Assembly: GCA_017394765.1 (NCBI GenBank)
Contig: JAFPXF010000007.1
Location: 1 to 64,000 of the forward strand
Length of the DNA stretch: 64,000 nt
Direction: 5' to 3'
From: Bacteroidales bacterium
Lineage (GTDB): Bacteria; Bacteroidota; Bacteroidia; Bacteroidales; WCHB1-69
The translations under genes were made by a program, and so were the position numbers. Positions 1 to 64,000 of the stretch are shown here, piece after piece. Within the stretch, counting starts at the first letter, position 1. Every line of letters starts with the position of its first letter. The notes under the pieces were generated by a model that was not told the origin of the DNA, ran no database searches, and saw only the letters and a program-made list of their open reading frames with translations.

Positions 1-1002
1 ACCGAGATGGACGGCTTCTCCACCAACGCCGGTGTCATCATCATGGCCGCCACCAACCGCGCCGATATCCTTGACCGCGCCTTGCTGCGTGCCGGCCGCT
101 TCGACCGTCAGATTGCCGTCGAGCTTCCCAACCTCAACGAGCGCCGCGGCATCTTCGGTGTCCATGTGCGCAAACTCAAGCTCGGCCCCGACGTGGACCT
201 TGACTTCTTCGCCAAGCAAACGCCGGGCTTCTCCGGCGCCGACATTGCCAACGTGTGCAACGAGGCCGCCCTCATTGCCGCCCGCAACAACAAGAAACAG
301 ATCGAGAAGGAGGACTTCCTCGCCGCCGTCGATCGCATCATCGGCGGCTTGGAACGTCGTGGCAGCGTCTTCACCCCGCAGGAGAAGAAGACCATCGCCT
401 ACCACGAGTCCGGACACGCCACAGTGAGCTGGCTGCTCAAGCACGCTTCCCCCTTGGTCAAGGTCACCATCGTGCCCCGCGGCAAGGCCCTCGGCGCGGC
501 TTGGTATCTGCCCGAGGAACGGCAGCTGACCAACTACGACCAGCTTGTGGATGAGATGACCGCCCTGCTCGGCGGACGCGCCGCCGAAGAGGTGGTGTTC
601 GGATCTGTCTCCACCGGCGCCCTTAACGACCTTGAACGTGTCTCCAAACAGGCTTACGCCATGGTCGTTTACTATGGCCTCGACAAGAAAATCGGCAACG
701 TAAGCTATTATGACTCTACGGGACAGCAAGAATACAGTTTTCAAAAACCCTATAGCGAGAAAACCGCCGAGGCCATCGACGAGCAAGTCCACAATCTCAT
801 CGAGTCCTGCTATGCTAAGGCCAAGCAGATCCTCTCCGACCACAAGGAGCAACTCGACCAATTGGCGGGCCTCTTGCTTGAACGTGAAGTCATCTTCACA
901 GAGGATGTGGAACGCATCCTCGGCAAACGTCCCGTGGACGAACAGAAGGCTGGCGAGGCTCTTGATGCACAAGATGGCGTTGCCCCTGTTGTACAACCTT
1001 AA
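1..1002 (+). CDS. ftsH: FtsH, ATP-dependent zinc metalloprotease (C-terminal part)
   Basis: Membrane-anchored AAA+ protease that degrades misfolded membrane proteins and regulators. The frame is already open at base 1, so the N-terminal membrane segments and the Walker A part of the ATPase lie left of the window. Visible are the end of the AAA domain with the second region of homology (RADILDRALLRAGRFDRQI, arginine finger), the lid helices, and the peptidase domain with the zinc motif HESGH (codons at 403-417). The gene ends with an acidic tail. It is followed after 11 bases by the LUD gene and then cdsA. The methionine at base 7 is internal, not a start. Confidence 0.97.
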   Translation, partial: TEMDGFSTNAGVIIMAATNRADILDRALLRAGRFDRQIAVELPNLNERRGIFGVHVRKLKLGPDVDLDFFAKQTPGFSGADIANVCNEAALIAARNNKKQIEKEDFLAAVDRIIGGLERRGSVFTPQEKKTIAYHESGHATVSWLLKHASPLVKVTIVPRGKALGAAWYLPEERQLTNYDQLVDEMTALLGGRAAEEVVFGSVSTGALNDLERVSKQAYAMVVYYGLDKKIGNVSYYDSTGQQEYSFQKPYSEKTAEAIDEQVHNLIESCYAKAKQILSDHKEQLDQLAGLLLEREVIFTEDVERILGKRPVDEQKAGEALDAQDGVAPVVQP

Positions 1003-1013
1003 AACTTAAACTC

Positions 1014-1739
1014 ATGCCCGATTTCAATCCCATAGATCCCCAGCTTCTCGCAGGCAAGGAAAGCATCCGCAGAAACATCAGGAACGGGTTGGCATACAAA
1101 AGTGCAGCCCCGTTTGACATGGTGGAGACCACAGAAGACCTGTTTGATCAGATTCCGAACAGGTTTGTGACTTTCGTGGAGAATTTCCGCGCTGCCGGTG
1201 GCAAATATATACCCTGCAACACCCAGAACATGGTGCAATATCTTGTCAAGATAGCCCAGGGACAGCATTACAACGTCTTGCTGAACACCAGTCCCAACTT
1301 GGGCGCCTACCTCGACAAGTACAAGGTGCGTCATGTCAATGCCATCAACCTCAATGAGCCTGTTGATGCCGCGCTTTTCTTCTCCGATGTGCTGATTGCA
1401 CGCTCCGGTGCCATTGGCTTCACCCAGTCGGTTGCCCAATATGCCTCTGTGAAGAACCTGGCCAAGGACATCATAGTGGTCTCCCGCGAGCGTTGTATCT
1501 TTTCCGACTATGAGGAGGCCCTTGCCTACCAGCGTCAGCGCAACGGCAATGTGTCGTGCCCCATGACCGAGTTTGTGGTGCCCACCCGCCCCGAGGAGGT
1601 CAACGGCGTGCCGCAATACTCGCCCCGCGAGCCCCGCATCATCCTGATGCTCGTCGAGGAACCGCATCCCGAGGTCCAACCAGCCCCCGCACCCGAGATC
1701 CAACCCGAAAACGCATCTTCCGATGACCCCCAAGACTAA
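1014..1739 (+). CDS. LUD (LutC/YkgG-like) domain protein
   Basis: A 241-residue cytosolic protein with the LUD fold shared by lactate-utilisation subunit LutC and YkgG. Family-type features are visible in the middle: an alpha/beta region with NLNEPVDAALFFSDVLIARS and a glycine/serine turn before the segment IIVVSRERCIFSDYEEAL. The C-terminus (about residues 200-241) is proline- and acid-rich and looks disordered. No lutA or lutB lies nearby, so a role in lactate oxidation is not supported here. From memory, the order ftsH-LUD-cdsA recurs in Bacteroidales. The stop overlaps the start of cdsA by 17 bases, suggesting coupled translation. Substrate and reaction are unknown. Confidence 0.75.
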   Translation: MPDFNPIDPQLLAGKESIRRNIRNGLAYKSAAPFDMVETTEDLFDQIPNRFVTFVENFRAAGGKYIPCNTQNMVQYLVKIAQGQHYNVLLNTSPNLGAYLDKYKVRHVNAINLNEPVDAALFFSDVLIARSGAIGFTQSVAQYASVKNLAKDIIVVSRERCIFSDYEEALAYQRQRNGNVSCPMTEFVVPTRPEEVNGVPQYSPREPRIILMLVEEPHPEVQPAPAPEIQPENASSDDPQD

Positions 1740-2601
1740 GAACTTGCTGGTCCGCACCGCCGCAGGAGCCGTCTATGTGGCCCTCATGGTAGCCGGCACC
1801 TTCTGCCCGCCTCTCATGTGCGGACTCATGATTGCCGTCTCCTGCCTGGCTGTCTTCGAGTTCGGGAAACTCACGTCAACCCCCATCGGCATGTTCCCCC
1901 AGCTCATCATGACGGCTACAGCCCTTATTATCCAGGTCTGTCTTCTGTTTGAATACTACAACGAAGGTGGCGGTTATTTGTACGACGGCAAAGCCACCGT
2001 CGTGATTGTCTTCCATGGACTTGTCCTCGCATCCATTTTCCTGCTTGCATTTTTATTCTCCATCCGCGAACTTATATCAATCGAACCCAATCCCATTGAG
2101 CGTGTTTCCACGGGCCTGGGAGGCACCGTGTGGATAGTCTTTCCTCTGGCTGCCATCACGACACTCTCCTTTATCAGACCCTCTGACGCACTCGCCCTGT
2201 TTATCCTGATCTGGTCTTACGATACGTTTGCCTACCTCGGCGGCTCCCTGTTGGGCAAGCATAAGATGTGCCCCCACATCTCTCCTGGAAAAACTTGGGA
2301 AGGCACTGTCATCGGTTGCGTGATGACATTGGTGTTGGCATGGTTTTTGCCCCTCATCCCGTACTTCGGAGCACTGCGCGAGTGCCACTGGGACTGGATT
2401 CTTTTTGCCTTGATAATCGTGGTGTTCGGAACCTGTGGTGACCTGGTGGAGTCGCTGTTCAAGCGCAATGCGGGCGTGAAGGACAGCGGCAACATTATGC
2501 CGGGCCACGGAGGTATCCTCGACCGCTTCGACTCCCTGCTCTTCGCCGCCATCCCCGCCCTCGTCTATATCACAATATTATTCCTCGACACCCCCTACTA
2601 A
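1723..2601 (+). CDS. cdsA: Phosphatidate cytidylyltransferase (CDP-diglyceride synthase)
   Basis: Inner-membrane enzyme that makes CDP-diacylglycerol from phosphatidic acid and CTP, the branch point of phospholipid synthesis. The 292 residues contain about eight hydrophobic segments and end with the family signature: SLFKRNAGVKDSGNIMPGHG, then GGILDRFDS, which carries the catalytic acidic residues. The start lies inside the upstream LUD frame (17-base overlap), so the two are co-translated with the ftsH operon. The stop codon TAA is also the first three bases of a 21 bp tandem repeat. Confidence 0.95.
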   Translation: MTPKTKNLLVRTAAGAVYVALMVAGTFCPPLMCGLMIAVSCLAVFEFGKLTSTPIGMFPQLIMTATALIIQVCLLFEYYNEGGGYLYDGKATVVIVFHGLVLASIFLLAFLFSIRELISIEPNPIERVSTGLGGTVWIVFPLAAITTLSFIRPSDALALFILIWSYDTFAYLGGSLLGKHKMCPHISPGKTWEGTVIGCVMTLVLAWFLPLIPYFGALRECHWDWILFALIIVVFGTCGDLVESLFKRNAGVKDSGNIMPGHGGILDRFDSLLFAAIPALVYITILFLDTPY

Positions 2602-2661
2602 CCCTCAAATACCCTCTGCTAACCCTCAATTACCCTCTGCTAACCCTCAATTACCCTATAC
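2599..2661. repeat. 21 bp tandem repeat, three copies, starting on the cdsA stop codon
   Basis: Three head-to-tail 21-base units at 2599-2619, 2620-2640 and 2641-2661, with unit form TAACCCTCAATTACCCTCTGC and a few changes. Each unit begins with TAA, so the array supplies the cdsA stop and repeats it in frame every seven codons. Confidence 0.9.
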
Positions 2662-2678
2662 TACCCCCCCCACTACCC

Positions 2679-2714
2679 TTAATTTCTTAATTTCTTAATT
2701 TCTTAATTTCTTAA
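2679..2714. repeat. 8 bp tandem repeat TTAATTTC, 4.5 copies
   Basis: Perfect direct repeats of TTAATTTC at 2679-2710 followed by TTAA. It sits 35 bases upstream of the uvrA start, so copy-number change could alter the leader or promoter spacing. No clear -7 box is visible here. Confidence 0.9.
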
Positions 2715-2748
2715 CCCATTAACCTCCTCCCTTTCCCCCTCCCGAAAC

Positions 2749-5634
2749 ATGAACTCCGACATCATATCCATAAGAGGCGCAAAAGTCAACAATCTGAAAA
2801 ATATAGATGTTGACATTCCCCGCAACAAGCTGGTGGTCATCACCGGCCTCTCCGGTTCGGGCAAGTCGTCGTTGGCCTTCGACACGCTTTATGCGGAGGG
2901 ACAGCGCCGCTATGTGGAGAGCCTCAGCTCGTATGCACGCCAGTTCATGGGAAGGATGCACAAGCCGGAGGTCAAGTCGGTGACCGGCATCCCGCCCGCC
3001 ATTGCCATCGAACAGCATGTGATGTCCAACAACCCGCGCTCCACGGTGGGCACGGTGACGGAAATCTACGAATACCTGAAGCTGCTGTTCGCGCGGGTGG
3101 GGCACACCTTCTCGCCCGTGAGCGGCAAGGAGGTGCGCCGCGACGACCCTGACGACGTGGTGGAGTATGCCCGCAAGATCGCCCCCGGCAAGCGCGTGTA
3201 TGTACTCGCCCCGGTGGTGCTCCCCGAAGGGCGCACCCTCCTCGAACAGCTCTCTATCCTCCGCCAGCAGGGCTTCAGCCGCGTGGTCTATGACCGCAAG
3301 CTCTTCGAAATCGACGAGTTCCTCAACGGCAAGAAATGCACCCGCGTGTCGGAGATGTATGTGCTCATCGACCGCTTCAGGTCCGACAACATCGAAGACA
3401 ATCTCGCACGACTGCTCGATTCCGTGAACACCGCCTTCGCGGAGGGCAAGGGCTCCTGCATGATCCAGACCGAGGGCGATGTCCGCCCGCAGGATTCGCA
3501 GTCAAATACTGACGATAAAAAAAACAGTGTCTCCCAGAGATCCTTTAGCAACCGCTTTGAGGCGGATGGGATCACCTTTGAGGAGCCGTCTGTCAACCTG
3601 TTCAGCTTCAACAATCCCTACGGGGCGTGCAAGACCTGCCTCGGCACGGGCATGGTCGAGGGCGTGGACCAGGACTTGGTGATTCCCAACCGCCAGCTTT
3701 CCGTGGCCGACGATGCCGTGGCCTGCTGGCACGGCGAGGTGCTCAGCGAGTGGAAACGCTACTTCATCAAACAGGCCTCCAAACTCGATTTTCCCGTCTT
3801 CCGCGCCATTGAGGACCTGACCCAGGAGGAGTTCGACCTGCTTTGGTTCGGCGACCCCAAGCACCATGTGGAGGGCGTCACCCAATTCTTCCAGTTCGTG
3901 GCCGCCAACACCTACAAGATCCAGTACCGTGTGCTGCAAGCGCGTTATCGCGGGCGCGAACTGTGCCACGACTGCCACGGCACCCGTTTGCGCAAGGATG
4001 CCCAATATGTCAAAGTGGGCGGCAAGTCCATCACGGAGCTGCTGGCCATGCCGGTCAGCGACCTCAAGATTTTCTTCGACCAACTCAAGTTGGCCTCTTC
4101 CAATGAGGAGGAAATTGCGCGCAACGTGCTCAAGGAGCTGCGCACGCGCATCGGCTTGCTGGATGAGGTGGGGCTCGGCTACCTGACCCTCGACCGCACC
4201 GCCGGCACCCTGTCGGGCGGCGAGTCACAGCGCATCAACCTGGCCACCTCCTTGGGCAGCAGCCTTGTGGGGTCGCTCTACATCCTCGACGAGCCCAGTA
4301 TCGGCCTGCACCCGCGCGACACCCAGAACCTCATCCGCGTGCTGAAACGACTGCGCGACATCGGCAACACCGTGGTCGTCGTCGAACACGACGAGTCCAT
4401 CATCCGTGCCGCCGACTACATCGTTGACATCGGTCCCCGTGCGGGCCAGTTCGGCGGCGAGGTTGTCTATACCGGCGACTTCGAGCACTTGTTGCAAGAC
4501 AAGGAGAGCCTCACCGCCTCCTACGTCCGTGGCATGGTGGGTGGCTTTCCCGAGGAGGAGTGCCGGCACATCCCGACCCCCAAGCGCCGCCGCAGGTGGC
4601 GCAACTATGTGGAAATAAAGGGAGCCAAAGAGCATAATCTTAAAAACATAGATGTCAAAATTCCGCTGGAGTGTCTCACCGTGGTGACGGGCGTGAGTGG
4701 TTCAGGCAAGAGCAGCCTTGTTGCCAATGTGCTTTATCCCAGCTTGTTGAGGTTGCTTGACAAAAACGGGCCAAAGCCCGGCAGATGCAGCGGCATCGAT
4801 GCCGACATGTCCAAGATCTCCGATGCGGTGATGGTGGACCAAGATCCCATCGGGCGTTCCACGCGCTCCAATCCTGTGACGTATGTGAAAGCCTACGACT
4901 ACATCCGGGAGCTGTATGCCTCCCAGCCGTTGGCCAAGCAGCGCAACTACCGCCCGGGCTTCTTCTCCTTCAATGTGGCCGGCGGCCGCTGCGAGGAGTG
5001 CGAGGGCGAGGGCAAGATTCACATCAACATGCAGTTCATGGCCGATGTGGAGATGGTATGCCCCTCCTGCAACGGCGGCCGTTTCCGCGACGAGGCCCTT
5101 GATGTCAAGGTCAAGGAGAAGACCATCACCGACATCCTCAACATGACGGTGTCGGAGGCTGTGGAGTTCTTCCAGCAGCTGCCCGTCACCGACCTGACCC
5201 GGAACATCATCCGCCGGCTGATGCCCTTGCAGGATGTGGGACTCGGCTACTTGGTGCTTGGCCAGACCTCCTCGACGCTTTCCGGCGGTGAGGCGCAGCG
5301 CGTGAAGTTAGCCTACTATCTCTCCCTCGACGATGAGCAGCAGAACAAGCTCTTCATCTTCGACGAGCCGACCACGGGCCTCCATTTCCACGACATCAAC
5401 AAACTGTACGGCGCTTTCAACCGCCTCATCGAGCGTGGCAACACCATCGTGGTTATTGAGCACAACACAGAAATCATCAAGTGCGCCGACTGGATCATCG
5501 ACATGGGGCCGGAGGGTGGCGACGGCGGTGGCAAGATTGTTTTCGAGGGCACGCCTGAGAAACTCATGGAGAAAAAGCGCTCCTATACGGCGCAGGCGCT
5601 GCAAGGAAAACTGGGTATCAAAAATATGGAATAA
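2749..5634 (+). CDS. uvrA: UvrA, excinuclease ABC subunit A
   Basis: DNA-damage sensor ATPase of nucleotide excision repair; it loads UvrB on lesions. The 961 residues hold two ABC modules: Walker [10 protein letters not shown] (residues 33-41) and GVSGSGKSS (648-656), and signature motifs [12 protein letters not shown] and [12 protein letters not shown] followed by [11 protein letters not shown] and [11 protein letters not shown]. Cysteine pairs ACKTC/LCHDC in the first half and RCEEC/VCPSC in the second remain. Two CxxC pairs that many UvrA proteins carry in the first half are absent: the segments read [12 protein letters not shown] and [15 protein letters not shown]. Length is normal. No uvrB or uvrC is adjacent. 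Confidence 0.97.
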
Positions 5635-5656
5635 CAACAATAAAATGGAATAGAAA

Positions 5657-6121
5657 ATGATTTTAGCAAAAATAAAAAGCAGACTTTTCTATGTCTTTCT
5701 TTGTTCTGTGATACTGGGGGAGAGCACCTCGTTTGTAGCTTGCGAACGGCCAGAACCCGAACCGAATCCTGAACAGTCTGGGGTTGAATGTGACGATGTG
5801 ACCATGCAGATACCGTGTCTGTTATTATCGATGAACTCTATAACTTTAGTGAATGACATCACTACTTTAGCGAATATGTGCCCTGATGCGCCTGCTTTTG
5901 ATTTTACCACTCGATCGTTGGTTGTAGTGTCTGGCTCTTCCACGCATGGAATAGTCAATGTGATTACTGATTTTTATAAGGATGAAGGTTCTTTATATCA
6001 TTTAACGATAAATGTCATACAGGATTATACTTCTGTTGCCGAAGGATGGCATAAATATTATATTATCCCCAAAGTGAATAATGCATCCGACATCATACTT
6101 GCCATTAATTACTGTCATTGA
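5657..6121 (+). CDS. Small putative lipoprotein coupled to the downstream subtilase
   Basis: A 154-residue protein with an N-terminal hydrophobic segment and a possible lipobox-like FVACERPEPEP, followed by a proline/glutamate linker and a single small domain of no recognised family. The coding sequence is AT-rich, unlike uvrA before it but like the first half of the protease after it. The stop TGA shares its A with the ATG of the next gene (TGATG at 6119-6123), a classical translational-coupling arrangement. This suggests a partner of the protease, such as an inhibitor, chaperone or propeptide-like factor. That role is inference only. Confidence 0.7.
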   Translation: MILAKIKSRLFYVFLCSVILGESTSFVACERPEPEPNPEQSGVECDDVTMQIPCLLLSMNSITLVNDITTLANMCPDAPAFDFTTRSLVVVSGSSTHGIVNVITDFYKDEGSLYHLTINVIQDYTSVAEGWHKYYIIPKVNNASDIILAINYCH

Positions 6122-9100
6122 TGAAGCGCTTTGGAATAAAGAAAATGAGAACCATGAAGCATATTTTAGGTTTATTGGTGATAATAGTGTGTTTTTTTTC
6201 ACAATCTTTTGCGCAGAAGACGAACCGCTATTATTATTACCATGGCAATAAAGTAAATTTGCAGCCAGACACATGGTCTTTTGGTGTCTTAACAGGAGAT
6301 ACCTTACGGGTAAAGGAGGAAATAACCGCCAGAGGTTTTTCACTATCAAAACCTTTTGTGTCTGTTTTGGATAAAAGAGGGTGTTCCTATTATACAATAA
6401 TATCTTCTGATAGTAACAATCATGAATACACAATAGATTCTTTATGCTTGATGCTTTCTTTAATTCCTCAAACAACTACAACTCAATGTTTTAAGAAAGG
6501 TAATCGAAGGACCGGTGTGTCGAATAGGTTTTATGTTCAATTACGCAATCTTGACGACTCTCTGTTACTCTATGATTTTGCCACTACTCAACATGTCAAT
6601 GTATTATATGATATCCCAAATATGCCTGACTGGTTTGTGCTATCTTGTCCTTACAACTGTTCAAAAGATGCCATAGATTGTGCTAACCATTTTTTTGAAT
6701 CAGGTTTTTTCTATTCTGCTGAACCAGAATTTGAATTCGAAGGCCGTTTTGCATCAGATGACACTTATTATTCAGATCAATGGGGATTGAGAAATGACGG
6801 ACAATATTTTAATGAATATGCGAATATTGACATTAAAGCAACTGCGGCTTGGAAAATTTCCAAAGGCATGAACACTCTTGTGGCCATATATGATAGTGGT
6901 GTTTATCCCCATCATCCTGATTTGAACGACAATATCATCAATAATAGCTTTGATGCTCAAACAGGATCCTCGTCATCATATGTTTACGACAAACATGGCA
7001 CGGCTTGTGCAGGTATTGTCGCTGCTGAAGAAAACGGAGTTGGGATAGCAGGTGTTGCTCCTAAGTCTGGAATCACTTCGATAAGTATAGCTTTAAATCC
7101 ATTAAACACACCTGAACAATTTGCAAGTGGGTTTAATTGGGCAAGGGAGAATAATATAGACGTGATTAATAATTCATGGGGAGGCATAGATACTTCATCA
7201 TTAATTGAAACAGCAATTAACAGATTAATAAACGAAGGACGTGGAGGTAAAGGTTGTGTGGTTGTGTTTTCTTCAGGAAACGAAAATGATACGAATATTG
7301 AATATCCGGGAAATTTTTCCCCAGACATTCTTGTTGTGGGTGCCATGAGTCCTTGCGGGGAAAGGAAGTCTCCATCCTCGTGCGATCATGAATTTTGGGG
7401 GAGTTGTTACGGGGAACAATTGGATATAATGGCCCCTGGGGTTTTGATCCCGACTACAGATTATCCAGGAAATGCAGGATTTAACCCGAATATCCCTATA
7501 CATCATAATATGGGTGGTGATTTAGTGGAAAACGATTACGATGATGTTGACTACACTGTTTGGTTTAATGGCACTTCTTCCGCTTGTCCGCACGTTGTTG
7601 GAGTAGCAGCACTTATGCTTTCTATTAATCCGAATTTGACAAGCCAAGAAGTCTGTAATATAATAGAACAAACAGCTCAGAAAGTTCGTAAGGATTTATA
7701 CAACTATATTGACACATTTAATCATGTAAATGGAACTTGGTGCTCTCAAATGGGCTATGGCCTTATTGATGCCCACCGTGCTGTGCTGAAGGCCGCCTAT
7801 CATAAGATTTATGGGGATTCCACACTCACGCTTTGCGACATTAATCACGCCTACACTGTTCGCTCACCACACAATGCAAATATTGACAGCGTGTCTTTCT
7901 TTTGGACTTGTTCCAACAATCTACAAATATTATCTGGACAAAACACCGACAGTGTTTGGGTAAGAGCCTTCAATGGAGGTATTGGACAGCTTTGTTGCCA
8001 TATAGTCCATGATAGCGATACGGTCGTCAGCAAATTAGTTGTTCCAATTGTTTCAAACCAGGCAGTGTATGACAATATTTCACTTGACAACGGCATGAAC
8101 TATCCCGACACCCTCATTTTGAGCAGGAATATTGAAATTGATAGTATGACGGTCTTGACATGGCAAAATAAGCGTGTGCTTTGCACGCCTGATTGTCGAA
8201 TCATAGTTCGCCCTGGGGGCAAGTTTATGATGGATGGCTGTATCCTGACCTCTGCCTGCTCCAATGAGATGTGGCAAGGTGTTGAGGTCGTGGGTGATCG
8301 CTCCAAGCACCAGACTGAGGCTGATCAGGGAACTGTTGTGTTTAAGAACGGGGCTCTTGTTGAGAATGCTCGTTGTGGCATTAGGACTGGTCTGGGAAAT
8401 GACAATTGGAATACTACGGGTGGCATCGTCACCGTTCAGAACAGCATATTTCACAACTGTGCCAAGGCTGTAGAATTCCTCGCTTACACTGATACTTTGG
8501 CCACAGGCTTTGTTAACAATAATTTGGGCAGCTTCAAGAACTGTACCTTCACTGTGGATACCACCAATCTGTTTGCCATTAACGGGATCTCTTTCCTCGA
8601 CCACATTTCTCTTTGTGCCGTAAAAGGAGTGAAGTTTATAGGCTGTACCTTTCAGAACCTCACCAACGGACTTGACAACCGCCGCCACGCTATTTTTGCT
8701 CACAATGCAGGCTTTTTGGTGGACGAAAGATGTGACGGCTACGATCCTCTTCAAAATCCACCTGTCTTACCCGATTACTGTGGTTGCCAGCCAGAACTTT
8801 CGGACTCATGCTTCTTCGAAGGTTTCGAAACCGCCATAGAGGCGAGCACAGACGGTATGCCTTTCTCTGTCACCATCAACCGCGCTCGCTTTGCCAGCAA
8901 TGCCACCGCTGTGCGCATCAACGCCAACAACTTCGCCACCGTTACCGAGTGTGACTTCGACTTGCAGTCGGTGCCTATCGGATTGTTGGAGAACATCGGA
9001 TTGTACCTTGACAACTGTACGGGTTATTTAGTGGAGGGAAATTCTTTCACAAAAAGTAACCATGCCCAACTGACAAACATTTCCTCCACAGGTATATGCG

Positions 9101-10383
9101 TCAAGAACTCGGACACCCTCCAGAACGAAATACACCGAAACTTTTTCTACAATCTTAACTATGGTATTTATGTGAAAAACATCAATGGTAACAATAAGAA
9201 AGGGCTGCAGCTCACCTGTAACAGCTTTGACTGGAATGATTACGACATCTACATGTCACTTAAGAGCTCTTTGAAAGCAAATCAAGGCAGTCTTTATGAG
9301 GGAGCTGACAACACCTTCACTAACACTCGAATCAGCAGTATTCACAACGATGGAGCCCAGCAGCTTACCTATTACTTTAGCCGAAGCAGTTCTCATACCC
9401 CATACAATGTGACTACAACGAATGTGACACTTAACTTCTCCGCGGCAGCCAATGCCTGTGCCTCCACATTGTGCAGCGGTGAAGTACCCCAACCGCCTGT
9501 CCCATTGTCGGTGTTCTCCTCAATGATGTCCGCATACACCACTGTTGCATCGGAGATGGAACCTTCAACTACGACGGGTGGCCATTCGATGTGTTCGCAA
9601 ACAAATACGAATGGGTTCCCGCCGAGTGTGTGCGATATGCCCCAACAGTTGGCTTGCGTATATTATAACGCCGTGCGCGCTCTGATGGCCGATTCCCTGC
9701 TTGATATGGATATCCTCGAGCAATGGCATGTCGCCGCCCAACCCATCGCTGACCCCTATTCGTTAACTGAAACGCGGTTTGTATTGGGATATGACGAAGA
9801 TTTTGTACACAACAATCCCGCTATTCCGCTGTCGCAGGCAGCAGAATTCCCAATCGCAACCGACGATTATTACACAGAATTCCATAACCTGAAACGGGAA
9901 TTGCGCGGTTTTGATAGGCAAATCAATTGGTACACGCTTACACCTGTGCAAATCCTGGAGCTGCAGAACATCGCCGATGCCGGCACGGGACGCTCCTCGG
10001 TGATGGCCCGCGGTGTGCTTTGCTTCTTCTTCAACATCTGCGACGAGGAACTGACCCCGCTGGGCGACACGCGCGCCATGCAGGCTAACGGAGCCTTGCA
10101 CGCAAATCTTGACGGATTTGACAACGCTGACTATCCAGAAAAACCCTTCGGCATGGTTATTTATCCCAACCCCGCCAACGATGTGCTTCACATATCCATT
10201 GAGGGCATAGACAACCCTTGCGGCACGCTCACTGTGAGCGACCTTACTGGCGTGGTGGTGCTTACCCGAGAGTGTAGCGCCAACACTTTGCAGCTTAACG
10301 TGTCTGCTCTCTCCTGTGGCCTATATGTGATTACCTTCCGCAATAAGAACGGTGTGATAGTGAGAAAGTTTGTGAAATTGTAG
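6121..10383 (+). CDS. Subtilisin-like (S8) serine protease with T9SS sorting domain
   Basis: A secreted 1420-residue protease. A signal peptide (MKHILGLLVIIVCFFSQSFA) follows a short N-terminal extension; the ATG at 6121 fits coupling with the previous gene, while ATGs at 6145 and 6154 are alternatives. The catalytic triad is visible as D258 (YDSGV), H292 (HGTACAG) and S486 (NGTSSACPH). Residues about 640-1150 contain many short N/D-rich turns resembling a right-handed beta-helix. The last about 80 residues form a type A T9SS domain beginning YPNPANDVLHISIEG and ending VRKFVKL. Base composition changes inside the gene: the protease half is AT-rich, the C-terminal half GC-rich like the surrounding chromosome. 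Confidence 0.93.
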   Translation: MKRFGIKKMRTMKHILGLLVIIVCFFSQSFAQKTNRYYYYHGNKVNLQPDTWSFGVLTGDTLRVKEEITARGFSLSKPFVSVLDKRGCSYYTIISSDSNNHEYTIDSLCLMLSLIPQTTTTQCFKKGNRRTGVSNRFYVQLRNLDDSLLLYDFATTQHVNVLYDIPNMPDWFVLSCPYNCSKDAIDCANHFFESGFFYSAEPEFEFEGRFASDDTYYSDQWGLRNDGQYFNEYANIDIKATAAWKISKGMNTLVAIYDSGVYPHHPDLNDNIINNSFDAQTGSSSSYVYDKHGTACAGIVAAEENGVGIAGVAPKSGITSISIALNPLNTPEQFASGFNWARENNIDVINNSWGGIDTSSLIETAINRLINEGRGGKGCVVVFSSGNENDTNIEYPGNFSPDILVVGAMSPCGERKSPSSCDHEFWGSCYGEQLDIMAPGVLIPTTDYPGNAGFNPNIPIHHNMGGDLVENDYDDVDYTVWFNGTSSACPHVVGVAALMLSINPNLTSQEVCNIIEQTAQKVRKDLYNYIDTFNHVNGTWCSQMGYGLIDAHRAVLKAAYHKIYGDSTLTLCDINHAYTVRSPHNANIDSVSFFWTCSNNLQILSGQNTDSVWVRAFNGGIGQLCCHIVHDSDTVVSKLVVPIVSNQAVYDNISLDNGMNYPDTLILSRNIEIDSMTVLTWQNKRVLCTPDCRIIVRPGGKFMMDGCILTSACSNEMWQGVEVVGDRSKHQTEADQGTVVFKNGALVENARCGIRTGLGNDNWNTTGGIVTVQNSIFHNCAKAVEFLAYTDTLATGFVNNNLGSFKNCTFTVDTTNLFAINGISFLDHISLCAVKGVKFIGCTFQNLTNGLDNRRHAIFAHNAGFLVDERCDGYDPLQNPPVLPDYCGCQPELSDSCFFEGFETAIEASTDGMPFSVTINRARFASNATAVRINANNFATVTECDFDLQSVPIGLLENIGLYLDNCTGYLVEGNSFTKSNHAQLTNISSTGICVKNSDTLQNEIHRNFFYNLNYGIYVKNINGNNKKGLQLTCNSFDWNDYDIYMSLKSSLKANQGSLYEGADNTFTNTRISSIHNDGAQQLTYYFSRSSSHTPYNVTTTNVTLNFSAAANACASTLCSGEVPQPPVPLSVFSSMMSAYTTVASEMEPSTTTGGHSMCSQTNTNGFPPSVCDMPQQLACVYYNAVRALMADSLLDMDILEQWHVAAQPIADPYSLTETRFVLGYDEDFVHNNPAIPLSQAAEFPIATDDYYTEFHNLKRELRGFDRQINWYTLTPVQILELQNIADAGTGRSSVMARGVLCFFFNICDEELTPLGDTRAMQANGALHANLDGFDNADYPEKPFGMVIYPNPANDVLHISIEGIDNPCGTLTVSDLTGVVVLTRECSANTLQLNVSALSCGLYVITFRNKNGVIVRKFVKL

Positions 10384-10403
10384 GCATTATTATGTTTCTT
10401 TTG

Positions 10404-10411
10404 TATCTTTG
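10404..10411 (+). promoter_or_regulatory. Bacteroidota -7 box for the YtxH/holin-like operon
   Basis: TATCTTTG matches the TAnnTTTG -7 consensus, followed by GCGGCGCC, and lies about 90 bases before the 10504 start. A convincing -33 TTTG was not found. Confidence 0.65.
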
Positions 10412-10503
10412 CGGCGCCATATTTTCAGATTATGTTTAACGGGCCTCGCATAGTCTGGGGATGTGGCTCGTAAACAGTTAAAACAGAGGTCCCCTTGAAA
10501 ATT

Positions 10504-10746
10504 ATGAAAGCTTCTGAAATTTTATCATTCTTTGCTGGCGCAGCTGCTGCTGCCGGCATCACCCTTTTGTTCACTACTGACAAGGGCAAGGACATCCGTG
10601 AAAAGGTCGCCTCCAGAATGACCAAGGAGGAAATCGACAAGGTCATCGAGAAACTGAAAAACTATCGGAAAGAAGCCCCGTCGGAGGAAGAACCCGTGGT
10701 GGACGAGATATTTGAGGATGAGGGCTCCCAAGAAATGGAAGACTAA
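10504..10746 (+). CDS. YtxH-like small membrane protein
   Basis: An 80-residue protein: one N-terminal hydrophobic helix (ILSFFAGAAAAAGITLLF), then TTDKGKDIREKVASRM and a charged helical tail ending in acidic residues. This matches the YtxH/gas-vesicle-like family of envelope stress proteins. The ATG at 10504 is preferred over an upstream in-frame TTG because the family begins just before the membrane helix. It heads a three-gene set with the holin-like gene and the 11176 gene. Confidence 0.75.
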   Translation: MKASEILSFFAGAAAAAGITLLFTTDKGKDIREKVASRMTKEEIDKVIEKLKNYRKEAPSEEEPVVDEIFEDEGSQEMED

Positions 10747-10757
10747 TATTCCCCGGT

Positions 10758-11186
10758 ATGAACCTTTTCGAAAAATTGACGAGCAATTCGCCTCGCAACG
10801 AGAAGACCGCCAAGGATCTGAAGACCTATTTGACGCAGCGCTATGACCTGCTCAAACTGGAACTGCTGGAGAAATCCTCCCAGATCTTGTCGGTGGTGCT
10901 CTCCATGCTCATCGTGGTGGTCTGCGCGGTGGCGGTGCTCATCTACCTCTCCAACGCCTTGATCAGCTGGCTGACCATCGCGCTCAATGCAGGCTGGGCC
11001 TACACCATCGTGTGTCTTATCCTCGTTGCAATCATCCTCGTGGTGCTCCATTATAAGGATACGCTGTTCATCAACCCCCTCATCCGCAAGTTCAGCCGCA
11101 TCCTCTATGCGGAGAAAGAGGAAGAGGAGCAGGTGATCGTGCCCGAAGTTGAAACTCCGGAGGAAGGAGGTGCTCATGAGCAGTAA
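10758..11186 (+). CDS. Phage-holin-superfamily (YqjE/DUF1469-like) membrane protein
   Basis: A 142-residue protein with an amphipathic N-terminal helix, two strongly hydrophobic segments (about residues 42-68 and 74-98) and a charged C-terminal tail rich in E. It resembles the 'holin-X' family, which in Bacteroidota is a chromosomal envelope protein rather than a phage lysis protein. No other phage gene is nearby. It overlaps the next gene by 11 bases. Confidence 0.7.
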   Translation: MNLFEKLTSNSPRNEKTAKDLKTYLTQRYDLLKLELLEKSSQILSVVLSMLIVVVCAVAVLIYLSNALISWLTIALNAGWAYTIVCLILVAIILVVLHYKDTLFINPLIRKFSRILYAEKEEEEQVIVPEVETPEEGGAHEQ

Positions 11187-11478
11187 AAAAGAGGCCCCCT
11201 TCAACAATCTCGACGAGATTGCGGCCCGCAAGCAACAGCTTCGTCGCAAGATTTCAGCCCAGGAAAGACGTCTCAGCAAGGATTTCGACGCCTACCAGGA
11301 GGACGTGGACACCGCCAAGAGACTTTGGCACGGCTTGGTCAACATCCGCAAGGTGCGCCCCAAAAACGTGCTGAGCGGAATCACCTCCGTGACCAACAAG
11401 TCTTCGCGCCTGACCACGGCCTTCACCATCGGTGCCAAGGTTGTGAAATGGCTTTGGGACCGGAGAAAAAGCAAATAG
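11176..11478 (+). CDS. Small basic hypothetical protein of the YtxH/holin operon
   Basis: A 100-residue protein, lysine/arginine-rich, with a predicted helical first half (DEIAARKQQLRRKISAQERR) and a C-terminal half ending in a short hydrophobic patch and a basic tail. The ATG at 11176 has a strong ribosome site (GGAGGAAGGAGG) and overlaps the preceding gene by 11 bases, so upstream in-frame alternatives were rejected. I do not recognise a family. Position third in the operon suggests an envelope-associated role. Confidence 0.7.
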   Translation: MSSKKEAPFNNLDEIAARKQQLRRKISAQERRLSKDFDAYQEDVDTAKRLWHGLVNIRKVRPKNVLSGITSVTNKSSRLTTAFTIGAKVVKWLWDRRKSK

Positions 11479-11531
11479 TTCTTTGAAACAACAATTTCTT
11501 TAATTTTAACCTTTAAATTTTCAAAAAAGAG

Positions 11532-12611
<1,080 letters not shown>

Positions 12612-12637
12612 TCTTTTATTATTCAACGTACAAGAAA

Positions 12638-12670
12638 GGGGATGGAACAGTGATTCCGTTCCCTTTTTTT
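12638..12670 (+). terminator. Intrinsic terminator after fbaA
   Basis: A ten-pair stem, GGGGATGGAA (12638-12647) with TTCCGTTCCC (12654-12663) including two G-T pairs, six-base loop, then seven T. Confidence 0.88.
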
Positions 12671-12730
12671 ATGGAATTGTCCCCTGCAATTTTTCTCCAC
12701 AAAGGGGTGTCTAATCTCAATTTTTTTATG

Positions 12731-12738
12731 TATGTTTG
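12731..12738 (+). promoter_or_regulatory. -7 box of the C10 protease gene
   Basis: TATGTTTG fits TAnnTTTG and is followed by CGCCC. Transcription would start near 12745, so the ATG codons at 12747 or 12759, not the one at 12732, must be used; the leader is very short. Confidence 0.7.
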
Positions 12739-12758
12739 CGCCCTTAATGAAAAAAAGT

Positions 12759-14897
12759 ATGAAAAAGAGAATCTTTACCCTTTTTATGGCGTTGTGGGTG
12801 GCCTTTTTAGGCGTGTCCATGGCGCAAACTGTGACGCCTGAACAGGCGGCTCTCGTCTGTCAGCGTTTCCTTTTGGACCATCAGGCTTCCCTCACGGGCG
12901 GATATTCCACCGTCAAGTTGCAGGAAACCTACACGGATGCGGAGGGCATGACCTGCCTGTATCGTTTCGGCTTTGACGGCACGGGATTCGTCGTTGTCTC
13001 CGCCTCCCGGCGTGTGATGCCGGTGCTGGCCTATTCTTTCGACGAGGATTTTGAGATGATCCCCCCGGTGCGGGATATTTTCCACTATTATGAGCAGGTG
13101 GTGCGCGCCACCGAAACAGGCAATGCCCCGACCGACGCCAAGTCGGTGGCCAAGTGGGAACGATACCTGGCGGAGAATTTCACCCCACGGGCACCCAAGA
13201 CCCCGGTCCGTGGACCGTTGTTGACCACCCGTTGGAATCAGAACAAATTTTATAACACCTACTGCCCGTGGGATGTGGCTGCCGGTCCGTACTACGATTA
13301 CCGTGTGCCCAACGGCTGTGTCGCCTTGGCTTGCGCCCAGATCATGAACTACCATCGCTATCCCGACCATGCCACTGGCGCCACGACATACTTGCCCCCC
13401 GGCTACCCCCGTCAGACGGTCTTCTTCAATCAGCACCACTACTATTGGGATGCCATGTGCAACCAACCCGAGAGCTACGCTTGTGAAATTGCCAAGCTGG
13501 CCTACCACTTCGGCGTGGCCATCCAGATGGGCTACACCGCCGACGGCTCCGGCGCACAAACCTCGGATGCCCGCCAGCAGCTGAGGGAAAAGTTCGGGTA
13601 TGATGCCAGCATCGCCCAATATGATGTCTATTTGGATGATACCACTGGCGTGGCCAACGCCTATTATACGGATCTCCTCAAAGGCGAAATCGACATGAAC
13701 CGTCCCGTCTATTATTCCGGTTGCTCCAACACCAGTTGCCACGCTTACGTGCTGGACGGTTACGACGATGAAGACCGCTTCCACCTGAACTACGGGTGGG
13801 GTGGGGCCTCCAATGGCGATTATGCCTTGACGAACTTTGTGGCGGGCAACACCCACTACGATTACAATGCCAGCTGCATTATCCGCATCTTCCCTTCCGG
13901 CGCAGTGCCTGACACCTACTGCCAGGGCCACCAGCGCAACACGGCTTCCTTCGGCTATGTGGCCGACGGTTCCCCCACCGCGAAACCCTACCAGCCGAAC
14001 CCTGACTGTTCCTGGATGGTGGCTGCCCCCAATGCCAACACCTACAACTTCAAGTTCGACCGTCTTAGCCTGAACCCGAACGTGGATTTCGTGACCATCT
14101 ATAACGGACCCACCGTCGAAAGCGGCGTGGCCGCCACCTTGACGGGCACCCAAGTGCCGGGCACCACCTATCACGTTGAAGCTGACAGTGTGCTCATCAC
14201 CTTCACCTCCACAGGCTCGGCAAGTGAAAACAACGACTACTATGGCTTCCTCATCAGCTACGATAGCGAACTGCAGGAACCCTCCTGCGCCGGCGTGCAT
14301 AACGTGACCGACTGGCACACCATCTTGTCCGACAACAGCGGCGACGGCACGCCGTACCGCGCTCAATCCACCTGTACCTGGAATGTCACCCTGCAGTACA
14401 TCGCAGGATACGCCTTCAACTTTACCAAGTTCGACCTTGGTTACGGCGACTTCGTGGATATCTACAATGCCAACAGCAACCCGCCGACACTCTATCAGCG
14501 ATTCGATATCTACAATATGCCGGTAGGCATCTACAACGTGGATTTCCGTAAGATGAGAATCAACTTCGTCTCTGACAACTACGACCAGCGCGATGGATTC
14601 GAACTCAGCTACTACGCCATTGATGCCGTGGAGGACCACAACGGCATGGATGACATCTCTGTCTATCCCAACCCGGCCGCTAATGATGTGCATGTCAGCT
14701 TCACGCTCGCCGAACCGGCTTCTGTCCGCTTCCATCTGACCGACCTCGCCGGGAAGACCGTCGGCATGGAGTCCTTTGCCGCCGGCGCCGGCGCGAACAC
14801 ACATACTCTGAATGTTTCTTCGCTCGCACCGGGATTCTACATCCTCGAAATGTCCACCCCGATGGGCAAGTCTATCCGCAAAGTGATGGTCGAGTAG
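12759..14897 (+). CDS. C10 family (streptopain/SpeB-like) cysteine protease with CUB-like domains and T9SS tail
   Basis: A secreted cysteine protease of 712 residues. The signal peptide (MKKRIFTLFMALWVAFLGVSMA) is followed by a propeptide and the peptidase C10 domain with catalytic Cys187 (NGCVALACAQIMNYHRYP) and His328 (CHAYVLDGYDD), plus the family motif FHLNYGWGG. Two cysteine-containing beta domains follow, each with an FVTIYNGP or FVDIYNAN strand typical of CUB domains. The end is a type A T9SS domain (YPNPAANDVHVSF to IRKVMVE). The start at 12759 is chosen from promoter position and signal peptide; 12747 is possible. Confidence 0.92.
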   Translation: MKKRIFTLFMALWVAFLGVSMAQTVTPEQAALVCQRFLLDHQASLTGGYSTVKLQETYTDAEGMTCLYRFGFDGTGFVVVSASRRVMPVLAYSFDEDFEMIPPVRDIFHYYEQVVRATETGNAPTDAKSVAKWERYLAENFTPRAPKTPVRGPLLTTRWNQNKFYNTYCPWDVAAGPYYDYRVPNGCVALACAQIMNYHRYPDHATGATTYLPPGYPRQTVFFNQHHYYWDAMCNQPESYACEIAKLAYHFGVAIQMGYTADGSGAQTSDARQQLREKFGYDASIAQYDVYLDDTTGVANAYYTDLLKGEIDMNRPVYYSGCSNTSCHAYVLDGYDDEDRFHLNYGWGGASNGDYALTNFVAGNTHYDYNASCIIRIFPSGAVPDTYCQGHQRNTASFGYVADGSPTAKPYQPNPDCSWMVAAPNANTYNFKFDRLSLNPNVDFVTIYNGPTVESGVAATLTGTQVPGTTYHVEADSVLITFTSTGSASENNDYYGFLISYDSELQEPSCAGVHNVTDWHTILSDNSGDGTPYRAQSTCTWNVTLQYIAGYAFNFTKFDLGYGDFVDIYNANSNPPTLYQRFDIYNMPVGIYNVDFRKMRINFVSDNYDQRDGFELSYYAIDAVEDHNGMDDISVYPNPAANDVHVSFTLAEPASVRFHLTDLAGKTVGMESFAAGAGANTHTLNVSSLAPGFYILEMSTPMGKSIRKVMVE

Positions 14898-14960
14898 CTG
14901 ACAGTTGCTGCAATAATCCTTCTCGATCGGCGTTTCTAACACTATTTAAAACACCGTACA

Positions 14961-15365
14961 ATGAAAAAAATATGGATTACGCTCTCTCTGGTGCTGCTGG
15001 TGTCGTATGCCTTCTCGCAATCATCCGGTAAGGACTCCAAGAAGAACCTGACGGTCAAGGAGTGGAAAAAGGACGCGGACGGCAAGGGTACCCGCATTTT
15101 GGACCATGTTACCAAATATGATGCCCAAGGGCGTAAGTATGAGGAGATTGAATACACCTCTGACGGGGTTGTCCGCAGCCGTGTCGTCTCCGAATATGGC
15201 TCCGACGGGAAGGTGTCGCGCCAAATTGTCTATGGCGAGAACAAGAAAGTGGTGCGCATTCGCAAGTTTGAATACAACCCGGATGGCACCAAACATAAGC
15301 AGTACAATTATTCTCCAAACGGCAAGTTGTTGTCTGTTAAGGAGTTTGAGTATATAAAACCCTAA
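14961..15365 (+). CDS. Small secreted protein with MORN-like/RHS-like short repeats
   Basis: A 134-residue protein with a clear signal peptide (MKKIWITLSLVLLVSYAFSQ). The mature part is made of short repeated strands of the type 'Y.DGKVxRxxxY' (ILDHVTKYDAQGRKYEEIEY, VVSEYGSDGKVSRQIVYGE, KFEYNPDGTKHKQYNYSPN), resembling MORN-variant or RHS-like sheet repeats. No catalytic motif is visible. It lies 15 bases before the VTC-domain gene and may be co-transcribed with it. Confidence 0.7.
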   Translation: MKKIWITLSLVLLVSYAFSQSSGKDSKKNLTVKEWKKDADGKGTRILDHVTKYDAQGRKYEEIEYTSDGVVRSRVVSEYGSDGKVSRQIVYGENKKVVRIRKFEYNPDGTKHKQYNYSPNGKLLSVKEFEYIKP

Positions 15366-15380
15366 TGTGTTTTTTTGCTG

Positions 15381-16169
15381 ATGACACCGGTTTCCGATAT
15401 TCTGCAAATGCTGCCTCCCATCTCCCTGGAAGAGATGAATGCCGTGAAGCTGATGAACCGCACTGACACCAAGTATCTGCTCAACAATCAGATGCTGGAG
15501 CAGTTGGCGCAACACTGGCAGGGTCGTTTCTTCGTGCAGGAGAATCTGCAAAAAAGGGTGTCACGGTACAAGACACTCTATTTCGACACGCCCGATGCCC
15601 TCACCTACACCATCCATCATAACAAGCATCTCCACCGGCAGAAGATTCGGGAACGCATCTATGTCGATTCCAATACCTGTTTCCTGGAGGTCAAGAACAA
15701 AGTCAATACGGGACGGACCAAGAAAAAACGCATTGAGATTCCCATGGAAGGGTTCGGCACCTTGTATGACACTGAGCAGAAACGCTGCTTTTTGGCCGAG
15801 AAGGTGTGGGTGACGCAGGAGGAGTTGCATCCGCGCCTGCAAAATGCCTTCCAACGCATCACACTTGTCAATCGGCAGAAGAGCGAGCGCGTCACCATCG
15901 ACTCGGGTATCTCATTCCATAACCTCCTCACCGGCCGTGACGCCTCCGCCGACGGACTTGTTATCATCGAGGTCAAGCAGAACGGCAACATGCCCTCCGA
16001 CTTCAAGCGGCTGCTGCTCGATGCCCGCATCCAGAGCCATGGGCTCAGCAAATACTGTCTCGGCATGCTCCTTACCGACAACCATGTCAAGTACAATCGG
16101 TTCAAGCCCAAAATACGGATGGTGAGCAAGTTGGTCGGCAGGGAGTTGGCTGTTGCCAGCCAGCCGTGA
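15381..16169 (+). CDS. VTC/CYTH-fold polyphosphate polymerase domain protein
   Basis: A 262-residue protein of the VTC domain family (CYTH triphosphate-tunnel fold), related to the catalytic domain of the eukaryotic vacuolar polyphosphate polymerase. Typical pieces are NRTDTKYLL at the start, RYKTLYFDTPD, the basic strand RQKIRERIYVDS, CFLEVKNKVNTGRTKKKR and the exit motif LVIIEVKQNG. The ATG at 15381 is preferred to an in-frame TTG six bases upstream. From memory, bacterial VTC genes commonly sit beside DUF4956 membrane genes, as here. The product could be polyphosphate or another phosphate chain; the sequence cannot decide. Confidence 0.85.
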   Translation: MTPVSDILQMLPPISLEEMNAVKLMNRTDTKYLLNNQMLEQLAQHWQGRFFVQENLQKRVSRYKTLYFDTPDALTYTIHHNKHLHRQKIRERIYVDSNTCFLEVKNKVNTGRTKKKRIEIPMEGFGTLYDTEQKRCFLAEKVWVTQEELHPRLQNAFQRITLVNRQKSERVTIDSGISFHNLLTGRDASADGLVIIEVKQNGNMPSDFKRLLLDARIQSHGLSKYCLGMLLTDNHVKYNRFKPKIRMVSKLVGRELAVASQP

Positions 16170-16236
16170 TCGATGGCCTTTGGGTGTTGTAATAAATAAA
16201 TAAATGTGTCAGTAAAACATTACAATCATAATAAAT

Positions 16237-16965
16237 ATGCTTCAAGATTTTCCTGAATATGATCCCGAAATAGCCCGCGAGTTTGGGACAGAGACCATTG
16301 ACAATGTCGGACAACTGTTCGGCATTCCCTTTTTCGACGGCCCCACGTTGTGGCAGATGCTCTTCCGCTTTGCCATCAACATGGTTTTCTGCTGGGTGAT
16401 CGTAGGCCGGTTCTATTATCGGAAAAGCAAACGCCGCGACTACTATTTCACCTTCCTGATGTTCAGCATCACCGTCTTTTTCATGATTTTCCTGATGGAC
16501 AATGTCAGGGTGCAGATAGGTTTCGCGCTGGGACTCTTTGCCATCTTCGGCATGATACGATACCGCACGGAGTCGATACCCATCCGCGAAATGACGTACC
16601 TCTTTGTCACCATCGGGCTCTCGGTCATCAACGGACTCGCCATGACAGCCAGTTATGCCGAGTTGTTGCTCACCAACGTCATCATCCTGGCTGCGGTGTG
16701 GATTTTCGAGCGTCTCAAATGGAAGAACCATACCGAGACCAAAATTGTCCTTTACGAGAAAATAGAGTTGGTCAAGGCAGGGCGCGAGGCGGAACTGAAG
16801 GCCGATCTCGAAGAGCGCACGGGACTCCGGATTCTCGATGTCGAGGTGGGACACATCAATTTTCTCAAAGATGTGGCCTATTTGAAAATTCATTACAAAT
16901 CGAATAGCCCTGAATACAATACCGTGAATAACCTTACGAAGGTCAAACAGGATAATTATTTTTAA
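16237..16965 (+). CDS. DUF4956 membrane protein
   Basis: A 242-residue protein with about four hydrophobic segments between residues 40 and 155, then a soluble C-terminal alpha/beta domain (KIVLYEKIELVKAGREAELK, GLRILDVEVGHINFLKDVAYLKI). DUF4956 is the usual partner of VTC-domain genes. The motif RVQIGFALGLFAIFGMIRYR lies in the membrane region. Function is unknown; it may couple chain synthesis to the membrane. The next gene begins nine bases after its stop. Confidence 0.85.
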   Translation: MLQDFPEYDPEIAREFGTETIDNVGQLFGIPFFDGPTLWQMLFRFAINMVFCWVIVGRFYYRKSKRRDYYFTFLMFSITVFFMIFLMDNVRVQIGFALGLFAIFGMIRYRTESIPIREMTYLFVTIGLSVINGLAMTASYAELLLTNVIILAAVWIFERLKWKNHTETKIVLYEKIELVKAGREAELKADLEERTGLRILDVEVGHINFLKDVAYLKIHYKSNSPEYNTVNNLTKVKQDNYF

Positions 16966-16974
16966 AAAAACAAT

Positions 16975-17793
16975 ATGGATCAATTTGTCGATGCCGCCAA
17001 GGCGTTCATGACGGACGTCCTTTTCAAGAGCATCCCGAAGCTCATCGTCGCCATCCTGGTATTTTGGATCGGCTGGAAACTCATTAAGTTGTTGGACAAG
17101 GTCTTGTTGAAGGCCTACAAGCGCCATACGGTCGATCCGTCGTTGCAGCAATTTCTCAACTCTCTGATTGATATTACGTTGAAGATATTGTTGGCTCTTA
17201 CCGCCATGGGCATCGCCGGCATCAAAATGACCTCGTTCGTGGCCATCGTCGGTGCGGCCGGTTTGGCCGTGGGCATGGCCCTGCAGGGCACCTTGCAGAA
17301 TTTTGCAGGTGGTGTCATCATCTTGTTGCTCAAGCCTTTCAAAGTGGGTGACTTCATTGAGCAAGGCACGTATGCCGGCTTCGTGGAGAGCATCCAGATT
17401 TTCAGCACGACATTGCGCACGTACGACAACCGTATGATTGTGGTGCCCAACACGGAGCTGGCCACCAAGTCGCTGGTCAACCACTTCAGCATGCCGCAGC
17501 GCCGGGTCACCATACCCGTGGCCATGGCCTATGGCGAGTCGGTGGAAAAGGTGCGGGAGATACTGTTGCGTGTGGCGAAAGCCCATCCCCTTGTGCTGCA
17601 AACCCCCAAGCCCCCGATGGCCCCCGTGGACAATCTCGGCGAAAGTTCCGTCAACTTCACCCTCTTTGTCTGGACGCTGCCGGAGAACTATTGGACCGTG
17701 CTCTACGACCTCAACCAGCAGGTGTACGAAACCCTGTTGAAAGAGGGCGTTGAAATCCCGTTCAACCAGTTGGATGTGCATGTGAAGAATTGA
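16975..17793 (+). CDS. MscS-family mechanosensitive ion channel
   Basis: A 272-residue small-conductance mechanosensitive channel of the minimal MscS type: N-terminal hydrophobic helices, then the pore-lining helix (VAIVGAAGLAVGMALQGTLQ, with the family's A/G pattern), FAGGVIILLLKPFKVGDFIE and the cytoplasmic beta domain with VPNTELATKSLVNHF. It would release solutes on hypo-osmotic shock. It is the last gene of the VTC/DUF4956 group and ends 45 bases from a convergent minus-strand gene. Confidence 0.93.
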   Translation: MDQFVDAAKAFMTDVLFKSIPKLIVAILVFWIGWKLIKLLDKVLLKAYKRHTVDPSLQQFLNSLIDITLKILLALTAMGIAGIKMTSFVAIVGAAGLAVGMALQGTLQNFAGGVIILLLKPFKVGDFIEQGTYAGFVESIQIFSTTLRTYDNRMIVVPNTELATKSLVNHFSMPQRRVTIPVAMAYGESVEKVREILLRVAKAHPLVLQTPKPPMAPVDNLGESSVNFTLFVWTLPENYWTVLYDLNQQVYETLLKEGVEIPFNQLDVHVKN

Positions 17794-17838
17794 GGGGTCC
17801 TGACAACACCTTCAGGCGTTCCCTGCCGACAGTGTCGG

Positions 17839-18672
17839 TCATTGCGCGATTTCCCCGCTTTTCAGCGCCTCGTTGTACAGCTTGTCCACATGCTCGCGGA
17901 TGAGCTGCTGCTTGCGTTGGTTGAGCAGCATCATGCGGGCGGCGGCGCGCTCCTCCTCGGTCTCGCTGACGGAACGCTGGTTCTTGTAGTCAAGGATGAC
18001 CATGAGGTAGTGGTAGTCTCCGATCTCCCGTTCCACATATTTGCGCTTCGCGGCATCCTCCGAGAAGTCGAAGGAAACCTCGTTTTGAATGTCGTCTAAA
18101 TAAAACCAGGTGTTGTCGTCCAACAGATACTCGATGGAGTCGCCGAGAAGCGTGATCAGTGCGTCCCGTTCCTCCGCGCGGCGGTTGTCGTCGAAGAGGA
18201 TGCCCTTGGCCACGGCCAGTAGGGGAGAGCCTTTGGAAAGCTTCACATAGTTGACTTTCACAATCTCCTTCTCGATGGTGTAGCGGTTGTCGAAACCCTT
18301 CATGAAATCGTCCAATTCCTTGTCGGATATCTGGATGGTGTCGGCATTGGCGGTCAGCTTGTCGTAATAGCGGTTGATGAGCAGGTTGTTGCGGTAGGCC
18401 TCGATCTTTTTGTCGAAGTTTTTCTCGCGTAGCGACAGTTTTCTCTCCGCCTCGTGCAGAAGGATTTTCTCCTTCAGCCAGTTGTCGATGAAATCGTTGG
18501 CCAAGGCGATGCTGTCGGCGGGCGCGAGGCCCGTCGGCATGTTCTGGCGCAACTCCGATTCATAGAGCCGGTAGTAATAGACCTGTGCCAGCACCTTGTC
18601 CCTCTTCCCGTGACAGGAGGTCAGGAACAAGGCTATGAGCAGCGGGCAAAACAGCAACAGCGTTTTTTTCAT
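17839..18672 (-). CDS. SurA-N-like periplasmic lipoprotein without a clear parvulin domain
   Basis: A 277-residue lipoprotein (lipobox LFLTSC, Cys about residue 20). The sequence is helical and charged, with a pattern like the N-terminal chaperone part of SurA/PpiD-type peptidyl-prolyl isomerases (DFIDNWLKEKILLHEAERKL, then DKELDDFMKGF). I do not see an intact parvulin core (no GGDLG-type strand or final GYHI motif). It overlaps the end of the upstream two-parvulin gene by four bases (ATGA), so the two are a translationally coupled pair, probably handling outer-membrane proteins. Confidence 0.75.
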   Translation of the reverse strand: MKKTLLLFCPLLIALFLTSCHGKRDKVLAQVYYYRLYESELRQNMPTGLAPADSIALANDFIDNWLKEKILLHEAERKLSLREKNFDKKIEAYRNNLLINRYYDKLTANADTIQISDKELDDFMKGFDNRYTIEKEIVKVNYVKLSKGSPLLAVAKGILFDDNRRAEERDALITLLGDSIEYLLDDNTWFYLDDIQNEVSFDFSEDAAKRKYVEREIGDYHYLMVILDYKNQRSVSETEEERAAARMMLLNQRKQQLIREHVDKLYNEALKSGEIAQ

Positions 18673-20414
18673 CGGTTCTTGAGGATGTTTTGGAACACCT
18701 TCTCATCCATGACGACGGGATACTTGGCGCGCAACTCCTTGATCCATTCACCCTCCAGATAGTCCTGGTAGCGGCTGACCACGATGGCGCGGATCTCGCT
18801 GAGCGGCTTGTAGGTGGTGGCGCCGGTGCTGTCCGTGACGGGGAATTCCGTCTTGATCTTCTCATAAAAGCGCTCGATGCCCACGGTGTCCTTGATGGCG
18901 GCGTTCCACACCTTCTCGGAGTTGATCTCGTAGAGCATCATGCCGTCGTGGAATTCCTGCACCAATGCCTTGTATTCGGGATACTTGTCGGCGAGGTGTT
19001 TGCGCTCGTAGCGGATGATGGTCTCGTTGATGAAGTTGGGATAGAGGCTTTCCACGAAGTCCATGATCGGCTCGTTGAGGGGAGTGCCTTGGTAGCGGGA
19101 GATGAATTTGGCGAAATCGAGGGCGGGTACCGACTGGTCGGCGAAGGTGCAGATGGGCTTCAGCTTGTCGATGCCCTTCAGGGTGGTGATGTCGGTCGCG
19201 GTGGACTGGAAGTAGTTGGCAGGCAGGTTCTTCTTGAGGAATTTCATGGTGGCCTTCTTGCCGCTCTCCTCAAAGTTGTAGCTCTTCTTGAGCTTGGCGA
19301 CGAGCGACTCCTTGCTCTTGCGGGCGCGGGCGTCGCGACCCAGGGCGGATTTGAGCATGAACTTGCTCTCCTCGCTGCTGCGGACGTACTCCACGGAGTC
19401 GAGCTTGAGGATATGCCAGCCGATCGTGGTGGGCACGGGTTGGGAGATCTCGCCGGGCTTGAGCCTGATGACCGCGCTCACATAGTTGCCGGGACGGCGG
19501 TTGGGTGCGAAGGGCTCCATGCGGCCGCCGTTGTCGCGGTTAGCACGGTCGTCGGAGTAGTTCTGCGCTAACTCCGCAAAGGTCATCTTCCCGCTTGCAT
19601 ACTGGTCCTGGATGGTGCGCAGGCGTTCCGCAATCGCGGGCTTGACCCCGTTCAGCGCCCCCGTGTCCTCCACAAACACTTGCGAGACGTAAACCTTGCT
19701 GACGGCGGGTATCTTGTCCTGCGTGTAGATGAGGTGGTAGCCGAACTGCGTGCGGATGGGCATGGAAACCTGTCCCACCGGCGTGCTGAACGCGCCTTTT
19801 TCGAAGGGATAGATCATCTCCAACACGGAGAAATAGCCCAACTCGCCCCTGTTGCCGTGGTGAAGCCGGCCATTCTGCGGGTTGACGCGATCCTGCGCCG
19901 ACTCGTCTTCGGAATAGAGATAGGCGGCCTCGTTGAAATCCATGCCTTTCACAATCTTGTCGCGGATCTGCAGGATTTTGTGCAGGGCTGCCAGCGTGTC
20001 CTTAGGGGAGGCGTTGGGACCGCACTTCACGAGGATGTGCGAGGCGCGCACCTGGTATTTGGAGTTCTCAAAAGCCTCCTCCAACAGCTGGTCGCTCACC
20101 TCGGAGTCCACCAGATACTGTTGTGCGGACTGGCTTTGATAGGAGGCTAACTCCTTGTTGAACGCCGCGGAGGTGTCCATCTTCAGGGCCGTTGCCTCCT
20201 GCACCTTCATGCGATAGTTGGTGTAGAGTTCAAGGTAGTCGCGCAACTCTTTCTCCGACGCCTCCTTCAGAGAGTTGTTCTTCTGGAAGGCATTCACAAA
20301 CTCGCCGACCGTCACGTTCTCCTTCCCGATGCGGATGAGCACGTCGTTGTCCGATTGTCCTTTGACGAAAACCAAGGCTCCTATGAACAGTAATGAGAGG
20401 AAAATCCGTTTCAT
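18669..20414 (-). CDS. SurA/PpiC-type peptidyl-prolyl isomerase with two parvulin domains
   Basis: A periplasmic foldase of 581 residues with a signal peptide (MKRIFLSLLFIGALVFVKGQ). An N-terminal helical chaperone region is followed by parvulin domain 1 (RASHILVKCGP, GELGYFSVLEMIYPFEKGAF, TQFGYHLIYTQD) and parvulin domain 2 (VSQVFVEDTG, NGGRMEPFAPNRRPGNYV, TIGWHILKLDSVE). A long C-terminal helical part follows. Such proteins help outer-membrane and secreted proteins fold. A -7 box lies upstream at 20490-20497. It is co-transcribed with the lipoprotein gene that overlaps its end. Confidence 0.92.
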   Translation of the reverse strand: MKRIFLSLLFIGALVFVKGQSDNDVLIRIGKENVTVGEFVNAFQKNNSLKEASEKELRDYLELYTNYRMKVQEATALKMDTSAAFNKELASYQSQSAQQYLVDSEVSDQLLEEAFENSKYQVRASHILVKCGPNASPKDTLAALHKILQIRDKIVKGMDFNEAAYLYSEDESAQDRVNPQNGRLHHGNRGELGYFSVLEMIYPFEKGAFSTPVGQVSMPIRTQFGYHLIYTQDKIPAVSKVYVSQVFVEDTGALNGVKPAIAERLRTIQDQYASGKMTFAELAQNYSDDRANRDNGGRMEPFAPNRRPGNYVSAVIRLKPGEISQPVPTTIGWHILKLDSVEYVRSSEESKFMLKSALGRDARARKSKESLVAKLKKSYNFEESGKKATMKFLKKNLPANYFQSTATDITTLKGIDKLKPICTFADQSVPALDFAKFISRYQGTPLNEPIMDFVESLYPNFINETIIRYERKHLADKYPEYKALVQEFHDGMMLYEINSEKVWNAAIKDTVGIERFYEKIKTEFPVTDSTGATTYKPLSEIRAIVVSRYQDYLEGEWIKELRAKYPVVMDEKVFQNILKNR

Positions 20415-20489
20415 ATTCGTATGTTTTTTATAATAAATTATTCTTATTCAGTAAAATAATAAAAATATCCGCTTCTACGGAAAAGTCTG

Positions 20490-20497
20490 CAAATGTA
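20490..20497 (-). promoter_or_regulatory. -7 box of the peptidyl-prolyl isomerase operon
   Basis: On the minus strand the bases read TACATTTG, matching TAnnTTTG, 76 bases before the ATG at 20414. The intervening leader is AT-rich. Confidence 0.6.
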
Positions 20498-20563
20498 CAT
20501 AATTTTTTGAATTTCCATAGATGGGCGGTGATTGTGCTGTGTGCCGGGTGGTCGGGTATTGGT

Positions 20564-20741
20564 GGAGGTTCCGCTCAACGCTGGCGCGTTTCGCGGAATG
20601 GTGCGGTGTCGCCGAAAAAAAAAGATAATGGGCGGCGGCGGGAGCTGATCCCCAACTACCACTTTCCACCCGCCGCCGCCCATTTTTTTACCCTCGCCGC
20701 GCGCCCACCACCATTCCGCCAGCTCCGCTGGCGGAACCTCC
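20564..20741. repeat. 178 bp nested palindromic element, copy 1
   Basis: A dispersed repeat built as nested inverted repeats. The ends GGAGGTTCCGC (20564-20574) and GCGGAACCTCC (20731-20741) pair. Inside them GCTGGCG (20580-20586) matches CGCCAGC (20717-20723), and GCGGAATGGTG (20593-20603) matches CACCATTCCGC (20709-20719). A perfect 15-base inner stem ATGGGCGGCGGCGGG (20628-20642) matches 20669-20683 around a 26-base loop. T- or A-runs flank the inner stem on both sides, so it resembles a bidirectional terminator. Nearly identical copies are at 20833-21010 and 21683-21861. Confidence 0.93.
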
Positions 20742-20776
20742 CTCTTAACCCTCACAGCTCCGTTGGCGGAACCTCC
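20742..20776. repeat. Single 35 bp unit after element copy 1
   Basis: One unit of the same 35-base family found in arrays after copies 2 and 3, ending GTTGGCGGAACCTCC. The 11-base end is nearly the right terminus of the long element. Confidence 0.85.
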
Positions 20777-20832
20777 AACCGACCCACACAGGCCTCTGGC
20801 CTGCCTGCTGTGGCGCCGCAACCGAATTGGCA
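20777..20832. other. Unique spacer between palindromic elements 1 and 2
   Basis: A 56-base segment with the small hairpin CAGGCC-TCT-GGCCTG and ending ATTGGCA, the same bases that precede copy 3. No coding potential is seen. Confidence 0.6.
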
Positions 20833-21010
20833 GGAGGTTCCGCTCAACGCTGGCGCGTTTCGCGGAATGGTGCGGTGTCGCCGAAAAAAAAAGATAATGG
20901 GCGGCGGCGGGAGCTGATCCCCAACTACCACTTCCCACCCGCCGCCGCCCATTTTTTTACCCTCGCCGCGCGCCCACCACCATTCCGCCAGCTCCGCTGG
21001 CGGAACCTCC
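20833..21010. repeat. 178 bp nested palindromic element, copy 2
   Basis: Same length, orientation and stems as copy 1, with only a few base differences, most visibly in the loop next to the inner stem. It is immediately followed by four 35 bp units and then by the GIY-YIG promoter region. Confidence 0.93.
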
Positions 21011-21150
21011 ACCTTAACCCTCGCAGCTCCGCTGGCGGAACCTCCACCTTAACCCTCGCAGCTCTGCGCGCGGAACCCCCACCTTACCCCTCGCTGCTCC
21101 GCTGGCGGAACCTCCCTCTTACCCCACGCCGCTCCGCTGGCGGAACCTCC
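21011..21150. repeat. 35 bp tandem array, four units
   Basis: Units at 21011-21045, 21046-21080, 21081-21115 and 21116-21150. Each has the form CTTAACCCTCGCAGCTCC then GCTGGCGGAACCTCC, the second unit having GCGCGCGG. There are no unique spacers, so it is not a CRISPR array. Each unit carries the right-end sequence GCGGAACC(T/C)CC of the long element. Confidence 0.93.
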
Positions 21151-21223
21151 CCCTTAACCTCACAAATTTTAACTTATAATTGTTAAAATCACATTGATTG
21201 TCAGTTGTTTAAGAAGTTTTGGC

Positions 21224-21231
21224 TATCTTTG
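21224..21231 (+). promoter_or_regulatory. -7 box of the GIY-YIG gene
   Basis: TATCTTTG followed by CCGCC fits the Bacteroidota -7 box, 29 bases before the ATG at 21260. The gene therefore has its own promoter inside the repeat island. Confidence 0.75.
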
Positions 21232-21259
21232 CCGCCTTAACAAATTAAAACAATCTATT

Positions 21260-21628
21260 ATGAAATCTGGATTTACATACATCATGACCAACAAGCACCA
21301 CAACGTGCTTTATACAGGTTGCACCGTTGACCTTGTCAGACGAGTTTGGCAACATAAGAAGCACTTCTACAAGGGGGCTTTCACCGACAAATACAACTGC
21401 GAATACTGTGTGTATTTTGAGGAATTTCCCGACTACGCCTCCTCCATCAAACGCGAAAACCAAATCAAGAACATGAGCCGGCAGGAAAAACTCGACCTTA
21501 TCCTCGCGGCCAATCCGAATTGGGAGGAGCTGGTGACGGAGAATGGTTTTTGCCAAAAACCTGAATCGTGGAGCGAAAAGGTGAAGAGAGTGATGGATGA
21601 ATTAACACAGGATAATTGTGGCGGTTAG
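21260..21628 (+). CDS. Stand-alone GIY-YIG nuclease (UPF0213-like) inside the repeat island
   Basis: A 122-residue protein made of only a GIY-YIG domain. Catalytic-type residues are in place: Tyr7 in FTYIMT (GIY position), Tyr18 in LYTGCTVDL (YIG position), Arg27/Arg28 with His32 (LVRRVWQHK), and Glu66 in IKRENQIKNMSRQEK, followed by NPNWEEL. It lacks the UvrC and homing-endonuclease DNA-binding extensions, like the UPF0213/YhbQ group. The ATG at 21260 is chosen because the domain starts there and the promoter lies just upstream. Palindromic elements and 35 bp arrays lie on both sides, an arrangement that recalls REP-associated transposases. A role in moving or processing these repeats is inference. 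Confidence 0.9.
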   Translation: MKSGFTYIMTNKHHNVLYTGCTVDLVRRVWQHKKHFYKGAFTDKYNCEYCVYFEEFPDYASSIKRENQIKNMSRQEKLDLILAANPNWEELVTENGFCQKPESWSEKVKRVMDELTQDNCGG

Positions 21629-21644
21629 TGTCTGGTCACATCCG

Positions 21645-21665
21645 GTATTGTTGGAGGTTCCGCCG
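21645..21665. repeat. Partial left end of the palindromic element
   Basis: GGTATTG-TTGGAGGTTCCGCC closely repeats the bases at the left boundary of copy 1 (GGTATTGGTGGAGGTTCCGC) but then diverges. It looks like a truncated or aborted element end, 17 bases left of copy 3. Confidence 0.6.
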
Positions 21666-21682
21666 CCTCGATCAGATTGGCA

Positions 21683-21861
21683 GGAGGTTCCGCTCAACGC
21701 TGGCGCGTTTCGCGGAATGGTGCGGTGTCGCCGAAAAAAAAAAGATAATGGGCGGCGGCGGGAGCTGATCCCCAACTACCACTCCCCACCCGCCGCCGCC
21801 CATTTTTTTACCCTCGCCGCGCGCCCACCACCATTCCGCCAGCTCCGCTGGCGGAACCTCC
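21683..21861. repeat. 179 bp nested palindromic element, copy 3
   Basis: Same orientation and stems as copies 1 and 2, one base longer in the A-run before the inner stem. It is preceded by ATTGGCA like copy 2 and followed by a six-unit 35 bp array. It begins 55 bases after the GIY-YIG stop and could end that transcript. Confidence 0.93.
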
Positions 21862-22073
21862 CTCTTAACCCTCGTCGCTCAACGCTGGCGGAACCCCCCT
21901 CTTAACCCTCACAGCTCCGCTGGCGGAACCCCCACCTTACCCCTCGCCGCTCTGCGCGCGGAACCTCCCTCTTAACCCCCGCCGCTCTGCGCGCGGAACC
22001 CCCACCTTACCCCTCGCCGCTCTGTGCGCGGAACCCCCACCTTACCCCTCGCAGCTCCGCTGGCGGAACCTCC
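21862..22073. repeat. 35 bp tandem array, six units
   Basis: Units at 21862-21898 (37 bases, variant), 21899-21933, 21934-21968, 21969-22003, 22004-22038 and 22039-22073. Two variants alternate: CCGCTGGCGGAACC and CTGCGCGCGGAACC, both short palindromes. No spacers are present. Confidence 0.9.
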
Positions 22074-22354
22074 ACAACAGATAATAGTTGATAGATAAGA
22101 GGTAATAGTTGACAATCGCAAACCGCGAATTATACATAATGTATATGTAATATATTGTATCCCCTCCATTCTCTTTTCCCGCCTGTCTTCGGTCTTTTTT
22201 TTCATAATTTTTTTGAAAACACATTTGGATATTTAAAAAAAAAGTTGTTTATTTGCAGGTTAATTGTATAATTGTGAAAAGATAGATTTTGTGCGAATGT
22301 AAAAAACCTAAATTAGAAACGTAAAATATTAAATATTAACTAAATACAAAAACA
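22074..22354. other. AT-rich leader region before the large FISUMP gene
   Basis: 281 bases without a credible gene. It is strongly AT-rich, unlike the GC-rich repeats before it and the gene after it. It must contain the promoter of the 22355 gene, but no clear TAnnTTTG box with -33 element was found; TAGATTTTG near 22285 is a weak candidate. Confidence 0.5.
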
Positions 22355-25300
22355 ATGCTAAAAAAATTATCAATTACAGGCGGCAACCGCAAACGCGGCG
22401 CGCTGCACACATTTTGCGCAACACTTCTGCCCAGCCTCTTTGTGTTTGCCCTGCTCTTCGGTTCGATGAGCGCGTGGGGACAGACATGGAATGGCTGGTG
22501 CTACAGAGATTATGCTGGAAATGGTACATTTACGGTGCCAGCCAACTGTACCGAGCTTTATATTGAAGCTATCGGTGCCGGTGGCGGTGGCGGTAGGGCA
22601 GACCAACCGTCCAATAGCATATTAAATGCCAATACGCGAACTGGTACTGGCGGCGGTGGCGGTGCGTATGCCCGTAAGCATGTTACCAGCCCGTCGGGCA
22701 ATTACACTATTACAATCGGTATCGGTGGCGGTTCTGGTGCAGATGGTACAGCAACCACAGTTACTGGTTCTGGCTGTAACATTACTGCTGGCGGCGGAAA
22801 GGCTGGTCAAAGCAACATACATGGTGTTGGCACAACAGGAACCGGTGGTGCTGGTGGGACGGCAACCGGTGGTGATGCCAATTATCCAGGCGGCACTGGC
22901 GGTAAGGTGTGCGACAACAGAGACTTGGAAACAGGTTGGGTTCATGATAATGTGGGATCCGGTGGCGGTGGTGGTGCTGGCGGCGGCAACGGCAACGGTG
23001 GTACATCGAACCAACCGACAGGTCACTATGACAATGCGAAGGGTGTTTATGGCGCTGGTGGTGGCGGTTCTGCCAATAACCTTACCAATAATTACTCTAA
23101 CGTGACCACTTGGTACAAAGGTGGTAATGGTGGTGCAGGTCTGTTCCATGACTCTGGTTGGGGTTCAGGCAGCACTGGTGGCTACCCTGGCGGTGGCGGC
23201 GGAGGTGCCCGTGCGAAGGCGAGAAGTGGTAACAACAATGGCGGTAGCGGTTCCAATGGCTTTGTCCGTGTGTGGTTTAAGATTTACAATAATAGCACCA
23301 TGTCGGTGACGGCATCCGCAAGTTCTACTGTCGTGACACCGGGTAGTAGCGTAACGCTTACAGCTACGCCCCATAATAATCTTACGGGCACTAATTTTTC
23401 CACTTCTTACCAATGGAATTCCAATGCCAATAGCTCGACTAGTTCAACCGTGACGTTGAACAACCTGCAATCTACCAAAAATTATGCAGTTACTCTCACA
23501 AATAAGCTGTCGTATGCTTCGCACACTTGTGCTCGCACTGCATCCGGTTCTGTGGATGTAACGGTGTCGGCAACTGTTCCTGATTTCGAAATCATGGCTC
23601 AAAAGTACTCTGCTTGCCCAAATGCAAAGGTTGATATCCAGCCGAAAGAAGCATTGCCAAGTGGTTACGATTGGGCAGTCTTTAAAGATGCAGCTTGTAC
23701 ACAATATGGTGATCCATCGAATCATCATGCGTTTATCAAATCCGGTACAAGTACAGAGACAGCCTATGTGAAGGTTGTTTATGGCGGCTCAGCAGTTGGA
23801 ACGGCAAAAAGCGTTCTTGTTGAAGTCAACGACTTCTGCGGCTCTACTTCCGATTTGACTTGTACAAATGGCACCGTTATCTATAGTGAAGACTTCGGCG
23901 GCAACAATGCCTCTGATCCGAACTACTCTTCCACGAACGCAGGCTTCACCTCTCAAATGACATTCGTTCCCGGTGGCATGCCCGGTCGTGGCGGCTATGG
24001 TATTCTGAAACACATTCCTGAGAACTTCTCTGGATTTACGCCTGTGGCCAACAATTCCGACCATACGAATTTTCCCAACACAAATGTCGGTTATTTCATG
24101 TTCATAGACCCGAGTGACAACTCGATGGGCCAAACTGTGGCGGAGACCACCATCAGCAACCTCTGCGACAACTCTGAGCTCACCTTCTCTTTCTGGGCCT
24201 CCGATATGTGGAGTACCTCGAATGCAAACAATTTCGCGTCAAGTCATTCGGGTGTGCAACCTTCTGTGCCGAAATTCGACATGCAGCTCATTGACCCCTC
24301 TGGTAATATTCTGGTCCAGACGAGTGAATGCACTCCTACCCGTACCGAAAACCAAAGCTGGTATCAGTATGGCGTGAAATATGTTGTTCCTGAGGGTTTG
24401 ACCAGCGTCAAGTTCCGTTTGGTCAACCGCGAAAACAACGGTATGGGCAACGACTATGGCATCGACGACATCAAGGTTACTTTCTGTGGCATCGATATTG
24501 TACAACATAATCCAGACATCGTGGTTTGTGAGGGCGAAAGCGTGGAATTGAACACAACGGTGACAATTTCATCCTCATCCATTATCCCTAATCCTAGATA
24601 CAAATGGCAGAAAACGTCCACCCCGAATGTAGAGAGTTCATGGCAGACTATTGGCATTACAACAGTAGATGATTATGTCATTTCAGCCGCAACGACTTCT
24701 GATGCTGGCTACTATCGCATGTTTGTGGCCGATGAGTCTGTAATTAATGATGTGCCAACCTTTTCCAAATGCGCTATCCGTACGGAGGAGGATTTTCATG
24801 TTGTCGTGAATCCCAAGGTTGAACCGGCTTTCGATTTACAGGAGGAATATTGTTATGGTGCATCTGTAACGCTGCCTACAACATCTGCTAATTCAATTGT
24901 GGGTACATGGTCTCCGGCCACGGTGAACACCACCAACCCCGGCACGCAAACCTATACCTTCACGCCGACGGATATGACGTGTGCCAAGACCTATTCAATT
25001 GATATAACCGTCCAAAATCCGACCGTTGCTGAGATCACGGCGTCTGCCACCACGATCTGCTCCGGAGAGACCGCAACGCTCTCCGTGCCGGAGGTGACCG
25101 GTAACACTTACAAGTGGAGCACGAACGAGACCACCGCAAGCATCACCGTCAACGCGACGGGTACATACAAGGTGACCGTGACCAGCGGCGGCTGCCAGAG
25201 CTTTGGCGAGAAGGCCGTCACGGTGAACCCGAGACCCACTGTCACCCCTGCGGTGACGGCTGCGAAGTGCAAAGGCAGCACCGACGGCCAGGTGGTCCTT

Positions 25301-28300
25301 ACCATCAGCAACGCTGAGGCTCCGTATCAGGTGAAATGGAATGGCGCTACTACAGCCGAGACCGTTACCGGCACTACTTATACCAAGACGGGCCTTGCTG
25401 CCGGCACCTACAGCGCTGAGGTCAGCTCCAAGGGCTGTCCCACGACTGTCACTGGCATTGTGGTTGGCCAACCTGCCGCCGACCTGGCCGTTGCTAACAT
25501 CACTTCCACACCGGAATCCTGTAATGGCAACGACGCTACCGCCACGGTTGAAGTGACGGGCGGCACGGCTCCCTACACCGTCAGATTGGTGGATGGCAGC
25601 AACACCCTTACACCCACGATGGTGGAAGGCAAGTACAAGTTCACCGATCTCACCAGCGGTGCCCCGACGACCACTTCCAAGACCTACACGGTGAGTGTGA
25701 CCGACAAGAACGGCTGTACGCCTACCAGCACAAGCCCCGGCTCTGTCACCATTACGCTCGACAACCCGTTGGCCATGAACAATATCACCATCCCGCCGGT
25801 CTGCTCCGGCTATGAGTTCTCATACGTTCCTGCGAACGGCACGGACGGCACCATCCCTACTGGAACCACCTACAGCTGGCCTCAGCCTGCTGCCATCAGC
25901 GGTATCAGCGGACTGGCTGCATCCACTGGAGACGAATCACGCATCCACGGTACGCTGACCAACAGCACCAACGCACCGATTGTGGTTACCTACACGGTTA
26001 CCCCGAAGAACGGTGTTTGCGTGGGTAATGCCACTCCGAGCAGCGTGACGATCAATGCCGCCGCGACCATCAATCCTACGGTGACCGTCGATGTTGAACC
26101 CAAAGAAGTGTGCCCGAACTACGGCACCATCACGCTCACCGCTCCTTTCTCGAACGTGAACAGCATCCACAGCGTGGTTTGGACGATGGGTCCGACGGAT
26201 AATCAGACAACGGTGAAGACGACAAACAACATCCCTGCCGCCACCACGACTGATAGCTATAACTTCGCTGTGCCCTCTGTAAAGTGTGACACGACCTACC
26301 TCTTCACGGTGGCATACACCGACGAGAGCCACTGCACGGCCACAGATGCTTTTACTGTGAAAGTCAGGATTCCCGCATGGTCCATCAACGCCACCGACTT
26401 CCCGGCAGGCGCTGCCAACGTGGAATGCCAGGCTGACGCCACGGAGCCGACTGCAGTTCCTACCGGCGCTCAAATTAAGGACGGCTGCGGCCAGGCCACG
26501 ACCCGTGAGCTGTATAGCACGGTTGTCAACCCCAATCCTATTGTGGACCAGGGCACGGTGACCTACACCTATCGCTACACCGCTTGCGACGGAAGCCATA
26601 ATGACTGGCAGTTTGTGTACACCGTGGACGACCAGACCGACCCCACTTTCAATGCCGACGTGATCACCACGAAACCGGCCACAGTGCCTGAAACACCCAA
26701 CTGTACCTTCTATGTGCCCGACTTGACTCCCGATGTGATCGGCTCTGTCACGGACAACTGCAGCTCAACGACCAATAACGATTTCACCGTCTCACAGAAT
26801 CCCACGGCTGGAACTCAAATTACGGAGACCACGACTGTGACGGTGACGGTGACTGACAAGGCCGGAAACAGCAGCTCCACGGATGTGCAAGTCACGGTCC
26901 CGACCCCTGTCACAGCCAATGTCACGGGTGAGACGGCTATCACCAATGTCACCTGCCATGGTGGCAACAACGGTTCTTTCACCGTTACGGCAAACGACGG
27001 CAAAACGCCGTACCAATACAGCCGTGATGGTGGTGCCTATCAAACCAGCAACACCTTCTCCGACCTGACTGCCGGTACCTACAGCGTGATGGTGAAGGAC
27101 GCCAACAACTGCACAATTGCCACCCCAATCACGGTGACCGTTACCGAACCCGACGCCCTCCACATCGACGGTTTCCCGACCGACAATGTCTCTGAATTCT
27201 GTGATCCTGATAAGGGTTATGCCACAGTGACATGGACTGCTCCGACGTTCGGACCGAGCGACAACGATGCGACGATGACGATCCTGGTTGAATATCCCGA
27301 TGGCACGACAGCAAACGCCCTGCCTACGGACAACCACTACCCGGTTGGCACGACCACCATTACATATACGGCTTCCAACGATTGTCCTGAAGAAGTGGTG
27401 AAAAGCTTTACCATTACGGTGATTGACAACCAATCGCCTTGCATTGGCTGCGTTCCCGGCAACTTGGATCCTGAGGCTACGGACGGAAACAGCTGTGCCA
27501 AGATTATCGCTTCCGAAACCAACAACATCACACTTGCTGCCGGTGAGTTCACTTACACTCACAGTGACAACAGTTGGAATGTGACCGCTGCCGACAACGA
27601 CGGTATCAAGTCCCTGACCTACACCCTCACGGGTGCCACTTCCGGTAATGGTAACTCTTTGAACGGTGTTACCTTCAATGTGGGTAAGACCACCGTCACC
27701 TGGACGGCCGTTGACAACAGCGATCTTACCGATCAGTGCTCCTTCGATGTGATCGTCAAGGCCCAAGTGACCGTGACGGCCAACTCCGAGCATTTTGATT
27801 ACAACGGCACCGCTCACACCGACAACGGCTATGTGTTGACTTCCGGCACGGTTGTCGCCAGTGGCACCTCCGGCACGCCCGTTGATCTGCCCAACAACGA
27901 CAAACTGACGGCTGTCATCACCGGCACCATCACCAATGCCGGCTCTGTGCCCAATGTGGTCGATAATGTCACCATCGTGCGCGGTTCTGAAGACATGACT
28001 GAATACTACGTCATCAACAAGGTCAACGGTACTCTTACCGTGGACAAGACCGACCTCGTTCTTATCGACAGCGTCTTCAACAAGATCTATGACGGCACAC
28101 CTTTGGTGCTGAACTTCAACGAGCTTGACAAGGTGATCGGTTTGGCTTCCGGCGATGCCTTGACTGCCGGTAAAGTGACCACCGACGGCTATATTGCCGG
28201 TCATTACACCTATAATTATCCTGTGCTTGACGGTGCCAGCTATGTTCCCGGCACGATGACTAACGGCACGGCCTCCATCGTCGTTCCGTTCCAGACCACG

Positions 28301-30100
28301 AATGGTATTGAGAACTATAATCTCATTATCCACATTTATGTATCTATCGTTCCGAGAGACATCACGATCACGGGTGGCAGTGACACCAAGATATACGATG
28401 GCACGGCACTCACCAACTCCACGTATTCCCAAAGCGGCCTCGCCGAGACGGATGATATCACCACTGTGACAGTGACGGGTTCCCAGGTTTGTGTGGGGCA
28501 ATCCGCCAATGAGCCTTCCAATGCCGAGATCAAGCATCGTTCCGACAATGTGGTTGTGAACAACAGCTATAACATCTCTTATGAGGATGGTACGTTGGAG
28601 GTGACAGACATTCCTTCCGACAACCTGACTTGTCCGCCGCAATACGACATCGTGCTGTGGTACGGTCGCTGCGACACCGTGGCATACATGCCGGCCTTCC
28701 CGACCTTGAGCCCGAATGTGGCTTATCCGGATGTCAAGTTCGTCAGCAACGTCGATGAATTCAATCCGTTGCAGCCGGGTCAGACCTACAACATCACATG
28801 GTCTGTCCTCGATGCTTGCGGCGTAGAGATGGCCTCCACACACTGCACCCAAGTGGTGACGGTGAGCTACCCGCCGTGCGACACGGTGGAAGATCTGGAT
28901 GGCTTCAGATACGGTGCAAAACGTATCGGTTGCGATTGCTGGACGGTGGACAACCTCAGAAGCACGCAATACAGCGACGGCACTCCTGTGAACAAGTATT
29001 GGCGTTACAAAGACAGCGATTCCTTGGAGAACATCTACGGCAAGCTCTACACTTGGTACTCTGCCGCTGGCGTGACCGAGGATGACGACATGGCTGTTCC
29101 TGCCGAGGTTATCACCACCACGGGTGCATACGTGCAAGGCATTTGTCCGGAAGGCTGGGCACTGCCTAAGATGGCCGAGTTCTGGACCATGTACAATGTC
29201 TCCGGTGGTCAAGCCGGCCTGGTGAAGAGCCCCTCTTCCCTCGTCTGGTTGCCGGAGCGCGCCGGTATCGCCGAGAACAAGTTCAACGCCTTCGGTGCCG
29301 GTTACTATGCTCCCACCATCGAGAGATACGAGAACCTGCTTGGTGAGACCCACTTCTGGGCTTCCGACACTTCCCGCACAGCCATGATGGCCAAGAACTT
29401 CGAGCTGAACTACTACTGCGAAAACGGTCTCGAGAATCTTGAAGACAAGGGCCTCGGCTACAGCATCCGCTGTGTCAAGAAAGAACCCGTCTTCGAATGC
29501 GGTGTGACCGGTGTCAGCGATCTGCAAGGCAACGGCTATGGCACCATGCAGGTGGGCAACCTCTGCTGGATGACTGAGAACATGCGTTATACGACTGCTG
29601 ACAGCAAGTCTGTCACCGATCAGAATGGTGAAGTGATGGATCCGAGAATCTTCGGTTACCTCTACGACTGGAACAGCATCTTCAACGGCGAGACCCCGGG
29701 CGACAACGTCCAAGGTATCTGCCCGAAGGGCTGGCACATCCCGACCACTGCTGAATGGAATGATCTCCAGAGCAACCTCGCCAATGAGTCCGGCAACTTA
29801 TGTAACAACACAATTGGCAAGTCCATGGCGTCCACCTTCGGCTGGATCAATTCCACCGTTGACTGCGCTGTGGGTAATGAACCTGCTGACAACAACAACA
29901 GCAAGTTCAACGCCATGCCGGTGGGTAATGACGATCCCGTTTGCAACGGCTTCGGCAACATCACCACCTTCTGGACGGCTACGGAGTATAACGCTGACAA
30001 GGCTTATGTCCGCGACATCAACTTCAACAGCCCGGATGTGAACGACTACACGTCCGACAAGACCAACTACAATCCTTTGCGCTGCGTTAAAAACTTATAA
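22355..30100 (+). CDS. Giant secreted surface protein: glycine-rich, SprB-like repeats, MBG and two FISUMP domains
   Basis: A 2581-residue secreted protein. A long signal peptide (hydrophobic LLPSLFVFALLFGSMSAWGQ after a basic n-region) leads into a glycine-rich domain (about residues 70-300). A jelly-roll-like module follows (about 505-720, starting IYSEDFGG). Then come Ig/PKD-like parts and SprB-type repeats, for example AKCKGSTDGQVVLTI, ESCNGNDATATVEV and VTCHGGNNGSFTVTA. MBG-type domains carry KIYDGT (about 1895-2085). Two C-terminal FISUMP domains follow (about 2176-2376 and 2381-2581), with CWTVDNLR/CWMTENMR, GICPEGW/GICPKGWHIP and a final IRCV/LRCV. No usual T9SS type A tail is seen. 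A surface adhesin or polymer-binding role is likely; its ligand is unknown. Confidence 0.85.
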   Translation: MLKKLSITGGNRKRGALHTFCATLLPSLFVFALLFGSMSAWGQTWNGWCYRDYAGNGTFTVPANCTELYIEAIGAGGGGGRADQPSNSILNANTRTGTGGGGGAYARKHVTSPSGNYTITIGIGGGSGADGTATTVTGSGCNITAGGGKAGQSNIHGVGTTGTGGAGGTATGGDANYPGGTGGKVCDNRDLETGWVHDNVGSGGGGGAGGGNGNGGTSNQPTGHYDNAKGVYGAGGGGSANNLTNNYSNVTTWYKGGNGGAGLFHDSGWGSGSTGGYPGGGGGGARAKARSGNNNGGSGSNGFVRVWFKIYNNSTMSVTASASSTVVTPGSSVTLTATPHNNLTGTNFSTSYQWNSNANSSTSSTVTLNNLQSTKNYAVTLTNKLSYASHTCARTASGSVDVTVSATVPDFEIMAQKYSACPNAKVDIQPKEALPSGYDWAVFKDAACTQYGDPSNHHAFIKSGTSTETAYVKVVYGGSAVGTAKSVLVEVNDFCGSTSDLTCTNGTVIYSEDFGGNNASDPNYSSTNAGFTSQMTFVPGGMPGRGGYGILKHIPENFSGFTPVANNSDHTNFPNTNVGYFMFIDPSDNSMGQTVAETTISNLCDNSELTFSFWASDMWSTSNANNFASSHSGVQPSVPKFDMQLIDPSGNILVQTSECTPTRTENQSWYQYGVKYVVPEGLTSVKFRLVNRENNGMGNDYGIDDIKVTFCGIDIVQHNPDIVVCEGESVELNTTVTISSSSIIPNPRYKWQKTSTPNVESSWQTIGITTVDDYVISAATTSDAGYYRMFVADESVINDVPTFSKCAIRTEEDFHVVVNPKVEPAFDLQEEYCYGASVTLPTTSANSIVGTWSPATVNTTNPGTQTYTFTPTDMTCAKTYSIDITVQNPTVAEITASATTICSGETATLSVPEVTGNTYKWSTNETTASITVNATGTYKVTVTSGGCQSFGEKAVTVNPRPTVTPAVTAAKCKGSTDGQVVLTISNAEAPYQVKWNGATTAETVTGTTYTKTGLAAGTYSAEVSSKGCPTTVTGIVVGQPAADLAVANITSTPESCNGNDATATVEVTGGTAPYTVRLVDGSNTLTPTMVEGKYKFTDLTSGAPTTTSKTYTVSVTDKNGCTPTSTSPGSVTITLDNPLAMNNITIPPVCSGYEFSYVPANGTDGTIPTGTTYSWPQPAAISGISGLAASTGDESRIHGTLTNSTNAPIVVTYTVTPKNGVCVGNATPSSVTINAAATINPTVTVDVEPKEVCPNYGTITLTAPFSNVNSIHSVVWTMGPTDNQTTVKTTNNIPAATTTDSYNFAVPSVKCDTTYLFTVAYTDESHCTATDAFTVKVRIPAWSINATDFPAGAANVECQADATEPTAVPTGAQIKDGCGQATTRELYSTVVNPNPIVDQGTVTYTYRYTACDGSHNDWQFVYTVDDQTDPTFNADVITTKPATVPETPNCTFYVPDLTPDVIGSVTDNCSSTTNNDFTVSQNPTAGTQITETTTVTVTVTDKAGNSSSTDVQVTVPTPVTANVTGETAITNVTCHGGNNGSFTVTANDGKTPYQYSRDGGAYQTSNTFSDLTAGTYSVMVKDANNCTIATPITVTVTEPDALHIDGFPTDNVSEFCDPDKGYATVTWTAPTFGPSDNDATMTILVEYPDGTTANALPTDNHYPVGTTTITYTASNDCPEEVVKSFTITVIDNQSPCIGCVPGNLDPEATDGNSCAKIIASETNNITLAAGEFTYTHSDNSWNVTAADNDGIKSLTYTLTGATSGNGNSLNGVTFNVGKTTVTWTAVDNSDLTDQCSFDVIVKAQVTVTANSEHFDYNGTAHTDNGYVLTSGTVVASGTSGTPVDLPNNDKLTAVITGTITNAGSVPNVVDNVTIVRGSEDMTEYYVINKVNGTLTVDKTDLVLIDSVFNKIYDGTPLVLNFNELDKVIGLASGDALTAGKVTTDGYIAGHYTYNYPVLDGASYVPGTMTNGTASIVVPFQTTNGIENYNLIIHIYVSIVPRDITITGGSDTKIYDGTALTNSTYSQSGLAETDDITTVTVTGSQVCVGQSANEPSNAEIKHRSDNVVVNNSYNISYEDGTLEVTDIPSDNLTCPPQYDIVLWYGRCDTVAYMPAFPTLSPNVAYPDVKFVSNVDEFNPLQPGQTYNITWSVLDACGVEMASTHCTQVVTVSYPPCDTVEDLDGFRYGAKRIGCDCWTVDNLRSTQYSDGTPVNKYWRYKDSDSLENIYGKLYTWYSAAGVTEDDDMAVPAEVITTTGAYVQGICPEGWALPKMAEFWTMYNVSGGQAGLVKSPSSLVWLPERAGIAENKFNAFGAGYYAPTIERYENLLGETHFWASDTSRTAMMAKNFELNYYCENGLENLEDKGLGYSIRCVKKEPVFECGVTGVSDLQGNGYGTMQVGNLCWMTENMRYTTADSKSVTDQNGEVMDPRIFGYLYDWNSIFNGETPGDNVQGICPKGWHIPTTAEWNDLQSNLANESGNLCNNTIGKSMASTFGWINSTVDCAVGNEPADNNNSKFNAMPVGNDDPVCNGFGNITTFWTATEYNADKAYVRDINFNSPDVNDYTSDKTNYNPLRCVKNL

Positions 30101-30119
30101 TCCGCCGCATTGAATTGAC

Positions 30120-30169
30120 AACTTCCAAGGATTTACCTCTCACGGGCGAATCCTTGGAAGTTTTTTTTT
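30120..30169 (+). terminator. Strong intrinsic terminator after the giant FISUMP gene
   Basis: A perfect 14-base stem, AACTTCCAAGGATT (30120-30133) with AATCCTTGGAAGTT (30149-30162), followed by a run of T to 30169. Confidence 0.95.
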
Positions 30170-30170
30170 G

Positions 30171-30178
30171 TATATTTG
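30171..30178 (+). promoter_or_regulatory. -7 box of the fused oxidoreductase gene
   Basis: TATATTTG immediately follows the terminator T-run. A small hairpin (CCCGC, loop, GCGGG, about 30181-30198) would lie at the start of the transcript. The leader to the ATG at 30263 is about 80 bases and A-rich. Confidence 0.7.
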
Positions 30179-30262
30179 CCCCCGCTTTTCCTGAGCGGGA
30201 ATTGACGTGATACAGACGAAACAATACAACAACAACTGCATAAAAACCAAAACTTTCTCAAC

Positions 30263-33200
30263 ATGTACAAGATTCAGAGTCACCCGATTCTCTCCATCCC
30301 TGTCGGTGATGAAGTGACCTTTGAATTTAAAGGCCAGCAAGTAAAAGCACAAAAAGGTTATACCATCGCGGCAGCGTTGCACCAAGCCGGTTTCCCCATC
30401 CACAGCCACAGTCTCACGGGCCGCGAGCGCAGCATGGACTGCGGTATCGGCAAGTGCGGTGCCTGCGAAATGCTCGTTGATGGCGAAGTGAAGCGCATCT
30501 GCATCACTAAGGTCGATGGCGTGCGCAAGGTGGAAGAGATCAGCCATGACTATCTCTCCGAAACGGCTTCCGACTCCCCGGATAAACCTCAGGTGCGCAT
30601 CTATAAGACTGAAGTCGCCATCATCGGTGCCGGTCCCGCAGGCTTGGCATGCCGCGAGCAACTCAACAAACTCGGCATCCCTAACATTGTGATCGACAAC
30701 AATGACCGTATTGGCGGCCAGTTCACCATGCAGACCCACCAGTTTTTCTTCTTCGAGAAGGAGCAGAAATACGGTGGCATGCGTGGCTTCGACATCGCCA
30801 AGACCCTCGCCGGTGACGACCACTCGGGTATTCTGCTCAACAGCACCGTGTGGGATATTCTCGAGGGCAAGCGCGTGGCGGCAAAGAATATGGAGGACAA
30901 CTCCCTCTTCTATGTCGATGCCAACTATCTGGTTGTCGCCACTGGAGCCTTTCCCTTCATGCCCACTTTTGAGAACGACGACTTGCCCGGCGTCTATACC
31001 GCCGCTGTGGTACAGAAGATGATGAATCTGCAACATACCCTGCTCGGCAAGCGTATCCTCACCATCGGGGCCGGCAACATCGGCTACCTCACCTCCTACC
31101 AGGCCATGCAGGCCGGAGCGCAGGTGGTGGCCATTGTGGAGGCCATGGACCACGAGGGTGGCTTCCCTGTGCAGGCCAACCGCGTGCGCCGTCTCGGCAT
31201 CCCCATCCTCACGTCACATACCTTGTTGCGCGCTATTCCCAATGAGGACCATACCGGCGTGGTGGGTGCCGTCATTGCCGAGTGCAAGAACTTCAAGCCC
31301 GTGCCCGGCACCGAGCGCATCATCAAAGACATAGACCTCATCAATATCTGTACGGGCCTCAAGCCCGATGACCAGCTGCTCCGCAAGGGCAAGGTTACCT
31401 TCGGTCTCCATACCTTCGGTATCGGCGACGCCACCCGTGTGGGTGAAGGCACCTGTGCCGTGCTCCGCGGCAGACAAGCCGCCCTTGAAATCGCCATGGA
31501 GGCCGGCGTGCGCTTCAATTACGACGACTACTTAGCCGTCACCAAGGACTACGCCGACTCGCAACAGCATCCCGTGCGTGTGCTCGACAAGCCCAACCGC
31601 CCCACTGGTGAACGCCTGCAGAAACCCTTCGTCATGGCCGATTGCCTCTATGGGTTCGCTTGCAATCCCTGCTCCTTCGCCTGCCCGCAAGGCGCCATCA
31701 CCAAGTCGGCGACCAACTGCGTGCCCCAAATCGACTACGACAAGTGCATCGGCTGCATGAAGTGTGTCAACCATTGTCCCGGCCTCGCTCTGTTTGGATA
31801 CAACCTGCCCAAAAACTGGCTGTTCCTGCCTTTCGAGTACGAAGCGGAGGAGAATGCCGAGGTGGTCTTGGTCAACGACCGTGGCGAGAACATCGGCACG
31901 GGTGTCATCGAGCGCATCACCAAGGGCGAGAACAAAACCCACGTGGCTCGCGTGCGCGCTCTTGACCTCACGGGCGAGGCCTTGATCGACGTCACCGGCT
32001 TTGTGCTGAAAGATCGCTATCCCGAGCCCCTGCATTGGGAGGAACTTGACGCCAAAGAGGCCGCTCCCGCCTACGTCTGCCACTGTGATGATGTCCAGAT
32101 CGAGACGTTGCTCAAGGCTGTGGAGGGCAAGAAGATCATCTCTGTCGATGAGCTGAAGCACATCACGCGCATCGGCATGGGTCCGTGCCGTGGCAAGCGC
32201 TGCATCCCGCGCGTCAAGCAGCTTCTCGCCGGCTACGGCGTGGAAGTGGTGGGCGACGCCACCCCGCGTGGTCCGCTCTCTTCACAACTCAACATCGGCG
32301 AGCTCTGCCCGGGCGACAAGCCGGCGGAATTCGTCACCAACGTCAACGGTGCGCCCACCCGCAAGGTGGAATGCGATGTCTTTGTGGCTGGCGGCGGCAT
32401 CACCGGCAGCGGCCTGTTCCGCTATTTCTCCGAAGCTGGCAAAAAGACTGTGCTCTGCAACGCTGAGCGCGGCTCTTCATGGCGCTGCATCGGTGGCGGT
32501 CGTCCTGGCTTCTCTGTGCCTGAAATCGCCGACATCGCCGTTCACAACCGCGTCATCTTCGAGGAGATCCAAAAGCACTACAATATCCACTACAAGCCCA
32601 CCCGCTATGTGAGCTTCGCCCATGACGAGGCCAACTACAAGGCATTGGAGAAATCCCTCGGCTGGTCAAACGGCTACATGGTCGATAAGAAGGACTTTGT
32701 GAAGGAGGTCTCCCCCTATTTTAACAAGAACCTCGACACCTACCAGGCCGCCTGTATCACCACCGAGTGCTGGCAGGCCACGCCCGGCCCGACCATTCAC
32801 TACATCCGCAATATCGCCATCGAGCACGGCGGCACGCTTCTCGAGGACTGCCGTCTGTTGGAGGTGCAGCGCACCGCCAAGGGTTTCATGGCCTTGGTGC
32901 TCACGCACGACAAGGAGTATGTGGAATACCATTGCGAGCACTTCGTCAACGCCTTGGGACCCAACGCCAGCAAGTTCGCCCGTCAGTTGGGCCTTGAAAT
33001 TGGCCTCTATCCCATCAAACACCAGGCCTTCATCACGCACCGCCTGCCGATGTTAGGCATCAATGGCGATTCGCTTGACATGCTCATCGACCGCCGCAAG
33101 TACAAAGGATTCTCGGCTGTCTATGGCCAGCAGTTTGCGGAGACCGGCCAGATTATCGGCTGTGCTTCACCCGCCTTCGAGAACCAGGAGGCCGGCAAGG

Positions 33201-33496
33201 AGCTCAAGTTCAACACCAAGGAGTTCTTGGAAGTGTGTGCCGAGATGTTCGTCGATTGGATTCCGCAGCTGAAGAATGTCAGCTTCCAGGCCACCTGGGC
33301 CGGCTACTACACGGAGCCGCGCTACATCGTGGACCCGGACAATGGCTTGCTCGTCGGCATGCGCGGCCACGGCTTCATGTTAGGGCAGTACTTGGCCAAG
33401 ATCTATGTCGATAAGTACCTCGGCCGTCCGTGTCCCGACTACATGAGCCGCCTTGCCATTACCGGCGACGGTCTCAGCGAGAACGCGTTCCAGTAG
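30263..33496 (+). CDS. Fused HcnABC/opine-oxidase-like iron-sulfur flavoprotein
   Basis: A 1077-residue redox protein that joins domains usually found on two or three subunits. In order: a plant-type [2Fe-2S] domain (Cys60, Cys65, Cys68, Cys80); an NAD(P)/FAD disulfide-reductase-like domain (GAGPAG at 122-127); a cysteine-rich [4Fe-4S] insert (about 465-512, DKCIGCMKCVNHCPG); a BFD-like [2Fe-2S] domain (about 604-655, CHCDDVQ and GMGPCRGKRCIPR); and a DAO-type FAD domain (from about 703, VAGGGITGSGLFRYF). This order matches the alpha, gamma and beta parts of hydrogen cyanide synthase, octopine/nopaline oxidase and dye-linked proline dehydrogenases. The substrate is probably an amino acid, imino acid or glycerol-3-phosphate-like compound; it cannot be fixed from sequence. 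Single-gene unit. Confidence 0.85.
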   Translation: MYKIQSHPILSIPVGDEVTFEFKGQQVKAQKGYTIAAALHQAGFPIHSHSLTGRERSMDCGIGKCGACEMLVDGEVKRICITKVDGVRKVEEISHDYLSETASDSPDKPQVRIYKTEVAIIGAGPAGLACREQLNKLGIPNIVIDNNDRIGGQFTMQTHQFFFFEKEQKYGGMRGFDIAKTLAGDDHSGILLNSTVWDILEGKRVAAKNMEDNSLFYVDANYLVVATGAFPFMPTFENDDLPGVYTAAVVQKMMNLQHTLLGKRILTIGAGNIGYLTSYQAMQAGAQVVAIVEAMDHEGGFPVQANRVRRLGIPILTSHTLLRAIPNEDHTGVVGAVIAECKNFKPVPGTERIIKDIDLINICTGLKPDDQLLRKGKVTFGLHTFGIGDATRVGEGTCAVLRGRQAALEIAMEAGVRFNYDDYLAVTKDYADSQQHPVRVLDKPNRPTGERLQKPFVMADCLYGFACNPCSFACPQGAITKSATNCVPQIDYDKCIGCMKCVNHCPGLALFGYNLPKNWLFLPFEYEAEENAEVVLVNDRGENIGTGVIERITKGENKTHVARVRALDLTGEALIDVTGFVLKDRYPEPLHWEELDAKEAAPAYVCHCDDVQIETLLKAVEGKKIISVDELKHITRIGMGPCRGKRCIPRVKQLLAGYGVEVVGDATPRGPLSSQLNIGELCPGDKPAEFVTNVNGAPTRKVECDVFVAGGGITGSGLFRYFSEAGKKTVLCNAERGSSWRCIGGGRPGFSVPEIADIAVHNRVIFEEIQKHYNIHYKPTRYVSFAHDEANYKALEKSLGWSNGYMVDKKDFVKEVSPYFNKNLDTYQAACITTECWQATPGPTIHYIRNIAIEHGGTLLEDCRLLEVQRTAKGFMALVLTHDKEYVEYHCEHFVNALGPNASKFARQLGLEIGLYPIKHQAFITHRLPMLGINGDSLDMLIDRRKYKGFSAVYGQQFAETGQIIGCASPAFENQEAGKELKFNTKEFLEVCAEMFVDWIPQLKNVSFQATWAGYYTEPRYIVDPDNGLLVGMRGHGFMLGQYLAKIYVDKYLGRPCPDYMSRLAITGDGLSENAFQ

Positions 33497-33520
33497 AGGA
33501 TGGCAATAAAAGGAGAGTGC

Positions 33521-33650
33521 GTGCCTCCGGCACGCCATTGTTCTGTGTCGCTGCTGTGCCCTCACACTGTCGTGTGGGGTTATTGAGAGTATGTGCCTCC
33601 GGCATGCTATTGATCTGTGTGGCCGCTGTGCCCCGCACTGTCGTGTGGGG
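33521..33650. repeat. REP-like palindromic array left of the transposase
   Basis: Two about 72-base units, each with GTGCCTCCGGCAC (33521-33533; variant at 33593-33605) and a hairpin CCCC(G)CAC-TGTC-GTGTGGGG (33631-33650 and an earlier variant). The same units recur on the right side at 34392-34552. Confidence 0.88.
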
Positions 33651-33809
33651 TGCTGAGGGCGAAAGGACAGTGAAGAATATCAGGTTGCCACTTTGTGGAC
33701 TTTTTTGCATACTCGGGCAGCTCCCGGAGGGAGCATCTCTCAGTAACCCCGCATGAAATGTGGGGTCGAGACGTGCGGTCGAGTGTGACAGCGTGCCGGA
33801 GGCACGCGC
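33636..33809. repeat. 174 bp direct repeat, left copy
   Basis: It matches 34539-34712 at all but three positions by eye. It contains hairpins GCTCCC-GGA-GGGAGC, ACCCCGCAT-GAA-ATGTGGGGT and CGTGCC-GGA-GGCACG. The last is the inverse complement of the GTGCCTCCGGCAC array motif. It ends ten bases before the 3' end of the transposase gene. Confidence 0.93.
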
Positions 33810-33819
33810 CCTCCATGTA

Positions 33820-34269
33820 TCAATCCTTCAGAAAATACTCCTCCCTGATAGGAATTCCATTTTCCTCTAAAAATGCGCGGTACTCCTCGGCAAAGCTCAC
33901 TCTCTTGTGATGTGCTTTCTGATTTCGGATATAATTCACTATCATATTCTTGTCGCGGGCATTATAGGAAATGGCTGCGTATTCCCTGCCCCATCCGTTC
34001 CAGCTTGGAAAATGAGGGTTCTCGCGAAGCCATCTGCTGGTGAAAGTTTTGATGGCCTGTACATAATTCGCCAAAGAGATGTCGGATGGCAAAGAGACGA
34101 GAATGTGTATATGTTCTGGCATGCCGCCTATGCGGATGATTTTACCCCGAAGCGTTTCGGTCTGTTTCATAATCACAGCAAAGAGCTCGCGCTCATGCTC
34201 TTCGTTAATTGTTGGTTCACTGTAGTAGGTGCGGAAAACAAGATGGTATATAGATTGTATGTAACTCAT
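33820..34269 (-). CDS. IS200/RAYT-like Y1 (HUH) transposase
   Basis: A 149-residue single-domain Y1 transposase. The HUH metal motif is His53-Ile-His55 (GMPEHIHILVSLP), and the nucleophile is probably Tyr113 with Gln117 (NYIRNQKAHH). The segment GWGREYAAISYN is typical of the IS200-related, REP-associated group in Bacteroidota. The length fits a complete enzyme. There is no accessory tnpB. It is flanked by near-identical 174 bp direct repeats and REP-like palindrome arrays, the hallmark of a RAYT locus, where the enzyme acts on single-stranded hairpins. A perfect palindrome covers its start codon. Confidence 0.93.
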   Translation of the reverse strand: MSYIQSIYHLVFRTYYSEPTINEEHERELFAVIMKQTETLRGKIIRIGGMPEHIHILVSLPSDISLANYVQAIKTFTSRWLRENPHFPSWNGWGREYAAISYNARDKNMIVNYIRNQKAHHKRVSFAEEYRAFLEENGIPIREEYFLKD

Positions 34270-34292
34270 AATATTTCGTTAACGAAATATTA
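34269..34292. promoter_or_regulatory. 24 bp perfect palindrome at the transposase start codon
   Basis: Centred between 34280 and 34281, with core ATTTCGTTAACGAAAT. It includes the first base of the ATG (34269). It could be an operator, or an mRNA hairpin that hides the ribosome-binding region; no other Shine-Dalgarno is visible there. Confidence 0.75.
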
Positions 34293-34391
34293 ATTTATTT
34301 ATTGTGTAAAAAAATCCACATTAAATAATTTCTGTATGTGGAAACTAAGAGCGGTGATAAACCAGCTGATGAGTCCTGCGTGGCCGCCGTG

Positions 34392-34552
34392 CCCCGCACT
34401 GTCGTGTGGGGTTACTGAGAGTATGTGCCTCCGGCACATCATTGTCCTGCGTTGCTGCCGTGCCCCGCACTGTCGTGTGGGGTTATTGAGAGTATGTGCC
34501 TCCGGCACTCCATGGCGTGGTGTGGCCGCCGTGCCTCACACTGTCGTGTGGG
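34392..34552. repeat. REP-like palindromic array right of the transposase
   Basis: About 71-base units with the CCCCGCAC-TGTC-GTGTGGGG hairpin (34392-34411, 34463-34482, a variant near 34534-34552) and GTGCCTCCGGCAC (34425-34437, 34496-34508). Same orientation as the left array. Confidence 0.88.
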
Positions 34553-34712
34553 GTGCTGAGGGCGAAAGGACAGTGAAGAACATCAGGTTGCTACTTTGTG
34601 GACTTTTTTGCATACTCGGGCAGCTCCCGGAGGGAGCATCTCTCAGTAACCCCGCATGAAATGTGGGGTCGAGACGCGCGGTCGAGTGTGACAGCGTGCC
34701 GGAGGCACGCGC
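34539..34712. repeat. 174 bp direct repeat, right copy
   Basis: Differs from 33636-33809 at three positions as read by eye, all of them C/T changes. Same orientation, same internal hairpins. After it, 34713-34792 holds no gene or recognisable site. Confidence 0.93.
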
Positions 34713-34792
34713 TCTCTACAGGCCGCTAAGCCTGCGAAGACGTATGAGAATGACGAAAACCAACTGGAGCGTCAGGTTAGCTTCTGTAGTAA

Positions 34793-35497
34793 TTATTTGA
34801 AAATAATCACACGCAGTTCCTCCTTGCCGGGCTTGTAGCGGGCCTGTTTGGCCTGTGCGAGGCATTGCGCCTGGATGGTGCTGTTGGTGATGGTGGTCTT
34901 GAATTTGGAGGTGTTGATGACACGGGCGCTGATGACGTTGCCCTCTTCGGTGACGTGGACCTCCACGCAGACCTGTCCCTCCTCGTTGACGGTGGTGTTG
35001 ATGTTGTTGATCATCCCTCGGGAGCCGGTGCCGTAGCCGACGCCGCCGCCATGGCCGCCGCCGGTGCCGGGACCGAGGCCGGAGCCTTCGCCGGAACCGA
35101 TGCCCGAGCCGGAGCCGCCGCCCGAGCCGGAGCCGCCGCGTCCCCTGTACATCGCCGACTGGTCGGGCTTGGGGGTGGAGACGGCCGGTTGGCTGTTGGT
35201 GGTGGAGGGCTTGTCGGAACGGGCCACGGAGGGGGCGTCCTGGGCGTTCTGTGTGGCGTAGGTCTGGCCTGATGGCGTGCGCGAGGAGGTCTTTGTGGGC
35301 TCGGGTGTGCCGCCGCCGCCGCCACCGCCGGCATACTCCGCAATATCGACGTAGAAGGTCTTCTTGGGCGGGGGTGGGGGAATGACGGACTTGAGCCCGA
35401 AGGTGAGCAACAGCACAATGATCAATATCATCGCACCGATGGATGCGCTGCCCGAAATCAGGTCGTCCTTTGTGTTATGGTCGAGTTCTTTTTTCAT
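34793..35497 (-). CDS. tonB: TonB-family energy transducer
   Basis: A 234-residue protein: short cytoplasmic N-terminus, one membrane helix (IGAMILIIVLLLTFGLKS), a proline run, a long glycine/serine-rich periplasmic linker (about residues 55-160) and a small C-terminal TonB-like domain (VNEEGQVCVEVHVTEEGNV). It transmits proton-motive force from ExbB/ExbD to outer-membrane receptors, or works in a Tol-like envelope function. Its start overlaps the exbD stop by four bases, completing an exbB-exbD-tonB operon. Confidence 0.88.
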   Translation of the reverse strand: MKKELDHNTKDDLISGSASIGAMILIIVLLLTFGLKSVIPPPPPKKTFYVDIAEYAGGGGGGGTPEPTKTSSRTPSGQTYATQNAQDAPSVARSDKPSTTNSQPAVSTPKPDQSAMYRGRGGSGSGGGSGSGIGSGEGSGLGPGTGGGHGGGVGYGTGSRGMINNINTTVNEEGQVCVEVHVTEEGNVISARVINTSKFKTTITNSTIQAQCLAQAKQARYKPGKEELRVIIFK

Positions 35498-35934
35498 TTT
35501 CCTTCAGTGGCAAGTACCATTTTATACCGGTCGTCCTCCGGAAACGATTCGTTGAGCTGGTTGAGCACGTCCATGAGCGCCACGACGTTCTCGACGGGCA
35601 CGCTCTTGTCGGCGCGCAGGATGATGGAACGCATGCCGGAGTCGTCGCGTGCGGCCGCCTCCTGCAGGGCGGGCAGCAGCATGTCATATGGGATGGGCTG
35701 CGCATTGGAACCTTCCGGATTCACAAAATAGAGCAGGTCTTCGTTGATATACACCTCGATGTTCTTCGACACCAACTGCTTGTCGGAATCGCTCTTCGGC
35801 AGCACCAGATTGATGGCGTTGGGCGAAACCATGGTCGAGGTGAGCATGAAGAAGATCAACAGCAAGAACACCAAGTCCGACATGGAGGTGGCGCTGAAGG
35901 TCGTGTCGATCTTGTTTTGCATCTTGATTGCCAT
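35494..35934 (-). CDS. exbD: ExbD/TolR-family biopolymer transport protein
   Basis: A 146-residue inner-membrane protein with a short N-terminus (MAIKMQNKIDTTFSATSMSD), one membrane helix carrying the conserved aspartate just before it (SMSDLVFLLLIFFMLTSTMV), and a periplasmic domain ending in the family segment MDVLNQLNESFPEDDRYKMV. It works with ExbB to harness proton flow. It lies between exbB (18-base gap) and tonB (4-base overlap). Confidence 0.93.
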   Translation of the reverse strand: MAIKMQNKIDTTFSATSMSDLVFLLLIFFMLTSTMVSPNAINLVLPKSDSDKQLVSKNIEVYINEDLLYFVNPEGSNAQPIPYDMLLPALQEAAARDDSGMRSIILRADKSVPVENVVALMDVLNQLNESFPEDDRYKMVLATEGK

Positions 35935-35952
35935 AGTGCAGGGTGTTATGGG

Positions 35953-36651
35953 TTAGACGTTCTCGTGGAGCAGGTCCATGAACTCCGTGGTGCGGATTTC
36001 GAGCATATAGACCACGTTGGAGATCTTGGAGACAATCATGTTGTGGAACACGAGGGCCAGCACGCCGACAATCAGACCGGCCACGGTGGTGATCATGGCG
36101 GTGTAGATGCCGGACGACAGGGTGCCGATGTTGAAGTTGTTGGGGTCGGCGGCCATGTTGTGGAAGGCGGAAACCATACCCACGACGGTGCCTAAGAAGC
36201 CCATCATCGGGGCGATGGCGGCGATGGTGGCCAAGGCGGAGACGCCCTTCTCCAGACGGCCCACCTCGATGTTGCCCTCGTTCTCCACGGCTGTGCGGAT
36301 GTCGTCCAACGGACGCCCGATGCGCGACAGGCCCTTCTCAATCAAACGCGCCGAAGGATTTTCGGTGCCTTTGCACAATGCCACGGCAGAGTCGAGCTTG
36401 CCGTCGTGAATGAAATCGCGGATGTTGTTCATGAAGTTGTACTCCTCGCGCGAGGCACGGTTGAGAACCATCAGCTTCTTGATGAAAAGATAAATGGCAA
36501 ATCCCAGCATCAAAAACAAGGGGATCATGATCCAAAGGCTGTTGAGGGCAAAGACCAATTTGAAGTAGGATGTCTCTTGCACCCCGGCGGTCTGTTCGGT
36601 CGCCACAGGTATCGTCTCGGTGGCAACCTGCAATAACATAAGGTGATTCAT
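35953..36651 (-). CDS. exbB: ExbB/TolQ/MotA-family proton channel protein
   Basis: A 232-residue inner-membrane protein with three hydrophobic segments (about residues 30-52, 135-160 and 180-202), including ATIAAIAPMMGFLGTVVGMV and ITTVAGLIVGVLALVF, the channel-forming helices of the family. First gene of the exbB-exbD-tonB operon, with a -7 box 20-27 bases upstream. Divergent from ftsK. Confidence 0.94.
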   Translation of the reverse strand: MNHLMLLQVATETIPVATEQTAGVQETSYFKLVFALNSLWIMIPLFLMLGFAIYLFIKKLMVLNRASREEYNFMNNIRDFIHDGKLDSAVALCKGTENPSARLIEKGLSRIGRPLDDIRTAVENEGNIEVGRLEKGVSALATIAAIAPMMGFLGTVVGMVSAFHNMAADPNNFNIGTLSSGIYTAMITTVAGLIVGVLALVFHNMIVSKISNVVYMLEIRTTEFMDLLHENV

Positions 36652-36670
36652 AGCTTCTAAAAAATTTCAG

Positions 36671-36678
36671 CAAAAATA
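36671..36678 (-). promoter_or_regulatory. -7 box of the exbB operon
   Basis: Minus strand reads TATTTTTG, a match to TAnnTTTG, about 20 bases before the exbB ATG (36651). Confidence 0.65.
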
Positions 36679-36779
36679 GTATCTATTTCCTAAAAATCAA
36701 AAAGGAACGGCCCTTTTTTTCTAACATGGCATTGTTTATATTCTTTTGGGATTAACGGAAAGATTCCATTAAAATTGTC

Positions 36780-36787
36780 TATTTTTG
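36780..36787 (+). promoter_or_regulatory. -7 box of ftsK
   Basis: TATTTTTG followed by CTTT, 46 bases before the chosen ftsK ATG at 36833. This argues against the in-frame TTG at 36785, which overlaps the box. Confidence 0.65.
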
Positions 36788-36832
36788 CTTTCCTTAGCGA
36801 AAAATCCACATTTGTCAAGCCCCTTTCCCGCG

Positions 36833-39478
36833 ATGAAAGTCACAAACCACGTTGTATCAAGCAAATCAAAATCAAAAAACAGGGCCACGACCTTGACGCG
36901 CCACGCCAAGATCCAACAGAAGGCCGCCGCCCCGAAGCAGAAGAAAAGCAAGCCCAAGTCGGCACCCAAGCAGAAGACCAAGAGGAACGGCGACGGCTTT
37001 TGGAAAACCATCACCGGACAGCGCGCCGTGCAGGTATATGGCGTCATCTTGATGGCCTTCGCCCTTTTGCTGGCCATCTCCATCGTCTCTTTCTATTTTC
37101 ATGCCCATAACAACATCACATACGTGCTGGGCGACCACCATGCCGTGGAACCCCAGAATGTCGCCTTGGGAGTCGGCGCCTGGCTGGCATACTTCTTCGT
37201 GGACCAGATGTTCGGTGTCTTCGCCATAGGTTTCCCCTTCCTCTTCTTCTTGTATGGACTGGCCATGACCTTCGGCCTCCGTCCGATGCCCCTTTTGAAG
37301 ACGACGCTCAACGTGCTGCTGACCATGGCATGGCTCTCCTTGCTGTTCGGCATGTTTTTCCGCGACGGCAACCACTCCTTTGTCTCCGGTGCCTTTGGCA
37401 ACTACGCCGCCGATGGATTGATGCGACTCGGCACTTTTGTGGCGGCTCTCATCATTGTCGCCCTCTTTGCCATCATCCTGGTGCTGTTCTACAAGCCGCT
37501 CGTGATGGCTTTGAAAGAGCTTTCCATTGCCTCTTTTGACCAACTCCAACAGTCGCTTGTCGAGCTTAAACAGCGTGACCCGGATGCGGAGGTGGCCGAC
37601 GAGCGCCGCAAGCGCCGTGAGCGGAAAAAGGGCAAAAAGGAGGAGGCAAGCTCCGAGCGGGAGGATCTTGACGACCTTTACATTTCCGATCATGGCTGCC
37701 TCAGCAAAGAGTATGGCGCCCAGACCCACACATGGGAAATCGAGCGTTCTGATGAGCCCAAGGCTGACGCGGACGAGCAACGTGTGGCTATGGATGTCCC
37801 CGATGAAGTGCCCTTTGAGCTGGTTACCCCGAACAGCTCCGTGGAAACCGCCCTCGTCAATCTCAAAGAGGAATCCCTTCCCGCTGAGGTTCCGGAAGAG
37901 GAGCACCCTGCACTGACACCGGAAGAGGTGCGCAATCTGCCGCCCTTCGACCCCCGCGCGGAGCTCCCCACATACGAGTTTCCTCCCATCGACCTGCTTA
38001 ACGACTATCCTGCCAAGGAGGCCAACGAGGAGCTGATGCGCCGCGAACTGCTTGACAACAAGTTGCGCATCGAGTCCACCCTCAAGAGCTTCAACATTCC
38101 CATACAGCGCATCAGTGCCACCGTGGGGCCCACGGTCACATTGTATGAGATTGTGCCCGCCGAAGGTGTGCGCATCAGCAAGATCAAAAACCTGGAAGAC
38201 GACATCGCCCTGAGCCTCGCTGCACTCGGCATCCGCATCATCGCCCCCATTCCCGGACGCGGCACCATCGGCATCGAGGTGCCTAACAAGAATGCCAATA
38301 TCGTCTCCATGAAGGAGATCATCAATTCCGACAAGTTCCAGAACAACAACTACGCTCTTCCCATCGGGTTGGGACGCACCATCAGCAACGAGCCTTTTGT
38401 GGTGGATCTGGCCAAGATGCCCCACCTGTTGGTTGCCGGCGCCACCGGACAAGGCAAGTCGGTGGGCCTCAACGCCATCATCACCTCGTTGCTCTACACC
38501 AAGCATCCCTGCGAGATGAAATTCGTGCTCATTGACCCCAAAAAGGTGGAGTTTACCCTCTATTCGGTCATCGAGAACTACTATTTGGCTTCATTGCCCG
38601 ATAATGAAGAGCCCATCATCACCGATACCAAGAAGGTGGTGCGCACGCTCAATTCGCTTTGTAAGGAGATGGACGACCGCTACGATCTGCTCAAGCTCGC
38701 CAAGATGCGCAACATCAAAGAGTACAACGCCAAGTTCTGTGCCCGCGAGTTGTCGCCCGCCATGGGGCACCGTTACCTGCCCTATATCGTGTTGGTGATC
38801 GACGAGTTCGGCGACCTCATCATGACCGCCGGTCGTGAGGTGGAGCAGCCGCTCGCCCGCTTGGCACAGCTGGCCCGCGCCATCGGCATCCACTTGGTCA
38901 TCGCCACGCAACGGCCGTCCGTCAATATCATCACGGGCAGCATCAAGGCCAATTTCCCGGCACGTATCGCCTTCCGCGTGCAGTCCAGTATCGACTCGCG
39001 CACCATCCTCGACACCACGGGCGCCAACCAGCTGATCGGCAAGGGCGACATGCTCATCTCCACCGGCAGCGACATCGTGCGCCTGCAATGCGCTTTTGTC
39101 GATACCCCCGAAGTGGAGAAAATCTCCACCTATATCGAGCAGAAGTCGCTGGTCTCTCCGTTGTTGGAACCATACCAGCTGCCTGATGTGCCCGAGCCCG
39201 GCAGCGAACCCAAGGACGATTTCGACAATGAGCCCTCTTCCGGCGAGATCGACCCCCTCTTTGTGGATGCCGCTGTGCTCACGGTGCAAACCCAGCAGGG
39301 CTCGACCTCGAATATCCAGCGTCGCATGAAACTCGGCTACAACCGTTCCGGCCGCATCATGGACCAGCTTGAGGAGTTCGGTATCGTGGGGCCCGCAAGG
39401 GGCAGCAAACCGCGCGAGGTGCTCGTCAAGACCGAAAGCCAGCTCCGGCAGATGCTCGCCGACAAGGGGATGCTGTAG
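36833..39478 (+). CDS. ftsK: FtsK/SpoIIIE-family DNA translocase
   Basis: An 881-residue membrane-anchored motor that clears chromosome ends from the division site. After a basic N-terminus come about four membrane helices (residues 60-230), then a charged, acidic linker (about 255-400) and the motor. In the motor, GATGQGKSVGLNA carries Walker A Lys542 and VLVIDEFGDLI carries Walker B Asp657/Glu658. At the C-terminus is a gamma winged-helix domain (STSNIQRRMKLGYNRSGRIM) that reads orienting sequences. The ATG at 36833 follows the -7 box at 36780. lolA follows. Confidence 0.96.
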   Translation: MKVTNHVVSSKSKSKNRATTLTRHAKIQQKAAAPKQKKSKPKSAPKQKTKRNGDGFWKTITGQRAVQVYGVILMAFALLLAISIVSFYFHAHNNITYVLGDHHAVEPQNVALGVGAWLAYFFVDQMFGVFAIGFPFLFFLYGLAMTFGLRPMPLLKTTLNVLLTMAWLSLLFGMFFRDGNHSFVSGAFGNYAADGLMRLGTFVAALIIVALFAIILVLFYKPLVMALKELSIASFDQLQQSLVELKQRDPDAEVADERRKRRERKKGKKEEASSEREDLDDLYISDHGCLSKEYGAQTHTWEIERSDEPKADADEQRVAMDVPDEVPFELVTPNSSVETALVNLKEESLPAEVPEEEHPALTPEEVRNLPPFDPRAELPTYEFPPIDLLNDYPAKEANEELMRRELLDNKLRIESTLKSFNIPIQRISATVGPTVTLYEIVPAEGVRISKIKNLEDDIALSLAALGIRIIAPIPGRGTIGIEVPNKNANIVSMKEIINSDKFQNNNYALPIGLGRTISNEPFVVDLAKMPHLLVAGATGQGKSVGLNAIITSLLYTKHPCEMKFVLIDPKKVEFTLYSVIENYYLASLPDNEEPIITDTKKVVRTLNSLCKEMDDRYDLLKLAKMRNIKEYNAKFCARELSPAMGHRYLPYIVLVIDEFGDLIMTAGREVEQPLARLAQLARAIGIHLVIATQRPSVNIITGSIKANFPARIAFRVQSSIDSRTILDTTGANQLIGKGDMLISTGSDIVRLQCAFVDTPEVEKISTYIEQKSLVSPLLEPYQLPDVPEPGSEPKDDFDNEPSSGEIDPLFVDAAVLTVQTQQGSTSNIQRRMKLGYNRSGRIMDQLEEFGIVGPARGSKPREVLVKTESQLRQMLADKGML

Positions 39479-39546
39479 CGCCCGTTAAACTTTCATCCCG
39501 CCAAAGAATCTACTCTGCTGTTTTTCTGATTTGAATTTTTATAGCA

Positions 39547-40194
39547 ATGCGGTACAAAACCATCTTATCCCTCTGTCTGTTCCTGTTTTGCGGTGCTTGC
39601 ATGGCCCAGAACACCGACGCCGGCGGCACCGATCTGGTGCGCTCCGTGTCTGCCAAATATCAGGCCTACACCTCCATGAAGTTCCATTATACCTTGAAGG
39701 CCACGAAAGAGAGCAAGACCTTGAGCAGCTCACAGGGCGACTTTGCCCTGCGTGGCGACAAATACCATGCTGTCTATGCCGGCCAGGAGTTCTTCTGCGA
39801 CGGCGTCTCCGTCTGGAACTACCAGAAAGCCACCAACGAGGTTTCCATTTATGAGTATGACGCAGAGGATGACGATAATCTGTTGAACCCGAAACTCCTC
39901 CTGAAAAACTGGGAGAAAAACTTCCGTGCCAAATATATTCGCGATGAGTTTATCAACAATGTCTCCGTGGCCTTGGTCGATCTCACTCCGAAAGTGACGC
40001 AGTCCTTCTATCGTATCCGTTTGTATATCAACAAATCAAACAAGCAGATATTGCGGGTCGCCATGTATGAGAAGGACAACACGGTTTACACATACTACAT
40101 CGAGCAGTTCACGCCGAACGTCACCTTGCCGGATGCCTTGTTTACTTTTGACAAGAGCAAATATCCGGGTGTCGAGGTGAACGATATGCGCTAA
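39547..40194 (+). CDS. LolA-like outer-membrane lipoprotein carrier
   Basis: A 215-residue periplasmic protein with signal peptide (KTILSLCLFLFCGACMAQ) and LolA-fold beta strands: MKFHYTLKATKES, QGDFALRGDKYHAVYAGQEF, FFCDGVSVWNYQKATNEVSI and a C-terminal QFTPNVTLPDALFTFDKSKY. It would escort lipoproteins across the periplasm. Its position directly after ftsK is, from memory, common in Bacteroidota. It is convergent with the decarboxylase operon. Confidence 0.88.
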   Translation: MRYKTILSLCLFLFCGACMAQNTDAGGTDLVRSVSAKYQAYTSMKFHYTLKATKESKTLSSSQGDFALRGDKYHAVYAGQEFFCDGVSVWNYQKATNEVSIYEYDAEDDDNLLNPKLLLKNWEKNFRAKYIRDEFINNVSVALVDLTPKVTQSFYRIRLYINKSNKQILRVAMYEKDNTVYTYYIEQFTPNVTLPDALFTFDKSKYPGVEVNDMR

Positions 40195-40229
40195 AAAAGA
40201 AGAGACGCACAAACCGTGCGTCTCTTCTT
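40191..40229 (-). terminator. Terminator of the methylmalonyl-CoA decarboxylase operon
   Basis: A perfect 14-base stem (40197-40210 with 40216-40229, arms AAGAAGAGACGCAC/GTGCGTCTCTTCTT). On the minus strand it is followed by a T-run. On the plus strand it may also help end lolA transcripts, although there the T-run is missing. Confidence 0.88.
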
Positions 40230-40251
40230 GGATATGGGGTATATAATTTCT

Positions 40252-41397
40252 TTAGTACAGGAAGCTCAGCAGGATACCGGCGGCGACTGCGCTGCCGATG
40301 ACGCCTGCCACGTTCGGGCCCATGGCGTGCATCAACAGATAGTTGGTCTTGTCGTACTTCATGCCTTCCACGTATGAGACGCGGGCGGCGTCGGGCACGG
40401 CGGAAACGCCGGCGTTGCCGATGAGCGGGTTGATCTTGTTGCCCTCTTTGAGGAAGAGGTTCAGGAACTTCACGAAGAGCACACCCGTAGCGGTGGCGAC
40501 CACAAAGGAGAAAGCACCTAAAACGAAGATCAGGATGGACTTCGGTGTGAGGAAGTTGGTGGCTTGTGTGGAGGCACCCACGGTGAGGCCGATGAGGATG
40601 GTCACGATGTCGATCAGCGGACCGGAGGCTGTGTTGGCTAAACGTTTGGTCACGCCGCACTCCTTGAGCAGGTTGCCGAAGAAGAGCATACCCAACAATG
40701 GGATACCGGACGGCACGAGGAAAGCGGTGAGCAGGATACAGAACAGCGGGAAGAGCACTTTCTCACGATGCGTGACGGCGCGGGGCGGGCGCATACGGAT
40801 AAGACGCTCCTTCTCGTTGGTGAAAAGGCGCATGATGGGCGGTTGGATCACCGGCACCAAGGCCATGTAGGAATATGCGGACACGGCGATGGCACCCATC
40901 AGGCTGGGCGCCAGCTTGGACGACAGGAAGATGGCGGTAGGACCGTCGGCGCCGCCGATGATGCCGATAGCACCGGCCTCCATGGGCGTGAAACCGAGCA
41001 GCAGGGCGATGGCGTAGGCAGCGAAGATGCCGAACTGCGCCGCCGCACCCACCAGAATCAGCTTGGGATTCGATATCAGCGCCGAAAAGTCTGTCATGGC
41101 TCCGATGCCGAGGAATATCAAGGGTGGGTAGAAACCTTTGATGACACCAAAATAGAGGTAGTTGAGCACGGCTCCGTTCTCATAAACGCCAATCTGCAGA
41201 CCGTCGGTGAAGGGGATGTTGCCGATGATCATGCCGAATCCGATTGGCACGAGCAACATGGGCTCGAATTCCTTCACGATGCCGAGGGTGATGAAGAACA
41301 AGCCGACGCATATCATGATGATGTGGCCCCACGTGCAGTTCCCGAAGCCGGAATAGCCGAAGAACTGGATAAGACCTTCTTTAAAAAAATCAAACAT
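40252..41397 (-). CDS. mmdB: Sodium-pumping decarboxylase beta subunit (MmdB/OadB family)
   Basis: A 381-residue integral membrane protein with about nine to ten hydrophobic segments. It decarboxylates the carboxybiotin on the carrier subunit and exports sodium ions. Key family motifs are GGADGPTAIFLSSKL (conserved aspartate in the ion path), NPLIGNAGVSAVPDAARVSY and the C-terminal ALGPN-type segment MHAMGPNVAGVIGSAVAAG. Last gene of the operon. The alpha partner is of the methylmalonyl-CoA type, so this belongs to methylmalonyl-CoA decarboxylase rather than oxaloacetate decarboxylase. Confidence 0.94.
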   Translation of the reverse strand: MFDFFKEGLIQFFGYSGFGNCTWGHIIMICVGLFFITLGIVKEFEPMLLVPIGFGMIIGNIPFTDGLQIGVYENGAVLNYLYFGVIKGFYPPLIFLGIGAMTDFSALISNPKLILVGAAAQFGIFAAYAIALLLGFTPMEAGAIGIIGGADGPTAIFLSSKLAPSLMGAIAVSAYSYMALVPVIQPPIMRLFTNEKERLIRMRPPRAVTHREKVLFPLFCILLTAFLVPSGIPLLGMLFFGNLLKECGVTKRLANTASGPLIDIVTILIGLTVGASTQATNFLTPKSILIFVLGAFSFVVATATGVLFVKFLNLFLKEGNKINPLIGNAGVSAVPDAARVSYVEGMKYDKTNYLLMHAMGPNVAGVIGSAVAAGILLSFLY

Positions 41398-41445
41398 ATC
41401 TCTCTGACTTTAATTGTGGTTATGGATATATTTTGTTAGACGGGG

Positions 41446-41901
41446 TTATTCGAACACGACGAGAATGTCGCCCTCCATGACGGAGTCGCTGCGGTGAACC
41501 CTGACCTCTTTGATGACGCCGTCCTTTTCGGCATCGATGTTGTTCTCCATCTTCATGGCTTCGAGCAGGAAGAGGCGTTGGCCGGCCTTCACTGCGTCAC
41601 CGGGCTTGCAGAATACATCGAGGATGGTGCCGGGCAGCGGCGATTTCAGGGTGGCACCGGCAGCGGTGGCGGCTGCGGGAGCGTTCTTGACATTGGCCGT
41701 GGCTGCCGCAGGAGCGGCGGGCCTGTTGGCGGAGGTGTTGACATGCACCACCGGCTTTACCCTCGCGGGAGCCTTGAGCTCGGTGTCCAACTCCACCTTG
41801 TATGCGGAACCGTTGACTTCTACATTGACGACATTTTCGTTGATGTCGCCTACTTCTACGGAATATTTGTTGCCGTTGATCGTGAATTTATAGTTTTTCA
41901 T
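41446..41901 (-). CDS. mmdC: Biotin carboxyl carrier subunit of methylmalonyl-CoA decarboxylase
   Basis: A 151-residue carrier. The N-terminal part (MKNYKFTINGNKYSVEVGDI) is followed by an alanine/proline-rich hinge (about residues 60-85) and a biotinyl domain with the biotin-accepting lysine in EAMKMENN. It shuttles CO2 from the alpha carboxyltransferase to the membrane beta subunit. The ATG at 41901 is preferred over an in-frame TTG six bases upstream. Confidence 0.95.
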   Translation of the reverse strand: MKNYKFTINGNKYSVEVGDINENVVNVEVNGSAYKVELDTELKAPARVKPVVHVNTSANRPAAPAAATANVKNAPAAATAAGATLKSPLPGTILDVFCKPGDAVKAGQRLFLLEAMKMENNIDAEKDGVIKEVRVHRSDSVMEGDILVVFE

Positions 41902-41919
41902 CTTCAATATCTTTTTAAA

Positions 41920-42891
41920 TTATTTTCTTCTTAATGTGGGTGTTTTCTTCATGGTAAGCTCTTTCTGCGCCCATGGAGAGTAGTGCGCGGACGGCATGTC
42001 GATGGTGATCACTTCGCTCTCCTCGTCGTGCATGCTGTTGAAATGCAGATGCAATGCCATGGTGATGGCCGCAATCTGCTCTCCGCTGATCTGCTCATCC
42101 TCGTCTTTCCCTTCTGTGCTTGCCAGAGCGGTCTTGGCTCCGGATTCGCTTTCGCTCTTCTTGGCGTTGCGCTGGGCAATCTTCTTGGAACTGTATCCGA
42201 AGAGTTTCAGCATGAGGAAAATCAAGACAAGGGCTGTGAAGACCACGGACATGGAGATGATGGCCAAGCCGATGCCGTAGGGGTCATCGCGTTTGAGACG
42301 TTCTTGCTTGGAGACGGTCATCTTGACCTCGTTGCTGCAGCCCGGGGTGAACTGTTCCATGAAAACGGCCTTGTCCTCGGTGATGCCGTCTTTTTCATAG
42401 CCGAAGGAAACAACGCTGTCCATCAACTCTTGCTTGGGATAGTACATGATGTCGATAAGGTCCTTGCCGTCGGCAGAGATCAAGGCGATGTAGTTGGTCT
42501 TGGACGTGCGCGGGTCGAAGTTGACGTGGAAAGAGCCGTAGAGCGGCTGCGCGTCAAGATAGAACACCAAGTAGGAACGCTGTGGCATGTTGGTGTGGAT
42601 GTCCGTTTTCGGGATGCGGTACCAATGTTCGGGAATGTTGCCTCCCTTCTTTCTGCCGGCAGCGTAGCCGGTAGTGTCGTCGGTGATGAAGCAACCCGCC
42701 ATGTTCACGGAGTTGTAGGCCGTGTTGAAGACCTCAATCCAAGGTACATGGCGTCCGTATTCGTCGTCGAAGTTATCGACGTTCTTGATCAGAATCTCGT
42801 TGAAGCGCAGGTCGCGCACCGACTGGGCGGAGGCGGCTCCGGTGAGGAGCACGGCGGCCAACAAGACGATGTATTTTGAAAATGATTTCAT
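41920..42891 (-). CDS. OadG-like subunit with N-terminal secreted lamin-tail domain
   Basis: A 323-residue protein in the position of the small delta/OadG subunit of sodium-pumping decarboxylases. It begins with a signal peptide (KYIVLLAAVLLTGAASAQ) and about 180 periplasmic residues resembling a lamin-tail domain (LRFNEILIKNVDNF, PWIEVFNTAYNSVNMAGCFI). A single membrane helix follows (IGLAIISMSVVFTALVLIFLMLKLFGY), then a charged cytoplasmic tail. The helix and tail are what OadG normally consists of. The extra domain places a beta-sandwich on the periplasmic face of the pump. From memory this fusion also occurs elsewhere in Bacteroidales; its role is unknown. Confidence 0.82.
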   Translation of the reverse strand: MKSFSKYIVLLAAVLLTGAASAQSVRDLRFNEILIKNVDNFDDEYGRHVPWIEVFNTAYNSVNMAGCFITDDTTGYAAGRKKGGNIPEHWYRIPKTDIHTNMPQRSYLVFYLDAQPLYGSFHVNFDPRTSKTNYIALISADGKDLIDIMYYPKQELMDSVVSFGYEKDGITEDKAVFMEQFTPGCSNEVKMTVSKQERLKRDDPYGIGLAIISMSVVFTALVLIFLMLKLFGYSSKKIAQRNAKKSESESGAKTALASTEGKDEDEQISGEQIAAITMALHLHFNSMHDEESEVITIDMPSAHYSPWAQKELTMKKTPTLRRK

Positions 42892-42955
42892 ATATATGTT
42901 CTGATATTTGGGTTAATGTGCAGAGACGCATGGCAGTGCGCCTCTGCGGATAATA

Positions 42956-44515
42956 TTACAAAGGCAGGTTGTCGTGTTTCTTGGCGGGATTCTCCAGACG
43001 TTTGTTCTTGAGAGACTCCAAGGCGCGGATGACTCTGAAACGGGTGTTGCGCGGCTCGATGACATCGTCGATGTAGCCATACTGGGCAGCCACGTATGGG
43101 TTGGAGAACATCTGGCGATACTCCTCGACACGCTCGTTGAGGAATTTGGTCTTCTCTTCGGGATCCTCGATTTTCTTCATCTGGGAACCGTAGATGATCT
43201 CGGCAGCGCCGCTGCCGCCCATGACGGCAATCTCGGCTGTGGGCCATGCGTAGTTGATGTCACCGCGCAGATGCTTGGAGCTCATCACGCAGTAAGCGCC
43301 GCCGTAGTTCTTGCGGAGGATGACCGTGACTTTCGGGACGGTGCATTCACCGTAGGCGTAGAGCAGCTTGGCGCCGTGCAGGATGATGCCACCGTACTCT
43401 TGGCCGGTGCCGGGCAGGAAGCCGGGCACGTCCACCAACGTCACAATGGGAATGTTGAAGGCATCGCAGAAACGGACGAAACGGGCACCCTTGCGGGATG
43501 CGTTGATGTCGAGCACGCCGGCCAGATATTTGGGCTGGTTGGCCACGATACCGACGGACATGCCGTTGAAACGGGCGAAGCCGATGACAATGTTGGGCGC
43601 ATAGAGCGGTTGGATCTCAAGGAACTTGCCATCATCCACAATGCCGTTGATAACATCCTTCACATCGTACGGCATGTTGGGGTTGTCGGGAATGATGGAG
43701 TTGAGGCTGTCTTCCAAACGGTTGATGGGGTCTTCAGTGGCCTCGAAGGGAGGCTCCTCCATGTTGTTGGAGGGCAGGTAGCCGATGAGCTCGCGCAGCA
43801 TGGCGATACCCTCCTCCTCGTTATCAACGGCGAAGTGGGCCACACCGGATTTCTTGGAATGAATGGATGCGCCGCCGAGATCCTCGGTGGTGACGTCCTC
43901 GTTGGTCACCGTCTTCACAACCTTCGGACCGGTGACGAACATGTAGCTGGTGTTCTTGGTCATCATGATGAAGTCGGTCAATGCCGGAGAATAGACGGCA
44001 CCGCCGGCGCAAGGACCGAAGATGGCGGAAATCTGGGGAATCACACCGGAGGCGAGAATGTTGCGCTGGAAAATCTCGGCATAGCCGGCCAGACTGTTCA
44101 CGCCTTCCTGGATGCGGGCACCACCGGAATCGTTGAACCCGATGACGGGAGCGCCGACCTTCATGGCTTGGTCCATGACCTTGCAGATCTTCAGGGCAAA
44201 CGTCTCGGAAAGCGAGCCGCCGAAGACGGTGAAGTCTTGGGAGAAAACATAGACCAAACGGCCGTTCACCGTGCCGTAGCCCGTGACCACACCGTCGGAC
44301 AGGAATTTCTTCTTCTCTTGGCCGAAGTTGGTGCATCTGTGTTGTACGAACATGTCGAATTCCTCGAAACTGCCTTCGTCGAGGAACATCAGGATGCGCT
44401 CGCGCGCCGTGTACTTGCCTTTGGCGTGCTGTTTTTCGATCTGGTCCTGACCTCCGCCCAAACGAGCCTTTTCCCGCAGGGACAATAGCTCGTTGATTTT
44501 ATCTTGCATTGTCAT
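42956..44515 (-). CDS. mmdA: Methylmalonyl-CoA decarboxylase alpha (carboxyltransferase) subunit
   Basis: A 519-residue acyl-CoA carboxyltransferase that moves the carboxyl group of methylmalonyl-CoA to biotin, producing propionyl-CoA. Crotonase-fold halves are visible: an N-terminal half with [20 protein letters not shown] and [20 protein letters not shown], and a C-terminal half with [34 protein letters not shown] and [19 protein letters not shown]. First gene of the operon mmdA-OadG-like-mmdC-mmdB, serving propionate fermentation coupled to sodium export. Methylmalonyl-CoA epimerase and mutase are not in the window. Confidence 0.96.
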
Positions 44516-44582
44516 AAGTTGTTGTAATTTAGTTATTTATATTGTAATGAATTATATATATTTCTTCTATTCTAACAAGGGG

Positions 44583-44590
44583 CGAAAGTA
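44583..44590 (-). promoter_or_regulatory. Probable -7 box of the mmd operon
   Basis: Minus strand reads TACTTTCG, one mismatch from TAnnTTTG, about 70 bases before the mmdA ATG, with a T-tract upstream. Confidence 0.5.
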
Positions 44591-44659
44591 CAAAAAAAAA
44601 CAACAGGTTTCCATGCCTTTTGCAATGGTTTTTTATCTGATGTTCATATTCGGGAATAA

Positions 44660-44691
44660 GAAAAAAGGAGCCTGTGTTGCACGGGCTCCTT
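44660..44691 (-). terminator. Terminator of the cobalamin-regulated operon
   Basis: Stem AAGGAGCC (44665-44672) with GGCTCCTT (44684-44691). On the minus strand the stem is followed by a T-run (44661-44666). Confidence 0.85.
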
Positions 44692-44712
44692 TCCAAAATG
44701 TTGTGACGGGGA

Positions 44713-45702
44713 TTATTTCTTCACAATCTTCCTTGTCTGGCCGTCGGCCTTGATGAGGTACATGCCGGCGGGCATGCTGCCGAGGTCGAGGGAGACGCTG
44801 ATGTCGCCTCCGGCGTGGATGCACTGCACGGTTTTGCCGTAGATGTCATGTACGGTGATCTCGTGGAGGCCGTTGATTTCGTTGTAAAGGGTGATGACAT
44901 CCGCGGTGGGGTTCGGCCAAGCCTTGAGGCGGGCATCCGCCGTGTGGCTCTCGATGGCGGAAGGTCGCCAGCCGTTCATGACGGCCACGCCGCTGAGGTC
45001 AAAGCCGCTGCTGGCCCAAGGGGTGGGGTAGGGGTCGTTGACGATGTGCCCGTACTGGTCGCGGGTGGCGTACTGCGGGTCGATGCTGCCCACGACATCG
45101 ATGAGGCGGACATGGGTGACATGGTTGATGTCAAGGCCCTGGATGCCACTCAGCTGCGCCAAGTCGAACGGGGTGCCCCAGCCCACGCGGTACTTGCCGG
45201 CGAGATTGTCCACTTCGCGCGGGTTCACGGAACCGCCGTTGCCGATCTGAACTTCCGTTTGGGTGAGGGAGGTGGCCGGAAAACGGAAATAGTTCACGCC
45301 GTCGGAGCTGACCTCCACGAAAGCCATCTCCAGGAAATAGTCGTTCAGGGAATTTTCGAACACGGCAAAGTCATAGCCGTCGCCGTTCTGGATGGGAATG
45401 TCGAAGGTGAGCACGGCCATGCCGCCGTCGCCTAAGCTGACCACACCGTCGGTGGTGGATTGCGAAGAGGGTCCGATGCCGTCGGAATCGGCACCGTAGC
45501 TGACGTAGGTTGTGGCATCGGCGATGTCCGTGTAGCCTCGGGTGATGGTGCAGCCCGTGGCCCAGCCGAGGATGGCGTTGTCCTCGAACCAGATGGCCTG
45601 GCAGTCTGCACTTCCCACAGGACCGTCGAAGAGGGTGTCGGTTTGTGCCGTGCCCGCAAATGCGCACAACAGCAGCAGAAGGGAGAGGAGTATGTTTTTC
45701 AT
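44713..45702 (-). CDS. T9SS-sorted surface protein of the B12-regulated operon
   Basis: A 329-residue protein with signal peptide (LLSLLLLLCAFAGTAQ), a beta-sandwich-like domain found in bacterial 'cell surface' proteins (GDGYDFAVFENSLNDYFLEM, AFVEVSSDGVNYFRFPATSL, VRLIDVVGS) and a type A T9SS tail (AWPNPTADVITLYNE to RKIVKK). It is the last gene of the operon headed by a cobalamin riboswitch, so it probably takes part in B12 capture at the surface. Binding itself cannot be read from the sequence. Confidence 0.85.
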   Translation of the reverse strand: MKNILLSLLLLLCAFAGTAQTDTLFDGPVGSADCQAIWFEDNAILGWATGCTITRGYTDIADATTYVSYGADSDGIGPSSQSTTDGVVSLGDGGMAVLTFDIPIQNGDGYDFAVFENSLNDYFLEMAFVEVSSDGVNYFRFPATSLTQTEVQIGNGGSVNPREVDNLAGKYRVGWGTPFDLAQLSGIQGLDINHVTHVRLIDVVGSIDPQYATRDQYGHIVNDPYPTPWASSGFDLSGVAVMNGWRPSAIESHTADARLKAWPNPTADVITLYNEINGLHEITVHDIYGKTVQCIHAGGDISVSLDLGSMPAGMYLIKADGQTRKIVKK

Positions 45703-45705
45703 AGA

Positions 45706-46896
45706 TTAGTCTTGCTTGACGACTCTGAGAGTCTGGTTGTTGGCTTTGAGGAGATATTGCCCGTTGGCAAGACCGTCCAAGTTGACGTTCACCTCATGGC
45801 TGTCCTGACCATTGACGCTTTGCAGCAACTTGCCGAAGAGGTCATAAACCTCCACCTGTTGGATGGTGTTGTCGGAGGTGACACGCACACTGCCGGTGGT
45901 CGGGTTGGGATAGGCCTTCAGAGAGGCATCCATGCTGTGGCTGGCGATGCCGACAGGCTCGTTGACGTAGAGGATGCTGAAGTCTGTGAAGGTGCAGGAG
46001 GCGTATTCGGTCATGTCGAAGTAGCTGTGATCGACGATGGGGTCGGTGAGGCCCATGCAGTATTCGCCGTTGATGGTGTAGGACAGCCAGCCTTCATTGG
46101 CGAGGATGTAGTTGTGCGTGTCATCGACAAAGGTGTAGTTGTTCACGCCCCAGTCGTTGTAGGTGATGGTCAGACGGCTGTCGGCGGCATCGATGGCGTT
46201 GAGCATCGTCTGGATGTCCTGGTTGCCATCCCATCTGTAACCGTATGCGATGCCGACAGGCACGTCGTTCTGGCACCATGCGAAGGTAACGTAGGTCTCC
46301 TGGCTGCCGGAGCCAATCCAGAAGTTGATGTTCGCAGGGTCGATAACAGGGGCGTAAGGTGCGGCAGGTGCGGCGAGGTAATAGATGGTGGCGTCGTCGT
46401 AGTCGTCACAATCCATGGACCATTCCTGCAACTCAAAATAGGCGTTGTTGACGAGAGGGTCTGTGATGCCGCTGCTGTAGTTGCCATCCATGGTGTACAT
46501 GCAGTATCCGGAAGGGAAAGTAAGGTTCAGCCCCAAATCTGTGTTGTGGTAGGAGATCACATCGAAGAGTGTGTTCGTGGAATTGTACGACACGGAGAGA
46601 TGGGTGCTGTCCTCGGCGGCGATGTCGTCGAACATGTCCTTGATGGTTTTGGTGCCATCCCAACGATAACCATAGACAATCCCGACGGGATTCTCGTTGT
46701 TGCAATAGAAGATGGCGGTAACAATCTGGTTGGCGCCGGTGCCGATCCAGTATTGGACACTGTCGGTGGGGATGTTCACTTGCACGCCGCGCACGGGCTG
46801 GAAATCTGTACCACCGTTTTGGTGTGCATAATTGTTCTGCGCGAAGGCAAAACCGGTTGCGAGTAATAACGCAAACAAGTAAATGACTTTTTTCAT
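45706..46896 (-). CDS. T9SS-sorted protein with two tandem 'YGYRWDG' domains, B12-regulated
   Basis: A 396-residue secreted protein: signal peptide (MKKVIYLFALLLATGFAFAQ), two homologous domains about 143 residues apart and a T9SS type A tail (YPNPTTGSVRVTSDN to LRVVKQD). The duplication is plain. WIGTG with YGYRWDG (residues 50-54 and 75-81) recurs as WIGSG with YGYRWDG (193-197 and 218-224). YTMDGNYSSGITDPLVNNAY recurs as YTINGEYCMGLTDPIVDHSY. I know no proven function. Sitting second in a cobalamin-riboswitch operon, it is a candidate surface B12-binding or handling protein. Three bases separate it from the next gene. Confidence 0.87.
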   Translation of the reverse strand: MKKVIYLFALLLATGFAFAQNNYAHQNGGTDFQPVRGVQVNIPTDSVQYWIGTGANQIVTAIFYCNNENPVGIVYGYRWDGTKTIKDMFDDIAAEDSTHLSVSYNSTNTLFDVISYHNTDLGLNLTFPSGYCMYTMDGNYSSGITDPLVNNAYFELQEWSMDCDDYDDATIYYLAAPAAPYAPVIDPANINFWIGSGSQETYVTFAWCQNDVPVGIAYGYRWDGNQDIQTMLNAIDAADSRLTITYNDWGVNNYTFVDDTHNYILANEGWLSYTINGEYCMGLTDPIVDHSYFDMTEYASCTFTDFSILYVNEPVGIASHSMDASLKAYPNPTTGSVRVTSDNTIQQVEVYDLFGKLLQSVNGQDSHEVNVNLDGLANGQYLLKANNQTLRVVKQD

Positions 46897-46912
46897 AGGA
46901 ATGATGTTTTGT

Positions 46913-48010
46913 TTATAGTTTTGTGATTAAATTTATGTCGGAATTGAAAACGATTTTGGAGGGGTTGATGCCGGCCTCGAAGGAGAATTTCTTCCTGCCG
47001 TCCTGCCCGAAGCAATACACATCGCCTGTGACGGTGAAGTTATGGACATCCGTGATATAGACATCCCCGTTCAGCGGGTTGACCGAGATGGAGTATGGGG
47101 TCTCGATGGTCGTGCCGTCGGTGATGAAGCTGCCGTTGGAGAGCTCGTCGGTGCGCAGGTCAAGTACTTTGATCCAGGAGTTGAATGTCGTGAAATTGTA
47201 AGAATAGACGTATGCTTTGTCGCCATGGATCTTGAAATTGAGTGTCTCGATGCCGTAGTCTTTGACGACTTCGTCGGTGGTGGCGTCGATTTTGTAGAAA
47301 TCGTAGGGGACGGTCATGTAGTTGCCGCGTGTGTTCACATAGACATATTGGTCGTTGTAGCCCTCGACGAGGTATGGGTTGATGCCTACCGTGACGGTCT
47401 TGGTGACGGTCATGCTGCTCGGGTCGATGACGGAGACAGTGTTGTCGTAGTTGGGGTTGTCCAATCCGCCGGAGTTGGCGACATACAGCTTGTGGTTGCA
47501 GACGCAGATGCCTTCTGGGTTCCGTCCGCAGCGCACGGTGCCGTCGATTTCGAGCGTGGCGGTGTCGATGCGCACCACATCGCCGTCAAAGCAGCTGACA
47601 AAGGCCTTGCCGTTGAGAAAACAGATGTAGCGTGGCTGCTTGCCGTCCAAGGAGATGGATTTCAGGGACGTTGCGTCCGCGAAGTTCATCACTTCCACAC
47701 GGTTGGAGACGTTGACGACGGCATAGAGCTTGGCACCGTAGCGTTGCAGGTCGTTGCCGGTGTCGCCCAATCCTCGGTGGTTGGCCGTGAGAAATATGTC
47801 GGGGGTGAAGGTGCCCGTTTGGATGTCGTAATAGGAGATGGAGCTGTTGTTATGCTCCATGGTGCCCTCGTTGAGCACATAAATCCCGTTGGCGTGGGCG
47901 TCAATAGGGGGCGTGGGGTCGGGCGGCACCGGGCCGGGACAGGCGGTCAACAAAAGCATGGACGCCGCCAGAAGGGCGTACACAAAGGAAGAAGTTTTTC
48001 TCAAATGCAT
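46913..48010 (-). CDS. BtuG-like (DUF5074/YncE-type) surface beta-propeller lipoprotein
   Basis: A 365-residue lipoprotein (lipobox LLLTAC, followed by a proline-rich linker). The mature part is a seven-bladed-propeller type repeat protein (NGIYVLNEGTMEHNNSSISY, KLYVANSGGLDNPNYDNTVS, NPLNGDVYITD). In Bacteroides, BtuG is such a propeller that binds cobalamin very tightly at the outer-membrane surface. The cobalamin riboswitch directly upstream makes that role likely here. A Shine-Dalgarno GAGGAA precedes the ATG at 48010. First gene of the three-gene operon. Confidence 0.87.
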   Translation of the reverse strand: MHLRKTSSFVYALLAASMLLLTACPGPVPPDPTPPIDAHANGIYVLNEGTMEHNNSSISYYDIQTGTFTPDIFLTANHRGLGDTGNDLQRYGAKLYAVVNVSNRVEVMNFADATSLKSISLDGKQPRYICFLNGKAFVSCFDGDVVRIDTATLEIDGTVRCGRNPEGICVCNHKLYVANSGGLDNPNYDNTVSVIDPSSMTVTKTVTVGINPYLVEGYNDQYVYVNTRGNYMTVPYDFYKIDATTDEVVKDYGIETLNFKIHGDKAYVYSYNFTTFNSWIKVLDLRTDELSNGSFITDGTTIETPYSISVNPLNGDVYITDVHNFTVTGDVYCFGQDGRKKFSFEAGINPSKIVFNSDINLITKL

Positions 48011-48060
48011 TTCCTCGGCATTTTAGTTCTTACAATATGCTTCGGAACAGAGGAAGGACT

Positions 48061-48077
48061 CGCACGAGAACCGTGCG
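48061..48077 (-). promoter_or_regulatory. Hairpin in the riboswitch expression platform
   Basis: CGCACG (48061-48066) pairs with CGTGCG (48072-48077) around five bases, between the riboswitch core and the ribosome site of the 48010 gene. It could form the switch helix that masks translation. Confidence 0.55.
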
Positions 48078-48107
48078 ATGGTCTCAACCGGCCTTAACTC
48101 CCGAAGC

Positions 48108-48275
48108 GGTTACAGTCATGCCAGATGGTAGGTTTTCTGACTTGTCTCTTCCGGAACGCCTTCCCGTCTTGCGACAGTGGCCATGTTGTCCCGGAAACGG
48201 ATGAGACTCACAGCAGCGGGTACTGTACAGGTCTCGCACCTGTTTCCCTTGGATTTGCTCTTGTGACAAATCCTT
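48108..48275 (-). ncRNA. Cobalamin (B12) riboswitch
   Basis: On the minus strand the conserved B12-element pieces occur in order: GGATTTG/CAAATCC stem, AAGGGAAAC, GGTGCGAGACCTGTACAGTA, CCCGCTGCTGTGAG, GGCCACTG, GACGGGAAGGCG and AAGTCAGAAAACCTACC. It lies between its own -7 box and the BtuG-like gene. Bound cobalamin would reduce expression of the three-gene operon. Confidence 0.95.
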
Positions 48276-48290
48276 TCCCAAATGGCGCGG

Positions 48291-48298
48291 CAAAAGTA
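48291..48298 (-). promoter_or_regulatory. -7 box of the cobalamin-regulated operon
   Basis: Minus strand TACTTTTG followed by CCGCGCC, just upstream of the riboswitch and 20 bases after the stop of the TonB-dependent receptor gene. Confidence 0.8.
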
Positions 48299-48318
48299 CA
48301 AAAAAATTGAATATCTCC

Positions 48319-50814
48319 TTACCACTCCACTGCCAACTTCACGTTGACAAGTCTTCCAGTAAGGTAGTTGGGCATGGGATACTGCACGTTGTTGAGGTCG
48401 CTGATCCAGAAATAGGAGGAGACGTTGTAGATGCCCAGCAGGTTGAAGACCTCCACATAGATGCCGGCATTCTTGATGCTGCGGACGAAAGCGGACTTGT
48501 GGCGCATGCGGTCGCGGCTCTGCTCAAGGAGCATGAAGGAGAACCCCATATCGACGCGGCGGTACCAGGTGGTGCGCAATACGCGTTTGTAGGCGGGCGA
48601 GTTGGGCGGCCCGAACGGCAGGCCGGACGCGAACACGAAGTTGAGGTGTACACGGAATTGCGGGTAGCCGGGGATGTGATCCTGGAAAAAGAGGTTGATG
48701 GAGGCGCGCTGGTCGGTCGGACGCGGCAGGTAGCCCGGCTCCACAAGGTTGCCGTCCTTGTCGTAGTAATAGTCGTCGATGATGTCCTCCACCGTCCTCA
48801 TGATGGAGACGGAAAGCCAGGACTCCAAACCCTTGATGAACTCGCCGCTGATTTTCGTGTCGAGGCCGGCGGCGTGCCCTATGGCGTCGTTCCGGCCACT
48901 ATAGATAATGCGCACATTATCGATGTTGTAGGAGATAAGGCGGTCCATGTACTTGTAATAGACTTCCGCAGTGAACTTGAAGGGACGGCGCCACATTTTG
49001 AAGTTGTATTCGGCACCGGCCACTATCTGGAAGGATCGTTGCGAACGGATGTCAGGGTTGAGAGAGCCGTCGCGGTAGCGCATTTCGCGGTAAAAGGCCG
49101 GCTGATAGTAGAGGCCTGTCCGGATTGTGAAAATCCAGTCGTGTTTCCATCGCGGATTGAAGATGACGGCAATACGCGGGGATACGGTGAATTCCTTGGG
49201 ATTGTAGGTCCAGTAGTGGAAGCGTACGCCCGCATTCAGGATGTAGTGCGGCATGGAATCGCCGTCGATTTTCCAGACATCCTGGATGAACCCCGTGAAG
49301 CGGAAAGTGTTGAGATCGTTGGCGGCCACGAGGATGTCGTTCTCGTCAAAGGCCAGAAGACGCGAAGGGTCGTCCAGGGGAAGGACCTCTCCGGGCGTGC
49401 CGTGGGCCACAGGCAGAGAGTAGCCCGACGAGTCGCGCATGGTCCATTCGTCAATCCTGTCGCGAATCACTTCGTTCTGCACCTTGAAACCCCAACTCAA
49501 CGTGTTGGCGAACGGCAGCTTGTGCTCGCCCAGCAAATTGGCGGCGGAGACAATAGAGGTGAGGTGGTTGCGCGCGTGCTCCAGATAGGTGCCGTAGGCG
49601 CGCACGGAGACCTCCTGCGCGATGTTGCCGTCTTCGGCACCCAGATCGGCCTCCACGTCACTCAAGAAGTACTGGCCCTGTATGTCGTAGGTCTCGCTCT
49701 CCTTGGCAAAATAGGAGGACAGAATCAGCCGGAGCAGCGTGTTGTCGGAAGGACGGTATGCGAAGGTGAAGCCGCCGAGACAGTTCTCGTATTTGTCCAT
49801 CTCCTGCCCGTCGAAGTAGATGCGCAGCCACTTGATGTCGTTCACCGAGCCACTGCGCTGGCTGCGGAAAGTGGGTATGTAGCGGTAGCTGTTGAGGGCG
49901 AAGTTGCCCAGAAAACTAATGCTGAATTTCTTGGACACGTCCCATTTCAACAGCATTTGCGAGTCGAAGAAACGGGGCTTGTAGTCCACAATGCTGTCCA
50001 GTGTTTTCAGCAAGAAAGAGTTGTCTTTGAAACGAATTCCGATCAGGAAGGAGAAACAGCTGTCCACACGTCCCTCCGCATGGGCAGAGGCACCCATCAG
50101 ACTGCCGGAGACCGATCCGCCGTACTGCGTCGGGGTCTTGTACTGCACGTCCAGCACGGAGGACATCTTGTCGCCATATTTGGCCTCGAAACCGCCGGCC
50201 GAAAACTGCACGTTTCCCGTAAGGTCGGTGTTGATGAAACTCAGTCCCTCTTGCTGCGCACTGCGCACCAGAAATGGACGGTAGATTTGTATGTCGTTGA
50301 CAAACACCAGGTTCTCGTCGTAGTTGCCCCCGCGCACGTTGTATTGCCAACTCAACTCGTTACTGGAGGAGGCGCCCGGCAGCATCTTGATGAGCGACTC
50401 CATGCCGCCGCTGGCCGACGGCATCTGGAAACTCAACTTGGGATTGACTTGGATATAGCCGCTGTTGGAAGACCCCTGGATGTTCACTTGCTCCAGACGG
50501 GTGCCGACGGTCGGCATCACGACCGTGATCACCTTCGTCTCCTTGGCTTTCAGGTGCAGGGATAAGACGGTGTCCTTGTGGCTGATCTGTTGGAAGAACA
50601 ACCGGATGTCCTGGTCGTCGGGAACATTGAGCGTGAATTGGCCATAGTCGTTGGTGAGCGTCTGATAGTTGTGGTCCAACACGCGCACGACCACATGCTC
50701 GATGGGATAGCCCTCTTCGTCTTGCACAGTGCCCTTTACGACTGCCTTTTGCCCATGCACGACATGGACAAACAGACTTAAAATCGTAAAGATGGCGAAA
50801 ATTTTTCTTGTCAA
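48319..50814 (-). CDS. TonB-dependent outer-membrane receptor
   Basis: An 831-residue receptor: signal peptide (FAIFTILSLFVHVVHG), an N-terminal carboxypeptidase-regulatory-like domain (about residues 25-105, VKGTVQDEEGYPIEHVVVRV), a plug domain (about 125-230, with MESLIKMLPGASSSNELSWQ and VRGGNYDENLVFVNDI) and a long beta barrel ending in an aromatic-poor strand VNVKLAVEW. No ATG precedes the signal peptide, so translation probably starts at TTG (50812-50814). It lies upstream of, not behind, the cobalamin riboswitch, so B12 as substrate is not shown. It lacks a SusD partner, so it is not a classical glycan receptor. Confidence 0.92.
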   Translation of the reverse strand: MTRKIFAIFTILSLFVHVVHGQKAVVKGTVQDEEGYPIEHVVVRVLDHNYQTLTNDYGQFTLNVPDDQDIRLFFQQISHKDTVLSLHLKAKETKVITVVMPTVGTRLEQVNIQGSSNSGYIQVNPKLSFQMPSASGGMESLIKMLPGASSSNELSWQYNVRGGNYDENLVFVNDIQIYRPFLVRSAQQEGLSFINTDLTGNVQFSAGGFEAKYGDKMSSVLDVQYKTPTQYGGSVSGSLMGASAHAEGRVDSCFSFLIGIRFKDNSFLLKTLDSIVDYKPRFFDSQMLLKWDVSKKFSISFLGNFALNSYRYIPTFRSQRSGSVNDIKWLRIYFDGQEMDKYENCLGGFTFAYRPSDNTLLRLILSSYFAKESETYDIQGQYFLSDVEADLGAEDGNIAQEVSVRAYGTYLEHARNHLTSIVSAANLLGEHKLPFANTLSWGFKVQNEVIRDRIDEWTMRDSSGYSLPVAHGTPGEVLPLDDPSRLLAFDENDILVAANDLNTFRFTGFIQDVWKIDGDSMPHYILNAGVRFHYWTYNPKEFTVSPRIAVIFNPRWKHDWIFTIRTGLYYQPAFYREMRYRDGSLNPDIRSQRSFQIVAGAEYNFKMWRRPFKFTAEVYYKYMDRLISYNIDNVRIIYSGRNDAIGHAAGLDTKISGEFIKGLESWLSVSIMRTVEDIIDDYYYDKDGNLVEPGYLPRPTDQRASINLFFQDHIPGYPQFRVHLNFVFASGLPFGPPNSPAYKRVLRTTWYRRVDMGFSFMLLEQSRDRMRHKSAFVRSIKNAGIYVEVFNLLGIYNVSSYFWISDLNNVQYPMPNYLTGRLVNVKLAVEW

Positions 50815-50877
50815 GCTGGAAAAGGGTTGTTGTTAAGGTTAGTATTACGAATGAAAACCCTGATTATTGTGTGATGT

Positions 50878-50919
50878 CAAAAAAAAAGCTGCTGTGATGT
50901 TTTGCAACTACAGCAGCTT
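50878..50919 (-). terminator. Terminator of rpmB
   Basis: Stem AAGCTGCTGT (50886-50895) with ACAGCAGCTT (50910-50919), 14-base loop, followed on the minus strand by about nine T. Confidence 0.92.
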
Positions 50920-50941
50920 AAGGGTCGTTTCAACGGATGGA

Positions 50942-51175
50942 TTACAAAATACCCTTCTCGGATGCTTCAACAAGGCATTTGTAAACACCTTTCTTGTTGA
51001 TGTGACGCATGCCGTGTGCGGACACCTTGAGCCAAATCCATTCATCAAGTTCCGGAACATAGAATTTTTTGGTATGTAAGTTCGGGTTGAATTTTCTCTT
51101 TGTCTTGTTGTTGGCATGGGAAACATTGTTGCCGACAATCGCTTTCTTTCCTGTAATTTGACAAACTCGTGACAT
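50942..51175 (-). CDS. rpmB: 50S ribosomal protein L28
   Basis: A 77-residue ribosomal protein with the L28 signature: [40 protein letters not shown] and the C-terminal [12 protein letters not shown]. It has its own promoter and terminator. The L33 (rpmG) gene that often follows L28 in Bacteroidota is absent here, and a TonB-dependent receptor follows instead. Confidence 0.96.
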
Positions 51176-51222
51176 TTTCTCTATTGTTTTTTATGTTAAA
51201 AATCTATTTTTGAATTGGGCGG

Positions 51223-51230
51223 CAAAAGTA
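51223..51230 (-). promoter_or_regulatory. -7 box of rpmB
   Basis: Minus strand TACTTTTG followed by CCGCCC, 48 bases before the rpmB ATG. A TTG about 18 bases further upstream could serve as the -33 element. Confidence 0.75.
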
Positions 51231-51282
51231 CACTTTTTTCTGATTCCACAATTCAATGTTTACAAAAAAAATGTTTATTTGC

Positions 51283-54200
51283 CTATTCTTCTAAAATACA
51301 GCGAATAGAGTACCTGTCTGACGGGTTGGAACGGGGTGTCATGACCTCCTCGCAGTAGTAGGTTATCCGGAAAGAAAAGGAACTTTCAAAGCGGAAGTCG
51401 TTATGGGTGGACCAAAATCGCGTGTCGCCCAGGAGGTTTTCGAAGCGTTGGGTGAGTCCGTTGTAAAATCCGGCGGGCAGGGCGGTGAAGCCTGTGCTGT
51501 TGTGGCCGCCAGTCCCGTTGATCCACAGGTGCGGGGATCTGATGGCCGCATTGCCGTGTGCGAAAAGTGCGGCGTAATGTTCCGGCTCAGGCAGGAACCA
51601 TCCCTCCGGACAAATGCCCTGCAGGTGCCCCGCCGGCGTCAAGACGGGCGTCTGCGACGTGTCAACGGCCGCATGCCAGGTGTACAGCAGCCCGAAGACC
51701 CGCTCGTTTCCGGTGCTGTCAGGATGAAGTGCCGAGTAGTAGGGCGCGGCCCCTTGAATGGCGCGGCCGTCGCTGTAATGCCGGCTACGGAGGTTGGACT
51801 GCATCCAACAGACGTGGTTGATGCGCACCGATGGGTAACGGTTTCCGTCGTAGTCAACGACCTCCGGGCAGGCGGGCTCTCTGTGAATGCTCAGAATCCT
51901 TGTCACCGTACTGTCGCATCCGTAGGCACCCTCATATAGGTGCGTGACGCTGTCGGCTTGGGTGAAGAGAATCCCGTCCCATGCGTAGGGCAGCTCGTCC
52001 TCCTCGACGGTCAGCCGCAACGTGGTGTCTTTGATGCTGTTCGGATGCACCGTGACGGAGGCTGTGTCACTGACGGTGTGGGTGATGGGCGGCGCTGTCA
52101 CGCGCATCTGCCAGCCTTGATACGCCCCGCTGCCCGCCGTGTGTTGTCCCGACTGGAAAAGCAAGGTGAACAAACCTCTTTCCGATATCAGCTCGGGAAT
52201 GGAGACATGTGTGCCTCTCAAGGTCAGAACCGGCGTGCCGGAAATACCTTCATGGTCGAAAATGTACAACACGTCAGCGGTGTCCCCAGGCGCGGGGCCG
52301 GCACACGCGAAATAGTCGGTCAATAAACGGAGCGTTGTGCTCGAATCCGTGGCCCGCAAGGTCAGGATGTGGGACTCATAGGCGGAATAGGGCGCGTCAG
52401 GGCCGCCGCTGTCGTACACGAGCATGCTTTCGCCCGGACTTATTTCCAAAGTGTCGTCACATAAATGGATGGCCCCGTATAGATAAGAGGGGCTGTATGG
52501 ACATGCCCGGCCATGTTCCACCGCCGCAATTATCGTGGTGTCATTTGTCAGAGCATCGAAGATGAAGGAGGCAAATTTTCCATCTGAATCAATAGTGTCG
52601 GTTCTGATGATCTCGTGTGAGTGAGTCTCCTGCCATTGGATGCAGTAGGGGGCGGCGGCATTGGATTGCGCCGTCACCATGGCTGCCGTGCCGCGGCAGA
52701 CAGTGTCATGAGTGCAGGTGAGCCGGATCTCCCGGTCGCCTCTTGACAACTGCAATGTGACGGTGTCTTCGGGAATATGGTAGCTGCACCGCGCGTCTTG
52801 GATTTCGGAGATGTAACAATATGTGCCGTGGTGGACGACAGTCCTGAACAACGTGTCGCGGTCGCCGTCGCCACGGTTGGTAAAGGGTGTCAGGGCGGTT
52901 TGCTCCAAATCCCGGCAGGCAATGGTGTAGCTGATGGGTGCCAAGCCGTGGACGATGGCTTGCACGGGGACTTCGGTGCCGGGGCAAACAGTCGTGTCCC
53001 CGAGCAGTTCAGCCCACGGTGCGGAGATGATGTCCAAGTGGATGCTGTCGCGCAGGTTGGAACATCCCGCGCCCGAAACTTCCACATGGTAGGTTCCGGC
53101 GGCGGCACTGCCGCGTGCCAGAAACAGTTCGGCGTTTTGGCTGTTCTCATCGAAGCCTGCCGGCCCCGTCCAATGGTAGGTGGCCCCGCCCAATGCGATG
53201 CCGAAGAAATGGCAGGTGGCGCCCTCGCAAAGTGAAAGCGCATTCATGTTCTCTTCCGCCCACCCCTTGCGGATCTTGCTCATGTCGCTGACCGAGAAAT
53301 TGGTGAGAAAGTGCGCGTTGCAGGCATCCGACATCTCAATGGAGAGCGATTGCCCAAAGTGTATCGGAATGTTGTCGAAATCACCAGTCTGGTTTTGGCC
53401 GATTATGTTCCCTTCGCCATCGGGGGCGTCATAAAGCGTGTATGTGTAAGGATGTGTGCCGTTTTTGCCCCTTGCCCGCACAAATCCGATGGTGTCCCCC
53501 TCGTTGCAGACATGCGAGTAGAGGTAGTCGAACTGGATGGTGGCCCCGTCCCACTCGATGACCGTGTCCTTGATATAACAAAGGTCGTTTTGCAACAAAC
53601 CGTCGTTGTTTTGGGGCAAAGCGTACATGCTGATGATATAAGTGCCCGGTATGCCGACATACATGGGATTCCCTTTGGTGACGGAGTTGGCCGAGTGGGT
53701 GACACTCTCCTCCTGGTGGATCTGGAAGAAGGTGGCGATGTCGGCTCCCTCCAACTTGAGCTGTCCTGCGACGGGCGTGATCTCCAGTTGTGAGCACCGC
53801 CTGTCGAAAACATAGCTGGGCGGTTCGGAGACCACGGGGTCTGGCAGAAAGTCCACTTCCTGGCGGATTGTGTCGTCGGGCCGGTCGCAAGCGTGCTTGA
53901 TGACCCATACATACAAGCCCGGCGTCAAGCCGATGCTGCTCAATTTGAATCCTGGCCGCCATGAGTTTTCGTGATAATACTCTTGGTATTCCAGCACCAT
54001 GGGGTTGTCCAACCGCTCTTTCTCCATCGCAAACTGCTGAGGCCCGACAGTGTGGATTTTCAAATTGTAAAAGTTATCACGCGGACTTTCAACTAAATAT
54101 AAGGTGTCGCCAAAATAGGAGTAGATGTTTCTTCCTTGATAATTGTATGAGTAAATCGTGTAGGAGTACTGGAACAAGCCGATTGACCGTGGCAAGTCGG

Positions 54201-55872
54201 AACAGATGTTTTCGTTTGCGTCGCCGATCATCCAGTAGTTGTGCCTGTCAATGGGCTCGCTATAGTGCAGCGCTGTATCGTAGTTGAAATAAACGCGACT
54301 GGTGTAAAGGGGACACCCCATGTCGTCATAGAACTCCAGCAAGAGGGTGTCGCCTCGTAGAGACGTGTCCCTCAGGCAGAAAAATGACCATGTGTATGTC
54401 ATGCTGCTGTCCGTCAAGATGTACACAACGCTGTCGCGGGTGATGTCCGTGATTTTGCAATGCACGGGGAGTGTGAGGTAGGAATGGCGACTCATGCCGT
54501 CGGAAATGGATGGGATGCCTCCGCTGTGCGTGTAGAAATTGTCGTTCTTGTTGTTGGTGCTGTCGGCATTCGAAGGCGTGTGGTCCGCTGTGTGATAGTA
54601 GTAGTGATAACTATAGTGGTAGCGATACCGATAGCCTGGCGTGTGAAGCCCGCAATAATCGAAAATTGTAGAGACCTGCTCCAAAGTCTCGTTGTACCCG
54701 TACATGCCTCCGCCAATCCGTCCTTGCGGGTAGATGGTGTAACTGAGACTCCAAATGGTGTCGGGACACAGTTTGTAGCGGGTCTGCAAGATGATCTCCT
54801 TGAACCACGCCTCGCCGTAATTGTCCAGAACGCTCATGGTGTCGTACAGGAAGGCCATGTTCTGAACGGCTCGCGGCATGTCGTACCATCGTGTGGTGTC
54901 TTTGTCCGCACCTTTTGTGGGATTCACGAAACGATATTCGAACATGGGTGTCGTGTCGTTCATGTAAAAATAGTACTCGTCGTTGTGGGCGTCGATGGTG
55001 TGCAGGTCGAAAACCTCCTTGAACACGACGATGTTGCGGCTGGTCGGGATGCCCGAGCTGTTGCGAAGCAGAAAATGCCCCTCTTGCGTGTCGTGCCGGA
55101 CCGTCGGCACACTGACGAAGAGCTGCGGAGTGTAATATCCGCATCCGTCGTGGCAGAGCAGCCGATAGTCTCCGGATTCGAGGCTGTCAATCGTGTAATA
55201 GTGACGGTAATCGTACCGTAGCGGATCCTCACCGTTCTGCTGCGGCGCATCAAAGACAACACGGCGCACAAGGATGGTGTCGTGGGCGGAATACCTCCAC
55301 ACATCGATTGTGTAAGGGAAGGAACCCTCTTCAATGCGCACTTGGACTTTGCCGGTCGGGCTGCAGCTCAACGAGGGCACAATGCCGTATGGCGTGCTGT
55401 AGGTGAACAGGTTGTAGAGAACGCCGGCGGTGGGAATCCTGTATGAGTTTTCCACTTCAGCCTCCACGGAGTCCGTCACGATGGTGTAAGCATCTCCATA
55501 CGACAATCCCGTGGCACAAAGCGCTGACACCTTGACTTTGTATCTGCCGGGCCTCAGGTGGCCGATGTGCGCATCAGTGGTCTCCACGATGGAATCGCTG
55601 CCGTTGTCAATGGGAACGTAGCTGAAACGGATCTGCTCCAGACTCGCCCCCGCAGTGTCCGACAGGGTGCAGCTGATCCTTCCGTTTGCTTGGCACGAGG
55701 CCGCTTCTGTGGCGACAGACAATCGGACGTTACATACTGATTGTCCATGGATTAAGGACGAATCTGTCCAAAATGAAGAAATAATTGTTAAAATCAGAAT
55801 CCATAAAAAAGGGAGCCGTTTGGCTCCCTTCCTTATGTTGGTCTCCTCTTGGAGAAATGTTTTTCTTTTCAT
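51283..55872 (-). CDS. Large secreted protein with C-terminal FISUMP domain
   Basis: A 1529-residue secreted protein. The signal peptide has an unusually long basic n-region (ATG at 55872, hydrophobic core FLWILILTIISSFW). The first about 700 residues are tyrosine-rich beta domains of no recognised family. Ig/PKD-like parts follow (GCSNLRDSIHLDIISAPWAE, VCPGTEVPVQAIV). The last about 190 residues are a FISUMP domain: CWMQSNLRSRHYSDG, GLLYTWHAAVD, GICPEGWFLPEPEHY, FTALPAGFYNG, FWSTHNDFRF and final YSIRCILEE. It resembles the first FISUMP domain of the 22355 gene closely. No T9SS type A tail is visible. A terminator-like hairpin lies inside codons 15-23. Confidence 0.85.
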   Translation of the reverse strand: MKRKTFLQEETNIRKGAKRLPFLWILILTIISSFWTDSSLIHGQSVCNVRLSVATEAASCQANGRISCTLSDTAGASLEQIRFSYVPIDNGSDSIVETTDAHIGHLRPGRYKVKVSALCATGLSYGDAYTIVTDSVEAEVENSYRIPTAGVLYNLFTYSTPYGIVPSLSCSPTGKVQVRIEEGSFPYTIDVWRYSAHDTILVRRVVFDAPQQNGEDPLRYDYRHYYTIDSLESGDYRLLCHDGCGYYTPQLFVSVPTVRHDTQEGHFLLRNSSGIPTSRNIVVFKEVFDLHTIDAHNDEYYFYMNDTTPMFEYRFVNPTKGADKDTTRWYDMPRAVQNMAFLYDTMSVLDNYGEAWFKEIILQTRYKLCPDTIWSLSYTIYPQGRIGGGMYGYNETLEQVSTIFDYCGLHTPGYRYRYHYSYHYYYHTADHTPSNADSTNNKNDNFYTHSGGIPSISDGMSRHSYLTLPVHCKITDITRDSVVYILTDSSMTYTWSFFCLRDTSLRGDTLLLEFYDDMGCPLYTSRVYFNYDTALHYSEPIDRHNYWMIGDANENICSDLPRSIGLFQYSYTIYSYNYQGRNIYSYFGDTLYLVESPRDNFYNLKIHTVGPQQFAMEKERLDNPMVLEYQEYYHENSWRPGFKLSSIGLTPGLYVWVIKHACDRPDDTIRQEVDFLPDPVVSEPPSYVFDRRCSQLEITPVAGQLKLEGADIATFFQIHQEESVTHSANSVTKGNPMYVGIPGTYIISMYALPQNNDGLLQNDLCYIKDTVIEWDGATIQFDYLYSHVCNEGDTIGFVRARGKNGTHPYTYTLYDAPDGEGNIIGQNQTGDFDNIPIHFGQSLSIEMSDACNAHFLTNFSVSDMSKIRKGWAEENMNALSLCEGATCHFFGIALGGATYHWTGPAGFDENSQNAELFLARGSAAAGTYHVEVSGAGCSNLRDSIHLDIISAPWAELLGDTTVCPGTEVPVQAIVHGLAPISYTIACRDLEQTALTPFTNRGDGDRDTLFRTVVHHGTYCYISEIQDARCSYHIPEDTVTLQLSRGDREIRLTCTHDTVCRGTAAMVTAQSNAAAPYCIQWQETHSHEIIRTDTIDSDGKFASFIFDALTNDTTIIAAVEHGRACPYSPSYLYGAIHLCDDTLEISPGESMLVYDSGGPDAPYSAYESHILTLRATDSSTTLRLLTDYFACAGPAPGDTADVLYIFDHEGISGTPVLTLRGTHVSIPELISERGLFTLLFQSGQHTAGSGAYQGWQMRVTAPPITHTVSDTASVTVHPNSIKDTTLRLTVEEDELPYAWDGILFTQADSVTHLYEGAYGCDSTVTRILSIHREPACPEVVDYDGNRYPSVRINHVCWMQSNLRSRHYSDGRAIQGAAPYYSALHPDSTGNERVFGLLYTWHAAVDTSQTPVLTPAGHLQGICPEGWFLPEPEHYAALFAHGNAAIRSPHLWINGTGGHNSTGFTALPAGFYNGLTQRFENLLGDTRFWSTHNDFRFESSFSFRITYYCEEVMTPRSNPSDRYSIRCILEE
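55805..55855 (-). promoter_or_regulatory. Two hairpins, one terminator-like, inside the 5' coding region
   Basis: In mRNA order: TCTCC-AAGA-GGAGA (55855-55842), then a nine-base stem AAGGGAGCC-AAAC-GGCTCCCTT (55830-55809) followed by a T-run to 55805. The second has all marks of an intrinsic terminator yet lies within the open frame, 40-65 bases after the ATG. Attenuation coupled to translation of the signal peptide is possible. Confidence 0.7.
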
Positions 55873-55953
55873 TTTGATTCTTGTTAATTAATTGATATTG
55901 ATATATATATGTTTTGTCTGCAACATGAAATGCCGTTTTTCTTTTTCATGCGG

Positions 55954-55961
55954 CAAAAGTA
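55954..55961 (-). promoter_or_regulatory. -7 box of the 1529-residue FISUMP gene
   Basis: Minus strand TACTTTTG followed by CCGCATG, about 82 bases before the ATG. The leader is very AT-rich. Confidence 0.75.
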
Positions 55962-56025
55962 TAAAAAATATCAATACGATTAATAATAAATCAAGTAAAT
56001 ATTTATAATAAATTAAAAATAAATA

Positions 56026-57294
56026 TTATTTGTTAATTTTTGGCCGTGGGGCGCCTGTCCAAAGCAGCACGTTGGTCAAGGCGATAAAGCCGACGCCGGA
56101 GCGGGTCTCGAACATGCACTCCACCGTGATGTTCAGCATGACGAGAATGGCAAAGGAGAACTGCAGGATGTCTTTGCGGCGAATACTCTCAAAAAGGGGG
56201 TAGAGACAGTAGGCGAGGAGGATGGCCAGGCCGAGGATGCCGGTTTCGACAAGTTCTTGCAGATATTGGCAATGAGCGTTGTAGTTGTGTTCGATGAGGT
56301 TAGTGTAGTTTTTCTGGAGGGCATTGAGCTTGAGGTCTTCGGTGGCGTCGCCGGTGCCGGTGCCCCAAGGCAGGTTGTTCACGGCCACTTCCCAAGAGGA
56401 TTTCCAGATGGTGAGCCGGATCTCGCCGCTTCCCTCGCCGTATGGCTCGTCCTTGTGGTTCTTGATTTGTTCAAGCGCGATGAGGGCGCGGTTGTTGCTT
56501 ATGATGCCGGATTGATAGACGAAGATGGAGATGCCCACCACGGCGCCGAGGATCAGCAGGCTGATGAAAGGATGATGCCGGCGAATGGCGAAATAGAGGA
56601 GGATCCAAAGGGTGGAGAGCAGGGAGATACAAATCAGACCGGCTTTGGATTGCAACAGGACGACAGTCAGTGCCAGCATCGCGAGTGCGGGAACGGAGAT
56701 CGTCTTGTATCTTGTGGTGGAGGAGTGCCAATACAGATGCATGTCTCGCAGCAGCCAAAAGAAGGCAAAAGTCATGTACATCGCCACGTATGAGGGATGC
56801 TTGAAGAGGGATAGATAGATATAATAGAGGTATTTGCTGTTTCCGCTATAGACGACTCGGTATAAGCCAAACGGCACGATGATCAGGCATTGGAGCACGC
56901 AGCTGGCAACGAAGACTCCGAACAGGAGGCGCATCCGGGCGGGGGTGAAGAGTTCGGGTTTGCAGGAGAGAATGACAACAGGCGCCACCAAGAACCATAT
57001 ATCGCAGTCGAATGCGGCCAGCGCGGTGCTTTTCCGGGAGGAGATGAGGAATCCCACGATGGTGAGCAGGTATAGGGCGGAGAAGATGATGACAGCGGGG
57101 AGAGTGTGGCGAGCCCGCAGGTGGTCGCGTTTTTCCCGCCAGTTCCATTCCCATATCCAGTTGACAACCATGGCGACGGCTATGGGCAGCATCAGCCAGT
57201 TGGTGAAAGGCAGGGTGCCCATGGCCAGCAACAACAGTGCATAGAGCACGTTGAAGTGTTTGTTGTCAGAGAACAGTTCTTTCGGGTTTGGCAT
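56026..57294 (-). CDS. O-antigen ligase/polymerase-like membrane protein
   Basis: A 422-residue polytopic membrane protein with about ten to twelve hydrophobic segments. A large periplasmic loop near residues 265-340 carries GSGEIRLTIWKSSWEVAVNN, PWGTGTGDATEDL and HNYNAHCQYLQELVETGILG, the pattern of the Wzy_C (O-antigen ligase) family. It would join or polymerise surface polysaccharide on the periplasmic face. No other glycan genes are near; it trails the trmD operon after a two-base gap. Confidence 0.85.
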   Translation of the reverse strand: MPNPKELFSDNKHFNVLYALLLLAMGTLPFTNWLMLPIAVAMVVNWIWEWNWREKRDHLRARHTLPAVIIFSALYLLTIVGFLISSRKSTALAAFDCDIWFLVAPVVILSCKPELFTPARMRLLFGVFVASCVLQCLIIVPFGLYRVVYSGNSKYLYYIYLSLFKHPSYVAMYMTFAFFWLLRDMHLYWHSSTTRYKTISVPALAMLALTVVLLQSKAGLICISLLSTLWILLYFAIRRHHPFISLLILGAVVGISIFVYQSGIISNNRALIALEQIKNHKDEPYGEGSGEIRLTIWKSSWEVAVNNLPWGTGTGDATEDLKLNALQKNYTNLIEHNYNAHCQYLQELVETGILGLAILLAYCLYPLFESIRRKDILQFSFAILVMLNITVECMFETRSGVGFIALTNVLLWTGAPRPKINK

Positions 57295-57296
57295 GG

Positions 57297-57974
57297 TTAT
57301 TTGTCTAAGAGGTCAGGCCTGCGCTCTTTGGTGCGGATGAGCTGTTGCTCGAGTTTCCATTCGTTGATGAGCTTCTCGTTGCCGGAGAGCAGCACGTCGG
57401 GCACGCGGTGGCCCCGGAAGTCGGCGGGGCGCGTATAGACGGGGGCGGAGAGCAATCCGTCTTGGAAGGAGTCGGAGAGGGCGGAGGTGCCGTCGCCGAT
57501 GACGCCCGGGATGACGCGCGCCACGGCGTCCGTGATGGCCATGGCGGCGATCTCGCCTCCGGAAAGCACGTAGTCGCCGATGCTGATGTCCTCGGTGACG
57601 TAGAGTTCGCGCACACGCTCGTCCACGCCCTTGTAGTGGCCGCAAAGCAGAATGATGTTGTTCAACATCGACAACTCGTTGGCCTTGTGTTGGTTGAAGA
57701 CCGCACCATCGGGTGCCATCAGATAGATGCCGTCGTAGGTGCGCTCGCTCTTCAGCTGCTCGATGCAGCGTGCGATGGGTTCAATCATCATCACCATGCC
57801 GGCCTCGCCCCCGAAAGGGTAGTCGTCAGCTTTGTGGTGCTTGTCGGTCGTGTAGGCCCGGATGTCATGGGTGTGCAACTCCAATAGCTGCTTGTTCACA
57901 GCCCGTTTCAGAATGGAATTTCCAAAAACGCCCTCGAACATGTCCGGAAACAAAGTGAGTATGTCTATGCGCAT
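57297..57974 (-). CDS. trmD: tRNA (guanine-37-N1)-methyltransferase
   Basis: A 225-residue SPOUT-class enzyme that methylates G37 next to the anticodon and prevents frameshifting. Visible are the N-terminal [34 protein letters not shown] and the trefoil-knot cofactor site [33 protein letters not shown]. The usual partners rimM and rplS are not adjacent; it lies six bases after an O-methyltransferase gene. Confidence 0.97.
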
Positions 57975-57980
57975 GAATTA

Positions 57981-58640
57981 TCAGTTATCCGTTATTTTCT
58001 CAATCATCATAATCCCGTCCCGAAAGGGTAGGAGCAGGTTGCGAACACGCGGGTCGCTTTGCACTTTGTCGTTGAAAGCGAGGATGGCGTGCGTGTCGCG
58101 GTCGTTGTGGGCCACCTTCCCGGCGACCTTGCCATTCCAAAGGGCATTGTCCACCAGTATGAAACCGCCTTTGCGGGTGCGGGGCAGCAGCAAGTCGTAG
58201 TAGGTGCCGTAGTCCTCCTTTTCGGCATCGATGAAGCAGAGGTCCCAGTTGCAGTCCAAAGTGGGGATGATATCACGGGCATCTCCGATGTGCAGCTCGA
58301 TGCGGTTGCACAGCGGGGATTGTGAAAAATAGCCGCGGATGCGGTCTTCGTATTCCACATTTTGTTCGATGGTGTGCAGCGTGCCGTCGGATGCAACTCC
58401 TTCGGCGAGGCAGAGGGCCGAGTAGCCGGTGAAGGTGCCCACCTCCACAACGTGGCGGGGATGCAACATGCGGGCCACCATTGTCAGGAATAATCCCTGC
58501 AGCTGTCCTGAAAGCATCCTTGGATTGATGGTCTCCAGATGCGTCTGCCGGTTCAGGCGATATAGCAAGCCGCTTTCAGGTGAGCTGTGGGCCTCGCAAT
58601 ACTCCTCGATGTCGTGGTCAATCAGGTCGAACGTGGACAT
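57981..58640 (-). CDS. Class I SAM-dependent O-methyltransferase (caffeoyl-CoA OMT-like)
   Basis: A 219-residue methyltransferase: cofactor loop VVEVGTFTGYSALCLAEGV, acidic IEQNVEYEDRIRGYF, metal/catalytic region CFIDAEKEDYGTYYDLLLPR and ILVDNALWNGKVAG. This matches the divalent-cation-dependent catechol/caffeoyl-CoA OMT family; the natural substrate is unknown. The ATG at 58640 (MSTFDLIDHDIEEY) is chosen because it follows the xseB stop by two bases; a longer frame would run into xseB. Confidence 0.92.
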   Translation of the reverse strand: MSTFDLIDHDIEEYCEAHSSPESGLLYRLNRQTHLETINPRMLSGQLQGLFLTMVARMLHPRHVVEVGTFTGYSALCLAEGVASDGTLHTIEQNVEYEDRIRGYFSQSPLCNRIELHIGDARDIIPTLDCNWDLCFIDAEKEDYGTYYDLLLPRTRKGGFILVDNALWNGKVAGKVAHNDRDTHAILAFNDKVQSDPRVRNLLLPFRDGIMMIEKITDN

Positions 58641-58642
58641 GT

Positions 58643-58837
58643 CTATGATAGTTCTGCTATGGTTTTGTTCACCTCTTCTTCTGTTTTGGTGAGCTTGTCT
58701 TTGCAAATCTTGATCAACTGGGTGGCAGTCTTGATGTTGTCAGCCAAGTCGTCCACGGAGATGTCTGCATCCTCCATCTGTTTCACAATCTGCTGCAGTT
58801 TTTCGAATGCTTCGGTATAGGTCAGGTTTTCTTTCAT
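58643..58837 (-). CDS. xseB: Exodeoxyribonuclease VII small subunit
   Basis: A 64-residue helical protein with the XseB pattern: LTYTEAFEKLQQIVKQMEDA, DISVDDLADNI, then a lysine-rich helix and TEEEVNKTIAEL. It pairs with XseA, whose gene is not in the window, to degrade single-stranded DNA. The ATG at 58837 is used; the frame extends to a TTG nine bases upstream. Confidence 0.92.
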   Translation of the reverse strand: MKENLTYTEAFEKLQQIVKQMEDADISVDDLADNIKTATQLIKICKDKLTKTEEEVNKTIAELS

Positions 58838-58854
58838 CTCTTCCAAAACAAAAG

Positions 58855-59535
58855 TTAGTATTTGACACCGACCTTGAAGCCGGCGAAATGGTAGAGCGCG
58901 GGTTGGATGCTGTTCGCGAAAAGAGCGGAATAGTCGGTCTCGCCCTCCACAGGAATGGTGTAGCGGATCTTGGAATACTGCACCTTGTAGGTGCCGGCCA
59001 GGATCAGCGACACCTTGTCTGTGAGGTTGATGTTGATGCCGATGCCCCCTTCGCCCATGGGACCCCAGTTGCTGCCATGGATCACATGGTCCTTGTCAGG
59101 CTCGGAGGAGATATACCATTTGAAGCCCCAGCCGAGGTTGATGAATGCCATGGGCGCCACCTTGCTTTGCATCATGTTGACGCTGAAGTTGAGATACAAC
59201 GGCACGAATGCGGTTCTGTTCCAGAAGTCGATGCCGGCACCCACGCCCATGTAGAAGAAATTGTTGAACTGGTAGGCAATGAGTTGGCCGACCTGGATGT
59301 TGAAGTTCTTGTTGCGAACCGTTTTCAGCACATCGTCGTCCTCCAGTACCGGCGGCAGGAGGAGGTCGTGGCAGTCGTGGGCGGCCAGACGGAATTCACC
59401 CACGCCGCCACCGTAGCCCAGGGAGGTCATGAAGGTGAATCTTCTTTGTTGTTGCACTTTGTTGCGTTGGGCTTGTGCGTTCGGGGCCGCGGCGAGAAGG
59501 AGGCCGAGGAGCAGGAGGAGAGCGGTATGTTTCAT
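58855..59535 (-). CDS. Outer-membrane beta-barrel-like protein of unknown function
   Basis: A 226-residue protein with signal peptide (MKHTALLLLLGLLLAAAPNA QAQ region) and alternating hydrophobic strands: FMTSLGYGGGVGEF, FFYMGVGAGIDFW, MAFINLGWGFKWYIS, GGIGININLTDKVSLILAG, ending FAGFKVGVKY with an aromatic C-terminus as in barrels. The ATG at 59535 fits the signal peptide better than one at 59577. It probably forms a small porin-like barrel; family not recognised. Seventeen bases separate it from xseB. Confidence 0.75.
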   Translation of the reverse strand: MKHTALLLLLGLLLAAAPNAQAQRNKVQQQRRFTFMTSLGYGGGVGEFRLAAHDCHDLLLPPVLEDDDVLKTVRNKNFNIQVGQLIAYQFNNFFYMGVGAGIDFWNRTAFVPLYLNFSVNMMQSKVAPMAFINLGWGFKWYISSEPDKDHVIHGSNWGPMGEGGIGININLTDKVSLILAGTYKVQYSKIRYTIPVEGETDYSALFANSIQPALYHFAGFKVGVKY

Positions 59536-59599
59536 GAAATTCGGGTTTCGCATATCAAAAAGGTGTTTAATTAGCATTATATAATAATTGTAAGAATGG

Positions 59600-61261
59600 T
59601 CATTGTTTTTTCAGCAGTTCACGGGCGGTGGCGCGGGCGGCTTCGGTGGTGCCGGCACCCCCGAACATGGTGGCGATGGCCTCCACACGCTCCTCCCCCT
59701 CCAAAGGACGAAGGTCGGTGACCGCCTCGCCTTCGCGGTTTTCCTTGAAAACCAGGAGGTGGCGGTTGCCCCGTGCGGCAATTTGCGGCAGATGGGTGAT
59801 GGCGACTACTTGGTGGCGCTGCGACAAAGCCTGCATGGCAACGCCCACCTTGTGGGCCGTCTCCCCGGAGATGCCTGTGTCGATTTCATCGAAAATGACG
59901 GTCGGCAATACCGTGGAGTCTGTGATGACCGACTTGAGCGCCAGCATGATACGGGACATCTCGCCGCCGGAGGCCACCTTCCCCAGATCAGCCGGCTCCA
60001 TGCCGGGATTGGCCGTAAAAAGGAATGTGGCGCGGTCCATGCCCGACTCCTGCATCTCGTCCACGGGTTCGAGCACAATCTCCATGCGGCTGTCAGGCAT
60101 GCCCAACTCCCGCAGGTGGTGCTCAATCTCCTTCTGGAGTTTTGCGATGACTTGCTGACGGCTTTTCGACAGCTGCTGCGCTAACGCCAACGTCTCTTTC
60201 CGTGCCGCGTGACAAGCTTTCTCCAACTCCTGGAGTTGCTCCTTGTCATTGCTTTGCTGCGACAGTTCTTGGCGGAGACGGTCAGCCAAGGCGAGCAACT
60301 CGGGTATGTTGTCCACTTGGTATTTGTGTTGCAAAGTGTAGATGAGGTCGATGCGTTCGTTGAGGCGGTCCAGCTCTTGCGGGTTGACTTCCACCTCGTC
60401 CTCTTTGCGGGCGATTTCGTATGCGATGTCCTTGAGTTCCACGGCGGCCTCGTGGAGGCGGTGCCGGATCTCTTCAAAATCGGGACCCAAGTCGCGCAAG
60501 GATTCACATTCGGCTTGTACGGCCTTGAGTTGTTGCAGCACGTTGCCCTCCTCCTGCTCGGAGAGCTGCTGTGCGGCGGCGTAGAGGTGTGATTTGATCT
60601 CCTCGGCATGGCTGAGCAGTCGTATCTGCTGTTCAGTCAGCTCCTGCTCGCCGGGTTGCAGCTGCGCTTTGTCCAGCTCCTCAACCGTGTATTGCAGGAA
60701 TTCCTGCCGCAAGGCATCCTCGGTGCATTTTTGCTTGAGATCCGCATGTTGTTGTTCCAACTGACGAAGTTGGGAAAGATTTTGTCGATAACGGATGCGT
60801 AAGTCGCCGTTTTGGGCATATTGGTCGATGACGCGCAGGCGGAATGAGGAGTCGCGCGGCAGCAGGTTCTGGAGCTGGGAGTGTATGTCGATGAGCTTGC
60901 CGGCCAATGTGCGCAGGATGACCAAAGTCACGGGCGTGTCGTTGATGAAGGCGCGCGACTTGCCACTCTCGTTGATTTCGCGGCGCAGTGTGGTCAGCGG
61001 CTGGTAATCGAGGTCGTTTTGTTCGAAGAAATTCCGGAGGTCCAAACCCTCGATGTCAAAAAGTCCTTCCACGATGCACTTGCGTGTCTTGTCGCGGAGC
61101 ACCTCTGTTTCGGCGCGGCTGCCTAAGATCAGCGACAACGCGCCCATAAGGATGGATTTTCCCGCACCTGTCTCGCCCGTGATGACCGTCAGGCCCCGGT
61201 CGAACGCCATCCGCAAGGACCGGATGAGCGCATAGTTCTCTATCTGCAGGGCGCGGAGCAT
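59600..61261 (-). CDS. recN: DNA repair protein RecN
   Basis: A 553-residue SMC-like ATPase for double-strand-break repair: Walker A ITGETGAGKSILMGALSLIL near the start, a long coiled-coil centre (about residues 150-380, rich in Q/E/L), signature ASGGEMSRIMLALKSV and Walker B VIFDEIDTGISGETAHKVG, then ITHLPQIAARGNRHLLV. Complete length. It starts six bases after porD. Confidence 0.97.
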   Translation of the reverse strand: MLRALQIENYALIRSLRMAFDRGLTVITGETGAGKSILMGALSLILGSRAETEVLRDKTRKCIVEGLFDIEGLDLRNFFEQNDLDYQPLTTLRREINESGKSRAFINDTPVTLVILRTLAGKLIDIHSQLQNLLPRDSSFRLRVIDQYAQNGDLRIRYRQNLSQLRQLEQQHADLKQKCTEDALRQEFLQYTVEELDKAQLQPGEQELTEQQIRLLSHAEEIKSHLYAAAQQLSEQEEGNVLQQLKAVQAECESLRDLGPDFEEIRHRLHEAAVELKDIAYEIARKEDEVEVNPQELDRLNERIDLIYTLQHKYQVDNIPELLALADRLRQELSQQSNDKEQLQELEKACHAARKETLALAQQLSKSRQQVIAKLQKEIEHHLRELGMPDSRMEIVLEPVDEMQESGMDRATFLFTANPGMEPADLGKVASGGEMSRIMLALKSVITDSTVLPTVIFDEIDTGISGETAHKVGVAMQALSQRHQVVAITHLPQIAARGNRHLLVFKENREGEAVTDLRPLEGEERVEAIATMFGGAGTTEAARATARELLKKQ

Positions 61262-61267
61262 AAGAGG

Positions 61268-62176
61268 CTATTTGGATGCGGAGTTGATGGCGTCGTAACG
61301 GGAAGAGTTGGTGGGGTCGATTTGTTTCATGATGTTGACGACCTGCGACTTCTCACTTGGCATGCCCTCTTTGAAAATGTTGATGATTTCATCGCACTTG
61401 GCAGCGGCGAAAGCCTTTACCATGGCAAGGTTGGAACGCTGTTGCGCCACCTGTTGCAGCAACTTGAGGCTTTCCAGGATGACCGCGCGACCGGCATCGG
61501 GTGACTCGCTCATCACGTCTAACCCGAGGCGATGGTACTGATATAAGAAGTCATGCAGCTTGCTGTAGGAACTGTTGGTGAAATTCTCAATGATCCAGTA
61601 GCGGTTGTTCTGGCCGTTGTCGGCACGTGTCCAGCCCTTCTCCTTGGAAGATTGGTTGAGATCGACGATGGACTGCATCTTGCTGAAGTATGGACTGCCG
61701 CCGTTCGGGGAGAAGCTGTCAAACTCAACAGCTAAGAAAAGGTTGAGGTAATAGGCAATCAGCGAGGTGAACTGAGAGAGGTTCTGGTCGTCGGCATACT
61801 CCAACGGATCACCCTCGGCATAGGTGAACTGGATGTTCTTGTCTTGGAAGTTGACGAGCGTGGTCTTGTAGCTGGCCTTATAGACAGGACGTTGCAACAG
61901 GATGGTCATCGTGCCCTCGAATACGTCGCCCGATACCTTGGTGAGGTTGATTTGCAGGGCGCACTCGATGCGCTCCGTCATCTTCAGGTTGTATTGGCAC
62001 CATTTGCGGTCGTGGATGAATTGATACAACTTTTGTTGCAGGTCGTTGTACCGCTGTTGGTTGACGCCACCGGTGACTTGGTGGGCGTTGACGGAGACCT
62101 GGCATTGGAAATCCTGGGCGTGCAACATGCAGCCTATGAGGAGCGCGCAGGTCAGTATCAAGATTTTTTTCATCAT
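61268..62176 (-). CDS. porD: PorD (DUF4835) family type IX secretion-associated protein
   Basis: A 302-residue periplasmic protein with signal peptide (KKILILTCALLIGCMLHAQ). It matches DUF4835/PorD: DFQCQVSVNAHQVTGGVNQQ, the FIHDRKW segment, YAEGDPLEYADDQNLSQFTS and a helical C-terminal half ending with MKQIDPTNSSRYD. PorD proteins are linked to type IX secretion, consistent with the T9SS tails on four proteins in this window. It lies between coaBC and recN, a conserved Bacteroidota order as far as I recall. Confidence 0.92.
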   Translation of the reverse strand: MMKKILILTCALLIGCMLHAQDFQCQVSVNAHQVTGGVNQQRYNDLQQKLYQFIHDRKWCQYNLKMTERIECALQINLTKVSGDVFEGTMTILLQRPVYKASYKTTLVNFQDKNIQFTYAEGDPLEYADDQNLSQFTSLIAYYLNLFLAVEFDSFSPNGGSPYFSKMQSIVDLNQSSKEKGWTRADNGQNNRYWIIENFTNSSYSKLHDFLYQYHRLGLDVMSESPDAGRAVILESLKLLQQVAQQRSNLAMVKAFAAAKCDEIINIFKEGMPSEKSQVVNIMKQIDPTNSSRYDAINSASK

Positions 62177-62188
62177 AGTGTTCGTTGG

Positions 62189-63403
62189 TTATGCTTCTTT
62201 GGAGTTTGTGAGCTCGTGCACAAAGCGCAGGATGTCGCGGGCGATCTCTTTCTTGTCCTTGAGTTCGCTCTCGCGGGTCTGCTCGTCGCGGGTGATCATC
62301 AGCACCTTGTTGGTCTGGGTGCGGAAGCCCGCGCCTTCTGTGCGCAGCGAGTTGAGAACGATCATGTCGGCGTTTTTAGTGTGCAGTTTCTTGAGCGCGT
62401 TGGCCTTTTCGTTTTCTGTTTCGAGGGCAAAGCCCACGAGGAACTGGTCCGCGCGCTTCTGTTGCCCGATGGTGGCGAGGATGTCGCGGGTCTTGACCAG
62501 ATGCAGGTCGAGGTGATCGGCGGTCTTCTTGATCTTCTCGGGCGCGGTCTGTTCGGGTGTGAAGTCGGCGACGGCGGCAGACATGACCATGATGTCCTGC
62601 CGGTCGGCGACGGCCATGCACTGCTCGAACATCTGGGCGGCGGTGGTCACGTCAACACGTTTGATGGCTGGGTGCCGGGTGCTCAGGTTGGTGGGCCCGG
62701 TGACGAGGGTCACCTCGGCGCCCCACTCGGCGGCGGCCTCCGCAATGGAGAAGCCCATGAGCCCGGAGGAGTGGTTCCCGATAAAACGCACGGGGTCGAT
62801 AGGCTCGTAGGTGGGCCCGGCGGTGATCATGACGCGCTTGCCGGCAAGGATTTGCCCGCCTTGCAGGAATTGGTCCACAATGGCGAAAATCTGCTCCGGT
62901 TCCTCCATGCGGCCTGTGCCGGTGGTGCCGCAGGCAAGGAATCCGCTCTGCGGCTCAATGATGCGGCAACCTTTTTGGCGCAACAACTCGATGTTGTGCT
63001 GCACAGTGGGCTCGGCAAACATGCGGTCGTTCATCGCGGGGGCGACGAACACAGGGCCGCGGGCCGCCAGCAGAAGCGTCGAGAGCGCATCGTCGGCGAT
63101 GCCATGGGCGTACTTGCCGATGATGTTCGCCGTGGCCGGCGCCACCACCACGCAATCCGCCCAGTCGGCCATGCTGACATGCTGCACGTCGCGATGCTCC
63201 GTGGGGTCGAAAAGCTCCGTGTAGAGCTTGTTCTGCGACAGCGTCTCGATGGTCAGCGGCGTGACAAACTCCAAGGCGTGCCGCGTGGCCGTGACCTTGA
63301 CCTCGTAGCCGTGCTTCTTGAACAGACGGATGAGCAACAGCGACTTGTAGGCCGCGATGCCCCCCGTGATGCCAATGACAATGTGGTTGCGCCCGGTATC
63401 CAT
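62189..63403 (-). CDS. coaBC: Bifunctional phosphopantothenoylcysteine decarboxylase/synthetase
   Basis: A 404-residue enzyme of coenzyme A synthesis. The N-terminal CoaC flavoprotein half (about 1-185) has ITGGIAAYKSLLLIRLFKKH, the APATANIIGKYAHGIADD segment and PAMNDRMF. The C-terminal CoaB half (about 190-404) has MITAGPTYEPIDPVRFIGNH, SSGLMGFSIAEAAAEWGAEV and a nucleotide-binding MSAAVADF. Complete length, eight bases after the rpoZ stop. Confidence 0.97.
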   Translation of the reverse strand: MDTGRNHIVIGITGGIAAYKSLLLIRLFKKHGYEVKVTATRHALEFVTPLTIETLSQNKLYTELFDPTEHRDVQHVSMADWADCVVVAPATANIIGKYAHGIADDALSTLLLAARGPVFVAPAMNDRMFAEPTVQHNIELLRQKGCRIIEPQSGFLACGTTGTGRMEEPEQIFAIVDQFLQGGQILAGKRVMITAGPTYEPIDPVRFIGNHSSGLMGFSIAEAAAEWGAEVTLVTGPTNLSTRHPAIKRVDVTTAAQMFEQCMAVADRQDIMVMSAAVADFTPEQTAPEKIKKTADHLDLHLVKTRDILATIGQQKRADQFLVGFALETENEKANALKKLHTKNADMIVLNSLRTEGAGFRTQTNKVLMITRDEQTRESELKDKKEIARDILRFVHELTNSKEA

Positions 63404-63411
63404 GGCCCTGT

Positions 63412-63741
63412 TTAGTCGTTGTCAGTGTCCTGGAAATAGACTTGGTCGTGCTCGAACTCGTACAAGGCCAACTGCGTGGGCTTGGGGAGTTGCTCATAGA
63501 ACTTGGAGAGCTCGATTTGCTCGCGGTTCTCGAAGACCTCTTCCAGACTGTCGGCGTTGGTGGCGTACTGCAGGGAACTCTCCTGGAACTCCTGCTTCAA
63601 GTCGGCAGCAATTTGGTCGGCACGCTTCGACATGATGACGATGCTCTTGTAAAAGTTGCCCGTCGCCTTGTCGTATTGGCGAATGTCCTTGGTCTTGGCG
63701 TAAAGGTCGGTTTTGAGTTTCTTGTAATCAGCTGCTTTCAT
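63412..63741 (-). CDS. rpoZ: RNA polymerase omega-like subunit (Rpb6 family)
   Basis: A 109-residue protein with the Bacteroidota omega/Rpb6 pattern: an N-terminal helical stretch, NFYKSIVIMSKRADQIAADL, and an acidic C-terminus. It supports assembly of RNA polymerase. The position between bamD and coaBC is typical of the phylum. Confidence 0.88.
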   Translation of the reverse strand: MKAADYKKLKTDLYAKTKDIRQYDKATGNFYKSIVIMSKRADQIAADLKQEFQESSLQYATNADSLEEVFENREQIELSKFYEQLPKPTQLALYEFEHDQVYFQDTDND

Positions 63742-63747
63742 AAAATA

Positions 63748-64000
63748 TCAATTGTTTTGTGTTTCTACAATATGTTTTCTTGCCTCTTTGGCGATTTTTT
63801 CGGTCTCTTTGAAATATTTGGTGTCCTTGTAGTCGCGTTCCATGCGGTCGCACGCTTCCAAACAGGCCTTGTAGCGCTCTTGCTGTTTGCGCTCCACACT
63901 TCGCTTGGCGTACTCGTAATTGTTGAGCACCAAATAATAAACTGCCTCCGGCATCAGGGGCGAGTATGAATATTCGTTGAAAAAGTTCTTGGCCGCAATC
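63748..64000 (-). CDS. bamD: BamD, outer-membrane assembly lipoprotein (C-terminal fragment)
   Basis: The frame is open to the right edge, so the N-terminal lipoprotein part lies outside. The visible 83 residues are TPR-like helices (AAKNFFNEYSYSPLMPEAVY, NNYEYAKRSVERKQQERYKA, YKDTKYFKETEKIAKEARKH), the end of BamD/YfiO. It works in the BAM complex that inserts outer-membrane proteins. First visible gene of the long minus-strand run. Confidence 0.88.
   Translation of the reverse strand, partial: IAAKNFFNEYSYSPLMPEAVYYLVLNNYEYAKRSVERKQQERYKACLEACDRMERDYKDTKYFKETEKIAKEARKHIVETQNN

Follow-up and report, generated by a model that had tools for sequence, protein, structure and literature searches.

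A stand-alone GIY-YIG nuclease gene and the palindromic repeats that surround it form a recurrent and real partnership, which is RAYT/REPIN-like in architecture and is not a member of the RAYT/REPIN family. An earlier note on this DNA had proposed a RAYT-like arrangement with a different enzyme, and the proposal was partly supported: the repeats that flank the gene are clade-specific, and the enzyme is a GIY-YIG and not a Y1 protein. Enzyme and repeat look like a partnered unit, probably a selfish one, in gut Bacteroidales. We refer to the whole stretch of DNA that was analysed (64,000 nucleotides) as the window, and to genomes and loci by our own handles (G and L). The nuclease of the window has a 99% identical counterpart at locus L008, on a contig of a Bacteroidales MAG (JAGCCZ010000045.1, our G001:C40). 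This contig came from yak omasum and aligned with the window at 93-95% identity across most of the 64 kb that they share, so the window DNA is probably from a close relative of G001 in a ruminant gut. This sister species, G001, stood in for the window's genome when element copies were counted.

The array around the GIY-YIG gene consists of three composite repeats of ~178 bp and of tracts of 35-bp units. Copies 1 (20564..20742) and 2 (20833..21010) of the composite hairpin element lie upstream of the gene and copy 3 (21683..21862) downstream, all on the + strand, and copies 2 and 3 were 99.4% and 98.3% identical to copy 1, in agreement with the claim of three copies in the same orientation. Each copy runs from an outer hairpin through an inner 15-bp G/C stem to an inverted outer hairpin. 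The outer hairpin of copy 1 (20568..20601, + strand) belongs to the TTCCGC..GCGGAATGG class, as do those of copies 2 and 3 (20837-20870 and 21687-21720, + strand). The inner G/C stem of copy 1 is at 20622..20689 (arms 20622-20642 and 20669-20689, no strand assigned), and those of copies 2 and 3 are at 20891-20958 and 21742-21809; the inverted outer hairpin is at 20711..20737 (- strand) in copy 1 and at 20980-21006 and 21831-21857 in the other two. When the element of copy 1 was folded as ssDNA, the z-scores were -7.5 (+ strand) and -8.1 (- strand), and 0 of 200 shuffles folded as well. The 35-bp unit, of which at least ten had been claimed, gave 14 BLAST matches on both sides of the gene with a spacing of mostly 35-36 bp, in three + strand tracts that follow copy 1 (20721..20777, 2 matches), copy 2 (20990..21159, 5 matches) and copy 3 (21841..22075, 7 matches). 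By eye, the unit is the right half of the second hairpin, repeated, plus a spacer. The array turns over, because G001 carries one full and one truncated copy upstream of the gene where the window carries two full ones. A search of Rfam gave no match within 19000-23000 up to E 0.1. The gene had also been credited with its own promoter; a sigma-70 scan did not support this, as it found no + strand site upstream of the gene (2 sites in the region vs 1.8 expected). A motif spotted by eye, tatctttg at about 21223-21230, fits TAnnTTTG, which we take to be a Bacteroidota-type promoter motif.

The gene (21260..21628, + strand) encodes a protein of 122 aa with a single Pfam domain, PF01541 (E 5.6e-13; 49.4 bits against a gathering score of 22.6). 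The catalytic residues of GIY-YIG enzymes are Y, Y, R, H, E and N. The corresponding residues Y7, Y18, R28, H32, E66 and N85 were conserved in 36, 36, 36, 36, 35 and 34 of the 36 aligned proteins, respectively, so that the catalytic residues reported as intact in the window are nearly invariant. An AF2 model had a pLDDT of 89.7 and a pTM of 0.77. The nearest solved folds in Foldseek were the GIY-YIG domains of UPF0213, Slx1 and UvrC, with no match below E 0.001, and a profile match of the window protein to 1zg2 had an E of 4.6e-8. Judged by its domain, its residues and its predicted fold together, the protein belongs to the GIY-YIG nuclease superfamily. With the window protein as query 125 relatives were found, and with a distant proteobacterial homologue 6431; by these sequence matches, the family is very large and its named members come from several phyla. 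None of the best 120 of the 6431 was named Neisseria, and most of the 120 were nameless. PADLOC and NCBIfam gave no match, and phage matches were weak and partial, at 43% identity over 53% of the query; they came from 10 records of Rhizobium phages. A homing endonuclease was considered and rejected, as the gene is intergenic between repeats and does not lie in an intron, an intein or a cut site inside a gene.

The association of gene and repeat was general. A single scan identified 35 homologous loci in Bacteroidales and, at greater distance, in Chitinophaga, Balneola, Chloroflexus and others. The two 600-bp flanks of the gene were similar to each other at 30 of the 35 loci, compared with 7 of the 115 control positions placed within these loci (p 8e-20), and the best flank-to-flank match was in direct orientation at 28 of the 30. 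Some of these matches were weak (15 bp, E 0.001 at L022, for example), and five loci (L002, L004, L021, L026 and L034) had no flank similarity. We then used three elements as queries, with self-matches of the query elements in L011 and L025 taken out of the figures. Bases matching the window element made up 1.97% of those within 600 bp of the gene and 0.043% of those elsewhere (46-fold); the values were 6.2% and 0.089% (70-fold) for the L011 element, and 1.2% and 0.022% (54-fold) for the L025 element. A strict hairpin motif had 38 matches near the genes (0.72/kb) and 5 elsewhere (0.019/kb). The three element classes occurred at 8, 10 and 6 loci (window, L011 and L025 class, respectively; 24 of 35 in all) without overlap, and these sets of loci broadly tracked protein similarity. 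Of the 11 loci that matched none of the three queries, 10 (all except L034) had mutually similar flanks. Because the enriched classes do not overlap and the other loci have similar flanks of their own, the nuclease clades, as judged from sequence comparison, carry their own element classes on a shared plan: a foot CATTCC..GGAAYC, a variable stem and an inner G/C stem. The physical association, and the fact that the element class goes with the nuclease clade, were seen directly. The expected enrichment of repeats beside this GIY-YIG clade was therefore confirmed, as a general and clade-specific one, and homologues are not routinely found without flanking repeats.

The elements occur as discrete, dispersed units. 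In an alignment of thirteen copies, taken from G006 and G008, the unit measured ~185-195 bp and had mostly unrelated flanks; two pairs among the copies were orthologous, and some flanks shared short extensions or another repeat. With the two strands of the palindromic elements counted separately, so that the places are fewer than the matches, the window element or parts of it matched in 7 of 18 homologue-bearing genomes (up to 31 matches), the L011-type element in all ten genomes of its clade (6-62 matches, many of the full 127 bp), and the L025-type element in 7 of 9 genomes (22-136 matches; among the matches listed, mostly 25-35-bp hairpin pieces). The window element had no match in 11 of the 18 genomes, and in 10 of these an L011-type or another hairpin class was found beside the homologues; next to the gene in G007 lie hairpins that are unlike the window-element query. 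Among 54 unique hairpins, native arms folded at -11.4 kcal/mol, compared with -7.4 kcal/mol for arms swapped between hairpins. Because native arms pair better than swapped ones, the stem has been preserved through changes in its sequence, and this conservation of structure is a direct observation. The inner stem gave -24.1 native and -22.1 swapped, with little covariation signal.

We also compared the number of elements with the presence of the nuclease in 99 genomes of the same family, probably mostly MAGs. A protein match was found in 28 of them at E 0.001, close (E 1e-21 or better) in 20, and no match in 71. Eight genomes with weak matches (G021, G023, G044, G045, G055, G060, G075 and G079; E 6.8e-10 to 8.4e-4) were counted as nuclease-negative. 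A pattern for the window-class hairpin had 468 matches in 48 of the 99 genomes, whereas the reversed control pattern had 2. The median number of hairpins was 8.5 in the 20 genomes with a close homologue and 0 in the remaining 79 (Mann-Whitney p 1.3e-5), a comparison biased in favour of the association because the pattern was designed on elements beside nucleases. At least four hairpins were present in 14 of the 20 and in 15 of the 79 (p 2.6e-5, uncorrected for relatedness). G053, G064 and G065 were counted as nuclease-positive despite having 0 window-class hairpins; with the three recounted as negative, the difference was stronger (p 8e-8). The part of the earlier expectation that the elements are not equally common in genomes without the nuclease thus stood, whereas the coupling proved loose. 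The 15 exceptions, which carry 4-31 hairpins without a close homologue, had a GIY-YIG domain only in one long, UvrC-like ORF of 592-926 aa (14 genomes) or had none that was found (1 genome). Either the nuclease gene was lost or unassembled in these genomes, or the elements live without it; MAG status may explain part of the exceptions, and not surely all of them.

Gain and loss were examined at a site bordered on one side by a tRNA-dihydrouridine synthase gene and on the other by a HAD-family gene (dus-HAD site; family names assigned by eye). The HAD gene was found in 76 of 100 genomes at E 1e-50 or better, and ten genomes were read, namely the 8 closest (at least 70% identity) and those of L012 and L018. 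An element-gene-element cassette occupied the site in 4 of the 10 (L010, L011, L012 and L018) and was inverted relative to its neighbours in L018 (G017). In three (G210, G205 and G204) the two genes abut with no element or nuclease between them, and three had other content: a gene of the 23S_rRNA_IVP family (PF05635) with its own repeats in G167, a similar arrangement by eye in G197, and a hairpin repeat without a gene in G206. The presence or absence of the cassette at an orthologous site was therefore observed directly. The window's own site was searched in the same way with the neighbouring PPIase, which had a match in 94 of the 99 genomes; 30 loci of the best match were scanned with a flank of ~1.5 kb (shorter in L298). 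Hairpins of the three classes or a GIY-YIG gene occurred only in the sister species G001, and the other 29 had neither.

In G053, the nuclease lies in a 539-bp unit with exact 26-bp TIRs, and is the only ORF of at least 60 residues in the frames read. The TIR was present in 110 copies vs 0 for the control, and the protein query matched 22 times, often in fragments where contigs end. Derivatives of 286 and 192 bp lack the gene and have retained both TIRs, in one case with a mismatch. Five pairs of TIRs face each other among the 100 places listed (of 110), and all five are 539 bp or shorter. Reading the ends of the few complete copies by eye revealed no evident target-site duplication, and no extra TIR was recognised around the window element copies. 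For the window-type element, three sites were common to G008 and G006 (L126/L149, L125/L148 and L124/L141). The flanks of nine other elements of these two genomes were searched; they hold other repeats and gave no clean empty/filled pair between G008 and G006. Two cases were traced, a 2-kb replacement and, at a tRNA locus, a collapse to a single hairpin through a deletion that starts in the loop of hairpin 1 and ends at the foot of hairpin 2. For REPINs, Bertels and Rainey 2011 (PMC3116915) report excisions that fall short of the full unit.

Several known systems come close to this arrangement or share some of its features. One is Ssn of Neisseria meningitidis, reportedly described by Chenal et al. 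in Nat Commun in 2025 as a site-specific single-stranded nuclease of the GIY-YIG type that acts with a repeat named NTS. Ssn reportedly cuts ssDNA at this repeat, which is present in hundreds of copies, and through NTS modulates natural transformation; the family reportedly comprises thousands of homologues of differing specificities, single-domain GIY-YIG proteins of about 100 aa. By this description, the window nuclease is Ssn-like in being small (122 aa) and single-domain and in having a many-copy genomic repeat, and the dispersed repeats of each class beside the gene would be the candidate cognate sequence, as in Ssn. In contrast to Ssn, the repeat here is a three-stem composite, the gene lies between mostly direct copies, and at an orthologous site some genomes have the cassette and others lack it. 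A GIY-YIG enzyme with cognate repeats is probably not new, given Ssn and the likeness of some of the repeats to dRS3. The earlier claim of a wholly new kind of pair is thus not supported as stated.

The resemblance to dRS3 lies in the hairpins of L009-L018, which match the ATTCCC..GGGAAT stem and the intergenic arrays of dRS3/NIME; the neisserial repeat is given as ATTCCC(N8)GGGAAT, in almost 700 copies (PMC3898611). According to the same text, dRS3 is a 20-bp repeat, whereas the Bacteroidales composites are about 127 to 195 bp, and the window class has TTCCG..CGGAA. Another close system is RAYT/REP, for which Nunvar 2010 (PMC2817692) describes genes flanked by repeats, coevolution, and repeat numbers tied to the gene. 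As in RAYT/REPIN, the gene here is flanked by its own repeats, and the elements are intergenic, dispersed, inverted hairpin doublets (PMC2817692, PMC3116915). Enzyme and repeat class change together, and repeat number may likewise go with the gene, if loosely here. The differences are that a GIY-YIG enzyme, with PF01541 as its sole domain match, replaces Y1 (HUH), that the flanking copies are mostly direct and not inverted, and that there is an extra inner G/C stem. Hairpins also number tens per genome here, whereas REPs usually exceed 100 per genome according to PMC2817692. The G053 unit, with its exact TIRs and its gene-bearing and gene-less forms, is like a MITE or a minimal IS; in contrast to these, no DDE transposase was found inside the unit and no target duplication was seen. 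By titles and abstract starts, no account in the literature of a GIY-YIG enzyme joined with REP/RAYT-type repeats was found among the matches listed. Nor did those matches include an earlier account of a composite element of REPIN-like build, of an element-gene-element cassette with empty sites or of a unit bounded by TIRs.

Our preferred reading, held with moderate confidence, is that the gene would encode a single-domain, Ssn-like nuclease whose cognate hairpins form a small, selfish and mobile partnership with it. The cognate target would be the outer hairpin of the composite element, with its conserved foot and variable stem. The element may be presented as folded ssDNA during replication or DNA uptake, and the nuclease would bind and cut it in this form; elements and element-gene-element cassettes could then be moved or removed as the cut is repaired or recombines. 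We infer that the nuclease recognises the hairpin and cuts single strands, and that this cutting drives dispersal; the earlier suggestion that the nuclease mobilises the repeats is not supported as stated. A bolder version is possible though doubtful: the GIY-YIG protein might be the sole enzyme of a minimal mobile element, in which cassettes insert, invert, amplify and shed gene-less composite hairpins. The enzyme would then act on folded ssDNA by analogy with what Y1 is thought to do for REPINs, and one lineage would have become packed in 26-bp TIRs.

The partnership could instead be a host function of the Ssn type, in which the nuclease is a factor for genome maintenance or DNA uptake that cuts incoming or exposed ssDNA at the repeats, and the repeats spread through ordinary recombination or selection and not through the nuclease. 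Neisseria Ssn, which reportedly modulates natural transformation through NTS, lends weight to this, as do the retained catalytic residues. The likeness of the ATTCCC..GGGAAT hairpins beside L009-L018 to neisserial dRS3 (PMC3898611) favours it also. On the other hand, a cassette that comes, goes and inverts at the dus-HAD site behaves like a mobile unit and unlike a fixed host gene, the amplified G053 unit with its gene-less derivatives looks mobile, and 71 of 99 family genomes are without a protein match, so that we consider a host function unlikely. Less likely again, and in our view improbable, is that an unrelated (DDE) transposase acts in trans on the elements, which would then be MITEs, with the GIY-YIG gene as a passenger or parasite of the repeats. 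The exact 26-bp TIRs of the G053 units are a feature of DDE elements, solo hairpins in G001 lie inside a further inverted repeat of ~115 bp at 10 of the 14 element loci read, and elements are present in genomes without the nuclease. However, the five facing TIR pairs listed for G053 leave no room for a DDE transposase gene, though many contigs end within the element; elements of the window type have no recognised extra TIR, and a passenger is not expected to go with the element class by clade.

Chance placement of the gene in a repeat-rich intergenic region is barely credible: several repeat families do occupy intergenic regions of G006 and G008, yet the 46- to 70-fold enrichment in three classes and the 30 of 35 loci against 7 of 115 control positions refute coincidence. 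There is also a very small chance that the elements are REPs of resident Y1 (RAYT-type) transposases, whose genes (PF01797) were present in 24 of the 24 genomes checked. The three GIY-YIG-type hairpin classes were found at 0 of the 10 Y1 loci examined, and Y1/RAYT was set aside as the mobiliser on these ten loci.

To our knowledge, how short palindromic repeats arise and spread in bacterial genomes is an open question outside the Y1/RAYT case. With the system described here it can readily be tested whether DNA can be dispersed by a nuclease other than a transposase. For each nuclease, the elements would also predict a target sequence, which would help in finding sequence-specific single-strand cutters. 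At eight of the ten Y1 loci the two flanks resembled each other, and palindromic repeats of other kinds were seen at the three inspected. Two repeat-enzyme partnerships, one with Y1 and one with GIY-YIG, thus seem to coexist in the same genomes, which makes them a natural side-by-side comparison of two enzymes, each with repeats of its own.

In G053, one of the genomes compared, a GIY-YIG gene lay inside units bounded by 26-bp terminal inverted repeats (TIRs), and the units also occurred as derivatives of 286 bp and 192 bp without the gene (L086:1374-1912, L210 and L211). This genome contained 110 copies of the 26-bp TIR when up to 3 mismatches were allowed. The genomes compared also encoded transposases of the Y1 (RAYT) type; at ten such loci (L230-L239), the two flanks were similar to each other in eight, and other palindromic repeats were visible in the three whose flanks were inspected.

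The intergenic site between the tRNA-dihydrouridine synthase and HAD-family genes had other occupants. In G197 (L241:930-1500) and G167 (L245:2150-2660), a 23S_rRNA_IVP gene with its own flanking CTATGGCCTATGACTATGGC-type repeats occupied the position taken by the GIY-YIG cassette in relatives. The assignment to this family (PF05635, four-helix bundle) was tested for L245 and made by eye for L241. The gene and its repeats may represent a further partnership of a small protein with repeats. In G206, the same site (L242:1350-1500) contained a hairpin repeat, GTCATTGCGGG..CCCGCAATCC, without a gene. Inspection by eye also showed GTCATTGCGAGG..GAAGCAATC repeats adjoining the GIY-YIG homologues of L032 and L033.

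In the sister species G001, a ~115-bp inverted repeat (AATGATTTTGGC..GCCAAAATCATT) was present in ten copies (L220-L229), with a single hairpin of the window's class at its centre. A full element adjoined a tRNA gene in G008 (L134), and its counterpart in G006 (L163) was a single collapsed hairpin, with a deletion running from the hairpin 1 loop to the hairpin 2 foot.

Two stretches of ~4.7-4.9 kb in the window (5636-10495 and 51357-56056) were missing from the collinear contig G001:C40; their junctions were nearly clean, and both are probably insertions. The repeat array was adjoined by a gene (22355-30100) for a 2581-aa protein with Fib_succ_major, SprB and HYR domains, and conservation over this region was lower, at 88%, against 93-95% across most of the remaining contig.
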